From an uncultured Alphaproteobacteria bacterium (GTDB lineage Bacteria; Pseudomonadota; Alphaproteobacteria; HIMB59): a stretch of DNA of 64,000 bases. Made by a program: the position numbers and the translations under genes. Below the pieces are notes generated by a model. It worked only from the letters and a program-made list of their open reading frames with translations. It ran no database searches and was not told where the DNA came from. Numbering within the stretch: the stretch's first letter is position 1; each line of letters begins with the position of its first letter. The stretch is taken from the NCBI GenBank assembly GCA_902515765.1, contig CABXVZ010000001.1, positions 1-64,000 of the forward strand, in the 5' to 3' direction. Positions 1 to 64,000 of this stretch are shown here, piece after piece.

Positions 1-1
1 A

Positions 2-433
2 AAAGATAAAAAAAAACATCGTGTATTTACTTTACTTGGTGACGGCGAACTTTCTGAGGGATCTGTTTGGGAGGCTGCTACATCAGCTTCAAAATATAAC
101 CTGGATAACTTAGTAGTGATAATAGACAGGAATAAATTGCAAATTACAGGAGGCACTGAAGAGGTTAACCCGATAGAACCATTATCAAATAAGTTTGAGT
201 CATTTGGTTTTAAAGTTCAAGAGGCTGATGGTAATAACATAGAAAGTCTTTTAAATATCCTCGAAAATATTCCATTTCATCAAGATATGCCAAATATGAT
301 TATTGCAAATACAATTAAAGGAGCGGGTATTAGCTTTATTGAAAACCAAGTATCTTGGCATCATAAAGTTCCAACTAAAGAGGAATTTAATTTAGCTATT
401 CAAGAGCTCGAGGAGAGTATAAAAAATGCTTAA
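2..433 (+). CDS. Transketolase, N-terminal (TPP-binding) subunit, 5' truncated by window edge
   Basis: Open frame from base 2: KDKKKHRVFTLLGDGELSEGSVWEAATSASKYNLDNLVVIIDRNKLQITGG, the transketolase GDGE...N TPP motif; overlaps the C-terminal subunit gene. Confidence 0.9.
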   Translation, partial: KDKKKHRVFTLLGDGELSEGSVWEAATSASKYNLDNLVVIIDRNKLQITGGTEEVNPIEPLSNKFESFGFKVQEADGNNIESLLNILENIPFHQDMPNMIIANTIKGAGISFIENQVSWHHKVPTKEEFNLAIQELEESIKNA

Positions 434-1367
434 CAACTTAGGTAAGCCTAATTTAGAAATTTTTGCTGATACCTTATTGATGGAGGCTAAAAAAAACTCA
501 AGAATTGTTGTTGTGACAAGTGACTCAAGAGGTTCCGGAAAACTGTTACCTTTTGGTAAGGAATTACCAGAACAATTGGTAGAGGTAGGTATTGCAGAGC
601 AAAATCTTGTGGGGATTAGTGCTGGATTAAGCGCTTCAGGAAAGAAGGTATTTGCCGTTTCACCCGCAAGCTTTCTAACTGCTAGATCTTTAGAGCAAAT
701 AAAAGCAGATATTGCATATTCTGACCAGCCTGTATGTTTGGTTGGGATAAGTGCAGGAATTAGCTATGGTCAATTAGGATCTACCCATCATTCAATTCAT
801 GATTTTGCTGTAATGAGATGTATCAATAATATGACAATTGTTGCTCCAGCAGATAACTTTGAGGCATCAGAGGCTATAAAACAAGCTGTCAGCTACGATC
901 ACCCCTTATATATAAGGTATGGGAAAAAACCGATGATAGATATTCATTCTAGTGGAACACAATTTCAAATCGGAAAAGCCATAACCATTCAAGAAGGAGA
1001 AGATGTTGCGTTAATAGCTACTGGGGAGACAGTTCAAAGGGCTTGTCTCGCAAGTCAAATTCTTAAAGAGAATAATATTAATTCAACAATAGTTAGTATG
1101 CACACTATTAAACCATTTGACTCAGAAACTTTTTTAAAAATAGCAAAAAAATCAAAGGTAATTGTTTCTATAGAAGAGCACAGTGAGTTTGGTGGACTGG
1201 GAGAGCAATGTGCCAGCTTGATTGCTCAAAATCAAATAAATACAAATTTTAAAATTATTGGAATACCCGATGAATATATGGTCAACGGTTCACAATCTGA
1301 TGTTTTAGACTACTATAATATGAGTCCAGAAAAAATTGCACATATTGCAAAATCTCTTATTGATTGA
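426..1367 (+). CDS. Transketolase, C-terminal subunit
   Basis: Pyrimidine-binding and C-terminal domains (VEVGIAEQNLVGISAGLSASGKKVF, STHHSIHDFAVMR); 8-bp overlap with upstream subunit. Confidence 0.9.
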   Translation: MLNNLGKPNLEIFADTLLMEAKKNSRIVVVTSDSRGSGKLLPFGKELPEQLVEVGIAEQNLVGISAGLSASGKKVFAVSPASFLTARSLEQIKADIAYSDQPVCLVGISAGISYGQLGSTHHSIHDFAVMRCINNMTIVAPADNFEASEAIKQAVSYDHPLYIRYGKKPMIDIHSSGTQFQIGKAITIQEGEDVALIATGETVQRACLASQILKENNINSTIVSMHTIKPFDSETFLKIAKKSKVIVSIEEHSEFGGLGEQCASLIAQNQINTNFKIIGIPDEYMVNGSQSDVLDYYNMSPEKIAHIAKSLID

Positions 1368-2836
1368 TGGGCTACATCTCCATTGACTCTAGCACTTCTT
1401 CAACAACGATTATTGTTTTTGACGAAAAGTTAAAAATTAAAAAAAAAATTCAAAAGGAACATAAACAGATATTCACTCCTGAAGGATATGTAGAACATGA
1501 CTTAAATGAAATATATCAAAATCTTATTGATTTGATGAGGATGGCCTCACAACTAGAGTCTGAACCAAAATTTATAAGTCTGACTAATCAGCGAGAGACC
1601 TTTGCTCTTTTTGAAAAAGAAACGGGCACACCTATCCATAACGCTATAGTCTGGCAATGTACACGAGGTCAAAAGTACTGTGATGAGATAATTAATAATC
1701 CCTCTCTTTCCAACAGAATTACCCAAAAAACTGGTCTGAAAGCTAATTCTTTTTTTTCTGCGAGTAAGTTGCAATGGGTTTTGCATAATAAGCCAGAAAT
1801 TAAAAAAAAATTTGATAATGGGAGTATTTTGTTTGGAACTATTGATACATATCTATTGTATCGTTTGAGTAATTGTCAAAATTATATAACAGACACTACA
1901 AATGCTTCTCGCACTTTGTTATTTAATTGCTTGGAGAATAAGTGGGATGAAGATCTTTTGTCTATTTTTAAAATTACAAAAAGCATCGCTCTTCCAATTG
2001 TCAAATCTAGTTCTGATCACTTTGGAGATAGTGATTTTGAAAAATGCTTCTCAAAAAAAATTCCAATTATTGGTGTTGTTGGAGACGCTCAAGGATCTTT
2101 TTTTGGAAATTTTTGTTTTAGTGAGGGTGATACAAAAATAACAACAGGTACAGGTTTTAATATTCAAACTAATATAGGAAAAAAATTTACAATAGATAAA
2201 AATTCTTTTACATCTCTTGCTTATACCAAAGGTAATGAAAATTATTATTCTCTTGAGTGCCTTAGTTCTTTCGCAGGAGCCACTATTTCTTGGTTAAAAA
2301 ATAATTTAAGAATTATAGATAATCCTAATGAGAGCGAAGAACTATCTAAAAAAGTTAATAGTTCAGAAGGTGTTTGTCTTATTCCCGCTTTTACAGGACT
2401 TGGTCCTCCCTTTTGGAAACCAAAGGCTCGAGCAAGTTTTTTTGGAATTAATGCGTCGACAAATAAATATCATATAATAAGAGCTTCCTTAGAGTCAGTT
2501 GCGTTCCAAATGGTTGTTTATATGGAATCTCTGAAAAATTCTAAAAATATTAATTTTCACAATATTGTAATTGACGGTGGTATGGTCAAAAATGATCTAT
2601 TTCTTCAAATAATTGCTGATCTTTTAGGCACTGAGATCAAAGTTCCAATTATAGAAGAGATGTCATCATATGGATCTATTTTAATGGGAATTCAAAAAAA
2701 CCAACAAATTGGGGACTTAGAAGAGTTAAAAAATTTTAAAATTGATCAAAAAGTCATAAAACCCCAACTTAATTCTAGAATAAAGGGGTCCTACGATGGA
2801 TGGAAAGATACAATTCATAAACATTTTATGAGATAA
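1364..2836 (+). CDS. FGGY-family carbohydrate kinase, glycerol kinase-like
   Basis: GlpK-like motifs: SIDSSTSSTT, NAIVWQCTRGQ, FGTIDTYLLYRL, TDTTNASRTLLFN, GLGPPFWKPKARASFFGI, IDGGMVKNDLFLQ; overlaps the transketolase stop. Confidence 0.85.
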   Translation: MMGYISIDSSTSSTTIIVFDEKLKIKKKIQKEHKQIFTPEGYVEHDLNEIYQNLIDLMRMASQLESEPKFISLTNQRETFALFEKETGTPIHNAIVWQCTRGQKYCDEIINNPSLSNRITQKTGLKANSFFSASKLQWVLHNKPEIKKKFDNGSILFGTIDTYLLYRLSNCQNYITDTTNASRTLLFNCLENKWDEDLLSIFKITKSIALPIVKSSSDHFGDSDFEKCFSKKIPIIGVVGDAQGSFFGNFCFSEGDTKITTGTGFNIQTNIGKKFTIDKNSFTSLAYTKGNENYYSLECLSSFAGATISWLKNNLRIIDNPNESEELSKKVNSSEGVCLIPAFTGLGPPFWKPKARASFFGINASTNKYHIIRASLESVAFQMVVYMESLKNSKNINFHNIVIDGGMVKNDLFLQIIADLLGTEIKVPIIEEMSSYGSILMGIQKNQQIGDLEELKNFKIDQKVIKPQLNSRIKGSYDGWKDTIHKHFMR

Positions 2837-2905
2837 AAAACAAGTCTAGGATTTAAACATAATTTCTTATAAATTAAGCCGACTTATATATATAGGAGGA
2901 TAACT

Positions 2906-3940
2906 ATGAGAAAACTATCTCTAGTGCTTGCTTCATTTTTGGCTGTAGCATTTACATTCGCTACTTTACCTGCAAAAGCAGGAAGTCATGTTGTTGAGGC
3001 TTGCTTGATTACAAAAACCGATATCAACCCTTTCTTTGTTAAAATGAAAGAAGGAGCTGAAAAAAGAGCATCAGAAATGGGTGTTAAACTATCATTTTTT
3101 GCTGGTAAAGTTGACGGTGACCACGAAACTCAAGTTAGAGCTGTGGAAACTTGTATAGCTTCAGGAGCAAAAGGAATTTTAATTGCTGCTTCCGATACAA
3201 AAGCGATTGTTCCTGTTCTTAAAAATGCACAAGACAATGGTCTTCTAGTTATTGCACTAGATACTCCACTTGAGCCAATTACTGCTGCAGACTCTACTTT
3301 TGCAACAGATAATTTCAAAGCTGGTGAATTAGGTGGTGCTTGGGTAGCTGCAAAATTAGGTGCAGATGCTGCTAATGCTAAAATTGCTATGCTAGATCTT
3401 AACGAAAGTCAGCCTTCAGTGGGTGTTCTTAGAGACCAAGGTTTCTTAACTGGTTTTGGTATAGACGTGAAAGATGTATCAAGATGGGGTGATGAAGATG
3501 ATCCACGTATTATTTGTAACGAAGTTACTAATGGTAACGAAGAAGGTGGAAGAACTGCGATGGAAAAATGTCTTGCAAAAGATCAAGACATCAACGTAAT
3601 TTACACCATTAACGAACCAGCAGCTGTTGGCGCTTATGAAGCACTAAAAGCTATGGGTAAAGACGATGGTAGTGTTCTTATCGCTTCAGTTGACGGTGGT
3701 TGCCCTGGTGTAGCTGACGTTGATAGAGGTATCATTGGAGCAACATCTCAGCAGTATCCATTATTAATGGCTTCACTAGGTGTGGAAGCTATTGCAGCTT
3801 GGGCTGCAGATGGATCAAAGCCTTCAAATACTCCAGGACTGGATTTCTATAACACAGGTGTAAACCTAGTTACTGATGATGCAGCTAGCGGAGTTGAGTC
3901 TATCAGTGTCAAAGAAGGCATGGATAGATGTTGGGGTTAA
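2906..3940 (+). CDS. Sugar ABC transporter periplasmic substrate-binding protein (FrcB/ribose type)
   Basis: Signal peptide [25 protein letters not shown]; type I periplasmic binding fold; AGGAGGA RBS; followed by permease and ATPase genes. Confidence 0.9.
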
Positions 3941-3959
3941 TCCAATAATCAATAATTCT

Positions 3960-3984
3960 TCAGGGCAGAATTTTTCTGCCCTGA
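3960..3984 (+). promoter_or_regulatory. Perfect 11-bp stem / 3-nt loop hairpin between binding-protein and permease genes
   Basis: TCAGGGCAGAA-TTT-TTCTGCCCTGA read directly; no U-tract after it. Confidence 0.85.
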
Positions 3985-3999
3985 TCTCTAGATTTAATT

Positions 4000-5094
4000 A
4001 TGAATAAAATTTCTGATGACATATCCAAAGATCTTAAGGATCAACCTAAATTTTCCTCTGATATTGGAGAAGTTGACCAAGAGCATCATACTTTTGACAT
4101 TGGAGAACAGTCAAATTTAAAAAAAATTCAACACTTCCTTCATGGAAATCCGACAATAGTTCCTGTTATTATTTTAGTTCTTAGTGTTATTGGCTTTGGA
4201 TTTTTAGCTGGAGGTAAATTCTTTTCAGCTTTTAATCTCTCATTGATCGTCCAGCAAGTAACAATAGTTGGAATATTAGCAGCTGCTCAAACTCTTATTA
4301 TACTTACTGCCGGTATTGATCTGAGTGTAGCCGCTATGATGGTGCTAGCCTCCGTATTTATGGGTAAGCTTTCTGTTGAAATGGGAATACCGACACTTCC
4401 AGCTATTGTTGTTGGTTTAGTTTCGGGAGTAGCTACTGGTGCCTTTAATGGATTACTTGTAACTCGATTAAAGCTCCCTCCTTTTATTGTAACCTTAGGT
4501 ACTTGGAATATTTTTTTCGCCCTTGTTATTTTCTTTACAGGTTCTCAATCAATCAGAAGTTCAGATATTGAAATTCAAGCCCCTCTTCTTCACTTTTGGG
4601 GAGAAAGAATTAACCTAGGTGGTTTCGTATTTACCTATGGAGCTTTTTTAATGATTGGGATTTTTATTTTCCTATGGTTCTTACTCAATAAAACAGCATG
4701 GGGTCGGCACGTTTATGCTATTGGCGACGATAAAGAAGCTGCCGAACTCTCAGGAATAAGAACAGATCGAATGCTTGTCTCTATTTATGCAGTAGCAGGA
4801 CTAGTGATTGCCATTGGTGCTTGGGTTTCTATTGGGAGAGTGGGTTCAGTTTCTCCTACTAGTTTTTATGAAGGAAATTTGGATTCTATTACTGCGGTCG
4901 TGATTGGAGGTACCTCATTATTTGGAGGTAGAGGAACTATTATTGGATCTCTTTTTGGAGCTTTGATTGTGGGTGTGTTCAGCTCCGGTCTATCTATAGC
5001 AGGATTAGATGTTTTATGGCAACGTTTTGCTTTGGGCTGTCTTATTATTATAGCAGTGGGTATCGACCAATGGATTAGAAAGGTGTCAAATTAA
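4000..5094 (+). CDS. Sugar ABC transporter permease (FrcC/RbsC type)
   Basis: Multi-TM; TAGIDLSVAAMMVLASV and AVVIGGTSLFGGRGTIIGSLFGALIVGV motifs. Confidence 0.9.
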   Translation: MNKISDDISKDLKDQPKFSSDIGEVDQEHHTFDIGEQSNLKKIQHFLHGNPTIVPVIILVLSVIGFGFLAGGKFFSAFNLSLIVQQVTIVGILAAAQTLIILTAGIDLSVAAMMVLASVFMGKLSVEMGIPTLPAIVVGLVSGVATGAFNGLLVTRLKLPPFIVTLGTWNIFFALVIFFTGSQSIRSSDIEIQAPLLHFWGERINLGGFVFTYGAFLMIGIFIFLWFLLNKTAWGRHVYAIGDDKEAAELSGIRTDRMLVSIYAVAGLVIAIGAWVSIGRVGSVSPTSFYEGNLDSITAVVIGGTSLFGGRGTIIGSLFGALIVGVFSSGLSIAGLDVLWQRFALGCLIIIAVGIDQWIRKVSN

Positions 5095-5858
5095 TGGAGC
5101 CTATTTTAGTAGCTAAAAACTTGTCTAAAAAATATGGTAAAGTGGTTGCATTAGAGAGCGCTAATTTAGAATTGTATCCTGGCGAAGTTTTAGGTGTCAT
5201 CGGAGACAATGGTGCAGGAAAATCAACACTTATTAAGGTTCTTTGTGGAGCAGTCACACCTGATAGTGGTGAAATATTGTTAGATGGCAAAACTGTAACT
5301 TTTACATCTCCTATTGAAGCTAGAACACTAGGTATTGAAACTGTTTATCAAAATCTAGCTCTATCACCTGCCCTCTCAATTACAGATAATATGTTTCTTG
5401 GAAGAGAAATTAGACAAAAAGGCTTTATGGGTAAATTTTTAAAATTTCTTGATAAAAAGGCTATGGAGGATGAGGCCAGAAAAAGGCTATCAGAATTGGG
5501 TCTTCTAACTATACAAAATATTAATCAGTTAGTAGAAACTTTGTCAGGAGGTCAGCGACAAGGTGTTGCTGTTGCTAGAGCAACGTCATTTGGAACCAAG
5601 GTTGTAATAATGGACGAACCAACAGCAGCCTTAGGTGTTAAAGAAAGTCGCAGAGTTTTGGAATTAATTGGGGAAGTGAGGGCTAGAGGCATACCTATTA
5701 TCCTCATCTCTCATAACATGCCTCATGTATTTGAGGTAGCAGATAGAATTCATGTCCACCGACTAGGAACAAGGCTATGTGTCATTGATCCCAAAAAATA
5801 TGAAATGTCAGATGCTGTAGCATTCATGACAGGAGCCAAAGAAGCTCCGAAATCTTAA
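5094..5858 (+). CDS. Sugar ABC transporter ATP-binding protein, single-domain FrcA type
   Basis: Walker A GDNGAGKST, signature TLSGGQRQGVAVARA, Walker B VVIMDEPTAALG; 254 aa. Confidence 0.9.
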   Translation: MEPILVAKNLSKKYGKVVALESANLELYPGEVLGVIGDNGAGKSTLIKVLCGAVTPDSGEILLDGKTVTFTSPIEARTLGIETVYQNLALSPALSITDNMFLGREIRQKGFMGKFLKFLDKKAMEDEARKRLSELGLLTIQNINQLVETLSGGQRQGVAVARATSFGTKVVIMDEPTAALGVKESRRVLELIGEVRARGIPIILISHNMPHVFEVADRIHVHRLGTRLCVIDPKKYEMSDAVAFMTGAKEAPKS

Positions 5859-6484
5859 TTAGTTAAAATATAATCTGAGGCTGAGCTATTATTCAAAACA
5901 TTTAAGCCATTTGGTAGATCATTTTGATAAACCTTTTGATAAGTGTCTTCTTTAGAAAGATTAAAACTCTTCCAACGATCAAGAAGTCTTTTTTCTAAAA
6001 CTTTTTCTTCACAACTAATCATCACACTAACATCAAAAAATTTTTGGAGATTATCCCAGGGCTTGGATTTTAATAAAAGATAATTTCCTTCTACTACAAT
6101 TACCTTTGTCTCTTTGGGTATGATTGTAGCAGAAGACCTTGACAACTCTAAAGATCGATCAAAAATTGGAACTATTACCTCTGGCTCATTTTGTAGTCTT
6201 GATAAAAAACTTATTAGGCCCCTAACATCAAAAGTTTCTGGAGCTCCTTTTTTAGAGATGAGGTTTCTATCTTTTAAAATTTGGTCATCTAAATGAAAAC
6301 CATCCATTTGTAAGACACTTGCTTGATAACCCTTAGAATTCAGATCTTGAATTATTTTTTCAGAAATGGTGCTTTTACCCGAAGCTGGCGGTCCTGAAAG
6401 AGCAATAAAATAGCGATTTTTATCAGTATTATCGAGGTTGTAAGATAAAATTGCTAATAACTCGTTATAGTTTAATTGGTTCAT
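5855..6484 (-). CDS. P-loop kinase of the uridine kinase/pantothenate kinase superfamily (FrcK-like)
   Basis: Walker A GPPASGKST; MDGFHLDD; VEGNYLLL motifs; next to FrcBCA-type genes. Confidence 0.75.
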   Translation of the reverse strand: MNQLNYNELLAILSYNLDNTDKNRYFIALSGPPASGKSTISEKIIQDLNSKGYQASVLQMDGFHLDDQILKDRNLISKKGAPETFDVRGLISFLSRLQNEPEVIVPIFDRSLELSRSSATIIPKETKVIVVEGNYLLLKSKPWDNLQKFFDVSVMISCEEKVLEKRLLDRWKSFNLSKEDTYQKVYQNDLPNGLNVLNNSSASDYILTN

Positions 6485-6501
6485 AATTTTTAGTTATCAA
6501 T

Positions 6502-7947
6502 TTATCCAATATAAAATTTCTTCCATTCTATAAAACGCTCTTGTAAGACTCCTGTCAAATTATTGTCACTGGAAATAGTTTTTTGAACTAAAGGGGAAGA
6601 CAGTACATCTTCCGGCTTATAATTGTTAAATCCTAAAAATGCTAATCTTGCAGCTCCAAAAGCTGCCATGGCATCTGATGCTTCAGTGATGGCTAGGTCG
6701 CGATCTAAAATTGAAGCTAATAATTTGATCCAATTTTCATTTTGTGACCCACCTCCAATAACGAAAATATTATTTAATTGAATTCCAGTTTTAGCTAAAG
6801 CTTGATAATTATCATTTAATCCAAAAGATATGCCTTCAATAAGACTATAAATTAAAGAAGACCTATTAGTTTCTATTCCCATATTATGAAAGCTTGCCCT
6901 GACATGTGGGTCGTTAATTGGAGTTCTTTCTCCTGTTAGATAGGGTAAATAAAATGGGGCATTTTTAATCAAATCTTGTGATTGAATTGTTTGATTGAGG
7001 TGATCAGTGATTTCGTTTAGAGAAGAGTCAAAGGTTTTGACAAACCAGTTAACATTAGAAGTACAAGAAAGCATTACTGACATTAAATGCCAAGTATTTG
7101 GTAAAGAATGACAAAAGGAATGAATAGCATCATCATAATTTTTTAAAAATTTTTTCGTAGACCCAAAAATAACTCCAGATGTTCCTAAAGACAAAGAGGC
7201 ATCGCCTTCATCATAAAGACCCAGACCTACAGCAGCAGCAGCATTATCACCTGCGCCTCCATAAACTTGGCACTGAGAGCTAAAACCATATCTCTCTGCA
7301 ATATCTTTTTTTAAAACTCCTGTTTGATCAGTTCCCTCACATAATTCAGGCATCTGAGATATACTCATAGAACTAGCATCTAATAATTTTTGAGACCATT
7401 TTCTTTTCTCAACATCTAACCAATAGGTGCCGGAAGCGTCAGATAAATCACTATGAAATTCTCCAGTGAGATAAAACCTTAGGTAGTCCTTTGGGAGTAA
7501 AACCTTATCTATTGACTGAAAATTCTTAGTTTCATTATGCTTTAGCCATAAAACTTTTGGTGCTGTGAAACCAGGCATGGCTATATTTCCTGCTATATCC
7601 ATTACAGAAATATCCTTCATAATTTCTTCACACTCTTGATGACTTCTTGTGTCATTCCAAAGGATACAAGGTCTAATTACTTGGTGGTTACTATCTAAAC
7701 ACGTAGCTCCATGCATGTGTCCTGAAAAAGAAATTGCCTTGATTTCACTGAGATTCATTTTTTCAGAAAGTTTTTTAAGACAGGCTTCTAAAGCTATAAT
7801 CCAGGATGAGGGTTCTTGTTCAGACCAACCACTGTGAGGATTAGATAGGGGAATATCATCACTTGAAACACTTTGGATGATTTCCTGCTCCTCCCCTATT
7901 ACTAGACATTTCATAGAAGAAGTTCCCAAGTCTATTCCTAAATACAT
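6502..7947 (-). CDS. xylB: Xylulokinase
   Basis: FGGY kinase: MYLGIDLGTSSMK, SFSGHMHGATCLD, ILWNDTRS, YGGAGDNAAAAVGLG. Confidence 0.88.
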   Translation of the reverse strand: MYLGIDLGTSSMKCLVIGEEQEIIQSVSSDDIPLSNPHSGWSEQEPSSWIIALEACLKKLSEKMNLSEIKAISFSGHMHGATCLDSNHQVIRPCILWNDTRSHQECEEIMKDISVMDIAGNIAMPGFTAPKVLWLKHNETKNFQSIDKVLLPKDYLRFYLTGEFHSDLSDASGTYWLDVEKRKWSQKLLDASSMSISQMPELCEGTDQTGVLKKDIAERYGFSSQCQVYGGAGDNAAAAVGLGLYDEGDASLSLGTSGVIFGSTKKFLKNYDDAIHSFCHSLPNTWHLMSVMLSCTSNVNWFVKTFDSSLNEITDHLNQTIQSQDLIKNAPFYLPYLTGERTPINDPHVRASFHNMGIETNRSSLIYSLIEGISFGLNDNYQALAKTGIQLNNIFVIGGGSQNENWIKLLASILDRDLAITEASDAMAAFGAARLAFLGFNNYKPEDVLSSPLVQKTISSDNNLTGVLQERFIEWKKFYIG

Positions 7948-8018
7948 AAAATTATTATATAGAGTTAAAAATTATTTTCTATTTATACAATAATTTAAAT
8001 AATGATAATGTTCTCAAT

Positions 8019-9011
8019 ATGAATAAATCCCTGATCTCAAAACTACAACAAATTAAGAAGCAAAAATATCGTCCAAAGGATTTTATCATCGCTGATGCAA
8101 AAGATGGTGATATGGCAATGGGTATTATAACTCCTGGCCCTGAAAGAGATAAAAAGGGTAAAATTTTGAAAAAATATAAAAAGCTTGATGATTATAAGAA
8201 TGCAATGGTAGCTATGACAAAATCTCAACTTGTAGATATTATGTTAATGTCGGCGTCAGTAGGAGAAGAATTAGTAGAAAAAAAAATCTTTAAAAAATCT
8301 AGTGTTACCCCAGCAATTAGAATGAATGATACCTCTGATATTTGGTTAATGAGAAATGGAAATTATAGAACAACTAATCCACGACCTTTTCGATCAGCAA
8401 GAATTGAGAGAGTGAGTAAATTAGTAAATTTAGGATTATTTTCTATCACTTTTTCTAAAAATGTAGATTTCGATTTAGCTATGTTGAACTCTTATAGTGA
8501 TTTTAGAACAGAAGCTCTAAAATTTAAATTCAAACATTTTTTAGAAATTTTCAATCCCCCTATAGACATTGGAATGAATTCTTTAGAGCTTGGGAACTAT
8601 GTAAATGATTGCATAATTAAAACTCTGGCTGGGCAGACAAAAGAAGAAAGACCTTTATTTTTAAAAATTGCATACAATGGACCTAAGGCCATGGAGGATT
8701 TATCTAGTTATGACCCTGAAAATTTAACAGTTGGAATTTTAGGAGGAAGTAAGGGTACGACTAGAGATTGTTTTGAGTTAATTAAAAAAGCAAGTAAATA
8801 CGGAGCAAAAGTTGCTCTTTTTGGACGTAAAATAAATCACTCAGAGGACCCAATTACCCTAGTAAAAATAATGAGAAAGCTTGTAGAAAAAGATATTTCA
8901 TCAGAAGATGCTGTCAAAATGTATCACAACGAATTAAGTAAAAAAAAATTGTCTTCAGATCGAAGTCTTAAAAGCGACTTAGAAATTACTGACCCCATAT
9001 TAAAATTATAA
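8019..9011 (+). CDS. Class I (DhnA/LacD/DeoC-like) aldolase-fold protein, function unassigned
   Basis: C-terminal TIM-barrel-like segments LFLKIAYNGPKAMEDL (candidate Schiff-base Lys), VGILGGSKGTTRDCFELI, GAKVALFGRKIN. Confidence 0.6.
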   Translation: MNKSLISKLQQIKKQKYRPKDFIIADAKDGDMAMGIITPGPERDKKGKILKKYKKLDDYKNAMVAMTKSQLVDIMLMSASVGEELVEKKIFKKSSVTPAIRMNDTSDIWLMRNGNYRTTNPRPFRSARIERVSKLVNLGLFSITFSKNVDFDLAMLNSYSDFRTEALKFKFKHFLEIFNPPIDIGMNSLELGNYVNDCIIKTLAGQTKEERPLFLKIAYNGPKAMEDLSSYDPENLTVGILGGSKGTTRDCFELIKKASKYGAKVALFGRKINHSEDPITLVKIMRKLVEKDISSEDAVKMYHNELSKKKLSSDRSLKSDLEITDPILKL

Positions 9012-9980
9012 CTTCTTAATGTTTGGCAATTTGCCAGAAGAGGCATCTACCTTCATCATAGCAGCTCCAGCTGCGTGAGCTTTCAATAAAGTAGTTTTCA
9101 TATTCCAATTTTCATAAATGCCGTAAATAAAACCTGCACAAAATGCATCACCTGCACCTACAGAGTTTACAATTTTACTTTTAGCAATTTTTTTGGATTT
9201 AGTATGTATACTTTCATTTAAAGAAATATATAGAGACTCATCAGGACTATGAATAATTAATGCTTTAAGGATACCTTTTTTAAAAATTTTTTTAGACAAT
9301 CCAATTAATTTTTTTTTATTTAAATTTTTTTTGGAATTGATAATTGACTCTTTGAATAATAGTTGAGCCTCAATTTCATTTAGTAATAAATAATCAATAT
9401 ATGGCAATGAGCTAAAAACAATTTTCTGAAATTGGGGGTCTTTATTTGAAGCTAAATCCACTACTGTAATAATATTATTTTTTTTTGCTTGCTTAAGAAT
9501 TATTTGAAGCCGAGTTTGTTTATTGAAAAATTGATCAAGCTTACCCAATAAAGTTATATAGCCTACATATAAAATCTTAGGTCTATTTTTTAATTTGTTT
9601 AATTTAAAATGGTGGGTGTCCAATAAGTTATTAGCACCTGCAAAGTATAGAAAAGTTCTCTCTTTTTGTTTTTCAAACATACAAACACTATGTGAGGTGG
9701 ATGCACTCTTAGATGCAACTAAAAGTTGTGATTGAATTTGATGTTTTTGGCAGTGTTTTTTTATAAAAGAGCCATTTGTATCAGACCCAATGGAGCCCAT
9801 TGCAATCATAGGATATTTAAAACCCAAAGAGTTTAAATCTGTTAAGACATTAGAAGGCCCTCCGCCAACACATTGAAAGCTTTCAATAATTGATTCTAAT
9901 TTTCCCCTCTCTGGTAATTGCTGAATCTTATAAGTGGTATCTACACACCAAATACCTAGCCCAATAATTCCTTGGGGCAT
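9006..9980 (-). CDS. PfkB-family carbohydrate kinase
   Basis: GGGPSNVLTDLNSLG N-terminal motif and NSVGAGDAFCAGFIYG catalytic motif. Confidence 0.88.
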   Translation of the reverse strand: MPQGIIGLGIWCVDTTYKIQQLPERGKLESIIESFQCVGGGPSNVLTDLNSLGFKYPMIAMGSIGSDTNGSFIKKHCQKHQIQSQLLVASKSASTSHSVCMFEKQKERTFLYFAGANNLLDTHHFKLNKLKNRPKILYVGYITLLGKLDQFFNKQTRLQIILKQAKKNNIITVVDLASNKDPQFQKIVFSSLPYIDYLLLNEIEAQLLFKESIINSKKNLNKKKLIGLSKKIFKKGILKALIIHSPDESLYISLNESIHTKSKKIAKSKIVNSVGAGDAFCAGFIYGIYENWNMKTTLLKAHAAGAAMMKVDASSGKLPNIKKL

Positions 9981-10645
9981 TAAATTTCATTCCATAAAGG
10001 GTGAATGGCTTCCTCGTCTTCTTCTATTTGACTGAATCTACCAACTGTCTCTAAGAAGTAATTATCATTATTATCGTCATTAACCTGGGAGACTTCTCCT
10101 GCCATCACCATGCCTGTGCCTTTCACGGCATAGAACTTATGATAAATATTTCTTTCAACCGTTACACTTTGCCCTCTTTTTAAAATCAAGGATTGATGAG
10201 GATGTATAATACTCACCTGACCGTCAACTAAAACTGAAATATCATTTGAAAGTTCTTGAGCTTCCTCATCTACTTCAACAAATTCAAGTGCTAAATCACC
10301 ACCACCACGATTTATAATGTCTTCAAGCTTAACTTTATGGCTATGATAAGGGATCTCTTGGTTGTCTTCCATAAAAAGAAGTTTTTCTGCATAAGGTTTA
10401 TCTTCGTTGTTTCCTTGAATACCATTACGTATACAAAATAGCGTAATACCTTGTTGTGCAAATAATCCTTTTCCAAAATCAGTAACGTCCCATCCCATTT
10501 GATGATCTTTACAATATTTTTTCATTTTAGGATTTTGTTCGTATTCCTTTTTAGTCCAATAGCCCCAGATAGGAAGAGTCCATGAATACTCTTCCATCAT
10601 TTGCTTTGCCCTGCTGATAGCTAAATTTATTTCTGATCTCTTCAT
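9980..10645 (-). CDS. D-lyxose ketol-isomerase family protein (cupin)
   Basis: MKRSEINLAISRAKQMMEEYSWTLPIWGYWTKKEY...; cupin HSHKVKLEDIINRGGGDLALE; 1-nt overlap with the PfkB gene. Confidence 0.8.
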   Translation of the reverse strand: MKRSEINLAISRAKQMMEEYSWTLPIWGYWTKKEYEQNPKMKKYCKDHQMGWDVTDFGKGLFAQQGITLFCIRNGIQGNNEDKPYAEKLLFMEDNQEIPYHSHKVKLEDIINRGGGDLALEFVEVDEEAQELSNDISVLVDGQVSIIHPHQSLILKRGQSVTVERNIYHKFYAVKGTGMVMAGEVSQVNDDNNDNYFLETVGRFSQIEEDEEAIHPLWNEI

Positions 10646-10691
10646 TAGAAGTTAGATTATCAAAAAATGAAATAATTGATATAATCATCTC

Positions 10692-11708
10692 ATGAAGACT
10701 ATTTTAGTAGATCCATATCCAAGAAAAATGGAACTAATTTTTACACCCCAAAAAATTCAAGTTTTAAAAAAAAATTACAATCTGATAAATGTACCAAAAA
10801 AAAATCAAGCTCTATTTTATGAAAAAAATATTCATAAAGCTAATTACATAATCGGACAACCAAATTTGCCCACTTCCCTTTTAAAAAAGGCCTCCAAATT
10901 AAGAGCCATATTTAATGTTGAGAGTAATTTCATGGATAATATGGATTATGATTATTGTTTTAAAAATAATATTTATGTTTTATCAACAGCGCCTGTTTTT
11001 GCACAAACTGTTGCAGAAATTGCAGTTGGTTTTACACTTTCCCTTAAAAGAGACATTCATCAATCTCACTTAGATTTCATTCAAAAGAAAGAAAAATATG
11101 GATTAGAAGGAAATACAAATAGTAGTTTATTAAAAAATAATAAAATTGGTTTCATTGGATTTGGAGATTTAGGTAAAAGCCTCAAACCACTTCTAGAGCC
11201 CTTTACATCTCAATTTTATATCTATGACCCTTGGCTACCAGAAAAGTTGATAAAGAATAGTGGTTGCAACTCCTCTTCACTAAAAAAAATTTTTAAAGAT
11301 TGTGACGTTGTCTATGTACTGGCTACAATTACTTCCAATAATCAAAGTATGATTGATAAAAAACTCTTAAACCTCATGAAAAAAAATGCATGTCTTTTAA
11401 TCTTAAGCAGAGCCAGTGTTATAAATTTTCATGACTTAATTCAAATCTTAAGAAAAGGTAAGATTAAAGTTGCTACAGATGTCTTTCCAGAGGAGCCTGT
11501 AAAAAAAAATGACCCTCTAAGAAAGGTGAAGAATATATTATTTTCAGCTCATCGAGCTGGGGCCTTGAATTCTGTATTTTTTGAAATGGGAGAAATCGTT
11601 TATGAAGATCTTCAGCTTATGAGTAAAAATCTTCCTCCACGGCTTTGTCGTCGAGCAGAACGTGAGACAGTTAAAAGTCTTCGCTCTAAACCTGTTGATG
11701 TTAATTAA
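10692..11708 (+). CDS. D-isomer-specific 2-hydroxyacid dehydrogenase family protein
   Basis: GFIGFGDLGKSL Rossmann motif; DVFPEEP and SAHRAGA catalytic motifs. Confidence 0.82.
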   Translation: MKTILVDPYPRKMELIFTPQKIQVLKKNYNLINVPKKNQALFYEKNIHKANYIIGQPNLPTSLLKKASKLRAIFNVESNFMDNMDYDYCFKNNIYVLSTAPVFAQTVAEIAVGFTLSLKRDIHQSHLDFIQKKEKYGLEGNTNSSLLKNNKIGFIGFGDLGKSLKPLLEPFTSQFYIYDPWLPEKLIKNSGCNSSSLKKIFKDCDVVYVLATITSNNQSMIDKKLLNLMKKNACLLILSRASVINFHDLIQILRKGKIKVATDVFPEEPVKKNDPLRKVKNILFSAHRAGALNSVFFEMGEIVYEDLQLMSKNLPPRLCRRAERETVKSLRSKPVDVN

Positions 11709-11748
11709 TTCTATTGAATAACATGTATTTATTTAGTTCTATAGACAG

Positions 11749-12207
11749 ATGTTAATAAATATTGATCCCATACTTAGCCCTGAAGTCCTTTGTACCCTTA
11801 GAGAAATGGGGCATGGTGATAAGCTAATTTTATGTGACTCTAATTTTCCTGCCTATTCAAATAATTCCCGAGTTCATAGGATAGATGGCGTTGATGCTGC
11901 TAGAGCAGCCAAAGCTATTTTATCTGTTTTTCCTTTAGACAGCTTTATTGAGTCTCCTATACAAAGAATGGAAATTGATGGAAAACCTGAAGAAATTAAT
12001 GAAGTTCATCAGGAGCTAATTGATGTGACCAAAAAAATTGCAGGAGAGCACTGGAAAGTATCTTCGATTGAGAGATTTAAATTTTATGAGGAAGCAAAAA
12101 AAGCTTACGCAATAATTACAACAAATGAAACTAGACCTTTTGGATGTTTTATCTTTACTAAAGGAGTTGTAAAGCCAGATGGTTCCGTCTGGGTAATAGA
12201 TAAGTGA
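11749..12207 (+). CDS. RbsD/FucU-family sugar mutarotase
   Basis: MLINIDPILSPEVLCTLREMGHGDKLILCDSNFPA, a FucU-like signature. Confidence 0.88.
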   Translation: MLINIDPILSPEVLCTLREMGHGDKLILCDSNFPAYSNNSRVHRIDGVDAARAAKAILSVFPLDSFIESPIQRMEIDGKPEEINEVHQELIDVTKKIAGEHWKVSSIERFKFYEEAKKAYAIITTNETRPFGCFIFTKGVVKPDGSVWVIDK

Positions 12208-13121
12208 GTATCTGTGTTTTAGGAATTTTTGTAGCTGATCTATGTTTTTTTGCAGACAATATTCCTACCAAAGGACAAACCATATTAGGAAACAAACATA
12301 TAATTGGCCCTGGAGGTAAAGGATCCAATCAAGCTATTGCAGCAGCTAGAATTGGAGGAGAAGTCTCTTTTATTTCTAAAGTAGGTAAAGATAATTATGC
12401 TAACTTAGCTTTTTCTCTTTATGACGAAGCCGGAATTAATTACGAAGGAGTTGAGGTAGATACTAAAATTTCAACAGGAGCAGCGGGAATTTTAATTAAT
12501 GAAAATACAGGAGACAATGCCATTAATGTGGTACCGGGAGCAGCGGGAACTATTGATAATTCTTTAATCGATAAGTTTCTCCCTATTATCCAAAAATCAA
12601 AAATATTTTTAACTCAATTGGAAACTCCCAAGGAAGCAACTCTTTACGCACTCAAAAAAGCCAAAGAAATAGGGTGTATTACTATTTTAAACCCAGCGCC
12701 TGCCAGCTCTATACCAGAAGAATATTTTCAATATATTGATTATTTTACTCCTAATGAAACAGAAGCAAGTTTTTATTTGAACAAAAATATTGAAAATGAA
12801 AATGACTGCAAAGATGCGGGAACAGATTTTCTAAATAAAGGTATAAAAAATATTTTAATAACCTTGGGGGACAAAGGGTGTTATTTCAAAAACCATGAAG
12901 AAGAGTTTGTGATACCTGCTTCCTCTCTAACTAAACCTGTGATTGATACAACCGGTGCAGGAGATGCTTTTAATGGGGCTTTTAGCGTGGCTCTCTCTCA
13001 AAACAAATCCTATAAAGAATCAATTGAATTTGCTAGTTTAGTAGCAGGAGTTTCTGTTACCCGAGAGGGTGCTGCCAATTCAATGCCATTTAAAAAAGAA
13101 TTAGAGGAGAATTTATTATGA
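12204..13121 (+). CDS. rbsK: Ribokinase
   Basis: GGKGSNQAIAAARIGG and DTTGAGDAFNGAF motifs; GTG start overlapping the fucU-like stop (GTGA). Confidence 0.88.
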   Translation: MSICVLGIFVADLCFFADNIPTKGQTILGNKHIIGPGGKGSNQAIAAARIGGEVSFISKVGKDNYANLAFSLYDEAGINYEGVEVDTKISTGAAGILINENTGDNAINVVPGAAGTIDNSLIDKFLPIIQKSKIFLTQLETPKEATLYALKKAKEIGCITILNPAPASSIPEEYFQYIDYFTPNETEASFYLNKNIENENDCKDAGTDFLNKGIKNILITLGDKGCYFKNHEEEFVIPASSLTKPVIDTTGAGDAFNGAFSVALSQNKSYKESIEFASLVAGVSVTREGAANSMPFKKELEENLL

Positions 13122-14143
13122 GCTACCTAGCAAATAAAAAACGTTATCAGACTATGCAATATAGAAAATGTGGTAAGAGTGGTGTGAAATTACCCTTAAT
13201 CTCAGTGGGGTTATGGCATAATTTTGGTGGAAAGGGAATGTCAGCGGAAGCAAAAAAAATACTTTTTGAATCTTTTGACTCGGGAATAACCCATTTTGAT
13301 TTAGCTAATAATTATGGACCTCCCTATGGAAGTGCTGAGTCTAATTTTGGTAAAATTATGAAAAATGATTTTAAAAAATATAGAGATGAATTAATTATTT
13401 CCTCTAAAGCTGGATATGATATGTGGGATGGCCCATATGGTGAGTGGGGCTCTAAGAAACATGTAATCGCAAGTTGTGATCAGAGCTTAAAAAGAATGAA
13501 TCTGGATTATGTCGATATTTTTTATTCTCATAGATTTGATCCAAATACTCCTTTAGAGGAAACAGCAGATGCTCTAGAAAGTATTTATCGCTCTGGAAAA
13601 GCGCTATATATAGGAGTGTCTTCTTACTCTTCTAAAAAAACAAATGAGATGATAAAGATTTTGAAGACGAGAGGTATAAAACTCTTTATTCATCAACCCT
13701 CTTATTCTTTGATAAATCGTTGGATTGAAAATGGACTTACCAAAACTCTTCAAAAAAATGGTGTTGGATGCATTGCTTTTTCCCCCTTAGCTCAAGGGTT
13801 TCTATCTCAAAAATATTTATCAGGAATACCATCTGGTACTAGGGTCAGTGAAAATAGCTCTTTTAGCAAAGATTTAATTACTAAAAAAAATACTAAAATT
13901 ATTAATGACTTAAATATAATAGCTAAAAAAAGAGGTCAGACTCTCTCTCAAATGGCATTAGCTTGGGTAATAAATAATAAAGCTATCACGTCTGCTCTTA
14001 TTGGTGTGAGAAATGTCAAACAACTTAGAGATAATATTGCAGCGCTTAATAATTTAAAATTTAGCAAAGAAGAAATTAAAAAAATTGACCAAAAAGCAAA
14101 AGAGGGTGATATCAATCTTTGGGCGCCTTCTAGCTCTCATTGA
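13118..14143 (+). CDS. Aldo/keto reductase, L-glyceraldehyde-3-phosphate reductase-like
   Basis: DSGITHFDLANNYGPPYGSAE, DYVDIFYSHRFDPNTPLEET; ATGA overlap with rbsK. Confidence 0.82.
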   Translation: MSYLANKKRYQTMQYRKCGKSGVKLPLISVGLWHNFGGKGMSAEAKKILFESFDSGITHFDLANNYGPPYGSAESNFGKIMKNDFKKYRDELIISSKAGYDMWDGPYGEWGSKKHVIASCDQSLKRMNLDYVDIFYSHRFDPNTPLEETADALESIYRSGKALYIGVSSYSSKKTNEMIKILKTRGIKLFIHQPSYSLINRWIENGLTKTLQKNGVGCIAFSPLAQGFLSQKYLSGIPSGTRVSENSSFSKDLITKKNTKIINDLNIIAKKRGQTLSQMALAWVINNKAITSALIGVRNVKQLRDNIAALNNLKFSKEEIKKIDQKAKEGDINLWAPSSSH

Positions 14144-14805
14144 TAAATATATTAGTATTTGGAGACTCTAACAGTTGGGGTTACGTTGATGAAGATGAAG
14201 GTCAAAGGTACGATAAGAGATGGCCATTAATTTTGGCTGACTATTTAAATCAGTCTGGTTTGTCATGTAATTTGCATGAAGACTCACTTCCTGGAAGAAC
14301 CACTAATGTCAATGATGAGAGAGATGGAATTCATCTAAATGGATTATCTGTTTTTAAATCATGCTTACTCGCCCACTCTCCTATTGATATGATTTTGTTA
14401 ATGCTAGGCACGAACGATTTAAAAAAAAGATTTGGAAGAGAGGCAGATGATGTTGCTAAAGGGATTGAGGAGCTTATCACAATGTCTCAAAATACCTTTT
14501 CTGGTGAGGGCAGCTGGCATAGCGAAAATATGTCAAAAATTATAATTTTATGCCCTCCTACTTTAGGATCAAAAAGCAATGATATTAACTGGATTAATCA
14601 TGAAGAATGGGAAGGTGGATTTTACAAATCAAAATTACTTAGTAATTCATATCAAAAAGTTTGCTCACAAAAAAAAGTTCAATTCATTGATAGTAATTCC
14701 ATAATTCAATCTTCAGATAAAGATCCGATACATTGGTCTAAAGAAACACATCATATTTTTGGAAAAGAAATTGCTAAAATTTTGCTGAAAGATATTAAAC
14801 CTTAA
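14140..14805 (+). CDS. SGNH/GDSL-family hydrolase
   Basis: ILVFGDSNSWG block I, LMLGTNDLK block III, C-terminal D..H (KDPIHWSKETHH); TTG start overlapping upstream stop. Confidence 0.85.
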   Translation: MINILVFGDSNSWGYVDEDEGQRYDKRWPLILADYLNQSGLSCNLHEDSLPGRTTNVNDERDGIHLNGLSVFKSCLLAHSPIDMILLMLGTNDLKKRFGREADDVAKGIEELITMSQNTFSGEGSWHSENMSKIIILCPPTLGSKSNDINWINHEEWEGGFYKSKLLSNSYQKVCSQKKVQFIDSNSIIQSSDKDPIHWSKETHHIFGKEIAKILLKDIKP

Positions 14806-15802
14806 CCCATTTCTTTTTTTTAATAGATTTAAAAATAGCATCTAAAACTTTCATATTTTTCTTAGCATCTTTTAAATCATAATCCACTTTTGTTCGATTT
14901 ATCAAATGATTAGAAAATGCTGTGGATTGCCTCTCGTACTGATCAGTAGCAGGGAAAACTTTAGTGGTGTTTTCCTTTCGATAGATAGAGTGGCCATTGT
15001 ATACGACCACAGTAGTGGGTTTAGAAGCAATAGCGTTGAAAGGATTTTCAACAACAATAGTTTTTTTGGTACCTAAAATAAATACTTGTTGAGAGTTATT
15101 GCTCTGTGTTGCTACGGTATAAGAAGAGTAAATACCCCCAAAATCCATCATTACAGAAGAAAGGATGTCAGTTTGAAATTTTGGATCTTTAATAGCAGTT
15201 GCCACTAATCTTTTTGGTTCTTGATTGAGAATATATCTAGAAATTACAGTAGGATAACAACCTATGTCATAGATAGCACCTCCTCCAAATTTAGAGATAT
15301 TCCTAATATTTTTGGGATCCTTATTAAAATATGAAAAAATAGTTGAGATACTACTTACAGCTCCAATATTTCCATCTTGAATATATTTTTTAACCCATTG
15401 CCATTGGGGGTGGTGTCTAACCATAAATGCTTCTTTGATTATAACTTTATTTTTTTTAGCTGCTTTTATTAAAGGGTCTAAATCTTTTGCTTTTAGAGAT
15501 AAAGGTTTTTCTAAAAGAATATGTTTTCCATAGGAGCTTGCTTCTATACTTGTTTTTATATGTAAGTGGTTAGGTAAGGGGTTATATATAATGTCAATTT
15601 CAGGATCTGTATATAGCTCTTTATAAGAGCCATAGCTTTTAGGAATTTTAAACTTTTTTGCTAAAGTTTTTGCTTTTAAAAGATCACGACTAGCTAAAGC
15701 GGAGACTTTGCTATTTTTTGATTTTTGAATTGCTGGGATAACATGTTCCCATCCAATCTTCGCAGTACTAATAATTCCCCAATTCACTTTTTTATTTTTC
15801 AT
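14795..15802 (-). CDS. Gfo/Idh/MocA-family NAD(P)-dependent oxidoreductase
   Basis: WGIISTAKIGWEHVIPAI; IYNPLPNHLHIKTSIEASSYGKHILLEKPLS (EKP motif). Confidence 0.88.
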   Translation of the reverse strand: MKNKKVNWGIISTAKIGWEHVIPAIQKSKNSKVSALASRDLLKAKTLAKKFKIPKSYGSYKELYTDPEIDIIYNPLPNHLHIKTSIEASSYGKHILLEKPLSLKAKDLDPLIKAAKKNKVIIKEAFMVRHHPQWQWVKKYIQDGNIGAVSSISTIFSYFNKDPKNIRNISKFGGGAIYDIGCYPTVISRYILNQEPKRLVATAIKDPKFQTDILSSVMMDFGGIYSSYTVATQSNNSQQVFILGTKKTIVVENPFNAIASKPTTVVVYNGHSIYRKENTTKVFPATDQYERQSTAFSNHLINRTKVDYDLKDAKKNMKVLDAIFKSIKKKKWVKV

Positions 15803-15894
15803 ATTCTTAATTTACACTTATTATCAAAAGTAACAATGTAGGTAGTATAAAAATTGTAAAAATTTTTATATGATATAACTATATAATTTCTATC

Positions 15895-16821
15895 ATGGTA
15901 GCTAAGCACAAAATTGGAATCGATTATGGGGGAACTAAAATTGAGGGAATTCTCTTAGATGACTCAGGAAAAGAAATTTTACGAAAGCGTTCAACCTATG
16001 AAAAAAATTACCAAAGTGGCATCGATACAGTAAAGTCGCTTGTATCAGAATTTGATAATTACACAGAACAAAAAAATACGGTTGGGATCTGCATTCCAGG
16101 ATTTTCATCAAATGAAACAGGGTTAGTCAATAATGCTAATTGTGTTTGGATAAATGATAAGCCTTTTCAAAAGGATTTAGAGAGAGAATTAAATCGCGAA
16201 ATTAAAGTGATGAATGACGCCAATTGTTTTGCTCTATCAGAGGCTATCGATGGCTCTGGTTCAAAATTTAATTCTGTTTGGGGTGTGATAATCGGATCAG
16301 GATTTGGAGGTTCTTTTGTCTTTAATAAACAAGTTGTAGAGGGAGTTAATCAAGTGGCTGGTGACTGGGGTCATCAACCTTTGCCTTATCCAACTAAGGA
16401 AGAATATGATCTAAACGTACAATGTCAGGTGGGTAATTGCCAAAGACCTCTTTGTGCCGAACAATTTATTTCTGGGATTGGATTTACTAAAATTTTTAAC
16501 AACAAGTATGGAACAAATCTTAGAACTCGTGAGATCGTGGCTTTAGAAGCCAATGGAGATGAGAGGGCTAAAAAGGAATTTGATCTTTACGAAGATCGTT
16601 TTGCAAGATTAATTGCTGTGATGATCGGCATAGTTGATCCTGATGCAATTATTTTTGGTGGAGGTATGTCTAACGTTGGAAGACTTTATGATAATATACC
16701 AAAATTACTTCCTAAATATACTTTTAGTGATAAAGTAAGGAATAAGATTTTACGTAACACTCATGGTGACTCTAGTGGCGTCAGAGGAGCTGCCTGGCTG
16801 TGGGACTCAGATAAATTTTAA
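15895..16821 (+). CDS. ROK-family sugar kinase (fructokinase/Mak-like)
   Basis: GIDYGGTKIEGILLDDSG; zinc motif GHQPLPYPTKEEYDLNVQCQVGNCQRPLCAEQFISG. Confidence 0.85.
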   Translation: MVAKHKIGIDYGGTKIEGILLDDSGKEILRKRSTYEKNYQSGIDTVKSLVSEFDNYTEQKNTVGICIPGFSSNETGLVNNANCVWINDKPFQKDLERELNREIKVMNDANCFALSEAIDGSGSKFNSVWGVIIGSGFGGSFVFNKQVVEGVNQVAGDWGHQPLPYPTKEEYDLNVQCQVGNCQRPLCAEQFISGIGFTKIFNNKYGTNLRTREIVALEANGDERAKKEFDLYEDRFARLIAVMIGIVDPDAIIFGGGMSNVGRLYDNIPKLLPKYTFSDKVRNKILRNTHGDSSGVRGAAWLWDSDKF

Positions 16822-16822
16822 A

Positions 16823-17905
16823 ATGAAAAAAATAGGAATTCTAACAAGTGGTGGTGATTGTGGTGGTTTAAATGCTGCAGTGCGTTCAATTTTTTTTAGA
16901 GCTAAAAACACCTATGGTATGGAAGTGTTAGGTATTCAAGATGGTACAGTAGGTTTAATGCAAAGGCCTGTTGCATTTCTACCTTTAGACTATCAAACAT
17001 TTAGTGGTTCCTTACTTCGACAAGGAGGGACTTTTCTAGGTACAACTAATAAAGGCAATCCTTTCAAATTCCCAATGCCTGATGGCTCTTATAAAGATAG
17101 AACTCAGGATATTATTGATGGCTACCATGAGCTTGGATTAGAAGGCCTGATTGTTATTGGTGGAGATGGTAGTATGTCCATACTGACTGAAATTGCAAAA
17201 AGAGGAAACCTAAATATCGTAGCAATTCCTAAGACAATTGATAATGATGTTGGCGCAACTGAAAGCTCAATTGGATTTAATACTGCTGTAAGTGTTGCCA
17301 CTCAAGCACTTGATAACCTCCAATCAACTGCTGCCAGTCATAATCGAACAATGATTTTGGAAGTAATGGGTAGAGATGCTGGTCATATAGCTATTAATGC
17401 AGGAATAGCTGGAGGAGCAGATGTGATTTTGATACCAGAGATAAATTATTCTATAAATGGAATTGTAAACAAACTTACGGAGATGAAAAATAGAGGTATA
17501 GTGCACTCTTTAATGGTTGTGGCAGAAGCTGTCAAAACCGAAAATGGAAAAACTTATGAAATAGAATTTGCAGATGGTCAAAAACGATTAGGCGGCATCG
17601 GTAGCTATTTGTCTGAGGAAATTATGAAAAAAACAGATGTTGAGTGTCGTGTAACTTCCTTAGGACACGTTCAAAGAGGAGCTCCTCCAACACCTCGTGA
17701 TAGAATCTTAGCAAGTGCATTTGGAGTTTATGCAGTAGATTTGTTAGCAAATTATAAGTTCGATCGAATGGTTGCTTGGAAAGATCGAAAAGTTGTCGAT
17801 GTTGCTATTAGCGAGGGTATCTCAACCTATAAAGTTGTTGATAGAACAGATCCATTAATAGAAACAGCTCTTGCTTTGGGTGTCTATGTGGGTGATATCG
17901 ATTAG
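16823..17905 (+). CDS. pfkA: 6-phosphofructokinase
   Basis: ILTSGGDCGGLNAAVR, IGGDGSMSI, IPKTIDNDVGATESSIGFNTA, EVMGRDAGHIA; ATG at 16823 preferred to the longer ORF start at 16763. Confidence 0.9.
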   Translation: MKKIGILTSGGDCGGLNAAVRSIFFRAKNTYGMEVLGIQDGTVGLMQRPVAFLPLDYQTFSGSLLRQGGTFLGTTNKGNPFKFPMPDGSYKDRTQDIIDGYHELGLEGLIVIGGDGSMSILTEIAKRGNLNIVAIPKTIDNDVGATESSIGFNTAVSVATQALDNLQSTAASHNRTMILEVMGRDAGHIAINAGIAGGADVILIPEINYSINGIVNKLTEMKNRGIVHSLMVVAEAVKTENGKTYEIEFADGQKRLGGIGSYLSEEIMKKTDVECRVTSLGHVQRGAPPTPRDRILASAFGVYAVDLLANYKFDRMVAWKDRKVVDVAISEGISTYKVVDRTDPLIETALALGVYVGDID

Positions 17906-18739
17906 GTGTTTGAGCCAATTGATAAAATCTCTAACCTTTCTAAATTTAAAGAAGACGTTTTTAAAGGAAAAATCTTTGTATTCAAAAAATCTAAAATTAC
18001 CTTAAATTTAGTCCAAGAGATAAAAAAAAATATTTTAATTGAATACGATGGCCAGCTCGAAAAACTACATCATGTAGACAATTGTGAAGAAATTAGCTCA
18101 ACTTTAGTTGCTAATTTAAAAAAAATACCTGAATTTAAAAAGCTATTTAAAATTTTTCTCAAAGAAATAAATTTTTTTCATGAAAAGACATATTGGGATC
18201 AGTTTAGAGTTCGTGTGGCCCCTGCTCAAAATAAATTTAGTTATCGCGAGGCGTCTCGTATAAGCTCACATCGTGACACTTGGGGTACAAATATTCATCA
18301 ACAAATAAATTGGTGGGCGCCGATCAGTTCAATTAGTGAGACTAATACAATGATTTTTTATCCTGATTATTTTGCTAGAGCTGTCAAAAATTCTACTTCC
18401 ACTTGGGATTTAAATACTTACCTAGAGCATAGAAAAAGGGAAGATTTTTCATATCCATCAGCTCCTCAATTGCTGGAAGAACTACCCAGTGATGCTAATG
18501 TTCAATCAGTAAATATAGAACCTGGTGAAATTCTTTGTTTTTCTGGATGCCATCTCCATAGCTCTTCTAAAGAAGAGTCAGATAATACAAGATTTAGCTA
18601 TGAAATTAGGACTATTTGCCAAGATGATTTAGATAATAGACGTGAGGCTCCAAACACAGATTGTGATTTGCAATGGCAATTTCCAAAAATTTTTAGAAAT
18701 ATCGATGACAATTCGCCTTTAAAATTACTAGCTGAGTAA
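17906..18739 (+). CDS. Fe(II)/2-oxoglutarate-dependent dioxygenase-like protein (phytanoyl-CoA dioxygenase superfamily)
   Basis: HxD in [21 protein letters not shown] and distal H/R in [24 protein letters not shown] start immediately after the PFK stop. Confidence 0.7.
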
Positions 18740-18764
18740 ATATTTTTTTGGTAATTTGCAATCT

Positions 18765-20015
18765 GTGAAAAGAAAATACTCTATATTTAGCATGGCCAAA
18801 AATGCTTTTAATGGACACAAAGATTGGCCTAAAATGTGGCGAAGTCCAGAGCCAAGAGAATTCTACGATGCGATTATTATAGGAGGTGGAGGTCATGGTT
18901 TGGGCACTGCCTACTATCTTGCTAAAGAACATGGACTAAAAAATATTGCTGTCATCGAGAAAGGGTGGCTGGGCGGAGGTAATACGGGTCGTAATACAAC
19001 TATTATAAGATCTAATTACTTATGGGATGATAGCGCTCATCTCTATGAACATTCATTAAAATTATGGGAGAATCTTTCTTCCGACTTAAATTACAACGTT
19101 ATGTTTAGTCAAAGAGGTGTAATGAATCTAGCACACAATGAACATGATATTAAAGAAATCAAAAGAAGAATTAGTGCTAATAATTTAAATGGAATTGATT
19201 CCCTTTGGTTATCAAAAGAAGAAATTCAAAAAAAAGTACCAATTATGAATACTGATAATCTTCGTTATCCCGTTTTAGGAGCTTCGTATCAGCCAAGAGG
19301 TGGAACAGCAAGACACGATGCAATTGCATGGGGATTTGCTATGCGAGCTGATGAAATGGGTGTTGATATAATTCAAAATTGTGAAGCTCTCCAAATCAAA
19401 ACCAAAAATGGAAAAATTGAAGGAGTCGAAACTTCCAAAGGTTTCATTCGAGCAAATAAAGTTGGAGTGGTGGCTTCAGGACATAGTAGTGTTCTGGCAG
19501 AAACTGCCGGGATCAGGCTACCTCTTCAAAGTAAGCCTTTACAAGCGCTCGTCTCAGAGCCAATTAAACCTATTATCGATACAGTTGTTATGTCATCTGC
19601 GGTGCATGCATATGTTAGTCAATCAGATAAAGGAGAATTAGTTATAGGTGCTGGAACTGATAGCTATAATTCTTTTACTCAGCGTGGTGGGTTCGACATA
19701 ATCGAGGAAACTATAAGGGCTATGGTTGAATTATACCCGGTATTTGGAAAAATGAAAATGCTCCGACAATGGGGTGGTATTGTTGATATTTGTCCTGATG
19801 CTAGTCCAATTATTAGTAAGTCAGATATTGAAGGATTATTTTTTAATTGTGGTTGGGGAACTGGTGGATTTAAAGCTACACCTGGTAGCGCTAATGTCTT
19901 TGCTCATACTATTGCTAAAAATGAGCCACATCAAATCAATGCAGCTTTTAGCTTAGAAAGATTTGTTAGTGGCAAGTTAGTCGACGAGCATGGAGCAGCA
20001 GCAGTAGCCCATTAA
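18765..20015 (+). CDS. soxB: Sarcosine oxidase beta subunit
   Basis: [69 protein letters not shown] at 18765 chosen over TTG at 18756. Confidence 0.92.
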
Positions 20016-20021
20016 AATTTC

Positions 20022-20372
20022 ATGTTAATTATTGAATGTCCCTATTGTGGACTAAGAGATCAATCTGAATTTTCCAATGGTGGAGAGGCTCACGTCAAAA
20101 GACCTGATGGCTCCTCAGAAATTAGTGATAGAGAGTGGTCAGAATATGTTTTTATAAGGTCTAACACGAAAGGTATATTTTATGAGAGATGGGTTCACTC
20201 TCATGGATGTCGTAAATGGTTTAACTGTGTAAGAGACACTTCAACCGATGAAATTTTAAAAACCTATAAAATTTATGATACTAGACCAAAATTAAAAGAT
20301 TTTAAAAATCTAGTTGATACTCCCTCAGGAGAGCCTGAATTGGGATCTGGTAATTTTACGGTGAAAAAATGA
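20022..20372 (+). CDS. soxD: Sarcosine oxidase delta subunit
   Basis: MLIIECPYCGLRDQSEF...; HSHGCRKWFNCVRDT; operon position. Confidence 0.92.
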   Translation: MLIIECPYCGLRDQSEFSNGGEAHVKRPDGSSEISDREWSEYVFIRSNTKGIFYERWVHSHGCRKWFNCVRDTSTDEILKTYKIYDTRPKLKDFKNLVDTPSGEPELGSGNFTVKK

Positions 20373-23347
20373 AAGAATTAAAAACTAATAGTAGTCCTTT
20401 TGTCAACTTTAATCAAAAAATAAGCTTTTTATTTGATGGTAAAAAAATTTTTGGCTTCAAGGGGGATACAATTGCATCAGCCCTTCTTCGCAATAATATA
20501 AATTTAGTTGGTCGAAGTTTTAAATATCATCGTCCAAGAGGAATTTATACCTGTGGTATTGAGGAGCCCAACGCCCTAGTTCAAATCATAAGTGAATATT
20601 CGGAGCCAAATACAAGAGCTACTATTAAAAAAATTTATGAAGGCATGGAGGTAGAAAGTCAAAATCGTTGGCCATCTTTAGATAACGATATAGGAAGTAT
20701 TAATAGTTTATTTTCTCCTCTTTTTTCTGCAGGTTTTTATTACAAAACTTTTATGGGTCCTCATAAAAGTTTTTGGAAAAGAATATATGAACCTATAATT
20801 AGAAGAGCTGCAGGCCTTGGGAAGCCTCCTAAAGAATTTAGAGCTCTTAGCTCACACCTTCATCATAACGTTGATATTGTAATTGTAGGCGCCGGTCTCA
20901 ACGGCTTATTGGCTGCAAAATCTTTAATCAATAACAACCATGACATCTTACTTTTAGATTTTGATAATCATTTAGGTGGAATTATCAACAATTCTGCCAA
21001 AATTTCGTCAATTGATAATCAAAGCCCTCAGGAATGGGTTAAGTCAACAGTTGAAGCTATTGAAAAATCAAAAAATATTAAAATTTTAAAAAATACATTA
21101 GTGACAACTTATAACTATATAAACCACTTAATTGCTGTTGAAGATAAACATGTAGGATCCAGGCCATCTGAAAATAAAGTCAATAATATTCTCCATAAAA
21201 TAAGAACTGATCATGTAATTTTATGTAACGGACACATTGAGAGATTTTTATCTTTTCAAAATAATGATCTACCAGGGATAATGCTTGCCTCCTCTTTTGA
21301 AAAATATATTTGTCGGTATGGAACTCTCCCTTCAAAAGAACCAGTCATTTTTAGTAATAATTCAAATTCCAATAGTTTAATCTATTCAATAATTAATCAA
21401 GGTTACAAACCCAAAGCATATATTGACTCTCGATCTGGAGAAAATATAGAACCTGAATTATTTGATTTAATTAGAAAACACGACATACCTCTTTATACCA
21501 ATTCTCAAATCAAGGGTGTTTCAGGGGGGAAAAGAATAGAAAAAATTTTAATTGAAGATAGTACAGGTGGTTTAAGTGAGATACATTCAGATTTTCTCTG
21601 TGTTTCTGGTGGAATTAATCCTGATGTTCATTTATTTACTCAATCCAAGGGATTATTAGATTGGGATGAAAAAGATTTAACTTACAAACCCTCTAAACCT
21701 TTTCAACCTACCATTACACTTGGCTCAGCAAGTGGTCAATTCAATTTGGAAAAGGTAAGTGATGAGATTAATGAAAAACTTAAGATTTTTAAAAATAAAG
21801 TTTTGGATACTAAAATTGTACTCAATACTAAAGAGTCTTATCAAATTGAAAAATTATGGGAAATATCTCCTCACAAATCTTCAATATGGTCAAAATCATT
21901 TATTGATTTACAAAACGATGTGACAACTAAAGATATACGTCAGGCTATTTCAGAGGGTTTTGATCGTATTGAACACCTCAAGCGCTATACCACTAATAGT
22001 ATGGGAACTGATCAAGGTAAAATAAGTAGCATTAATGCGCTAGGTATTGTCTCAGATTTATTAGATAAGAAAGTCAATGAAGTAGGCACTACTATTTACC
22101 GACCACCCTACGCACCACTTAGTTTTGCTGCTATCGCTGGAAGAAACTCGTATGAATTTTATGATCCCGAGAGAAAATCTCCAATACATCAATGGCATAA
22201 AGACAATGGGGCTATATTTGAAGATGTTGGTCAATGGAAAAGGCCCTGGTACTTTCCGTTAAATTCCTCTGAAAGCATGCATGATGCTGTTCAAAGAGAA
22301 AGTAAAAATGTCAGAGAATTTGCTGGTGTTATTGATGGTAGCACTTTAGGTAAAATTGAGATTAAAGGAAAAGACGCCCTTAGTTTCATGAACTTAATTT
22401 ATACCAATAGCTTTTCAAAAATGAAACCTGGCTCTGCTCGATATGCACTAATGCTAGGCGAAGATGGAATGGTAAAAGATGATGGTATTATATCTAAAAT
22501 TTCAGAAGAGCATTTTATAGCGACTACTACGACTGGTGGTGCCGCAACAGTGTTAGGTTGTATGGAGGAATATGCACAAACAGAGTGGCCAAATTTAAAT
22601 GTGTATATGAATTCTATTACGGAACAATTTGCTACATTCAATATTAGTGGTCCCAAAACAAGAGAGATTATGAATAAAGTTTTTCCTGAAATAGATTTTA
22701 GCAATGATGCTTTTCCTTTTATGACATTTCAGTTTCATAATTATCATGGTATGCAGATTAGAATTCTAAGAGCAAGTTTTACAGGAGAGATGGGTTATGA
22801 AATTTATATTCCTTCTAAAAATGCTGCTAAAATTTGGGGTCAACTTCATAGCTATGGAAAAGATTTTGGCTTGATACCTTATGGAACTGAAACTATGCAC
22901 CTTTTAAGGGCTGAAAAAGGCTATATTCTAATCGGCCAAGATACTGATGGGTCTATCACACCAATTGATTTAGGTTTAAATTGGACAATTGGAAAAACAA
23001 AACAAGATTTTTTAGGTAAACGTTCCTTAACTAGAACAGATACCATTAGGACTGATAGAAAACAATTAGTGGGAATTATTCCTTCCAACAAGGAAGATCA
23101 ATTAACTGAAGGACAGCATATAATTCTAAATCAAACTATAAAGATACCGATTCCAATGTTAGGTCATATTACCTCAAGTTATCAAAGTCCAACTCTAGGA
23201 CATAGTTTTGGTTTAGCAGTTATCAAAGATGGGCACTCATTAATTGGAAAAAAAGCTTTTGCATCAACTCCCGATCAAAAAACTATTCCTATAGAAATTG
23301 TAAAACCTGTTTTTTATGATGAAGAAAACAAAAGGTTGGTTTCGTGA
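20369..23347 (+). CDS. soxA: Sarcosine oxidase alpha subunit (flavin domain plus C-terminal GcvT domain)
   Basis: GRSFKYHRPRGIYTCGIEEPNALVQI; VDIVIVGAGLNGLLAA; C-terminal aminomethyltransferase-like domain; 992 aa. Confidence 0.93.
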   Translation: MKELKTNSSPFVNFNQKISFLFDGKKIFGFKGDTIASALLRNNINLVGRSFKYHRPRGIYTCGIEEPNALVQIISEYSEPNTRATIKKIYEGMEVESQNRWPSLDNDIGSINSLFSPLFSAGFYYKTFMGPHKSFWKRIYEPIIRRAAGLGKPPKEFRALSSHLHHNVDIVIVGAGLNGLLAAKSLINNNHDILLLDFDNHLGGIINNSAKISSIDNQSPQEWVKSTVEAIEKSKNIKILKNTLVTTYNYINHLIAVEDKHVGSRPSENKVNNILHKIRTDHVILCNGHIERFLSFQNNDLPGIMLASSFEKYICRYGTLPSKEPVIFSNNSNSNSLIYSIINQGYKPKAYIDSRSGENIEPELFDLIRKHDIPLYTNSQIKGVSGGKRIEKILIEDSTGGLSEIHSDFLCVSGGINPDVHLFTQSKGLLDWDEKDLTYKPSKPFQPTITLGSASGQFNLEKVSDEINEKLKIFKNKVLDTKIVLNTKESYQIEKLWEISPHKSSIWSKSFIDLQNDVTTKDIRQAISEGFDRIEHLKRYTTNSMGTDQGKISSINALGIVSDLLDKKVNEVGTTIYRPPYAPLSFAAIAGRNSYEFYDPERKSPIHQWHKDNGAIFEDVGQWKRPWYFPLNSSESMHDAVQRESKNVREFAGVIDGSTLGKIEIKGKDALSFMNLIYTNSFSKMKPGSARYALMLGEDGMVKDDGIISKISEEHFIATTTTGGAATVLGCMEEYAQTEWPNLNVYMNSITEQFATFNISGPKTREIMNKVFPEIDFSNDAFPFMTFQFHNYHGMQIRILRASFTGEMGYEIYIPSKNAAKIWGQLHSYGKDFGLIPYGTETMHLLRAEKGYILIGQDTDGSITPIDLGLNWTIGKTKQDFLGKRSLTRTDTIRTDRKQLVGIIPSNKEDQLTEGQHIILNQTIKIPIPMLGHITSSYQSPTLGHSFGLAVIKDGHSLIGKKAFASTPDQKTIPIEIVKPVFYDEENKRLVS

Positions 23348-23865
23348 GGGAAGTTATTCGTTCTAATGAAGTTGAAATAAAAATACTTCCTTATCAACAA
23401 ATAATCATTCGAGGAAATGGCAACTCAGAATTTAACAATACTTTAAATAAGCTATTTAAGCTCCTCCCCCCAACAGATAACTTAAGAATTGTGTTAAACG
23501 AAGAAATGGTTTTATCAAAATTATCATTCGATCAATGGAATTTAATTTTTATTAAAGAAATAAAAGAGGAGAAGCTCCAGATTTTTATTGAAAAATTGAA
23601 TAAAATTTCTGGTATCCTGGCAACAAATTTCTCAGATGCCCAAATTTTTTTCCAAATAAAAGGTCAAAATACATATCCAACATTGAACAAATTAACTCAT
23701 TTTGATTTTAGAAAAAAATCTTTTAAGCCTCTTTCAGCTGCTCAAACACTTCTTGCAAGAATTGACTGTACTTTCATTAAGTTTGATGACTCCATATTAG
23801 TTAGCTGTAATAGGTCTTTTGGAGATTACCTTGAAGACCGGCTGATCGACGCAGTTAACTTTTAA
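23344..23865 (+). CDS. soxG: Sarcosine oxidase gamma subunit
   Basis: Position after soxA with ATGA-like overlap; C-terminal SAAQTLLARIDCTFIKFDDSILVSCNRSFGDYLEDRLIDA. Confidence 0.8.
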   Translation: MREVIRSNEVEIKILPYQQIIIRGNGNSEFNNTLNKLFKLLPPTDNLRIVLNEEMVLSKLSFDQWNLIFIKEIKEEKLQIFIEKLNKISGILATNFSDAQIFFQIKGQNTYPTLNKLTHFDFRKKSFKPLSAAQTLLARIDCTFIKFDDSILVSCNRSFGDYLEDRLIDAVNF

Positions 23866-23880
23866 TTACAAGTTTTCATA

Positions 23881-23910
23881 TTGACATCAATTTTTGAAAC
23901 TGATTATGTT
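23881..23910 (+). promoter_or_regulatory. Candidate sigma70-like promoter ahead of the DMGDH-like gene
   Basis: TTGACA, 18 nt, TATGTT (weak -10), then AGGAGG RBS before ATG 23934. Confidence 0.4.
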
Positions 23911-23933
23911 AACATTATAACTTAGGAGGTAGA

Positions 23934-26408
23934 ATGTCTCAAAAGGCTAGAATTATTATAGTTGGTAGTGGTATTGTAGGCGCCAGTACTGCTTATCATC
24001 TAGCTCGGCTTGGTTGGAGAGATATGTTAATCATTGACCAAGGTCCCTTATTCGAGACCGGTGGCTCAACTAGTCATGCTCCTGGTGGTGTGTTTCAAAC
24101 TAACCCCTCTCGAATGATGTGTAAATTTGCACAATATACAGTCGATCTTCTTCGTTCTCTTTCATATGAAGGCAAACCCGCCTATCACATTGTTGGCGGA
24201 ATTGAGGTTTCAAAAACTAAAGAAAGGCATGAAGACCTCTATAGAAAATTAGGCATAGCTCATAGCTATGGATTAACTGATGCAAAAATAATTTCTCCTG
24301 ATGAGGTTTTAAAAATGAGCCCCTATATTGATCCTGATAAAATTTATGGTGGGTACTATGTTCCTACAGATGGACTAGCTGCGCCCGTCAGAGCTGTTCA
24401 AGCAATGGCAAAATATGTTACTGATTTAAATGCAGGTGAATTTATAGGTAACACTCCCGTTACTGGATTTAAAGTTTCTAATAACCAAGTTCGTGGTGTT
24501 GAAACACCAAAGGGAGACTATGAGTCAGATATAGTTTTAGTTTCAACAGGTATTTGGGCACCTAAAATGGGAAGGTTAGCAAATATCTCATTACCACTAG
24601 TACCATGTGAACATCAAATGGTTTGGTTAGAGCCTTTTGAAGAACTAAAGGAATTCCAAGCTGATCACAAAGAGGCTCAAGTTCAACATGCTTTAATGCG
24701 CCACCAAGATTACAGTCTATATTTTAGACAATGGAACGATAGCTATGTTATTGGCAACTATCGTCATGAACCACGAATTTTAGAGTCTGAACAATTAAAA
24801 AAGCCTGAAGAGGCTGAAGAAATGCCATCTCTAGTTGATTTTAGGCCAGGTGATTTTGAAGGTGCGCATAAAGAGTCTAATTGGCTTTTTCCAAAGTTTG
24901 CTGAAAAAAAGATAACAAAGAAAATTAATGGTCTTTTTTCTTTTACAACAGACGGCAACCCTTTAATGGGTGAAACTTCAATTAAAGGTCTTTGGACAGC
25001 TAATGCAGTTTGGATAACACACAGTGGTGGTGTAGGAAAAGCTATGGCAGAATGGATTGCAAACGGAGAACCTGAATTAGATGTTCGTCAGGGAGACATT
25101 AATCGTTTTCATCAACATCACCATGTTAGAAAATATTTGAGAGCTCGAGGAAAACAGAATTATCGAGAAGTGTATGACATTATTCACCCACTTCAACAAA
25201 TGGAGCAGCCGCGACCTCTTAGAAGAAGTCCTTTCTATAGCAGACTTGAAGGACAAAAAGCACAATTTTTTGAAACTATGGGGTGGGAAAGACCCCAGTG
25301 GTATGAATCAAATGCAGATTTAATGAAAGGGAAAAATTTTCCACATAGAACTGGATGGGCTTCTAAATACTGGTCTCCTATTCAAGCAGCAGAACATTTA
25401 ATAACTCGCCAGACTGGAGCCCTATTCGATATTACAGGTTTTGTAAAAATTGAAATAAATGGTAAAGGTGCTCTAAAATTACTTCAAAAAGTTTGTACAA
25501 ATAATATTGATGTTCCTGTTGGAAAAGTAGTCTATAGCGTCATATCTAATATATATGGTGGTATTAAAAGTGACTTAACTATCTCTCGTTTAGAGGAAAA
25601 TAAATTTTGGGTTTTAGCTGGGGCTGGGAATGGGATGATTGATATTAACTGGCTAAGAGTGAATGCTCCGGATGATGGAAGCGTACAAATTATTGACTGG
25701 ACCTCAGCACTAGCAGGTATTGGACTATGGGGTCCAAATTCTCGATCTGTTTTAGATAAACTTTGTGAAGATGATAACGTTTCCAATGAAGGTTTTCCTT
25801 TTTTCACTATAAGAAAAATATCTATTAGCAATATTCCCTGCGTTGCAGTAAGAATTTCTTACATCGGTGAACTTGGTTGGGAAATATATACGCCAACAGA
25901 ATATGGATTATCTTTGTGGGATGAGTTAAAAGAAACTTCACGTGAATTTAATATGATATGTTCAGGTGCTGGAGCTTTTGAGTCTTTGAGATTAGAAAAA
26001 GGATATCGCTCACTTGGTTCAGACATTCATACCAATACCAACCCTTATGAATCTGGATTAGGATTTACTGTAAAGTTAAAAAAAGATGATGACTTTATTG
26101 GTAAAGAGGCATTAGCTCAAATTAAACAACAGCCAATTGAAAAAAAATTGGCATGCATGGTATTAGATGATCCAGAAGGAATGGCCTTAGGAACTGAGCC
26201 TATATACAGTGATGGTAAAGCTGTAGGCTATGTTACAAGCACTAATTACGGCTATTTTGTTGATAAGCATATAGTGTATGGGTATCTACCTAAAGATTTA
26301 TCTAATGAGGGGACTAAATTAGAATTAGAATATTTTGGGAAAAGGTATCCTTTAATAGTAACACAGGAACCTCTTCTTGATCCTGAAAATAGTAGATTAA
26401 AATCATAA
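23934..26408 (+). CDS. FAD-dependent oxidoreductase with GcvT domain (dimethylglycine/sarcosine dehydrogenase-like)
   Basis: IIIVGSGIVGASTAYHLARLG; GGSTSHAPGGVFQTN; C-terminal GcvT domain (GELGWEIYTPTEYG; GAFESLRLEKGYRSLGSDI). Confidence 0.88.
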   Translation: MSQKARIIIVGSGIVGASTAYHLARLGWRDMLIIDQGPLFETGGSTSHAPGGVFQTNPSRMMCKFAQYTVDLLRSLSYEGKPAYHIVGGIEVSKTKERHEDLYRKLGIAHSYGLTDAKIISPDEVLKMSPYIDPDKIYGGYYVPTDGLAAPVRAVQAMAKYVTDLNAGEFIGNTPVTGFKVSNNQVRGVETPKGDYESDIVLVSTGIWAPKMGRLANISLPLVPCEHQMVWLEPFEELKEFQADHKEAQVQHALMRHQDYSLYFRQWNDSYVIGNYRHEPRILESEQLKKPEEAEEMPSLVDFRPGDFEGAHKESNWLFPKFAEKKITKKINGLFSFTTDGNPLMGETSIKGLWTANAVWITHSGGVGKAMAEWIANGEPELDVRQGDINRFHQHHHVRKYLRARGKQNYREVYDIIHPLQQMEQPRPLRRSPFYSRLEGQKAQFFETMGWERPQWYESNADLMKGKNFPHRTGWASKYWSPIQAAEHLITRQTGALFDITGFVKIEINGKGALKLLQKVCTNNIDVPVGKVVYSVISNIYGGIKSDLTISRLEENKFWVLAGAGNGMIDINWLRVNAPDDGSVQIIDWTSALAGIGLWGPNSRSVLDKLCEDDNVSNEGFPFFTIRKISISNIPCVAVRISYIGELGWEIYTPTEYGLSLWDELKETSREFNMICSGAGAFESLRLEKGYRSLGSDIHTNTNPYESGLGFTVKLKKDDDFIGKEALAQIKQQPIEKKLACMVLDDPEGMALGTEPIYSDGKAVGYVTSTNYGYFVDKHIVYGYLPKDLSNEGTKLELEYFGKRYPLIVTQEPLLDPENSRLKS

Positions 26409-26429
26409 TCGCATATAGGTTTTTATAAA

Positions 26430-27311
26430 ATGAAAAAAGATAATATTATTTCTTTAATAGAAGGTTTTACAATCGAGCTAAATCCTAAAGTAAGACATAA
26501 GCTAAAATCGATTCCACTTGATAAAATGAATAATGTCTACATTACTTATCTTCCCGATGCATCTGAAAATGATATTTTAGAGACAGTAGATTTTGTATCC
26601 CAAAATAATTTAACCCCTATCACTCATCTTCCAGCAAGAACGATGAAGGATTTAGAGCATGTTAATAGTTTTTTATCTCAAATTAGAAAAAGAACTGATA
26701 GTAAAAAAATATTGGTTATAGGTGGTGGTGGAGATCAGTTTGGTGAGGTGAGATCTTCTTTTGAAATTTTAGAAGCAGGTATTTTAGGACAGCACGGTTT
26801 TGAAAATATAGGAATTGCAGGACACCCAGAGGGGTCTCCAGATATTACCCAAGAAACAATTAATGAATTTCTTTTAAAAAAGTTTGAACTATCTCAATCC
26901 CAAAATTTAAATCTAGAATTAGTAACACAATTTTTTTTTAATGCCAGACCTTTCATTAAATGGTGTACGGACCTTGTTCAAAAAAATATAAATCTCCCAG
27001 TTCGAGTTGGTTTTCCTGGGCCAGCATCTTTTAAAACTCTTTTAAATTTTGGAATGATGAGTGGTGTAGGGAATTCTCTAAATTTCCTTAAAAAGAATTC
27101 AACTAAGGTCACTGATCTATTAACTAAGACCTCTAATGATGAGATGTTATCTCAGCTAGCTGATTACTCTTTAGAAGAAAGTCCCTTGGAAGCCTTTCAT
27201 TGTTTTCCATTTGGGGGTTTTGAAAAGACTTGCCATTGGTTAAATGAGATACAAAGTGGCGAATTTACTATTGAAAATCAAAAAATAAAGCTCCACAAAA
27301 AAATATTCTAA
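26430..27311 (+). CDS. Methylenetetrahydrofolate reductase (MetF) family protein
   Basis: TIM-barrel MetF-like segments: PITHLPARTMKDLEHVN, IAGHPEGSPDI, LVTQFFFNARPFIKW, RVGFPGPASFKTLL. Confidence 0.8.
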   Translation: MKKDNIISLIEGFTIELNPKVRHKLKSIPLDKMNNVYITYLPDASENDILETVDFVSQNNLTPITHLPARTMKDLEHVNSFLSQIRKRTDSKKILVIGGGGDQFGEVRSSFEILEAGILGQHGFENIGIAGHPEGSPDITQETINEFLLKKFELSQSQNLNLELVTQFFFNARPFIKWCTDLVQKNINLPVRVGFPGPASFKTLLNFGMMSGVGNSLNFLKKNSTKVTDLLTKTSNDEMLSQLADYSLEESPLEAFHCFPFGGFEKTCHWLNEIQSGEFTIENQKIKLHKKIF

Positions 27312-27386
27312 ATCGTTACTTTTTGATTGCATCCTAAATAAAAAAAAAATATTTATGGAGTTGCTAATAGCTTTTCAGGAGGAAAT

Positions 27387-28691
27387 ATGAAGCTAACACA
27401 ACCAAGCACCGTGGATCAGTCTGATAGACTTGTTCCTTATAATTTAAGACAATCTGGACCAACACCACAACAGATGTTGATTTCTACTCGAGTAAGGAAA
27501 TCGCCTTACTGGCACTTATCAGTAGAAGCGGGATGTTGGAGATGTACTGTATATAATCGTATGTATCACCCAAGAGGTTATGTAAAACCTGAAGATGGCG
27601 GGGCTATGGTTGAATATGATGCTCTTGTTAATCATGTTACTATGTGGAATGTAGCAGTTGAAAGACAAATTAGAGTTAAAGGGCCAGATGCATTAAAGTT
27701 TACTAACTACGTAATCACTAGAGATGCTTCAAGGATTGAAGTTATGAATGGAAAATATGTAATTCTATGTAATAGCAAAGGCGGAGTTCTAAATGATCCT
27801 ATCTTGTTAAGAGTTGCAGAAGATGAGTTTTGGTTTTCTCTCTCAGACTCTGACATTATGTTTTTTTTACAAGGCGTAAATCATGATAAAAAATTTGATG
27901 TTACTATTGATGAAATAGATGCTGCACCTGTTCAAATACAGGGGCCTAAATCAGTCGACTTAATGGCAGATTTAGTTGGAGAGGCAGTAAGAAATATTCC
28001 TTACTACGGTCTTATGGAAGCAAAAGTAGGTGGAAGAGATTGTATTATTTCTCAAACTGGCTTCACTGGTGAGAAGGGCTATGAAATATATCTCAAAGAT
28101 GCAACTTTATATGCTGATGATATGTGGAATGCTGTTTTAGAAGCAGGAAAGAAACATAGCTTAAGGGTAATCGCTCCTGCACACCATAGAAGGATTGCAG
28201 CTGGAATTTTATCTTGGGGACAAGATTTAGACTCTGAAACCTATCCATTCCAATGTAACTTAGGTTATCAAGTGCCTCGAAAAAAAACAGATGACTATAT
28301 TGGTAAAGAAGCATTAGAAACCATGAGAGTCAAAATGGAAGCAGGTGATAAACCTTACAGCAATCAATTAGTAGGTTTTGTCTTAGGTGGAAAACCTATT
28401 GAAGAATATGCGCCTGATTTTTGGCTAGTTTCTGAGGATGGAACTACACCAGTTGGCTATTTAACGTCACCTTGGTATTCTCCTGAACTTGAAACAAATA
28501 TTGCAATGGGATATGTGCCCTATGAAAAAAGGCATATTGGTAATAAATTTAAATTCCACCTTCCTGATGAGTATTGTGATACCCCAAGTCAACCAGTTGA
28601 TGGTGAAATTGTAGAAATGCCATTTAGACCATCAGTTAATCCTAATGCTAGAGAAATCGCAAAATCAGCTGGCAGAGACTCAGCATTTTAA
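27387..28691 (+). CDS. GcvT-family methyltransferase, DmdA-like, substrate uncertain
   Basis: VYNRMYHPRGYV, MWNVAVERQIRVKGPDA, SLSDSDIMFFLQGV, QTGFTGEKGYEIYL; AGGAGGAA RBS. Confidence 0.75.
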   Translation: MKLTQPSTVDQSDRLVPYNLRQSGPTPQQMLISTRVRKSPYWHLSVEAGCWRCTVYNRMYHPRGYVKPEDGGAMVEYDALVNHVTMWNVAVERQIRVKGPDALKFTNYVITRDASRIEVMNGKYVILCNSKGGVLNDPILLRVAEDEFWFSLSDSDIMFFLQGVNHDKKFDVTIDEIDAAPVQIQGPKSVDLMADLVGEAVRNIPYYGLMEAKVGGRDCIISQTGFTGEKGYEIYLKDATLYADDMWNAVLEAGKKHSLRVIAPAHHRRIAAGILSWGQDLDSETYPFQCNLGYQVPRKKTDDYIGKEALETMRVKMEAGDKPYSNQLVGFVLGGKPIEEYAPDFWLVSEDGTTPVGYLTSPWYSPELETNIAMGYVPYEKRHIGNKFKFHLPDEYCDTPSQPVDGEIVEMPFRPSVNPNAREIAKSAGRDSAF

Positions 28692-28700
28692 TTATTTAAA

Positions 28701-28740
28701 ATGAAAAAAGCCCAGTTATAAATAACTGGGCTTTTTCATT
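28701..28740 (+). terminator. Strong rho-independent terminator
   Basis: GAAAAAAGCCCAGTTAT-AA-ATAACTGGGCTTTTTC hairpin with terminal T run. Confidence 0.92.
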
Positions 28741-28843
28741 AGTCTAATTTGATTTATTAAGAAGCATCTAAAAACTAGAAAAGTGATGACTAACAATTTC
28801 TTTAGCTTTGACAACTTGAATTGTTTTATTGTAGGATTTGAAT

Positions 28844-29215
28844 ATGAATTTATATATTCAAAACAATTACTCAAAATTGAATGATTTATGTGACCAGATT
28901 TTTGATTATTTTAATTTAACTATTTACGATTTAGAAAATAAATTTAATGGTCAACTTTCAATTGAAAATTTCAAAAGCAAACTTGATACATATGCTGATA
29001 AGCATTTTAAGTCTGCATTATTTGAATTTGATAATGAAATTCAAAATTTGAAATGCCATTTTCCAAATGAGCTATTTCAAATTGAAAAATTATCAGAAGA
29101 AATTAAGAATAGGTTTAATGATTTTTTAAACAGAAATATCTTAGATGTGGATATTATAACAAACTTAAAAGAAAGACTTAAAGATAATATAAATAAAATT
29201 AAAGTTATTTATTAG
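28844..29215 (+). CDS. Hypothetical protein, about 123 aa
   Basis: ORF with ATG at 28844 (the track starts at TTG 28838); predicted helical, no recognised motif. Confidence 0.5.
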   Translation: MNLYIQNNYSKLNDLCDQIFDYFNLTIYDLENKFNGQLSIENFKSKLDTYADKHFKSALFEFDNEIQNLKCHFPNELFQIEKLSEEIKNRFNDFLNRNILDVDIITNLKERLKDNINKIKVIY

Positions 29216-29251
29216 GATTATAAATTTTACAATTAATATGAGCATTAGAAG

Positions 29252-30214
29252 ATGAATATAGAATATTTTACTTCAGTTTTACTGATAGTTATTTTGTGCC
29301 TTTTGATTTTACTTTTAATAAAATTCAATAATAAAAATACGAATAAAGAAAATTATGAAATAGAAAAGATTGGCCAAAATATAGAATCTCTTCTAAACAA
29401 AACTCTTGAACAAAGTGGCTATGTTAACTCTAAAATAGATGAAATTGGAGATTTAACAAAAAAAATGACAAATGCAATGACTTCAAATATTTCGGATATG
29501 GGTCAAATGGGAGAAGTCATATTAGAAAATATCTTACAAGACTGTGGCATGACAAAAAATAGAGATTACAAAACCCAGTTTACTGATAAAAACGAAGAGG
29601 GGCAACAACTTAGACCAGATGTTGTTATTTTCTTACCAGAAAACAGAAATATTATTATCGACTCAAAAGTACCAATGAGAGATTGGTATGAATTTCAAAA
29701 CTCTAAAAATAACAATGAGAAAGAAATTCATATAAAAAGTTTCATAAGTTCAGTTAAAAATCATATAAGTTCGATAAATAAAAAAGACTATACAAATTTA
29801 CTTAATATCAACTCACCTGACTATGTATTTATATTTATGCCACATGAATTTGCATTAATAACTGCACAAAAATACGATATTTCTTTAGCAAATTTTTCTC
29901 AACAAAAACAAGTTATTATAGTAGGACCTTCTACACTAGTTATGTGCATGAAATTAGTAGAGAGCATATGGCGTTTAGAAAAACAAAATAAAAATTCAAA
30001 GGAAATTGCAGATTTAGCTGGTGGAATGTATGACCAAATTGCAAAAACTCTTAATTTACTAAATGATGCAAGCTCTTCTTTGAATAAATCTATAGATAAT
30101 ATTGATATTTCAAAAAAATATATGAAGGAAGGAAGATCAAGCCTCTATTTTAAAGTTAATAAGATGAGAGAATTAGGGGCTAAAAGCAAAATTAATATAA
30201 AAGATAATAGTTAG
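29252..30214 (+). CDS. rmuC: RmuC-family DNA recombination protein
   Basis: N-terminal TM; MGEVILENILQDCG, QLRPDVVIFLPENRNIIIDSKVPM; PHEFAL. Confidence 0.88.
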   Translation: MNIEYFTSVLLIVILCLLILLLIKFNNKNTNKENYEIEKIGQNIESLLNKTLEQSGYVNSKIDEIGDLTKKMTNAMTSNISDMGQMGEVILENILQDCGMTKNRDYKTQFTDKNEEGQQLRPDVVIFLPENRNIIIDSKVPMRDWYEFQNSKNNNEKEIHIKSFISSVKNHISSINKKDYTNLLNINSPDYVFIFMPHEFALITAQKYDISLANFSQQKQVIIVGPSTLVMCMKLVESIWRLEKQNKNSKEIADLAGGMYDQIAKTLNLLNDASSSLNKSIDNIDISKKYMKEGRSSLYFKVNKMRELGAKSKINIKDNS

Positions 30215-30215
30215 T

Positions 30216-31100
30216 TCATTTTTGATATCTTAATGGTTTTTCAATGGTATCTTCATCCAATGTTTTAATTTTATGAAAAATTAATTCTTTTTTTCTATCA
30301 TCATCCATACCAGCCAAGTGCATTATACCTATATTGTGATTAGGTAAATAGGGCTCTACAAATAAATTTTTTTTTGAACAAAATTTGGGTAATTTGGTCT
30401 CACAAAGCCAGTTACAATAAGAGGGTAATAATTCATAATCAACCTTGTCTTCAAAATGAGTTAGGGCTAATGCAACTTGGTCACTTCCAAAAATTCTACC
30501 CTTAGCCGATGCAAGTTTTAAATTAGATCTTAGCTTGTCCATACCTGAAAATTTAAAGTTGTATGCAAAGCAACCAGCATTCATAGTATAATAACCAGCA
30601 TATTTTCTGCCTAATTTTTTCGAAATACTTCTGGAAATATTTTTATAATTTATAGAGTTTACTTTTTTTGGAAAACCAAATAGCCATCTTACATCTATAA
30701 GTCTTTTATAGGATCTATCAACTTGTGGGGTTATTGAAAAACCATTTTTTTCAGATCCTTGGAGATATAATTCAAAAGTTTTTTCACAATTAACCCAAGT
30801 ATCTGAGTCTAACCATATGTAATTACCATACCCTGGAAAATATTTATCCATATAAAATCTTGAAAATTGAATTTTAAGATTTTCTCTACCTCTGATTTTA
30901 TAAGAAGGAATCTTAAATTCCCATTCAGGCTTTATTAATTTGATATTTTCAGATTTGAAAAAATTAATTGTTTCATTTTGTAGACCACAATCAAAAATTG
31001 CAAAATCATATTTTGTTAACAACTGTTTTAATGAGTAATACAATTCAATTAAAAGATGAGCATATTTTTCATCTGCGGAGCTTACAATTAAATTTTTCAT
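30216..31100 (-). CDS. Putative glycosyltransferase (GT8-like DxD)
   Basis: YIWLDSDTWVNCEKTF (DxD), YTMNAGCFAYNF, GSDQVAL, HLAGMDDDRK. Confidence 0.6.
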   Translation of the reverse strand: MKNLIVSSADEKYAHLLIELYYSLKQLLTKYDFAIFDCGLQNETINFFKSENIKLIKPEWEFKIPSYKIRGRENLKIQFSRFYMDKYFPGYGNYIWLDSDTWVNCEKTFELYLQGSEKNGFSITPQVDRSYKRLIDVRWLFGFPKKVNSINYKNISRSISKKLGRKYAGYYTMNAGCFAYNFKFSGMDKLRSNLKLASAKGRIFGSDQVALALTHFEDKVDYELLPSYCNWLCETKLPKFCSKKNLFVEPYLPNHNIGIMHLAGMDDDRKKELIFHKIKTLDEDTIEKPLRYQK

Positions 31101-31165
31101 AGAATTAACAGTCTTTGAAATAACGTATCAGTTAATTATTATTCTTCATATAAATTTTAATAATA

Positions 31166-31255
31166 TGGCGGAGAGAGTGGGATTCGAACCCACGGTAAGG
31201 TTGCCCCTACACTACCTTTCCAAGGTAGCGCGATCGACCACTCTGCCATCTCTCC
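31166..31255 (-). tRNA. tRNA-Ser(GGA), CCA encoded
   Basis: Reverse complement GGAGAGATGGCAGAGTGGTCGATCGCGCTACCTTGGAAAGGTAGTGTAGGGGCAACCTTACCGTGGGTTCGAATCCCACTCTCTCCGCCA; anticodon loop TTGGAAA; long variable arm. Confidence 0.97.
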
Positions 31256-31310
31256 GAGGATTAAAAATAATACACATCTTAATTTTTTGTTCTACAATAA
31301 ATATTAATTT

Positions 31311-32057
31311 ATGCCTATTCCTTTATCACTTAAGCCTAAACATAAGTACGATCTTATTAGAGTTGGAAGTCAAAATGATGGTGGTTATCTTATTGAAAAA
31401 TATTCTATTTTAGAGTGTGATTTTTTACTTAGTTTTGGTGTTTCTACAGATTGGAATTTTGAAAAAGAATTTATAGATTATAATCATGTAGATTTTAAAG
31501 CATTTGATGGAAGTATTGATGAATTATTTTGGATAAATTGGAAAAAAAGAGCTTTTAGTAAATTTTTCAAACTATCATTCAAAGAACTATTTAGGTATTA
31601 CAAAATTAAAAATTCATTTTATAAATTTTTTAGTAAAGATAATTTCGAGAGTAGCTATATAGGAAATAAAATAAATTATTTACCAATAAGCAAAATAATT
31701 AATAATTTAAAATCTCATAATATATTCTTGAAAATTGATATCGAAGGAAGTGAATATGATATTTTAAAAGATTTAATAAAATTTCAAAGTAGAATAGTAG
31801 GTTTAGTAATTGAATTTCATAATTGTACTGAAATGATAAATAATATTAATGAGTTTAACGAAAGATTGAATTTACAGCTTGTACACATTCATGGCAATAA
31901 CTACGATAGTATTTCTGAAGATAACATACCCCAAACATTAGAAATTACTTTTGCCAGATTGCCAAAACCCATAGACCAAAATCCTGAGATACCACATTAC
32001 CTCGACAAGCCTAATAAGCACAATAAAAATGATTTAAAATTAAATTTTGGTAGTTAA
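31311..32057 (+). CDS. FkbM-family methyltransferase-like protein
   Basis: SQNDGGYLI, LSFGVSTDWNFEKEF, IFLKIDIEGSEYDILKDL. Confidence 0.7.
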   Translation: MPIPLSLKPKHKYDLIRVGSQNDGGYLIEKYSILECDFLLSFGVSTDWNFEKEFIDYNHVDFKAFDGSIDELFWINWKKRAFSKFFKLSFKELFRYYKIKNSFYKFFSKDNFESSYIGNKINYLPISKIINNLKSHNIFLKIDIEGSEYDILKDLIKFQSRIVGLVIEFHNCTEMINNINEFNERLNLQLVHIHGNNYDSISEDNIPQTLEITFARLPKPIDQNPEIPHYLDKPNKHNKNDLKLNFGS

Positions 32058-32973
32058 AAAAATATTAATTGTTGAATTGAGACCTGGCATAGGTGACTTA
32101 TGTATGTTTCTACCGAGGTTTCATGAAATTTCAGAAAAGTATCCAAATGCGTATATCAGTTTATTGACCAAAAAAAGAACAAAAGCATTAGAATTATTAA
32201 AATATGATACTAAAATTCATAAAATAGAATTTATAGATAAAGAGAATTCAAAAGAAAAAAAAGGCTTAAAATTTTTATACAAATTATATAAGGAAAATAA
32301 GTTTGATATTGTATTTTCTTACCAATATGGGCCAAAATATCTCAAATATGTCCTATTAGGAAAGTTATTTAATGCAAAGATTTACTTCTATGGGTTTTTT
32401 AAAAGAAAAGAATCTATGATGATGAGAGCTATAGCTTCTAATGAAAAATGGCTTCAAATTAAAATTACTCAAAGATGTTCTAAAATTCTTACTCCGAATC
32501 AAACATTGCCAAAAATAATGCAAGTAGTAATAGGTGTTGGTGCTAGTGGGGATAATAAAAGGTGGCCCATTTTAAATTTTGATAAGCTAATAAATTATTT
32601 TAAAAATAATGGATACGAAATTATTTTAGCTGGTGGGCAAATGGAGTTAGAAATTATAAATAGTCTAAAAAAAAGTCACTCTGATATTGATATAACATCC
32701 CTAGAAAATTTTAATTTGGAAGATTCAATTAAAATTATTAAAAATGCAAAATACCATATCGGAAATGACTCAGGATTTATGCACATTTGTGCTGGTTTGG
32801 GAATGAAATCTTTTTGTTTATATGGGGATACACCGTCAGAGGACTCTTTTTATAATGAAAAAATAATTCCAATACTACCAATTGGGTATCGGCATATCAC
32901 TCACGGTTCAAGAGCAATGAACAAAATTGGCTTGGAGCAAGTAATAGAGATATTTGAAAAAAATATTTATTAA
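32047..32973 (+). CDS. Glycosyltransferase family 9 (heptosyltransferase-like)
   Basis: [45 protein letters not shown]. Confidence 0.8.
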
Positions 32974-34769
32974 TTCTCGTCACCAATCTTTAGTGCTTCA
33001 AAAAATGCAGTTTGTGGAATTTCAACATTTCCAAATTGTTTCATTCTTTTCTTTCCTTTTTTTTGTTTTTCTAAAAGTTTTTTCTTTCTTGTAACATCTC
33101 CACCATAAAGTTTAGCAGTTACATCTTTTCTAAATGCTTTTATGGTTTCTCTAGCAATAATTTTTCCATAAATAGCAGCTTGAATAGGAATTTGAAAGTT
33201 TTGTCTTGGTATTAAATCCTTTAATTTATTACAAATTCTTCTACCTATAATTTCTGCTCTTGTTTTGTGAACAATGTTAGAAAAAGCATCAACGGTTTCA
33301 GAGTTTACCAAAATGTTAAGTTTGACCAAATCACCTTCGAAATAATCATAGAGTTGATAGTCAAAACTAGCATAGCCTTTTGAATGAGATTTTAGTTTGT
33401 CATAAAAATCTATAACAATTTCATTTAACGGGAGTTCCATCTCTAAAATCGCCCTATTGTTTTGTATATTTAAATTTTTTTGTTTTCCTCTCTTTTCAAT
33501 GCAGAGATTTATAACATTTCCAAGATAATCTTGTGGAACAATAATAGTAGACTTTACCCATGGTTCTAAAATTTGATCAATTTCAGCTGGGTCAGGTAAT
33601 TCTGAAGGATTCCTGATGATTTTTTCATCTTTATTTCTATCTATGATTTTGTAGACAACACCTGGTGCAGTTGTAATTAAATCTAAATCAAACTCTCTTC
33701 TCAATCTTTCAGTAATTACCTCTAAATGGAGAAGTCCCAAACACCCACATCTAAAACCATATCCAAGTGCAGCACTGGTTTCATTTTCATATGTAAAGCT
33801 AGAGTCATTAAGGGCTAGCTTTTCGAAACTCTCTTTTAAATGTTCGTAGTCAGATGTATCAACTGGATAAATTCCACAAAATACTACTGGGAGAGAAGGT
33901 TTAAAACCCGGAAGAGGTTTTACTGTCTTGTTGTTTAATTCTGTAATTGTATCGCCTACTTTACAATCGGCTACAGATTTTATGCTTGCATTAATGAAAC
34001 CAATTTCTCCTGCTCTCAACTCATCGCAATAATTTATCTCTGGGGTAAAATAACCTATACGATCAATGTTGTACTGCTGGTTATTTGATAGGAACTTCAC
34101 TTTCATACCTTTCTTCATGACTCCATCTAAGATACGAACTAAAACAGTTACTCCAAGATAGTTATCGTACCAACTGTCCACTAAAAGAGCTTTTAATTCA
34201 TCTCCTTCTGTGGTTGGTGAGGGTAAATTTATAATAAGTTGGTCCACTAATTCCCTTACTCCCTGGCCTGTTTTAGCTGATACCAACAGTGCATCGGATG
34301 TATCGATACCTATAGTTTGTTCAATATCCTCCTTCACTCTATCTGGTTCTGATGCAGGGAGGTCCGCCTTATTTAATACTGCTAGAATTTCATGATTTGC
34401 ATCTATAGCCTGATAGGCATTAGCTAGAGTTTGAGCCTCTACTCCTTGAGTGCTATCAACAATCAGCAATGATCCTTCACAGGCTGATAAAGATCGAGAA
34501 ACTTCATATGAAAAATCAACATGGCCAGGTGTATCTAGAATATTTAACTGATAAGTTTCACCTAACTTATTCTTATAATTAAGCCTTACAGTTTGTGCCT
34601 TAATAGTGATACCTCTTTCTCTTTCAATATCCATAGAGTCTAGCACTTGATCTTTTTTAGTTCTGTCATCCATACCACCACACATTTCAATGATACGGTC
34701 AGCTAGTGTGGATTTACCATGATCGATATGAGCTACAATTGAAAAATTTCTAATATGAGAAATTTTCAT
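32970..34769 (-). CDS. lepA: Elongation factor 4 (LepA)
   Basis: [41 protein letters not shown]-terminal [25 protein letters not shown]. Confidence 0.97.
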
Positions 34770-37162
34770 TAAGATCTTAACTTAGCATTGAATTTTTGTG
34801 ATGTTTTTTCAATAATATTTTGGTGTACATCTTCTAAATCTTCTTCAGTAAGGGTTTTTTCATCAGACTGTATAGTAATTTTAAAAGTGACACTTTTAAA
34901 ATCATCACCTATTTCGGAAGAGTTGTAGTCGTCAAAAAATTCAACATTTTGGATAAGTTTTTTATCAATACCAGTTAACATTCTATGAACTTCAAATAAA
35001 TTTTGATTTTTTTCGAAGATAAATGAAAAGTCTTTTTCGCTAAATTGAAAACTTGAGTCATGAGTTTTATTTAATTTTTTTTTATACATAGTCTCGATAG
35101 GTAAATTTTCATAAAAGAATTCTAAACCAAATGTATTAGATAATTTTGGAAAATTTTCTAAAACTACAGGATGAATTTTTCCATATCTTGCTATTAATTT
35201 TTTTCCCATATGAAGCTCTGCTGATTGACCTGGATGAAAAAGAATACTTTGAGAACGATCTATATTAAAATTTTTCATATCAAAATTTAGAGAGTTGATT
35301 ATTTTTGAAATGAGTTCAGATAGAGAGAAAAAATCAAACTTATTTATAGGATAATGCTTATTATTGTATTTTTGTATTGATGTGAGTCCAAATAATATAT
35401 TTTCCTGAGATTTTGAGTCATTATAAACAGGACCTAGCTCAAAAACACTTAGGTTTTTAAAACCTTTTTTCCTATTTGCTTCAATTATTTCAAGGTGGTT
35501 GAATAACAATGAACTTCTCATATAGGCATGTTCATCACTAATGGCATTAGATATTTTTAAAGAAGAATCTCCTTTAAGTAAATTATGAGCCCGCTCTGAT
35601 TGAAAAGAAAAACTTATAACTTCACTAAAATTATTTGAAATTAATGTTTTCTTAATTTTTTTGGTAACTGAAAATTTTTTATTATTTAATGAACTTGTTA
35701 CTTTTTCTTTTTCCTCATGGGTGGCATAAGGTGATTTTATTTCAATGTTTTCATAACCTTGGATACGAATGATTTCTTCAACCAAATCTATTGGTTGGAG
35801 TACATCATTTCTCCATGAAGGGACCTCAACAATGCAAGATTTATCTGTAATTTTATTTATTTTAAATAATAAAGATTTTAATATTTTAATTTGAACTTCA
35901 ATTGCTAATTGTAACCCGATAACTTTTTCAAAATAATTAAAATTGTAATCTATGACATGGGTATTCTTATCTAATTTACCTGCACTAGTGTTTTTACTTA
36001 CAGAACCACCACAAATTTTATTTATTAAATACGATGCATATTCTAAACCTTCTTCGATCATTTCTTTATCAAGACCTCGTTCAAAACGATATCTTGCATC
36101 AGAGTTAATACCAAGTTTTCTTCCAGTCTTTGCTACTTGAGAAGGATCAAATAGCGCCACTTCTAAGAAAACATTTTTAGTATTATCTGTACATCCTGTT
36201 TCACTTCCTCCCATAATTCCTGCTATTGCAAGAGGATTATTTTTATCAGCAATAACTGTAACAGCGCTATCTAATTGATATTCTTTTTTATCAAGTGCTT
36301 TAATTTTTTCACCATCATTGGCTTTTCTCATGTTTAAAAGAGAGTCAATTTTATCTGCATCAAAAACGTGAAGTGGTCTACCAATATCTATTGTAATAAA
36401 ATTTGTTATGTCTACTAGAGCATTGATGGGTCTTAGACCAATACTTATAAGTTTGTTTTGAATCCAGTCTGGTGATTTTGAATTAATTATATCCTTGAAA
36501 TAACGACTGATAACATAGTTGCAACTATTACCGTCCTTTTCAATATTCCAACTTATTGGACTCTCAAATTCTAGACTGTCTAACTTTTTATAGTCTAAAG
36601 GCTTGAGGATACCAGCTCCTTTAGCTGCTAAATCCCTAGCTATACCTCTAACCCCAAGACAATCCCCTCTGTTGGGAGTCAATCCTATTTCAAAAACAGG
36701 ATCATTGAGTTCAAGGGCTGTAACCGCGTCCGTGCCATTTGGAAAATCTTTTTTAAGTTCAATAATTCCCTCGTGATCATCGCTTAATTTGAGTTCCCTT
36801 TCTGAAAGTAGCATACCTTCAGATACTTCTCCTCTAATTTTTCCTTTTTTTAGGGTGATTTCAGTTCCAGGAATATACATTCCGTCTTTAGCAAAAATTC
36901 CTTTCATGCCCTCTTTAACATTGGGAGCACCACAAACTACCTGGTATAATTTATCTCCATCATCAACTTTACAAATATTTAATCTATCTGCATTAGGATG
37001 TTTTTTAAATTCTCTGATAGTAGCTACAACAAACTGAGAATATGAAGAATAATCGGAGAGTGCTTCGAGTTCTAAGCCAATATTAGTTAAGGTCTCTCCT
37101 ATCTGGACAGGAGATTGGTTTGTTTTTAAGTGATCGCAAAGCCAGCTATATGAAAATTTCAT
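34769..37162 (-). CDS. pheT: Phenylalanyl-tRNA synthetase beta subunit
   Basis: [39 protein letters not shown], full-length 797 aa, overlaps pheS stop. Confidence 0.97.
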
Positions 37163-38211
37163 TAATATTCACCTAAGCTAAATCCATGTTTAGCCAACCA
37201 ATTTAAATTTCCATTAAAAAATGAACGAATATCTGTTAAACTGTGTTTGAGCATAGTTATTCTGTCTAATCCCATTCCAAATGCAAAACCTTGAAACTTT
37301 GAGGTATCTAGTTTGCAATTTTCTAAAACAACTGGGTTAACCATTCCGCATCCTAAGATTTCAAGCCACTTGTCTCCTTTACCAATTTGTAATTTGTTAT
37401 CAATTATTTCATAAGCAATATCCATTTCAGCAGAGGGTTCTGTGAATGGAAAATAACTTGGTCTAAATCTTACTTTTAAATTTTGGACTTCAAAAAACTG
37501 TTTACAAAATTCAATCAAAGTACCTTTTAAATCTCCCATATTTGCATTTTCATTAATAAATAAACCTTCAACTTGATGAAACATCGGTGAATGAGTAGAG
37601 TCAGAGTCACACCTATACGTCCTACCGGGAGCTATGATTTTTATTGGTGGTTTTTGATTTAACATCGTCCTAATTTGGACTGGACTAGTGTGAGTTCTCA
37701 ACACAAGAGGTTTACCTTTCTCATCTCTATCTGAAATATAAAAAGTATCTTGCATCTCTCTTGCAGGATGATCCTCCGGTATATTTAGAGCAGAAAAATT
37801 AAAAAAGTCTGTCTCTATATCGGGGCCTTCTGCAATGGTATAACCCATAGATCCAAAGATAGAAACAACATCATCAAAAGTTTTAGAGATAGGATGGACT
37901 TTAGCTGCTGAAACCCCTGGAGGAGGGAAAGTAATATCTAAAAATTCTGTATTTAATTTAGAGTTAATATCTAATGTTTTGAGATCTTTTAGCTTAACTT
38001 CAAAAAGTGCCTGAACTTTTTCCCTTAAAAGATTTATTTCAGCTCCTTTAGATTTCTTTTCATCTAAAGATAGGTCTTTTAGAGACTTTAGGAGTTCAGT
38101 AATTCTTCCTTTTTTTCCTAAATATGTAACTTTAACAATTTGTAACGCTTCTTGCGAACTAGCTAGTTCAATTTCTTTAGTTACATCTTGAAGGACTTTT
38201 TGATTGTCCAT
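37162..38211 (-). CDS. pheS: Phenylalanyl-tRNA synthetase alpha subunit
   Basis: HPISKTFDDVVSIFGSMGYTIAEGPDIETDFFNFSALNIPEDHPAR; FAFGMGLDRITMLKH. Confidence 0.97.
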   Translation of the reverse strand: MDNQKVLQDVTKEIELASSQEALQIVKVTYLGKKGRITELLKSLKDLSLDEKKSKGAEINLLREKVQALFEVKLKDLKTLDINSKLNTEFLDITFPPPGVSAAKVHPISKTFDDVVSIFGSMGYTIAEGPDIETDFFNFSALNIPEDHPAREMQDTFYISDRDEKGKPLVLRTHTSPVQIRTMLNQKPPIKIIAPGRTYRCDSDSTHSPMFHQVEGLFINENANMGDLKGTLIEFCKQFFEVQNLKVRFRPSYFPFTEPSAEMDIAYEIIDNKLQIGKGDKWLEILGCGMVNPVVLENCKLDTSKFQGFAFGMGLDRITMLKHSLTDIRSFFNGNLNWLAKHGFSLGEY

Positions 38212-38219
38212 TTTTAATT

Positions 38220-38579
38220 CTAGCTTGCTAAAGTAGCTTTGGCCTTTTCTACGATAGATTTAAAAGCCACAGGTTCGTGAAAAGCAATTTCTGATAAAAT
38301 CTTTCGATTGATTTCAATATTTGCTTTTTTTAATCCATCAATAAATTTTGCATATGTAATACCATGTTCTCTTACACCTGCATTAATTCTTTGGATCCAC
38401 AGACCTCTAAAATCTCTTTTCTTATTCCTTCTATCGCGGTAAGCATATTGGAGAGCTTTGTCCATACTCTGGGTAGCAACTCTATAAACATTTTTTCTTC
38501 TACCTCGATGACCTTTAGTAAATTCAAAAACTTTTTTGTGTTTGGCTCTTGCCGTTACACCTCTTTTAACTCTTGGCAT
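38220..38579 (-). CDS. rplT: 50S ribosomal protein L20
   Basis: [35 protein letters not shown]...[20 protein letters not shown]. Confidence 0.98.
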
Positions 38580-38599
38580 TGATTTTCTCTCTCCCTAAA

Positions 38600-38800
38600 C
38601 TATTTTCCATATGGCATCATAGACTCTACAATTATAGATGCTGACTTTGATAAAACTCTTGTACCTTTAGAATTACGAATAAAAGAGTTAGTTCTTTTAG
38701 ACATGCCGTGTCTTTTACCAACACTGCCTACAACTAATTTTCCTGAAGAGGAAGTTTTAAAGCGTTTCTTCACGCTACTTTTCGTTTTTAATTTGGGCAT
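38600..38800 (-). CDS. rpmI: 50S ribosomal protein L35
   Basis: [21 protein letters not shown]...KRHGMSKRT. Confidence 0.97.
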
Positions 38801-38896
38801 TTTATCTCCTTATTTATTGAGTTAAGTGTAATAATCTTGAGGCATACCCATAAACAAGCCTCTTTGATTAATGAGGTCAATTAAATAGCATATATT

Positions 38897-39442
38897 TTAT
38901 TTAGGTGCAACAACGAGGAATGCTTGTCTTCCCTCAATTTTGGGTTCCATCTCGACACGAATAAGGTCTTCCAAGTCCATTTTAACTCTCTTTAACATAT
39001 CAATTCCCAGGTTAGAGTGTTCCATTTCTCTTCCTTTAAAACGAAGACTGAATTTAACCCTGTTACCCTCTTTGATAAATTTTTGAGCATTTTTTATTTT
39101 TACTTGATAATCATGGACTCCGGTACCAGGTCTAAGCTTAAGCTCTTTGGTTTCTATAACTTTTTGTTTTTTCTTGGCTTCATTCTTTTTTTTCTGTTCT
39201 TGATACTTGAATTTTCCATAGTCAACTATTTTACATACAGGTGGTTTATTATTTGGAGCTATTTCCACGAGATCTAGTCCTCTACCTTGGGCTATATCAA
39301 TCGCCTCATTTTTTTTCATAACACCTAGTTGTTCACCATCATCCATAATTACTCTAACCTCTTCGGATGATATAAAATTATTTATTTTATGGAGGTCTCT
39401 TTTGCCACGAAAATTAAAGTTTCTATTAAAAGGTTTATTCAA
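38897..39442 (-). CDS. infC: Translation initiation factor IF-3
   Basis: VRVIMDDGEQLGVMKKNEAIDIAQGRGLDLVEIAPNNKPPVCKIVDYGKFKYQ; apparent TTG start. Confidence 0.96.
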   Translation of the reverse strand: MNKPFNRNFNFRGKRDLHKINNFISSEEVRVIMDDGEQLGVMKKNEAIDIAQGRGLDLVEIAPNNKPPVCKIVDYGKFKYQEQKKKNEAKKKQKVIETKELKLRPGTGVHDYQVKIKNAQKFIKEGNRVKFSLRFKGREMEHSNLGIDMLKRVKMDLEDLIRVEMEPKIEGRQAFLVVAPK

Positions 39443-39557
39443 GATATCAAAGGAAAAATAAAAAAAAAGAAATTAGCAAATAAGAGTACCCAAAGGATTT
39501 GTTTTAAAAAACATTAAAGGATTATTAACAAACATAAGATAATTGTAAATATAAAAT

Positions 39558-40463
39558 TTAAATTATTTGTTCAATTTTTTCTAATACTTGCTCAGTTTTT
39601 ATACTTTTTACATCCTCAGCGAATATTTTATGAACATTATCTCCTAAGGGGTAACAAGATTTAGATATCTTGTTATCATTAGCCAACCATATCAAGTGTT
39701 TATTGCTCAATCCTGCTATATGGGCAGGACCAGTATCATTGCTTATTATAAGATCTGAGCCTAAACAAAGATCCAAAAAAACATCAATTTTAGATTCATT
39801 TATTTTGTTTTGAGCACGAGGACATAATTTAATTATTTCATTTATATCATCAATATCTAATTGTGAGCCAGTTAAGTAGACATCTAATTTCTTGTCAATT
39901 AAGTGTTTTGCTATTTTAGCAAATTTTTGGGTTGGCCATTTTTTATAACTTCCAGTTTTAGAAGCTCCTGGAATCATAATAACAAAATTATTTTCATAGG
40001 TTTTTTTTACAGACATCCAACTCAAATCAGGAGAAAAATATTTATGGATATTTAAATTGCTTAACTGATCTTTATGATTTTGTGTAATATGTTGAATACC
40101 TAATTTCTGTTGCTGATATTTAATATTAGAAAATTTTCTTGCAGAAAGAATTTGGGTATTTGTAAAAACTCTTGCAAATAAATGATAAATTTGAGTTCTA
40201 TTAGAATTTTGTAAGTCAACTACTAGATCAAACTTATTTTTTTTAATGATTTTTAAATAGTTAATAATTGATTGAACTATACTTGATCTATTATCTATAA
40301 GAATTTCCTTAACATAGGGGAGTTTAATAAAAATATTTTTGTAGTTAGACTGAGTAAGAAGATATAATTCATCATTTGGATAGTGATAATTTAATGTTTT
40401 TATAGCTCCAAATGATAGTACTAAATCTCCAAGTGACCCGTGTTTAATAATTAGGATTTTCAT
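39558..40463 (-). CDS. Glycosyltransferase family 9 (heptosyltransferase-like)
   Basis: MKILIIKHGSLGDLVLSFGAIKTL; LIISNDTGPAHIAGLSN. Confidence 0.85.
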   Translation of the reverse strand: MKILIIKHGSLGDLVLSFGAIKTLNYHYPNDELYLLTQSNYKNIFIKLPYVKEILIDNRSSIVQSIINYLKIIKKNKFDLVVDLQNSNRTQIYHLFARVFTNTQILSARKFSNIKYQQQKLGIQHITQNHKDQLSNLNIHKYFSPDLSWMSVKKTYENNFVIMIPGASKTGSYKKWPTQKFAKIAKHLIDKKLDVYLTGSQLDIDDINEIIKLCPRAQNKINESKIDVFLDLCLGSDLIISNDTGPAHIAGLSNKHLIWLANDNKISKSCYPLGDNVHKIFAEDVKSIKTEQVLEKIEQII

Positions 40464-41563
40464 TAATTAAAGTTTGTTAAGTAAACTTCTAAAGTTTTTT
40501 TACACATTTTTTCTGAACTATAATTTTTATAAACAAAATTTCTACTTTTTTGGATTATGTTGGCATAATTATCAATTGCATATTTAAATGATTTTACAAA
40601 AGAAGTATAAGAACTAACATCAAATAAAAGTTTCTTATCAAATTTAAGGAGTTGTTCCTTAGTTCCACCAATATTTGGAGCTAATACTGGTTTTTTCATA
40701 GATAGTGACTCTGAAATTGTTCTCCCAAATCCCTCCGGTCTAGTTGAGCAATTAATAACAATAAAACTATCATCGTATAATTTTTTTATATCTAAGGTTG
40801 GTTTTTCAAATAAAACAAATTTAGTAAGATTTAAATTTTTTATAAGTATATCAATTCTTTTTTCATATTTTGATTGATGAGATGAAATAAATACAAGCTT
40901 AAATTCATCTTTTAGATTGAATTCTTTTTTAATATAAAACTTAAGAAGATTATCGTGGCCCTTCCAACTGGATATGCGAGAAGGTAATAAGATTTTTTTA
41001 ATTTTATCTTTTTTTTTATTGGAACTTGAGGGTTGAAAGTAATCTGTGTCAATACCTCTAGGAATAACAAAGAGGTTATTTTTATTAGAATATTTATTTA
41101 CATAAGAATTTTTTACAAAGTTGGAATTAAATATGACACTATTGCCCTTAAGTAAAAAACCGTTATACCAGTCCTTTAGCAAGAACCCTGGTTTATACTT
41201 ATTATGAACACTCGTAACTATTGTAATATTCAGATTTCTCAAAAAATTAATTAAAAAAAAAGCTGGGGCTCTAGAAGAAATATGAACTAAATTTATACCT
41301 TTATTATATATAATTTTTTTTAGAGCAATTTTTATTTTATATTGATCAAATATGTTTTTGAATTTTAAGTTTTCAAGATAAATTATATTTAAACTTTTAT
41401 CTCTAATGTTATTCTTGCTTATCTCACACAATATATAATTTTTAATTTTCTTTTTACTCAAATACTTTGATATATCTCTTGAGCCTGTCTCTACCCCCCC
41501 TATTCCCATCGTTGGAATAATTTGTAAACAGACTAAGTTTTTTATATTCTTTTGATATGTCAA
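40463..41563 (-). CDS. Glycosyltransferase (GT4-like)
   Basis: PTMGIGGVETGSRDISKYL; IPRGIDTDYFQPSS; INCSTRPEGFGRTISESLSMKKPVLAPNIGGTKE; TTG start. Confidence 0.82.
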   Translation of the reverse strand: MTYQKNIKNLVCLQIIPTMGIGGVETGSRDISKYLSKKKIKNYILCEISKNNIRDKSLNIIYLENLKFKNIFDQYKIKIALKKIIYNKGINLVHISSRAPAFFLINFLRNLNITIVTSVHNKYKPGFLLKDWYNGFLLKGNSVIFNSNFVKNSYVNKYSNKNNLFVIPRGIDTDYFQPSSSNKKKDKIKKILLPSRISSWKGHDNLLKFYIKKEFNLKDEFKLVFISSHQSKYEKRIDILIKNLNLTKFVLFEKPTLDIKKLYDDSFIVINCSTRPEGFGRTISESLSMKKPVLAPNIGGTKEQLLKFDKKLLFDVSSYTSFVKSFKYAIDNYANIIQKSRNFVYKNYSSEKMCKKTLEVYLTNFN

Positions 41564-42282
41564 GATTCAATTACTTCATTAAAGGTAATACCAAAATAGC
41601 TTATAGATATAACAAAAGAAGTAAAAAAAGTTTGATATTTATCCATGGGCTGATGTCGGATATGAATGGAAAAAAATCAATTTTTTTTAATAATTATTGC
41701 AGAAAAATGAATATTTCTTTTTTGTGTTTTGATTTTAGAGGCCATGGAAAATCAAGCGGTAATTTTACTGATTTTGGGATAGGTGATTGGTTTAGAGATT
41801 TAAAAAGTCTGCTTAAATATTTAAATATAAATCAATCCATATTAGTTGGGAGCAGTATGGGGGGTTGGATTGCAATTTTATATGCCTTAAATTATCCTAA
41901 AAAAGTATCTAAATTAATTGGTATAGCGCCGGCGCCAGATTTTACAAAGGAGTTAATTTGGAAATCACTTAATTCTAAAGAAAAGGAAAAGATTAAATCT
42001 AATAAGATAGTTACAAAAAAAGTTAGTAATAATTTTTCTTATTCCTACTCTCCTAAATTATTTATAAATAGTAAAAATTTTTTTATTAAAGATATTAAAA
42101 AAAAATATAATGGACAAACCATTTTCTTTCATGGAGGTCAGGACCAATCTGTACCACATAACTATAATGATAGATTTTTTAAAAATTCTACTTTTTTAAA
42201 TTTAACTAGTATAACTTTGAAAAATGCTGATCATAGCATGTCAGATAAAGTAAGTTTAAACTCTATAATTAAATATTTTTAA
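41557..42282 (+). CDS. Alpha/beta hydrolase
   Basis: LIFIHGLMSDMNGKK, CFDFRGHGKSSG, LVGSSMGGWIAILYAL nucleophile elbow, ADHSMSD. Confidence 0.88.
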   Translation: MSRFNYFIKGNTKIAYRYNKRSKKSLIFIHGLMSDMNGKKSIFFNNYCRKMNISFLCFDFRGHGKSSGNFTDFGIGDWFRDLKSLLKYLNINQSILVGSSMGGWIAILYALNYPKKVSKLIGIAPAPDFTKELIWKSLNSKEKEKIKSNKIVTKKVSNNFSYSYSPKLFINSKNFFIKDIKKKYNGQTIFFHGGQDQSVPHNYNDRFFKNSTFLNLTSITLKNADHSMSDKVSLNSIIKYF

Positions 42283-45200
42283 GCAATTTTGTGCTGTTCA
42301 ATCACAGGATAATTCAATTTATCAACTACCTCATTAGGAACAACATGGATAAACTTTGAAATTTCTTGCTCAAAGTTTTCAATTATGTAGGAGGCTCTTT
42401 TAGATTTTGTCTCTTTACTAAAGTTAGTCAAAAGTTTAAATAAATATTTCTTCCAATTTTCGTCCAATATTTGGTATGATTGAATGGTTTCCTTATTCAT
42501 CATCTCAATAAGATTTTTTTGATCAGAATATATAAATGCTGATCCTCCAGTCATACCAGCTCCAAAATTATCTCCAATATTTCCTAAAATAACAACTTCT
42601 CCACCGGTCATATACTCACATCCGTTAGCACCACATCCTTCAACAATAGCCAATGCTCCTGAATTTCGTACACAAAATCTATCTCCTGCTTGTCCAGATG
42701 CAAATAAAGTTCCAGCTGTAGCGCCATATAGGGTAACATTTCCGATGATAACATTTTCATGGCTTGGTTGGTTGAATGAATTTCTAGGTTGAACAATTAT
42801 TTTTCCACCAGAAAGGCCCTTTCCAACATAATCATTAGAATCTCCGAAAACCCTAAGTGTTAAACCTTTCACAGCGAATGCCCCAAGAGAATTTCCACCA
42901 GAGCCTCTTAATTTTAGGGTGACATGATCTTCTGAAAGGGAGTTCATTCCATAATGACGAGTAATAAAAGAAGATATTTTTGTTCCTATAGTCCTTAGTG
43001 TATTTTGAATGTTATAAGTAAGTTCTATTTTTTGACCTGATTGAATAAACTCTTTTCCATCTTTTTCAAATAGATCATCAAGGGTTTTTGGAACTTCATT
43101 TCTTTTTTTCTCCGAGTGATAGTCATAAATCTTTCCATCGTCTATTTTTGTTAAAATTGGATTTAGATCTAAATTATCTAGATCGCTGGAACCATAGTGA
43201 GCTTGTGATAAAAGTTCTGTTTTTCCAATAACATCTTTTAAAGATGAGTAACCCAATGAAGCTAAGATCTCCCTAACCTCTTCTGCTATAAATGAAAATA
43301 GATTAATTACCTTTTCAGGAGTTCCACCAAATTTTTCTCTTAACTCTTCATCTTGGGTGCATACACCTACGGGACAGGTATTAGAATGGCACTGTCTGAC
43401 CATGATACAACCCATAGCAACTAAAGAAGCAGTACCAATTCCATATTCTTCTGCTCCAAGAATAGCCGCCTTAACTATATCTTGACCTGTTTTTATTCCA
43501 CCATCTGTTCTAAGAATTACTTTATCTCTTAAACCATTCAATGATAAGAGTTGATGTACTTCACTAATTCCTAACTCCCACGGAAGTCCAACATACTTAA
43601 TACTGGATTGAGGGCTCGCTCCTGTTCCACCGGAGTGTCCAGATACTAAAATCACATCCGCTTTAGCTTTAGCCACTCCAGCAGCCACAGTTCCAATACC
43701 TGACTGGGCAACTAATTTTACACATACTTTAGCTACTGGGTTGATTTGTTTAAGGTCATAGATAAGTTGAGCCAAATCTTCAATTGAATAGATATCATGA
43801 TGAGGAGGTGGACTAATAAGAGTAACACCCTTGGTACTATGTCTAAGTTTGGCAATTAAATCGGTCACTTTGAAACCAGGAAGTTGCCCCCCTTCTCCAG
43901 GTTTAGCTCCTTGGGCTATTTTAATTTCAATTTCTGAACAATTATTTAAATATTCTGCTGTTACTCCAAACCTTCCACTGGCTACTTGTTTAATTGAAGA
44001 ACTTGGGTTATCTCCATTTTGTAATTTATTATATCTAGCAGAGTCTTCTCCACCCTCACCACTATCAGACTTAGAGCCAATTCTATTCATAGCTACAGCG
44101 AGTGTCTGGTGTGCTTCGGGACTAAGGGCACCTAGAGAAATACCGGGAGAAACAAAGCTCTTTCTAATTTCAGAAATACTTTGGACAGCATCGAGTTTAA
44201 GAACTTGTTGGGATTCATTAAATTTAAGAAGGTCTCTGATATGAATGGGTTTTGTATTATATATTCTTTTAGTGTAATTTTTATAAAGGTTGTATGAGTC
44301 TCGTGTTACAGCCTCTTGGAGCATATGGATAGAAACACCCTCGTAGGCATGCGTTTCACTGTTAGCTCTAAAACGAAATTCGCCACCAATATCCAGAACT
44401 GCACTACTTCCCTTAAAAGATAATTCATGCTGTTTTCTGTATCTTTTTTCTAAACCTTCTAGTCCAATACCAGAAATTCTTGAGGGCATCCCTGGAAAAA
44501 AACTCTCAACCATACTACGACTAAGACCTATTATCTCTAAATTCCTTCCCCCACGGTAAGAACTAATAATTGAAATACCCATTTTGCTGATAATTTTTCT
44601 AAGACCTTTCTCGATAGCTTTCTTTAAGTTGTGTAAAAGTTTCGGATACTCAATATTTTTATAAATATTTTTATTTAACCTATCACAAACTATTTTTTCA
44701 ATAAGAGAGGCGTTGACGGTGGTTGCTCCCACACCAATTAGTACTGCAAAATAATGAACATCAAAACATTCTAAGGAAGATACGTTCAGTGAAGTAAAAG
44801 TTCTTAAATTGTTTTTAATTAAATAGCTATGAACCGCACTTGTAGCTAAAATCATGGGAAGTGCGATTCTATCTTTATCTATGTTTTTATCAGATATTAT
44901 TAGATGCTGAGTGCCAGATCTAACTGCTTGTTCTGCCTCTGAACAGACTCTTTGTATTTCATTTAGAAAATTAGTATGGTCGTTAATATCGTAGGTACAA
45001 TCTATTTCAGTAGTGTATTCACCAAGATGCTCTTTTAGGGTTTCAATTTCGTTATCAAGTAGTACAGGACTTTCTAAAAGGACAAGATTACATTGCTCTG
45101 AGTCTTCCTCAACAATATTACCTAAATTTCCAAGTCTGGTCTTAAGGCTCATTACAACCTGTTCTCTTAAGCTGTCTATAGGTGGGTTTGTAACTTGGCT

Positions 45201-46793
45201 AAAGTTTTGTTTAAAAAAACTATGAAGGCCTCGATATCTTTCTGTTAGAACGCTTAAAGGAGTGTCGTCTCCCATAGAGCCAATAGCTTCTTGTCCCGTT
45301 TTCACCATAGGGTCTAATATCAGATCAAGGGTTTCTAAAGATAGATTAAAAGATTTTGCTATTTGATAATAAACCTTATCAATACTTTCCTCATGTTTGG
45401 GGATTTTTTTATTTGAAAGAATAGCATCTAATTGTGTCGTTTTCTTATTCCAATTTGAGTAGTCTTGTCTTTCACTTAACTGTTTTTTAAGTTCGTCACT
45501 TTGATAAAACTTTTTTTCTTTATAGTTAATTGCAATAAGTTCGCCTGGTCCCACTCGACCTTTCTTCAAAATATTTTTTTCTTCAATATTTACCATACCA
45601 ACCTCAGACCCAGAGATCAGTAAACCATCATTGGTAATTATATAGCGTAAGGGGCGAAGACCATTTCTATCCATTCCTGATATGATCCAATCACCAAAAT
45701 TTCCACAAACTGCTGCAGGACCATCCCAAGGCTCAATAACTGCATTACAATATGCGTACATGTCTTTAAGTTTTTCTGGAATGTCTGAACGATTTGACCA
45801 AGCTTCTGGGATAATCATTGATTTAGCCATAGGCATATCTCTGTCAGTTTGTACCAGTAGTTCAAACGCACCATCTAAAGAGGCTGAGTCAGAGGCATCA
45901 GAGTCTAAAATAGGTTTTAGATCATTAATTCTCTCATTAAAAAAAGGATGGGTTATTCTTGGCTCATGGGCGCTCATCCAATTAATGTTACCTTTTAAAG
46001 TATTGATCTCGCCATTATGGGCTAAAACCCTAAACGGCTGAGCAAGAGACCAAGTAGGAAAAGTATTTGTAGAGTAACGTTGGTGATAAATGGCAAACTT
46101 TGATTTGAAATCAGGGTCTAAAAGATCTGTATAAAATTCAGATAGTTGCTCTGCTAAAAACATTCCTTTATAGACAATAGTTTCAGTTGAGAGAGAGCAA
46201 ATATAAAAGTCGTTTATATTTAGTGCCTTAATTTTGTTTTCAATTCTTCTTCTTGTTAGGTATAGCTTTTTTTCTAGATCATCTTGTGATTCTTTAGGAG
46301 AGAAAATAATTTGTTCAATTTCAGGTTTTGTGTAATTTGCTTTTTCTCCAAGGATTCCTGTATTAACTGGGACTTGTCTCCAACCAAAGATATTCATTCC
46401 TGCTTTGATAATTTCATATTCAACAATAGCTCTACATTTTTCTTGAGCTCCAAAATCTCTTTTTGGTAGAAATATCATTCCTACGCCTAAAAGATTTTCA
46501 TCATTGGCTTTATGCCCGGTTCTTACAACTTGCTTGCTAAAAAAAGAGTGAGAAACTTCGAGCATGATTCCGGCACCATCACCAGTTTTTCCATCAGCAT
46601 CTACAGCACCTCTATGGAAAACAGCTTTGAGTGCCTCAATACCTTTTTCAACTATATCTCTTCGTGATTCTCCATCTATGGAAGCTACAAGACCCACACC
46701 ACAATTATCGTGTTCAAACTCGTTTCTATAAATATGATTTTTTTTTAGTTTATCTCTATTTTTTAAATAAAATTCCACTTCTTGATTTATCAT
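42279..46793 (-). CDS. gltB: Glutamate synthase large subunit
   Basis: EHDNCGVGLVASIDGE, KPGEGGQLPGFKV, DVILVSGHSGGTGASPQSSIKYVGLPWELGI; 1504 aa. Confidence 0.97.
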   Translation of the reverse strand: MINQEVEFYLKNRDKLKKNHIYRNEFEHDNCGVGLVASIDGESRRDIVEKGIEALKAVFHRGAVDADGKTGDGAGIMLEVSHSFFSKQVVRTGHKANDENLLGVGMIFLPKRDFGAQEKCRAIVEYEIIKAGMNIFGWRQVPVNTGILGEKANYTKPEIEQIIFSPKESQDDLEKKLYLTRRRIENKIKALNINDFYICSLSTETIVYKGMFLAEQLSEFYTDLLDPDFKSKFAIYHQRYSTNTFPTWSLAQPFRVLAHNGEINTLKGNINWMSAHEPRITHPFFNERINDLKPILDSDASDSASLDGAFELLVQTDRDMPMAKSMIIPEAWSNRSDIPEKLKDMYAYCNAVIEPWDGPAAVCGNFGDWIISGMDRNGLRPLRYIITNDGLLISGSEVGMVNIEEKNILKKGRVGPGELIAINYKEKKFYQSDELKKQLSERQDYSNWNKKTTQLDAILSNKKIPKHEESIDKVYYQIAKSFNLSLETLDLILDPMVKTGQEAIGSMGDDTPLSVLTERYRGLHSFFKQNFSQVTNPPIDSLREQVVMSLKTRLGNLGNIVEEDSEQCNLVLLESPVLLDNEIETLKEHLGEYTTEIDCTYDINDHTNFLNEIQRVCSEAEQAVRSGTQHLIISDKNIDKDRIALPMILATSAVHSYLIKNNLRTFTSLNVSSLECFDVHYFAVLIGVGATTVNASLIEKIVCDRLNKNIYKNIEYPKLLHNLKKAIEKGLRKIISKMGISIISSYRGGRNLEIIGLSRSMVESFFPGMPSRISGIGLEGLEKRYRKQHELSFKGSSAVLDIGGEFRFRANSETHAYEGVSIHMLQEAVTRDSYNLYKNYTKRIYNTKPIHIRDLLKFNESQQVLKLDAVQSISEIRKSFVSPGISLGALSPEAHQTLAVAMNRIGSKSDSGEGGEDSARYNKLQNGDNPSSSIKQVASGRFGVTAEYLNNCSEIEIKIAQGAKPGEGGQLPGFKVTDLIAKLRHSTKGVTLISPPPHHDIYSIEDLAQLIYDLKQINPVAKVCVKLVAQSGIGTVAAGVAKAKADVILVSGHSGGTGASPQSSIKYVGLPWELGISEVHQLLSLNGLRDKVILRTDGGIKTGQDIVKAAILGAEEYGIGTASLVAMGCIMVRQCHSNTCPVGVCTQDEELREKFGGTPEKVINLFSFIAEEVREILASLGYSSLKDVIGKTELLSQAHYGSSDLDNLDLNPILTKIDDGKIYDYHSEKKRNEVPKTLDDLFEKDGKEFIQSGQKIELTYNIQNTLRTIGTKISSFITRHYGMNSLSEDHVTLKLRGSGGNSLGAFAVKGLTLRVFGDSNDYVGKGLSGGKIIVQPRNSFNQPSHENVIIGNVTLYGATAGTLFASGQAGDRFCVRNSGALAIVEGCGANGCEYMTGGEVVILGNIGDNFGAGMTGGSAFIYSDQKNLIEMMNKETIQSYQILDENWKKYLFKLLTNFSKETKSKRASYIIENFEQEISKFIHVVPNEVVDKLNYPVIEQHKIA

Positions 46794-48202
46794 GATGCTT
46801 TTTTGATTTGATTACTTTGTAAAAATTGATGTATAGACTTTGCTACTTCTCTACCATCATGGATAGCCCAAACAACTAAAGATGCCCCTCTAACAATATC
46901 ACCTGCTGCAAATACCTTTGGATTGCTTGTTTGAAATCTCTTAAAATCAACTTTAACAGTATTCCAACTAGTGAGTTCTAGGTCAGTGTTAAAATGTGAA
47001 TTCAAATCTTCTGGCTCAAAACCTAAGGCTTGGATGATCAAATCACTTTTAATTTGTTTTTCTATACCTGTATCGACTGGTTTTCTTCTTCCTGTTTCAT
47101 CGGCCTCTCCAAGAGTAGCTACTTTGTAACTCAAGCTAGATGCTTCAGATTTTTCACTAATAATTTTGGAAGGAACAGAAAGCCAGTTGAAATTAACACC
47201 TTCTTGTTCTGCATTTAAAACTTCCCTTGCAGAGCCTGGCATATTTTCTTTATTTCTTCTATAAAGGCATGTTACTTCTTTAGCTTTTTGACGTATAGCT
47301 GTTCGTACACAATCCATAGCAGTATCACCACCACCAATTACAACAATATGTTTACCTTTTGCACTTAAATATTTGTTTGAGGAAGGAGTATCTCCAAGCC
47401 CAACTTTATTACTCTCAATTAAAAAATCTAAAGCAGGAAGAGAGTTATTAATATTTGACGTTTCGATATCTAGTTTTCTAGCTTTGTAAACACCAGTAGC
47501 AACAAGAATAGCGTCGTAGTCTTTTTCTAGGTCTTGGAAAGTTAAATCCTTACCTATTTCTTTATTAACATGAAATTTAACTCCACTATTTGTTAACCAA
47601 TCTGTTCTTCTCTCAACAATACTTTTATCTAATTTAAAATTAGGAATTCCATAAATCATTAATCCGCCAACTCTGTCATTTTTTTCAAAAACGTCGACGT
47701 GATATCCATTTTGAATAAGGTATGATGATGCTGCCATCCCAGCAGGACCTGATCCAATGATCGCAACTTTTTTTTTCGATGAACTATTAATTTCAATATT
47801 TTTAACCCAGCCTTTTTCCCATGCTAATTCAGTAAGATATTTTTCTAAATTACCAATTGTAATAGCACCAAACCCTGCTTGCTCAACAACACAATTTCCT
47901 TCACATAGCCTATCTTGGGGGCAAACCCTGCCACAGACTTCTGGAAACACATTTGTCGAAGATGAAACTTGATAAGCCTCTTCTAATCTATCCTCGGCAA
48001 TATATTTGAGCCAATCAGGAATATTATTATTTAAAGGGCAATGAATTTGACAATAAGGAACTCCACATTGAGAACATCTTGAGGATTGTTCAACAGATGT
48101 TTTAGTGTCAAACTGACTATAAATCTCTTGGAAATCCTTTATTCTTTTTTCAGGATCTGCTTTAGATGGATTCTTTGGTTTTTGCTTATGAAACTCTAAC
48201 AT
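46790..48202 (-). CDS. gltD: Glutamate synthase small subunit
   Basis: RCSQCGVPYCQIHCPLNNNIPDWL; CGRVCPQDRLCEGNCV; IGSGPAGMAASSYL. Confidence 0.96.
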   Translation of the reverse strand: MLEFHKQKPKNPSKADPEKRIKDFQEIYSQFDTKTSVEQSSRCSQCGVPYCQIHCPLNNNIPDWLKYIAEDRLEEAYQVSSSTNVFPEVCGRVCPQDRLCEGNCVVEQAGFGAITIGNLEKYLTELAWEKGWVKNIEINSSSKKKVAIIGSGPAGMAASSYLIQNGYHVDVFEKNDRVGGLMIYGIPNFKLDKSIVERRTDWLTNSGVKFHVNKEIGKDLTFQDLEKDYDAILVATGVYKARKLDIETSNINNSLPALDFLIESNKVGLGDTPSSNKYLSAKGKHIVVIGGGDTAMDCVRTAIRQKAKEVTCLYRRNKENMPGSAREVLNAEQEGVNFNWLSVPSKIISEKSEASSLSYKVATLGEADETGRRKPVDTGIEKQIKSDLIIQALGFEPEDLNSHFNTDLELTSWNTVKVDFKRFQTSNPKVFAAGDIVRGASLVVWAIHDGREVAKSIHQFLQSNQIKKAS

Positions 48203-48296
48203 GATAATAAATTATTACTTTATTCTCCTACAAATAAATGGATCTTAGTTTTATAAAGATTCTAATATTAAGTAAATACCTAATTAGTAATATATT

Positions 48297-49049
48297 ATGA
48301 CTAATGAAAATTTTTTTTATATTTTTTACTCTATAATTCAAGGAATTACCGAATTTATCCCCATTAGCTCAAGTGGTCATCTAAATATAATTGAGTTAAT
48401 TTTTGTAAACCTTGAAGAAAGAAATTTTTTATACGAAACTACTGCTCACTTTGCCTCCTTATTGGCTCTGATATTATATTTATATCAAAATAAATACTTT
48501 GAATTTAGCAATATAAAGGTCAATTTTTTTCCTATTTTCTTTGCAACTATCCCCGCAGTATTGGTTGGCTTTATAATGATTTCTCTAAAAGTAAATATTA
48601 TAAGCCTAAAAATTATTGGCATTACATCCATTATTGGCGGATTAATGCTTTATTTTTCTGATATGAAACAATTTCAAAGACTGGAGTTAAAAAGCAGAGC
48701 AATAAAATTCTTTTTAGCGGGTATGTTTCAATGCCTCGCTTTTATACCCGGGTTTAGTAGGTCTGCTAGTTGTATAATTGCTTTTAGATTACTGGGGGAA
48801 GAAAGGAGAGTATCTTCTATTTATAGTCTTTATTTAGGAATACCCATAATAACTATATCTTTTTTATCTAATTTTAAAGACTTCAAAAATATGGTTATAG
48901 ATATTAATTTAATAATAATTTTTCTTGTAACATTTATTTCAGCATACATAACTTTAAATCTATTTATAAATTTTATAAATAAAATCAGCTTTACGCCATT
49001 TGTTATTTATAGAATTTTATTAGGATTAATTATTTTAAGTATATTTTAA
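48297..49049 (+). CDS. uppP: Undecaprenyl-diphosphatase (BacA/UppP family)
   Basis: IIQGITEFIPISSSGHLNII; FIPGFSRSASCIIAFRLLG; multi-TM. Confidence 0.92.
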   Translation: MTNENFFYIFYSIIQGITEFIPISSSGHLNIIELIFVNLEERNFLYETTAHFASLLALILYLYQNKYFEFSNIKVNFFPIFFATIPAVLVGFIMISLKVNIISLKIIGITSIIGGLMLYFSDMKQFQRLELKSRAIKFFLAGMFQCLAFIPGFSRSASCIIAFRLLGEERRVSSIYSLYLGIPIITISFLSNFKDFKNMVIDINLIIIFLVTFISAYITLNLFINFINKISFTPFVIYRILLGLIILSIF

Positions 49050-49979
49050 TTAAACTCTATCAAGGAACTTATTTAAATACTGTGAGGAAATTATTTTCAT
49101 ATCAGATAAATCTTTCTCAATTATTTCAGATACTTTAGCTTGGCTTCCTTCAGAAATACTATCATGCGATAGTGATAAAAATTGATCGTAGGTAAATAAT
49201 GGCCTAGGGAGCTTCTCCATTAATTTTCCCTGAATAATTGCAAAGAATGAAGGGATTTTTATAAATCGTGCTGGTTTTTTTAGAGTTTTAAATATATGTG
49301 AGAGTATTTCTTTAAATGAAAATATTTCATTTCCAACTGCTGGAATGTTTGAATTTTTATATTTTTCAAAATTTTGAATTAATTTAAATAACATCAGAGA
49401 TAAATCATTGACATAAATTGGTTGAAATTTTGTTTCTCCTTTTTTGTACAAAGGAAGAAAAGGTAATAATTTTGCCATCTTGCCGAATTGATTTATAAAA
49501 TTGTCTTCTTCTCCATAAACAATACTAGGTCTGATTATAATATAATTAGTATTATTGTTTTCTATAAATTCTTCTCCCATTTTCTTAGACATTAGGTAAT
49601 TAGATTTTGTATCATAGCTTGAGCCTAGGCTTGAAACATGTAAAAAGGGTTTTTTGTATTTTTCAGCATAAAAAGAAATTTTTTTGGGTAATAAGAAGTG
49701 TGCAAGTTCAAACGACATGCTTGATTTTTCAAACAAAAGTCCGATTAAATTCAGAACTACATCACTTTTTTTAATTAAATTTTCTAAGTTAGATAAGTCA
49801 TGTAAGTCAAAATCAAACACTTCTATTTGACCAATATCTCCAGAAAGAATATTGCGCTTAACACCGGCGGAGTTTCTGACTGGACATAATACCTTACATT
49901 CATCAGATAAGAGTCTTTTAACTATACTTCTTCCAATAAAACCAGTAGATCCAAATACAAGTATATTTTTGTTTCTCAT
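49050..49979 (-). CDS. NAD(P)-binding SDR/epimerase, complex I NDUFA9-like
   Basis: ILVFGSTGFIGRSIVKRLL; VLNLIGLLFE; IIRPSIVYGEEDNFINQF. Confidence 0.8.
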   Translation of the reverse strand: MRNKNILVFGSTGFIGRSIVKRLLSDECKVLCPVRNSAGVKRNILSGDIGQIEVFDFDLHDLSNLENLIKKSDVVLNLIGLLFEKSSMSFELAHFLLPKKISFYAEKYKKPFLHVSSLGSSYDTKSNYLMSKKMGEEFIENNNTNYIIIRPSIVYGEEDNFINQFGKMAKLLPFLPLYKKGETKFQPIYVNDLSLMLFKLIQNFEKYKNSNIPAVGNEIFSFKEILSHIFKTLKKPARFIKIPSFFAIIQGKLMEKLPRPLFTYDQFLSLSHDSISEGSQAKVSEIIEKDLSDMKIISSQYLNKFLDRV

Positions 49980-50014
49980 TACAATATCTATCTTATATAA
50001 ATATAAGAACTATC

Positions 50015-50647
50015 ATGTCAAATTATCAATTATTCCATAATGACCTACCTGCTCAAGCTTTAAAATCATTTAAAGGTGAAATCTCTATAGATACTGAAAC
50101 ATTGGGGTTAAATATTAAAAGAGATAGACTTTGTCTTATTCAGCTCAGAAACGAGTCAAATAAGAAAATTTATCTAATTAAGTTTGATAGTGAACTATCT
50201 GCTAAAAAATCCAAAAACCTAAAATTAATTATGGAAAATAGGTCTTTAAGAAAAATTTTTCATTATGCAAGATTTGATATGGCGATCCTTAAAGAAAATT
50301 TAAATATAAATGTGAAAAACGTTTTCTGTACAAAAATCGCCTCTAAGCTTACAAGAACATATTCCTCAAAACATGGCCTAAAAGATTTAGTAAAAGAATT
50401 ATTAAATGTAGAGTTAGATAAAAATGAGCAAACATCGGATTGGAGTCGAAAGAAACTCTCAAAACTACAGGTTCAATATGCTATAAACGATATTCTTTAT
50501 CTTGAGAATCTCAAAATAATTTTAGAAACTAAACTTGAAGACCTTAAAAGAATCAAAACCTTTAACTCGATAATGAAATTTTTGGAAACAAGAGTTGAAT
50601 TAGATTTAATGGGCTGGGAGAGTACTGATATTTTTGCCCACAAATAA
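50015..50647 (+). CDS. rnd: Ribonuclease D-like 3'-5' exonuclease (short form)
   Basis: ISIDTETLGLNIKRDRLCLIQL; FHYARFDMAIL; QVQYAINDILYL DEDDy motifs. Confidence 0.88.
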   Translation: MSNYQLFHNDLPAQALKSFKGEISIDTETLGLNIKRDRLCLIQLRNESNKKIYLIKFDSELSAKKSKNLKLIMENRSLRKIFHYARFDMAILKENLNINVKNVFCTKIASKLTRTYSSKHGLKDLVKELLNVELDKNEQTSDWSRKKLSKLQVQYAINDILYLENLKIILETKLEDLKRIKTFNSIMKFLETRVELDLMGWESTDIFAHK

Positions 50648-50648
50648 A

Positions 50649-51596
50649 ATGAATAAATCAAATATTATTAAAAAAGGTAAAGAAGTATTAAATATTGAAG
50701 CCAGTGCTATAAGAAATTTATCTAAAGACTTAGATCAAAATTTTATAAAAGCTGTAAATCTTATAATTAAACTTGAGGGTAAGCTTATACTCTCAGGTGT
50801 AGGAAAAAGTGGAAATATAGCAGGTAAACTAGCATCCTCATTTACCTCTACTGGAGTACCATCAATTTATTTGAATCCAGTGGATGCAAGCCACGGGGAC
50901 ATGGGCATCGTAAGTCAAGGAGATGTTTTAATTGTTATCTCAAATTCTGGTGAATCTTATGAATTATCAGACCTCATAAACTTTGCCAAAAAAAAGAAAA
51001 TAAAAATTATTTCTATAACCTCTAATAAAAAAAGTCTTCTATCTAAAAATGCAGATGTTTCTTTAATATTACCAATTCATAAAGAAGCTGATAAATTAAA
51101 CACAATTCCCACAACCTCAACAACTCTTTGTTTAGCTTTAGGAGATGCCTTATGTTGCACAGTCTTAGATATTAGAAATTTTGACAAAAAATCATTTAGG
51201 GAATTACATCCAGGTGGAAAAATAGGGAAAAAACTTAAAACACTGAATGAAATAATGGATAAAGAAATACCAATAATAAATTCTAAATCCACTATTATGG
51301 ATGCTGTTTTAAAGATGACCGAAAAAAAATATGGTTGTGCGGTAATGGTCGATAAAAATAATAAAATTAAGGGAATTTTTACTGATGGTGATTTAAGGAG
51401 AGCCATTAAAGGTATCAAAATGGATGATTTAGTTGTTTCTGTAATGAAAAACAAACCTATTACAGCACCTCATGATTTGTTAATTTCCTCTGCAGTTTTA
51501 TTAATGAATAAGAATTCAATTACTAGCTTAATTATAGCAGATAAAAATATTCCAATTGGCATTGTAAATCTTAAACAATGTGTTGATAATGACTAA
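50649..51596 (+). CDS. kdsD: KpsF/GutQ-family arabinose-5-phosphate isomerase (SIS plus CBS domains)
   Basis: ILSGVGKSGNIAGKLASSFTSTGVPSIYLNPVDASHGDMG; CBS repeats; ATG at 50649 preferred. Confidence 0.92.
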   Translation: MNKSNIIKKGKEVLNIEASAIRNLSKDLDQNFIKAVNLIIKLEGKLILSGVGKSGNIAGKLASSFTSTGVPSIYLNPVDASHGDMGIVSQGDVLIVISNSGESYELSDLINFAKKKKIKIISITSNKKSLLSKNADVSLILPIHKEADKLNTIPTTSTTLCLALGDALCCTVLDIRNFDKKSFRELHPGGKIGKKLKTLNEIMDKEIPIINSKSTIMDAVLKMTEKKYGCAVMVDKNNKIKGIFTDGDLRRAIKGIKMDDLVVSVMKNKPITAPHDLLISSAVLLMNKNSITSLIIADKNIPIGIVNLKQCVDND

Positions 51597-52014
51597 ATTC
51601 TTTCCAAAAGCACTTAACACAATCATTTTTCTTATTTTAGTAATTCAAACACTCATATATTATTTTAATACTAAATCCTCAACTAAAGTTTTTAGTCAGA
51701 AAAGTGTTAGTGTAGAGAACTTCTCTAGTATAGTTTTATCTAAATCTGGAATGACAAAAATTGGGTCAGAAAAATTAAATAAAATTGATGACAATAATAT
51801 TTCTTTAGAGGGAATATCCTATTTAGAAAACAGTAAATATAAAATTTATGGAAGTAATATATTTATTGATATGGAAAATGATGTTTCTTCTAGTAAAGAC
51901 GATGTTGAAGTAATTAATTCTATGGGAATTTTAAATGCAGAAAGTTTCACAAATTTAGACTCCGAAGGAAAAATTTTGTTTAAAGGAAAGGTAACTTTTG
52001 TAAGCCATGACTAA
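51589..52014 (+). CDS. lptC: LPS export protein LptC-like
   Basis: N-terminal TM then beta-rich sequence; position between kdsD and lptA/B. Confidence 0.65.
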   Translation: MTKFFPKALNTIIFLILVIQTLIYYFNTKSSTKVFSQKSVSVENFSSIVLSKSGMTKIGSEKLNKIDDNNISLEGISYLENSKYKIYGSNIFIDMENDVSSSKDDVEVINSMGILNAESFTNLDSEGKILFKGKVTFVSHD

Positions 52015-52465
52015 ATATATACTTATTATACTTTTATTTATCTTCAAATATGCTCAATCTGAAAGCTATGTAAAAGCGGGTGATAGTTTGATTTGGGACT
52101 CTGAAAAACAATCATATACCGCCAATGGGGACGTCGAATTTCAAAATGATAAGTTTATTGCTTTTGCTGATAAAATGATTGCTGAATATATTGAACAAAA
52201 AGATAAGGAGGTTTTTACGATTGTTGAATTATTTAATGATGTAATAATTGAATTTAAAGATGAGATCTTCAAGGGTGATTATGCCATATACACGCGTGAG
52301 GATAATATAATTAAGCTAACTGGGAATGTTTCTATTAAATCCCCAACTCGACTTCTAACAGGATATGAATTGATAGCTGATATTGATAATAATAAAAGAA
52401 TTTTAAACTCTGCTGACGATGAATCATTAGTTGAAGTTCTTTTAGACAATAATGCAAAAAATTAA
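52007..52465 (+). CDS. lptA: LPS transport periplasmic protein LptA-like
   Basis: Signal peptide; AGDSLIWDSEKQSYTANGDVEFQND, OstA-like repeats; upstream of lptB. Confidence 0.78.
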   Translation: MTKYILIILLFIFKYAQSESYVKAGDSLIWDSEKQSYTANGDVEFQNDKFIAFADKMIAEYIEQKDKEVFTIVELFNDVIIEFKDEIFKGDYAIYTREDNIIKLTGNVSIKSPTRLLTGYELIADIDNNKRILNSADDESLVEVLLDNNAKN

Positions 52466-53168
52466 ACTCATTAAAATAAGTAAAAAATTCAAATCAAAAC
52501 AAGCGCTTAAGCAAGTTAGTCTAGAATTTGATAGTAATAAGATTAATGGGCTCCTAGGTCCAAATGGTAGTGGTAAGACAACCTTATTTAACATTATCGC
52601 TGGCTTTCTCTCTCCAGATGAGGGTCAAATCTTATTAGATGGTAAAGATTTAACATCATTAAGCTTAAGTTTGAGATCAAAACTAGGTATTTCTTATTTG
52701 CCTCAAGAGGCCTCTATTTTTAGGGATATGAATGTATATGATAATATTCATTCAATTGCTGAATTATTCTACGAAAAATCAAAATCAATTAAAGTAACTG
52801 ACAATTTAATTCAAAAATTTTCTCTTCAAAGTTTTCAAAAAACAAAAGGTAAACTTTTATCTGGGGGAGAAAGAAGAAGAACAGAAATAGCAAGAGCTCT
52901 TGCCAGTAATCCTAAATTTTTATTATTAGACGAGCCTTTTGCTGGTATTGATCCCATCGCTATTGAAGAAGTCAAGTCTACAATAGATCTTCTTAAAAAA
53001 ATAAATATTGGTATTATTATAACTGATCATAATGTCAAAGAGGCTCTGAGTATTGTTGACTTTGGATATATTATTTATAATGGGCAAATAATAAAATCAG
53101 GAAATCCTAAAGAAATAACATCAGATAAATTTGTAAAAAAAATATACTTAGGTAATACCTACCAATAA
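52452..53168 (+). CDS. lptB: LPS export ABC transporter ATP-binding protein
   Basis: GLLGPNGSGKTTLFNIIAGF, LSGGERRRTEIARAL, LLLDEPFAGIDPIA. Confidence 0.94.
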   Translation: MQKIKLIKISKKFKSKQALKQVSLEFDSNKINGLLGPNGSGKTTLFNIIAGFLSPDEGQILLDGKDLTSLSLSLRSKLGISYLPQEASIFRDMNVYDNIHSIAELFYEKSKSIKVTDNLIQKFSLQSFQKTKGKLLSGGERRRTEIARALASNPKFLLLDEPFAGIDPIAIEEVKSTIDLLKKINIGIIITDHNVKEALSIVDFGYIIYNGQIIKSGNPKEITSDKFVKKIYLGNTYQ

Positions 53169-53176
53169 CCAAATAG

Positions 53177-54475
53177 ATGACTATCAAAAATAATAATTTG
53201 ATTAAGGGTACTTATTTTCCTCCAGGAGATAAGTCAATCAGTCATCGTATTCTCATTCTAGCAAGCCAAACTATCGGTAAATCTGAAATATCAAATCTAT
53301 TAGAGGGTGAGGACGTCCTTAACACTCTAAAAGCAATGAAAATTTTGGGAGCTAATATCTCCAAAAAAAATAACAAATATGTTGTATTTGGTATCCCACC
53401 AGGAGGTCTATTTCAACCTAATAAGCCCATAGATTTTGGAAATTCTGGAACTGGTATAAGACTAATATGTGGTCTAATAGCATCTAACAATATTAAAGCA
53501 AAGCTTACTGGAGATGGTTCTTTAAGCAAGCGTCCAATGAAAAGAGTAACAGTTCATTTAAAAAAAATTGGAGCACTTATTAATCTTAAAAAGGATTCTT
53601 ATCCTCCAATTCAAATTCAAGGAGATGGGGAGGCTTTACCTTTAAAATATAACATTATGATTCCATCAGCTCAGATAAAAAGTGCAATTATGCTATCAGC
53701 TCTTAATACTAAGGGGTTAATTGAAATTAAAGAGTTTAAAACAACAAGAGACCATACTGAAAATATGTTAAAGGCTATGGGATATAATATTAGGGTTAAG
53801 GAAGACAATAAGTATCGCCACATAAAAATGATAAATGATAAAGATCTTAATTCCTTAAACTATAATGTGCCCGGGGATCCCTCTTCGGCTGCTTTTTTTA
53901 TAACAGCTGCCTGTTTAAAGCCTGGTTCTAAATTAATTATTAAAGATATGTTGTTTAATAAAACTCGTATTGGTTTTATAAGCACTCTAAAAAAAATGGG
54001 TGCAAAAATCAAAATATTGAAAAAAAAGAAAGTAAATTTTGAGTTAGTAGCAGATTTAAAAATTGAACAAAAAAAATATTTAAAACCCATCATTTTAGAG
54101 GAAAAAGATGTCCCTTTACAGGTTGATGAGATACCTATTCTTTCTATAGCTGCATCATTTGCAAACGGCAAGAGTGTTTTTAAGGGCTTAAAAGAATTAA
54201 CTGTTAAAGAAAGTAATAGGCTACTTCTAATTCACCAAAATTTAAAAAAAATGGGAGTCAATTCAGAGATAAAAGGATTTGATTTACACATATATGGAAG
54301 TAATAGTTTAAAAAAAGGTGGTGCTACTATAGTTCATCACAATGATCATAGAATAGTAATGTCGTTCTATTTAGCTAATTTAATCTGTATTAAGAATAAT
54401 ATAATTAGAGATAAATCCTGTGTAAAAACAAGCTATCCCTCTTTTTTTCATCATATTTTAAAATATTTGCATTAA
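53177..54475 (+). CDS. aroA: 3-phosphoshikimate 1-carboxyvinyltransferase (EPSP synthase)
   Basis: PPGDKSISHRILILAS, DFGNSGTGIRLICGL, VPGDPSSAAFFI, LTVKESNRL. Confidence 0.96.
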   Translation: MTIKNNNLIKGTYFPPGDKSISHRILILASQTIGKSEISNLLEGEDVLNTLKAMKILGANISKKNNKYVVFGIPPGGLFQPNKPIDFGNSGTGIRLICGLIASNNIKAKLTGDGSLSKRPMKRVTVHLKKIGALINLKKDSYPPIQIQGDGEALPLKYNIMIPSAQIKSAIMLSALNTKGLIEIKEFKTTRDHTENMLKAMGYNIRVKEDNKYRHIKMINDKDLNSLNYNVPGDPSSAAFFITAACLKPGSKLIIKDMLFNKTRIGFISTLKKMGAKIKILKKKKVNFELVADLKIEQKKYLKPIILEEKDVPLQVDEIPILSIAASFANGKSVFKGLKELTVKESNRLLLIHQNLKKMGVNSEIKGFDLHIYGSNSLKKGGATIVHHNDHRIVMSFYLANLICIKNNIIRDKSCVKTSYPSFFHHILKYLH

Positions 54476-54542
54476 TTTTCCTTGAAAAAGGTTTATAAAG
54501 CTTTAAAAAAACCTAACTAATTTGAAAGGTTAATAATGACTT

Positions 54543-56240
54543 ATGATATCTAACGACGAGTATAGTAAACTTCTAGACCAACAATTTGAAACTAAAACGA
54601 ATATTTCTGCTAATAAAATCATCCCTGGTACAATTTTAAAAATAAGCGAACAACATGTTGTTGTTGATATTGGATATAAAAGTGAAGGTCAAATACCAAA
54701 AGAAGAATTTCTTAATACTGGATCTGCTGACGATCTAAAAACTGGACAAACTATTGAAGTATTTATTGAAAAGCTAGAAGACAGAGAAGGAAACATAAGA
54801 CTGTCTCATGAAAAAGCAATTAAAATGAAATCTTGGGAAAAGTTACAAAAACTTTACGACAATAAAGAAAGAGTAAAAGGTTTTATAGTAGGCAAAGCAA
54901 AAGCTGGTCTTTATGTAAAAATTATGGGAACAAATGCATTTTTACCCTTGAGTCAAGTAGACGTTCGCCCTGTGAGAGATGTTAGCCACCTTATAAAAAC
55001 TGAAGAGACTTTTGAAATTCTTAAAATGGATTACTCTAAAGGTAATATCGTTGTTTCTAGAAAAGCAATACTGGAAGAAAAACAAAAAACTATTAAAAAT
55101 GATATTATAGAAAAGTCAAAGTCTGACTCAGTTGTGAATGGCAGGGTAAAAACTTTTACTGACTATGGTGCATTTGTGGATTTGGGAGGTATTGATGGAT
55201 TGGTCCATTTAAGCGACATATCTTGGAGTAGGATAGGTCATCCATCTGATGTCCTTGAGATTGGAAAAAAATATGATTTTAAAATATTAAAGATTTCAGA
55301 TGACTCAGACAAAATTAGTTTAGGCTATAAACAGTTAAAAGACGACCCTTGGGAGAAAATTGAAAATAAAGTTTCTACTAATGAAATCTATGATGGTAAA
55401 ATTACTCATATAACCGATTATGGGGCATTCGTTCAGCTTATTGATAAAGATTTAGAGGGATTGGTTCACTCAAATGACATTAGCTGGACTAAAAAAAATA
55501 TTCATCCTAATAAAATTTTAGATATTGGTTTTAATATTCGTGTTAAAGTTTTGGAAATTGATAAGGAAAAAAAGCGTATAAGTCTTGGTATTAAACAAAC
55601 AGAGCCTAACCCATGGGAAAATATTCTTAATGAGTACAAAAAGGATCAAGTTATAGAAACCGAAATTAAAAATATCACAGAATTTGGAATTTTTGCTAAG
55701 TTGAACGATAATATTGATGGATTGATACATAAAAATGATCTTTCTTGGACCGACTCTAATGGAGATAGAACCCTTAAGAAGTATCAAAAAGGTCAAAATA
55801 TTGAGGTTAAGATTATAGAAATCGACCCTAGCAAAGAAAAAATAAGTTTTGGAATTAAACAATTATCCGCAGATCCTTTCAACGAGTTTTTCAAGGACAA
55901 AAATAAAGGAGATATTGTTTCTGCTACCATAACCAAGATTAACAATAATGGAATTGATGTAGAAGTTGCAAGCTTTATAGATACGACCATTCGAAGAAAA
56001 GAACTATCTAAAAATAAAGAAGAGCAAAATATTTCAAGATATAACGAAGGACAAAAAATTGATGCAAAAATTAGCTCAATTGATTTAACTAATAGAAAGT
56101 TTGCTTTATCAATTAGACAATTAGAAATAGATGAGGAGCAGAACTTATTAGAAAAATATGGTTCTAAATCATCTGGTTCAGTACTAGGCGATATATTAGG
56201 TAAGGCTTTGGATGAAGATAAGGACACCAAAGAACAATAA
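54543..56240 (+). CDS. rpsA: 30S ribosomal protein S1
   Basis: Multiple S1/OB-fold repeats (VVDIGYKSEGQIPKEEF; FVDLGGIDGLVHLSDISW; KKRISLGIKQTEPNPWE). Confidence 0.96.
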   Translation: MISNDEYSKLLDQQFETKTNISANKIIPGTILKISEQHVVVDIGYKSEGQIPKEEFLNTGSADDLKTGQTIEVFIEKLEDREGNIRLSHEKAIKMKSWEKLQKLYDNKERVKGFIVGKAKAGLYVKIMGTNAFLPLSQVDVRPVRDVSHLIKTEETFEILKMDYSKGNIVVSRKAILEEKQKTIKNDIIEKSKSDSVVNGRVKTFTDYGAFVDLGGIDGLVHLSDISWSRIGHPSDVLEIGKKYDFKILKISDDSDKISLGYKQLKDDPWEKIENKVSTNEIYDGKITHITDYGAFVQLIDKDLEGLVHSNDISWTKKNIHPNKILDIGFNIRVKVLEIDKEKKRISLGIKQTEPNPWENILNEYKKDQVIETEIKNITEFGIFAKLNDNIDGLIHKNDLSWTDSNGDRTLKKYQKGQNIEVKIIEIDPSKEKISFGIKQLSADPFNEFFKDKNKGDIVSATITKINNNGIDVEVASFIDTTIRRKELSKNKEEQNISRYNEGQKIDAKISSIDLTNRKFALSIRQLEIDEEQNLLEKYGSKSSGSVLGDILGKALDEDKDTKEQ

Positions 56241-56517
56241 ATCTGACATATTAAAGTCATTTTTGCATTCTGAAAAAGATTTAAGTCCTCGAATTAATGA
56301 ATCTTTTTTTAATAGGTTCTTTGAATTAATAGAACAATCTTTATCTAAACATCAAAATATCGAATTAAGGAATTTTGGTATTTTCAAAACAAAGCACATG
56401 CAACCTAGGTATGGTTCAGACCCTAGAAATAAAAAAAAAATTTATATACCCTCTAAATGGAAGGTGGCATTTAAGTTAAGTGAGAATTTAAATAAGAAAC
56501 TAAATGAAAAAATTTAA
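56212..56517 (+). CDS. ihfB: HU/IHF-family DNA-binding protein (IHF beta-like)
   Basis: IELRNFGIFKTKHMQPRYGSDPRNKKKIYIPSKWKVAFKLSENL; position after rpsA. Confidence 0.82.
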   Translation: MKIRTPKNNKSDILKSFLHSEKDLSPRINESFFNRFFELIEQSLSKHQNIELRNFGIFKTKHMQPRYGSDPRNKKKIYIPSKWKVAFKLSENLNKKLNEKI

Positions 56518-57211
56518 AGCTTTCATTGCACTAGACTGTAAAACTAATAGTGAGAATATTAGGATTGTAAAAAAACTATCTTCTCAAGTATTTGGTTTTA
56601 AGGTAGGGTATAGGTCTTTTTATAGCAAAGGTTCGGAAAAACTATTAGCTGAAATTAAGAAAAATAAATGTTTTTTGTTTCTGGATCTAAAACTTCACGA
56701 TATCCCAAATACTGTAACTACTGCTATTAATTCTTTATCGAAAATTAATCCTGATTATCTAACACTTCATATATCTGGAGGCAAGACTATGTTAGAACAA
56801 TCTTTGGTTACTATAAAAAAAAACAAACTTAAAACAAAACTTCTTGGGGTTACTTTATTGACAAGCCTCGATAAGAAGGATTGCAAATTAATTTTTTCAG
56901 AAAAAAATACAAATTCATTAGTGTATAAATTTGCTAATATCGCCAATGACTCCAAAATACATGGTCTAATTTGTTCGGGTCAGGACCTAGGCAATTTAGA
57001 AAAATTTAAAAAACTTGTTAAAATTACACCTGGCGTAAAATTATTTGCAAGAAAAGATGATCAAAAACGAGTGACTTTTGTTCATGATGCCCTAAAAAAT
57101 GGAGCAGACTATGTTGTGATTGGTAGAGAAATAATAGATAGTAAGAATCCCTTAGAATTACTTAAAAAATATTATGAAGAAAATAAAAATAAAGATTTGT
57201 GGACAAACTAA
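56504..57211 (+). CDS. pyrF: Orotidine 5'-phosphate decarboxylase
   Basis: FIALDCKTNSEN; LFLDLKLHDIPNTVTTAI; ITPGVKLFARKDDQKRV; GADYVVIGREI. Confidence 0.93.
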   Translation: MKKFKAFIALDCKTNSENIRIVKKLSSQVFGFKVGYRSFYSKGSEKLLAEIKKNKCFLFLDLKLHDIPNTVTTAINSLSKINPDYLTLHISGGKTMLEQSLVTIKKNKLKTKLLGVTLLTSLDKKDCKLIFSEKNTNSLVYKFANIANDSKIHGLICSGQDLGNLEKFKKLVKITPGVKLFARKDDQKRVTFVHDALKNGADYVVIGREIIDSKNPLELLKKYYEENKNKDLWTN

Positions 57212-57800
57212 CCCTGCAATAATTGAGCATTGTCTCAATATAGGAGTTAACCAACAAGGTCTTATTTTTTATGATAGGAGTCCTAGAAACTTACATAATG
57301 ATACTTTAAAAATTATTCATCAATATTTTCAACAATTCCAGGATATTTTCGTAGGTGTTTTTGTGAATCCTTCTATAGAACAAATTGAAGAGAAATTAAA
57401 TATATACAATTTTCAGACAATCCAACTTCATGGTGATGAAAATCAAGAGCTTATTGATAAAATTAAATCTCAATTCCAAAAAAAAATATATAAGTCAATT
57501 TCTCCAGAAGAATTTAAAGTAACTAATTTAAAAAATATTGATCGATTTTTAATTGAGGCTAAACCTGATTTAAAAGATCAACCTGGGGGAAATAACAAAA
57601 TATGGAATTGGTCTAATTTTGAAAACCCTTTGGGTCATCCTTTTATTTTATCTGGGGGTCTCAACCAAAATAATATTATTGAGGCAATTAACTTAACAGC
57701 AACAGAATTTATTGATATAAATTCAGGTGTAGAGGAAATAAAAGGTGAAAAAAATCTATCCTTAATTGATAGTTTGATTTCATTTCTTAAGAATAAATGA
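57174..57800 (+). CDS. trpF: Phosphoribosylanthranilate isomerase
   Basis: [46 protein letters not shown]. Confidence 0.92.
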
Positions 57801-59002
57801 AAAAATATAATGAACCCAATAATTTAGGTCGATTTGGTGACTATGGTGGGATGTATGTTTCAGAAACTTTGATGCCCTTGTTAATTGATTTAGATCAGTC
57901 TTACCAAAAAATACAAAAAGATAAAAAATTTCAAAAAGAGCTATCTGACCTTTTTAAAAATTATGTTGGTCGTCCTTCCTCTTTGCATCATGCAAAAAAT
58001 TTATCTGCATATATAAATGGTCCTAAAGTCTATTTTAAAAGAGATGAATTAAACCATACAGGTGCTCATAAAATCAATAATTGTCTTGGTCAAATTTTAC
58101 TTGCAAAGAAAATGGGTAAAACTCGAATTATCGCTGAAACAGGAGCAGGTCAACATGGGGTTGCCACTGCAACGGTCTGTGCTTTATTTGGTCTTCCTTG
58201 TCATATCTATATGGGATCCAAAGATATAGAAAGACAAAAGCCAAATGTATTTAGAATGAAATTACTTGGCGCAAATATTATTCCTGTAGAGTCTGGGAGT
58301 AAGTCGCTTAAAGATGCTATGAATGAGGCTCTTCGTGATTGGATAAAAAATGTCAGAGATACTTTTTATATAATTGGTTCCACGGCTGGACCTCATCCCT
58401 ACCCTAAAATGGTAAGAGATTTTCAATCTGTCATTGGCAAAGAAGCAAGAGAACAGTTTTTAAAGGTAGAGAAAAAATTACCTGACTTCCTCATAGCATG
58501 TGTCGGCGGTGGTTCTAACGCTATGGGTTTATTTTATCCTTTTTTGAATGATAAAAAGGTTAATATTATTGGGGTTGAAGCAGCAGGAAAAGGACCAAAA
58601 ACCAACCAAACAGCTGCCACTATGACATCTGGCACTCCTGGTATTCTTCATGGTAGTTTTAGTTATGTTTTACAAGATAATGATGGCCAAATTAAGGAAG
58701 CACACTCTATTTCAGCTGGATTAGACTATCCTGGAGTTGGGCCAGAACATTCCTATTTAAAAGATATCAAAAGAGCAAAATATTATGGTGTTACAGATAA
58801 AGAGGCATTAAGTGCTTTTCAACTATGTTCAAAACTAGAAGGTATAATTCCAGCTCTAGAACCTTCTCATGCCCTAGCCTATCTCGTTAAAACATTTAAA
58901 AATAAACAAAAAGGAAAAACTATTATCTTAAATTTATGTGGTAGAGGAGACAAAGATCTATTCACAGCTGCAAAGGCCATAGGTTTTGATGCTGATGAAT
59001 AA
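57797..59002 (+). CDS. trpB: Tryptophan synthase beta subunit
   Basis: [60 protein letters not shown]. Confidence 0.98.
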
Positions 59003-59771
59003 ACTAAATAATCTACCTAAAAAAAAAATACTTTCTTTATTTATGACTTGTGGCTTTCCAAATTTATCACAGAGTAAAAAAATTTTTCAGGAAATGTTAT
59101 CACATCAACCAAATATCATTGAATTTGGCCTCCCATTTTCTGACCCCATGGCTGATGGACCAATAATCCAAGAGTCTAGCAAGATTGCTTTAAAATCAAA
59201 ACTATCAACAAAACATTCCTTAAATCTAATTAGGTCTCTTAAAAAAGAAAGGAGTAATACTGCTTTTGTTATTATGTGTTATTTAAATACTATACAAAAA
59301 TTTGGAGTCAAAAAATTTACTAATGAGATTAAAAATATTGTTGATGGAATAATAATAGTAGACCTTCCATTTGAAGAAGAAACCTCAATAAAAAAACTTC
59401 TAGATAAGAGTAATATCCATCTTATTAAATTAATATCTCCCATGACTAATAAAAAAAGATCACAAAGATTATTAAAAGATGCAAAAGGATTTGTTTATTA
59501 TATTTCAGCAACTGGTATAACGGGCTCTAATAAACTTGATTATTCTGAAATAAATAAAAATGTTTCCTCTTTAAAAAAACAAACTAAAACACCCATACTT
59601 GTAGGTTTTGGCATTAAGTCTCGAAAAGATGTATTGGCCATTAATAGTAAAACCCAAGCTGATGGAATAATAATTGGATCAGCATTAATTAAAAAATATT
59701 TTGAAGAAAATATGAATTTTAAAAAGTATTTAGTTTCTTTAAATAAATTTATTAAACAGGTTAAAATTTAA
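58986..59771 (+). CDS. trpA: Tryptophan synthase alpha subunit
   Basis: [48 protein letters not shown]. Confidence 0.96.
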
Positions 59772-59772
59772 A

Positions 59773-60618
59773 ATGAATTGGCTAACTGATTTTGTAAAAC
59801 CTAAATTAAGCTCACTTGTTGGTAAAAAAGAAACTCCATCAGATCTTTGGACTACGTGCTCAAAGTGTAATTTAATGCTTTATAGATCAGAACTAGAAAA
59901 AAAATTATATGTTTGTAGTCATTGCGATCAGCATATGTACGTTGATTTTGATAGCCGATTTAGACAATTATTTGATGAACAAAAATATGATTTAATTGAA
60001 ATTCCCATAGAAAACTCTGATCCTTTAGAGTTTAAAGATCTTAAAAAATATACAGACCGTATTAAAGAGGCTCAAAAAAAAACAAATCAAAAAGATGCTG
60101 CCATAGTGGCCACAGGTAAAATGGGTGGCCAATTAGTATGTATATTTCTTCTAAATTTTAGTTTTATGGGAGGATCAATGGGGCAATATGTAGGTGAAGC
60201 ATTCAAAATAGGCTGTCAAAAAGCAGTTGAGCTTCAGTGTCCTTTTATTTCTATATCTTCTTCAGGAGGAGCTAGAATGCAGGAAGGATTAATTAGCTTA
60301 ATGCAACTGCCAAAGACCGTAGCTGCAGTAAACCTTTTAGATAAAGAAAAGATACCTTTTATTAGTCTCTTAACTCACCCAACTACTGGAGGCGTTAGTG
60401 CGTCTTTTGCTATGCTTGGTGATATTATTATTGCTGAAAAAGGAAGTATGATTGGTTTTGCAGGTAAAAGGGTTATTGAAAAAACAATTAATGAACAATT
60501 GCCTGAAGATTTTCAAACAGCAGAGTACCTACTTGATCATGGAATGATTGATATGGTAGTTCATAGAAAAGAATTAAGAGACACACTTTCTCGTGTCGTA
60601 TCTTTCGTAAAAAAATAA
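59773..60618 (+). CDS. accD: Acetyl-CoA carboxylase carboxyltransferase beta subunit
   Basis: Zn ribbon CSKCNLMLYRSELEKKLYVCSHCDQHM; SSSGGARMQEGLISLMQL; THPTTGGVSASFAMLGDI. Confidence 0.97.
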   Translation: MNWLTDFVKPKLSSLVGKKETPSDLWTTCSKCNLMLYRSELEKKLYVCSHCDQHMYVDFDSRFRQLFDEQKYDLIEIPIENSDPLEFKDLKKYTDRIKEAQKKTNQKDAAIVATGKMGGQLVCIFLLNFSFMGGSMGQYVGEAFKIGCQKAVELQCPFISISSSGGARMQEGLISLMQLPKTVAAVNLLDKEKIPFISLLTHPTTGGVSASFAMLGDIIIAEKGSMIGFAGKRVIEKTINEQLPEDFQTAEYLLDHGMIDMVVHRKELRDTLSRVVSFVKK

Positions 60619-60623
60619 TTTCT

Positions 60624-61868
60624 TTGAAAGATCCTATTTTTAAAAGACTACTTAGCCTTCATCCAAAATTTTCGGATTTATCGCTAGGAAGAATAAAAAA
60701 ACTACTAAAAGAAATAGGTTTTGATGAGGGAAAGCTACCTACAGTAATTCACATTGCAGGGACAAATGGTAAGGGGTCTACTGCTGCAATTTTAAAATCA
60801 ATTATTAATGAACATGGTTACTCAACACATCTATATACAACACCACACTTAGTAAATTTTAATGAAAGAATTCAATTACATTCAAAAAATATCTCCAATA
60901 AAAAACTAGTAAAATATTTAAAATTTTGCGAAGAAATAAATGACGGCAAATTAATTACTTTCTTTGAAATAACGACAGCAGCAGCATTTAAAGCATTTCA
61001 AGATCATCAGGCTGATTTTTTGATATTAGAAGTGGGTTTAGGTGGTAGATTTGACGCGACTAATGTTATTAAAAAAAAGAAATTTGCTGCAGTTACCCCA
61101 ATATCAATCGACCATCAAGATTATTTAGGAAACTCCCTATCACAAATTGCCTTTGAAAAGCTTGGAATATTAAATCCTAAAAGCATTAATTTTATCAATA
61201 AGCAAAAACCAAAAGTAATGAAATTTATTAAAGATCAACTCAATAAGAGAAATTTAGAGGCACAAATCTTTAATCATGAATGGACTATTAGGTCAGATAC
61301 ATATTTTTCTGAGCAGTTTAAAATAAACTTATCTAAATTAAGTTTACTTGGTAAGCACCAGAAATATAATGCGGGACTTGCCATTCATTTAGCTAAATAT
61401 ATTTTAAAAGATAGTTTTGATATTATTACTACAGAAAAAGCTCTTGAAAAATGTCAATGGCCTGGAAGATTGCAATTAATAAATAAAGGATCTATCCCTA
61501 AAAAAATCTTAAAATATAAAAATATTTACTTAGATGGTTTTCATAACATTGATGGCATGAAAGTACTTATGGAGTCTCTTAATCCTAGTAAGAAGATATT
61601 AATATGTTCCTTTTTAAATAATAAAAAATATAAATCTATGCTGTCTAATCTTCCTAAAAAATTTCATAAGATAATTGTGGTAAAAATGAATGAGGAAAAC
61701 TCCATTACAAAAAAAGATTTGCCCCAAAATCTTTCACTCACTTATGTTAAATCTCTAAAAGAATCTTTTTTATTTATAAATAAATTTTCTACTTCTCAAA
61801 CATCTGTTTACTTCGGGGGTTCTCTATATTTTATAGGCGAAGTATTGAAAATGAATAAATCAAATTAA
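60624..61868 (+). CDS. folC: Folylpolyglutamate synthase/dihydrofolate synthase
   Basis: VIHIAGTNGKGSTAAILKSI; LEVGLGGRFDATNVI; LDGFHNIDGM; TTG start. Confidence 0.94.
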   Translation: MKDPIFKRLLSLHPKFSDLSLGRIKKLLKEIGFDEGKLPTVIHIAGTNGKGSTAAILKSIINEHGYSTHLYTTPHLVNFNERIQLHSKNISNKKLVKYLKFCEEINDGKLITFFEITTAAAFKAFQDHQADFLILEVGLGGRFDATNVIKKKKFAAVTPISIDHQDYLGNSLSQIAFEKLGILNPKSINFINKQKPKVMKFIKDQLNKRNLEAQIFNHEWTIRSDTYFSEQFKINLSKLSLLGKHQKYNAGLAIHLAKYILKDSFDIITTEKALEKCQWPGRLQLINKGSIPKKILKYKNIYLDGFHNIDGMKVLMESLNPSKKILICSFLNNKKYKSMLSNLPKKFHKIIVVKMNEENSITKKDLPQNLSLTYVKSLKESFLFINKFSTSQTSVYFGGSLYFIGEVLKMNKSN

Positions 61869-61905
61869 CTTTTCAAAAAAATTAAAATTTAACTTATTTT
61901 AAAAA

Positions 61906-62241
61906 TTAGATTTTAGACTTATTTTTTAGATACAATAAAATTGCAAGAAATTCATAAGCTATTTGCCATAATTGTTTCAAAATAGGCCAACTCAATATAA
62001 TTGAAAGGATGCGCCATTTAGACATCTTTGACCATAAAACAAGAAATGACTCTGCTCCCGATAATATTTTTCCTTCATGGTAAACATGCATTCTTCGAAA
62101 TAATTGTTTTTTACTGAGATGTTTAATATGGTCGTCAACACTTTCAGAAATATCAATAAAATTTATATGGCCATTATTTTTTTTATAATGACTAATCTCT
62201 GCATTACAAATATTGCATGATCCATTATAATAAACTTTCAT
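61906..62241 (-). CDS. DCC-family (DUF393) thiol-disulfide oxidoreductase-like protein
   Basis: VYYNGSCNICNAEISHYKK (CxxC near N-terminus). Confidence 0.78.
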   Translation of the reverse strand: MKVYYNGSCNICNAEISHYKKNNGHINFIDISESVDDHIKHLSKKQLFRRMHVYHEGKILSGAESFLVLWSKMSKWRILSIILSWPILKQLWQIAYEFLAILLYLKNKSKI

Positions 62242-62243
62242 TG

Positions 62244-62864
62244 TTAAACTAAAGGTGGGAATTCATCTTTTTTGAATAGATCATACCCTTTTAAAACAGC
62301 AGGTCTAATTTTAATTAGATTATACCAACGAGTTAAATTAGAGTAATTTTTTAAACCAATATCATGAATTGGATGTCTTGCTATCCAAGGGAAAGTAGCG
62401 ATGTCTGCAATAGAATATGTTTTAGCTAAATATTCATTATGGGATAAATGATTATCTAATCTTTCGTATATTGTTTTAGCTATTTGAAAATAACGCTCTT
62501 CTCCAAAAGAACTTTTACCAGGATGATAATGATGAAATTGATGATGTTGGCCAATCATAGGTCCAACGTATGCCATCTGTATCATAAGCCATTGATTGGT
62601 TAAGTCTTTATTTTCTCCATAAAAGTCTCCGGAGTAATTTGCTAAGTAAATAAGGATGGCACCAGACTCAAAATAAGATTCACCAGTTTTTAAATTTTTT
62701 AAAACTGGAATTTTAGAAAAAGGTGAAATTTTTTTAAAATCTTCACTAAACTGCTCCCCTTTGTCTAAATCAATGAGACTAACCTGATAATTCTCATTTA
62801 TTTCCTCAAGCATAATGGAAACTTTTCTAGCATTAGGGGTGCTGTCTGCAAAAAGTTGAAACAT
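62244..62864 (-). CDS. Glutathione S-transferase family protein
   Basis: MFQLFADSTPNARKVSIMLEE; FSKIPVLKN; ESGAILIYLA; SIADIATFPWIARH. Confidence 0.9.
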   Translation of the reverse strand: MFQLFADSTPNARKVSIMLEEINENYQVSLIDLDKGEQFSEDFKKISPFSKIPVLKNLKTGESYFESGAILIYLANYSGDFYGENKDLTNQWLMIQMAYVGPMIGQHHQFHHYHPGKSSFGEERYFQIAKTIYERLDNHLSHNEYLAKTYSIADIATFPWIARHPIHDIGLKNYSNLTRWYNLIKIRPAVLKGYDLFKKDEFPPLV

Positions 62865-63199
62865 TAAATCAAGCTGGTTATATATTTATGAACAAAATAA
62901 CCGATTAACAGAAGAATGATGCCTAATCCATAAATTAACCAGAAATTCATGTTAAAATTTTTTGCGAAAAAAAAAGGGAGAAAAAAGAGATAAGATACTG
63001 GAATCCCCACAAGAATGCTTTTAGCAAAAATAACTGTGTTTTCTGTATTTTTGTGCTCCCAATAAGAAAAAGCTATCGCAATAATACTAGCAATAGGTAG
63101 AGCTATAATAAAGCCAGATAACTCTGGTTTTTTTCCAGAGAGCCAACTAGCAAAAGCAATGACTAAAGCGGCTAATAAAACTTTTGCTAAAAAAATCAT
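62864..63199 (-). CDS. Small integral membrane protein (DUF3147-like)
   Basis: Hydrophobic 111-aa ORF with about four TM segments, overlapping the GST start. Confidence 0.55.
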   Translation of the reverse strand: MIFLAKVLLAALVIAFASWLSGKKPELSGFIIALPIASIIAIAFSYWEHKNTENTVIFAKSILVGIPVSYLFFLPFFFAKNFNMNFWLIYGLGIILLLIGYFVHKYITSLI

Positions 63200-63237
63200 T
63201 GTACAGGTACTTTATACCATTTGTTAGAAATTAAAGA

Positions 63238-64000
63238 TTACTTTTCAGGAATAGTAAATGTTGTAGAAGCCCAAACACTATGCCAGATGGGTTCCTTTTT
63301 TTTAAGATTGCCTTTTTTTGGGGTAATTATTACTGAGTCCAATAAATAATCCCTTCCTTTTTCAGCTATGAATTCTAAAGATCCCTCTTTATCAGTTACG
63401 AGGGTGATTATTCTAGCTTCTTCTTGGTTTTTTTTACTAAAGATTGTGACTTTTTGATTTTTGAGAGGTTTTTTTTTATAATAAAGATGGGCTGAAATTT
63501 TATTATCCTTTAATTCGTATGGATTATTTTTTAAAACAAATTCAAATAAGAGACCTGTTTTTTTATCTCGACCAGAAGTGCCTTTGATTACTATTAAAGA
63601 TTTAGCATAACGACGGTAACTCTCTACAAAATTTTCTGAGGGATAATTTAATTCAAAATGTTGATCAATTAATTCTCTGTGACTTTTTTCCAAAACAAAA
63701 TCTTTAAATTTAGAAAATTTTTTATAATCAACAAACTTATCATTTGTTTCATGATAGATAATTACAAGATTATCTATTGATGATTTCAAGTTTAAGGCTG
63801 GAACATCACCTAATACACCTTTTACTTTTATTTTTTTATTCTTACTTCCTGATAAAATATTAAATTTAGTAAAATCTGATGTATTATACATCAAAGTCAT
63901 ACCTTCAAAATTTTGACCTACTTTTAGATGTGCTTCGATTTCATTATTTTCATTTATATATTTTAAAGGCTCAATCCAAAACTCATGAGCGTTAAGCATA
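63238..64000 (-). CDS. DUF4198-like secreted protein, probably truncated by window edge
   Basis: NAHEFWIEPLKYINENNEIEAHLKVGQNFEGM; the expected signal peptide would lie beyond the window. Confidence 0.65.
   Translation of the reverse strand, partial: MLNAHEFWIEPLKYINENNEIEAHLKVGQNFEGMTLMYNTSDFTKFNILSGSKNKKIKVKGVLGDVPALNLKSSIDNLVIIYHETNDKFVDYKKFSKFKDFVLEKSHRELIDQHFELNYPSENFVESYRRYAKSLIVIKGTSGRDKKTGLLFEFVLKNNPYELKDNKISAHLYYKKKPLKNQKVTIFSKKNQEEARIITLVTDKEGSLEFIAEKGRDYLLDSVIITPKKGNLKKKEPIWHSVWASTTFTIPEK

Follow-up and report, generated by a model that had tools for sequence, protein, structure and literature searches.

A probable HIMB59 variant of the lyxose/mannose utilisation module with a putative class I aldolase of an unnamed family

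A locus in a genome of the HIMB59/AEGEAN-169 group, in which genes for a lyxose isomerase, a PfkB-family kinase, an aldolase-like protein (ALD) and a xylulokinase lie side by side, raises the question of which sugar is degraded here and whether the four enzymes serve one pathway. HIMB59/AEGEAN-169 is an abundant surface-ocean group, and its sugar use is said to distinguish it from SAR11 (PMC10308909); neither "lyxose" nor "aldolase" occurs in the text of that paper. With a probability of about 60%, HIMB59 carries here its own variant of a module for the utilisation of lyxose and mannose, in which mannose would be converted via fructose and a ketose phosphate to two trioses, and lyxose via xylulose to xylulose-5-phosphate (Xu5P); we infer the substrates, the position of phosphorylation, the products and the single-pathway status. 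The module is supported by gene content, linkage, intact catalytic residues, the relationship of the kinase and the fold of the aldolase.

The window, i.e. the whole analysed stretch of 64,000 nucleotides, contains all four ORFs named in an earlier sequence-only reading, at the same coordinates (Table 1). The layout described there was also recovered: the isomerase and PfkB genes have one base in common (TAATG), the PfkB and ALD genes converge with a 6-base overlap at 9006-9011, and xylB is divergent from the ALD gene. The gap of 71 bases between the latter two contains promoter-like matches on both strands, which are unspecific given the AT-rich DNA, and a promoter and terminator scan of the locus gave nothing informative for the same reason. 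The FrcK-like gene is convergent with the frcA-like gene (4-base overlap). A Pfam scan of the genes 426-20372 revealed no two-component regulator of the LmvK/LmvR type, and the D-apiose literature yielded nothing bearing on a transketolase cluster located upstream of the locus.

Table 1. Coordinates of the sugar utilisation locus in the window and evidence for each assignment.
Feature	Position	Strand	Evidence
FrcB-like sugar-binding protein, periplasmic	2906..3940	+	PF13407 138 bits; 67.9% identity to S. meliloti protein
FrcC-like ABC permease	4000..5094	+	PF02653 126 bits
FrcA-like single-domain ABC ATPase, 254 aa	5094..5858	+	length and order as in frc locus
FrcK-like P-loop kinase	5855..6484	-	NF006746 248 bits, cut-off 250
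Xylulokinase XylB	6502..7947	-	TIGR01312 530 bits vs cut-off 380; GGAGDNA motif
Divergent intergenic region between XylB and ALD genes, 71 bases	7948..8018	.	sequence
ALD, predicted DhnA/LacD-type class I TIM barrel, putative Schiff-base K216	8019..9011	+	predicted fold
PfkB-family sugar kinase, LmuK-like	9006..9980	-	PF00294 119 bits; tree; GAGD catalytic Asp278
D-lyxose/D-mannose isomerase, cupin family, LmuI-like	9980..10645	-	PF07385 257 bits; 3kmh E 6e-44

The isomerase matches the E. coli isomerase 3kmh and, compared with Citrobacter LmuI, has kept all metal ligands (H101, H103, E108, H169) as well as K106; its score of 205 bits against NF051472 is below the cut-off of 350. The PfkB protein reaches no equivalog model. 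In the tree, it falls into a 16-row set together with Citrobacter LmuK and aldolase-linked PfkBs (support 99/98), while Frk and RbsK are placed outside. The identity to Citrobacter LmuK is 34.6% (174 bits, blastp), and only 22-27% is reached with the PfkBs that are linked to the aldolase in other alphaproteobacteria. By sequence, it is classed as a LmuK-type kinase, LmuK being a kinase active on fructose, and XylB is assigned as a clear xylulokinase on its TIGR01312 score.

The best pointer to the substrate is given by the adjacent FrcBCA-like transporter and FrcK-like kinase genes, which the sequence-only reading had left out. All components of a frcBCAK set are present, namely binding protein, permease, single-domain ATPase and the FrcK neighbour, in the same order as in the frcBCAK/frk fructose locus of Sinorhizobium meliloti. 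The FrcB-like protein aligns over 92% with the binding protein encoded in the frc-type locus of S. meliloti, and the FrcK-like kinase, which is marginally below its model cut-off, is 42.6% identical to the protein encoded after frcA. In HIMB59, however, FrcK is encoded on the opposite strand, and the S. meliloti locus is without isomerase or aldolase and uses fructose via Frk. The FrcC-like permease is 44-57% identical to permeases encoded next to ALD genes in Aureimonas, Shinella and Pleomorphomonas, and for the FrcA-like ATPase 59-67% identity to the copies in these genera was found. In Phyllobacterium and Pseudosulfitobacter, the isomerase gene is located immediately behind frcBCA.

The combination of isomerase, PfkB and aldolase, which the sequence-only reading did not recognise as a named pathway, is already described: the EHEC operon lmuKAIZYX joins an isomerase for lyxose and mannose to a fructose-active kinase of the PfkB type and an aldolase (PMC10128022). 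Since analogous sets occur elsewhere, the logic is already known from lmuKAIZYX, and the HIMB59 locus represents a marine version in which the aldolase has been displaced and a xylulokinase is linked. In both, the genes of a sugar ABC transporter and an aldolase are clustered with those of a cupin lyxose/mannose isomerase and a PfkB-type kinase, the two kinases being related; in EHEC, the cluster lies on the genomic island OI167. EHEC lmu differs in that it is a single operon, whereas the HIMB59 genes lie on both strands, and in its transporter, which is RbsABC-like instead of FrcBCA-like. Furthermore, XylB and FrcK are linked in HIMB59 only, and a two-component regulator is found only beside the EHEC genes. 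The EHEC aldolase belongs to class II and the HIMB59 protein to an unnamed DhnA-like family, i.e. it is no LmuA orthologue.

The lmu-type set is also found in Citrobacter, and isomerase-PfkB-aldolase sets recur with unrelated aldolases, which are of class II in Enterobacteria and of the DhnA type in Rhizobium and Thioclava. The latter two carry a cluster of DhnA aldolase, Gfo/Idh, lyxose isomerase and PfkB, in which the isomerase and a LmuK-type PfkB adjoin a class I aldolase as in HIMB59. Their isomerases are the closest by sequence to that of the window (44-55% identical), but the aldolase is a canonical DhnA-type enzyme, a Gfo/Idh gene lies between, XylB is missing and the transporter is a different one. 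No description of this cluster was found in the literature searched, nor anything relevant on a link between DhnA and lyxose. The parallel to the tagatose-6-phosphate pathway (LacABCD) drawn in the sequence-only reading turned out to be loose. Both this pathway and the sulfo-EMP set YihSVT share the order of isomerase, kinase and class I aldolase steps, but their isomerases are of other families than PF07385 of HIMB59, the substrate of LacAB is already phosphorylated, and no cut-off for a tagatose-6-phosphate kinase is reached by the PfkB of the window, which scores 34 bits against the model NF010033 (cut-off 469). The proposed isomerase/PfkB/aldolase logic with its two exits is itself backed by linkage, kinase phylogeny and aldolase fold.

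ALD has no significant Pfam match, including PF01791, when tested with 19 homologues, and its NCBIfam matches are weak, of the DhnA type and confined to residues 235-305 (best 28.6 bits, cut-off 241). No model assigns it to LacD or YihT. An AlphaFold model, for which the alignment consisted solely of sequences from the window and the genome-search loci, reached a pLDDT of 86 and a pTM of 0.88. Its best fold match in Foldseek is the ADH synthase MJ0400 (E 2e-10), and a probability of 1.00 was obtained for MJ0400, LsrF, an archaeal FBP aldolase and LacD at ~10-15% identity. On this model, ALD is predicted to adopt a class I TIM-barrel fold of the DhnA/LacD type. The segment of strands 7-8 is DhnA-like (hhalign probability 94.7%). 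K216, D26, K28 and E176 are invariant; K216 is shared by 21 of 21 members and lies on strand 6 of the predicted barrel, a position to which sequence alignments with known aldolases do not extend reliably. K216 is the putative Schiff-base lysine.

Of 30 loci outside HIMB59, 13 have the ALD gene directly next to a LmuK-type PfkB gene, and a further 12 have it close to genes for FGGY/GlpD-like or ADP-dependent kinases. In all annotated plasmid records examined, members are listed as "hypothetical protein". We lean towards the view that ALD defines an unnamed family of ketose-phosphate aldolases of class I that no Pfam model covers. Its members would be combined modularly with unrelated sugar kinases (PfkB, FGGY plus GlpD-like, ADP-dependent) in HIMB59, on a Vibrio plasmid and in alphaproteobacteria of the Hyphomicrobiales type, and in HIMB59 would open a path from mannose to trioses that needs no phosphomannose isomerase. 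ALD as the missing glycolytic FBP aldolase was rejected, as a class II aldolase is present in 9 of the 10 HIMB59 genomes searched. In the genome of the window, the sole class II match (C8:11344) lies on a different contig from the window; a search of this genome with PF00274 (class I) gave no signal for any control and is hence uninformative.

For the preferred module, the following steps are proposed. The FrcBCA-like transporter would import mannose and fructose, possibly also ribose or lyxose, assisted in some way by FrcK. The cupin isomerase would yield fructose from mannose and xylulose from lyxose. The ketose would be phosphorylated by the LmuK-like PfkB, most likely at C1, and ALD, as a Schiff-base enzyme of class I with K216 as its lysine, would cleave the resulting ketose phosphate to dihydroxyacetone phosphate plus an aldehyde, which for fructose is glyceraldehyde. 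Xylulose would instead be phosphorylated by XylB to Xu5P. No type I phosphomannose isomerase was detected in the 10 HIMB59 genomes searched, so that mannose would need another entry. Against the need for such a pathway, fructose could be processed otherwise by the separate class II aldolase, a ROK fructokinase-like gene product and PFK. In EHEC, the lmu kinase and aldolase are dispensable for growth on lyxose (PMC10128022); the aldolase step is therefore unproven even there.

The genes might also represent two co-located but independent routes, with isomerase and XylB leading from lyxose to Xu5P, PfkB and ALD acting on another imported ketose, and no flux from isomerase to aldolase. XylB is indeed a clear xylulokinase by its score, and a transporter-aldolase-PfkB operon without isomerase in Aureimonas, Shinella and Pararhizobium indicates that PfkB and ALD can use a ketose taken up by the cell. 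This separation is nevertheless unlikely, as in HIMB59 the isomerase gene overlaps the co-oriented PfkB gene, and the two adjoin with other aldolases elsewhere. ALD could have the DhnA fold and a Schiff base and catalyse another reaction, thiolase-like as in LsrF or ADH-synthase-like, with the remaining genes merely feeding mannose and lyxose into fructose and xylulose phosphate. Its nearest neighbours in fold and sequence include MJ0400 and LsrF besides FBP aldolases, at an overall identity of only ~14%. The linkage of ALD to several unrelated types of sugar kinases and its replacement by different aldolases in analogous clusters argue against this, and we regard it as improbable.

The same isomerase-kinase-aldolase logic could serve an unusual substrate, such as a higher-carbon sugar, a sugar acid or a sulfosugar. 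Among solved structures, the closest relative of the window PfkB is E. coli YdjH, which acts on higher-carbon sugar acids. The kinase is, however, clearly related to LmuK, and no sulfoquinovosidase-like gene was found among the scanned neighbours. The sulfo-EMP pathway has a similar logic, but the isomerases named for sulfo-pathways are aldose-2-epimerase-like (YihS) or FucI-like (SqvD) and not cupin lyxose isomerases (PMC9594981). We regard an unusual substrate as very improbable. The specific case of sulfoquinovose degradation (sulfo-EMP2) was rejected because of the FucI-like SqvD.

If the preferred module is correct, a mannose route that dispenses with type I phosphomannose isomerase would provide a testable substrate for HIMB59 cells, and the ALD family would offer a new enzyme for biochemical assays.

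Over the length covered by each contig, the gene order is identical in the 32 related loci of HIMB59, two of which show a local rearrangement or broken frames. As this order is kept although the proteins diverge to ~56% identity, the locus is not a chance arrangement. The ALD gene is present in 43 of 52 genomes of the genus, many of which are incomplete. Linkage of the families elsewhere was found pairwise and as analogous triples, but the four-way set with ALD was seen only in HIMB59, as was the co-occurrence of isomerase and ALD in a sample of 385 genomes of the class. No isomerase relatives were detected in viral contigs. In the two most rearranged species (G015 and G024), the genes for the FrcK-like kinase, XylB, ALD, PfkB and isomerase remain together and the outer neighbours differ. 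Both carry a gene of aldose 1-epimerase size inserted next to xylB, which was Pfam-tested in G015.

The sequence-only reading had proposed a four-gene sugar module, and this finding is real: all four ORFs and their junctions could be confirmed. XylB is a xylulokinase scoring over its family threshold, the isomerase is a strong PF07385 match, and PfkB is a PfkB-family kinase with no equivalog-level assignment. The aldolase-like protein found zero matches in Pfam, and DhnA-type models match it weakly and at residues 235-305 only; its earlier DhnA label was a good guess, but one to which the family libraries give scant support. The genome is a 965-kb draft (64% complete), and the closest named relative, the single-cell assembly AG-333-K07, carries a 99% identical copy of this protein. 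Another relative bears the label HIMB59, which places the window in the HIMB59/AEGEAN-169 group.

The locus is best read as a putative marine variant of the lmu module. The lyxose and mannose genes lmuKAIZYX of EHEC code for a kinase, an aldolase, an isomerase and an ABC transporter (PMC10128022), an arrangement that is the same in Citrobacter. Three Rhizobium plasmids and Thioclava carry a DhnA-type aldolase, a Gfo/Idh gene, a lyxose isomerase and a related PfkB; the papers searched yielded no account of this cluster. Together, these clusters show that the isomerase-kinase pair occurs with three different aldolase types, and the strongest argument that the HIMB59 aldolase-like gene would fill the aldolase step is this recurrence. 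For growth of EHEC on lyxose, however, kinase and aldolase are dispensable (PMC10128022); in HIMB59, the linked XylB would handle xylulose. Two things are new: the aldolase is a displaced one from an unnamed family, and it is linked to XylB and FrcBCAK.

Coordinates of the features (L-numbers, mapped loci; G-numbers, genomes)
Feature	Position	Remark
FrcBCA-like ABC transporter	window 2906-5858
FrcK-like kinase	window 5855-6484
XylB	window 6502-7947 (-)
Aldolase-like gene	window 8019-9011 (+)
PfkB	window 9006-9980 (-)
Lyxose isomerase	window 9980-10645 (-)
DhnA aldolase - Gfo/Idh - lyxose isomerase - PfkB	L086:7023-10700; L212, L217, L218	Rhizobium, Thioclava plasmids; conserved
Aldolase-like gene adjoining ADP-dependent glucokinase/phosphofructokinase	L083:7307-8563; L184, L185, L192	DeoR also present; SDR genes in most
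PfkB, KduI/IolB-like protein, class II aldolase beside isomerase	L101:8239-10893; L103:50-2645	G015, G024
2-Hydroxyacid dehydrogenase (44%) and FucU (46%) relatives	L182:12478-14034	G926
Inverted duplication around XylB/aldolase	L043	CACBUI010000017.1
Seemingly interrupted PfkB frame	L034:10988-11962	BOYI01000001 MAG
TIM-barrel xylose/rhamnose-isomerase-like protein, split transketolase, glycerol-kinase-like FGGY kinase	window 1-2836; L031:576-4824
Protein after PFK	window 17906-18739

The AlphaFold model of the aldolase-like protein is an eight-stranded barrel (pLDDT 86, pTM 0.88), with MJ0400 ADH synthase, LsrF, an archaeal class I FBP aldolase and LacD as top fold matches. K216, invariant in 21 members, lies on the sixth predicted strand, which we take to be the expected site of the Schiff-base lysine in these enzymes, and E176 on strand 5. 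Strands 7-8 align to LsrF-type aldolase profiles (E 6e-8, probability 94.7%). The sequence alignment does not confidently reach K216, so it is put forward as the likely Schiff-base lysine.

The isomerase retains H101, H103, E108, H169 and K106, matching the metal ligands and lysine pattern described for the lyxose/mannose isomerase family (PMC8378251), and among solved structures the E. coli O157 enzyme is closest to it (E 6e-44). Its sequence does not separate a lyxose from a mannose preference. A type I phosphomannose isomerase was not detected in the 10 HIMB59 genomes searched, in which the controls were found. In a maximum-likelihood tree, the HIMB59 PfkBs fall within a set of 16 together with Citrobacter LmuK, the Thioclava PfkB adjoining a lyxose isomerase, and all nine included aldolase-linked PfkBs of other alphaproteobacteria. 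Fructose kinase activity is reported for the LmuK of EHEC (PMC10128022). Frk fructokinase and ribokinases lie outside (support 99/98); the branching inside is uncertain due to long branches and odd composition in several rows.

FrcBCA imports fructose, mannose and ribose. The window's binding protein shares 68% identity with its counterpart in an S. meliloti locus. The gene order of that locus (RbsD/FucU - ROK - SBP - permease - ATPase - kinase) fits what has been published on frcRS and frcBCAK; there, FrcK influences fructose uptake, and fructose is the FrcBCA sugar with literature support (PMC10433430). On Phyllobacterium and Pseudosulfitobacter plasmids, a lyxose/mannose isomerase gene lies directly 3′ of frcBCA, which points to mannose as an imported sugar that would need isomerising.

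The gene series split transketolase - FGGY kinase - FrcBCA-like ABC - FrcK-like - XylB - aldolase-like - PfkB - isomerase - 2-hydroxyacid dehydrogenase - FucU - ribokinase - AKR recurs in 32 HIMB59 loci on genome contigs, up to the limits of each contig, with the exception of L058 (broken frames) and L043, whose duplication is probably a chimera that arose by amplification in the single-cell assembly. The PfkB interruption in L034 is possibly a sequencing frameshift. By itself, this synteny may mirror mere genome stability. In the more divergent species G015 and G024, the FrcK-like, XylB, aldolase-like, PfkB and isomerase genes are kept together despite different outer genes, and the module is taken as these five genes plus the transporter. 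In both genomes, XylB and the aldolase-like gene are separated by an additional gene coding for 321 aa, which in G015, where it was tested, is an aldose 1-epimerase. Beside their isomerase lies an inositol-type set, Pfam-tested in G024 and assigned in G015 from gene sizes, gene order and incomplete best-hit support; the G024 class II aldolase is the sole PF01116 match found in that genome. The aldolase-like gene is present in 43 of 52 genus genomes, many of them incomplete drafts, and in only 2 of 48 of the sister family.

Beyond HIMB59, neighbour maps were drawn for 30 loci of two further alphaproteobacterial families. Since genes were assigned by best hit to a small reference set, the counts are approximate: an LmuK-type PfkB directly adjoins the aldolase-like gene in 13, FGGY kinase and/or GlpD-like genes occur in nine clusters, an ADP-dependent kinase in three, and a recognised kinase is absent from five. 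In two (L197, L200), the aldolase-like gene itself is missing from the greedy map. Plasmid records agree, with transporter - aldolase-like - PfkB in Aureimonas, Shinella and Pararhizobium, FGGY and GlpD-like genes in Agrobacterium, Martelella and Vibrio, and an ADP-dependent kinase in S. americanum; the aldolase-like protein is annotated as hypothetical throughout. Its neighbourhood is an unexpected setting for the ADP-dependent glucokinase/phosphofructokinase family in these bacteria. In G926, from another alphaproteobacterial family, the 2-hydroxyacid dehydrogenase and FucU relatives adjoin a transporter-aldolase-PfkB operon, so both window genes may have an older tie to the module.

For the protein after PFK, Pfam gives no match; a weak similarity (38 bits, against a cut-off of 150) links it to the 'sporadic carbohydrate cluster' family of 2OG-Fe(II) oxygenases. 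The cluster at the start of the window, whose FGGY kinase scores under every cut-off, is reminiscent of a transketolase-type rare-sugar pathway.
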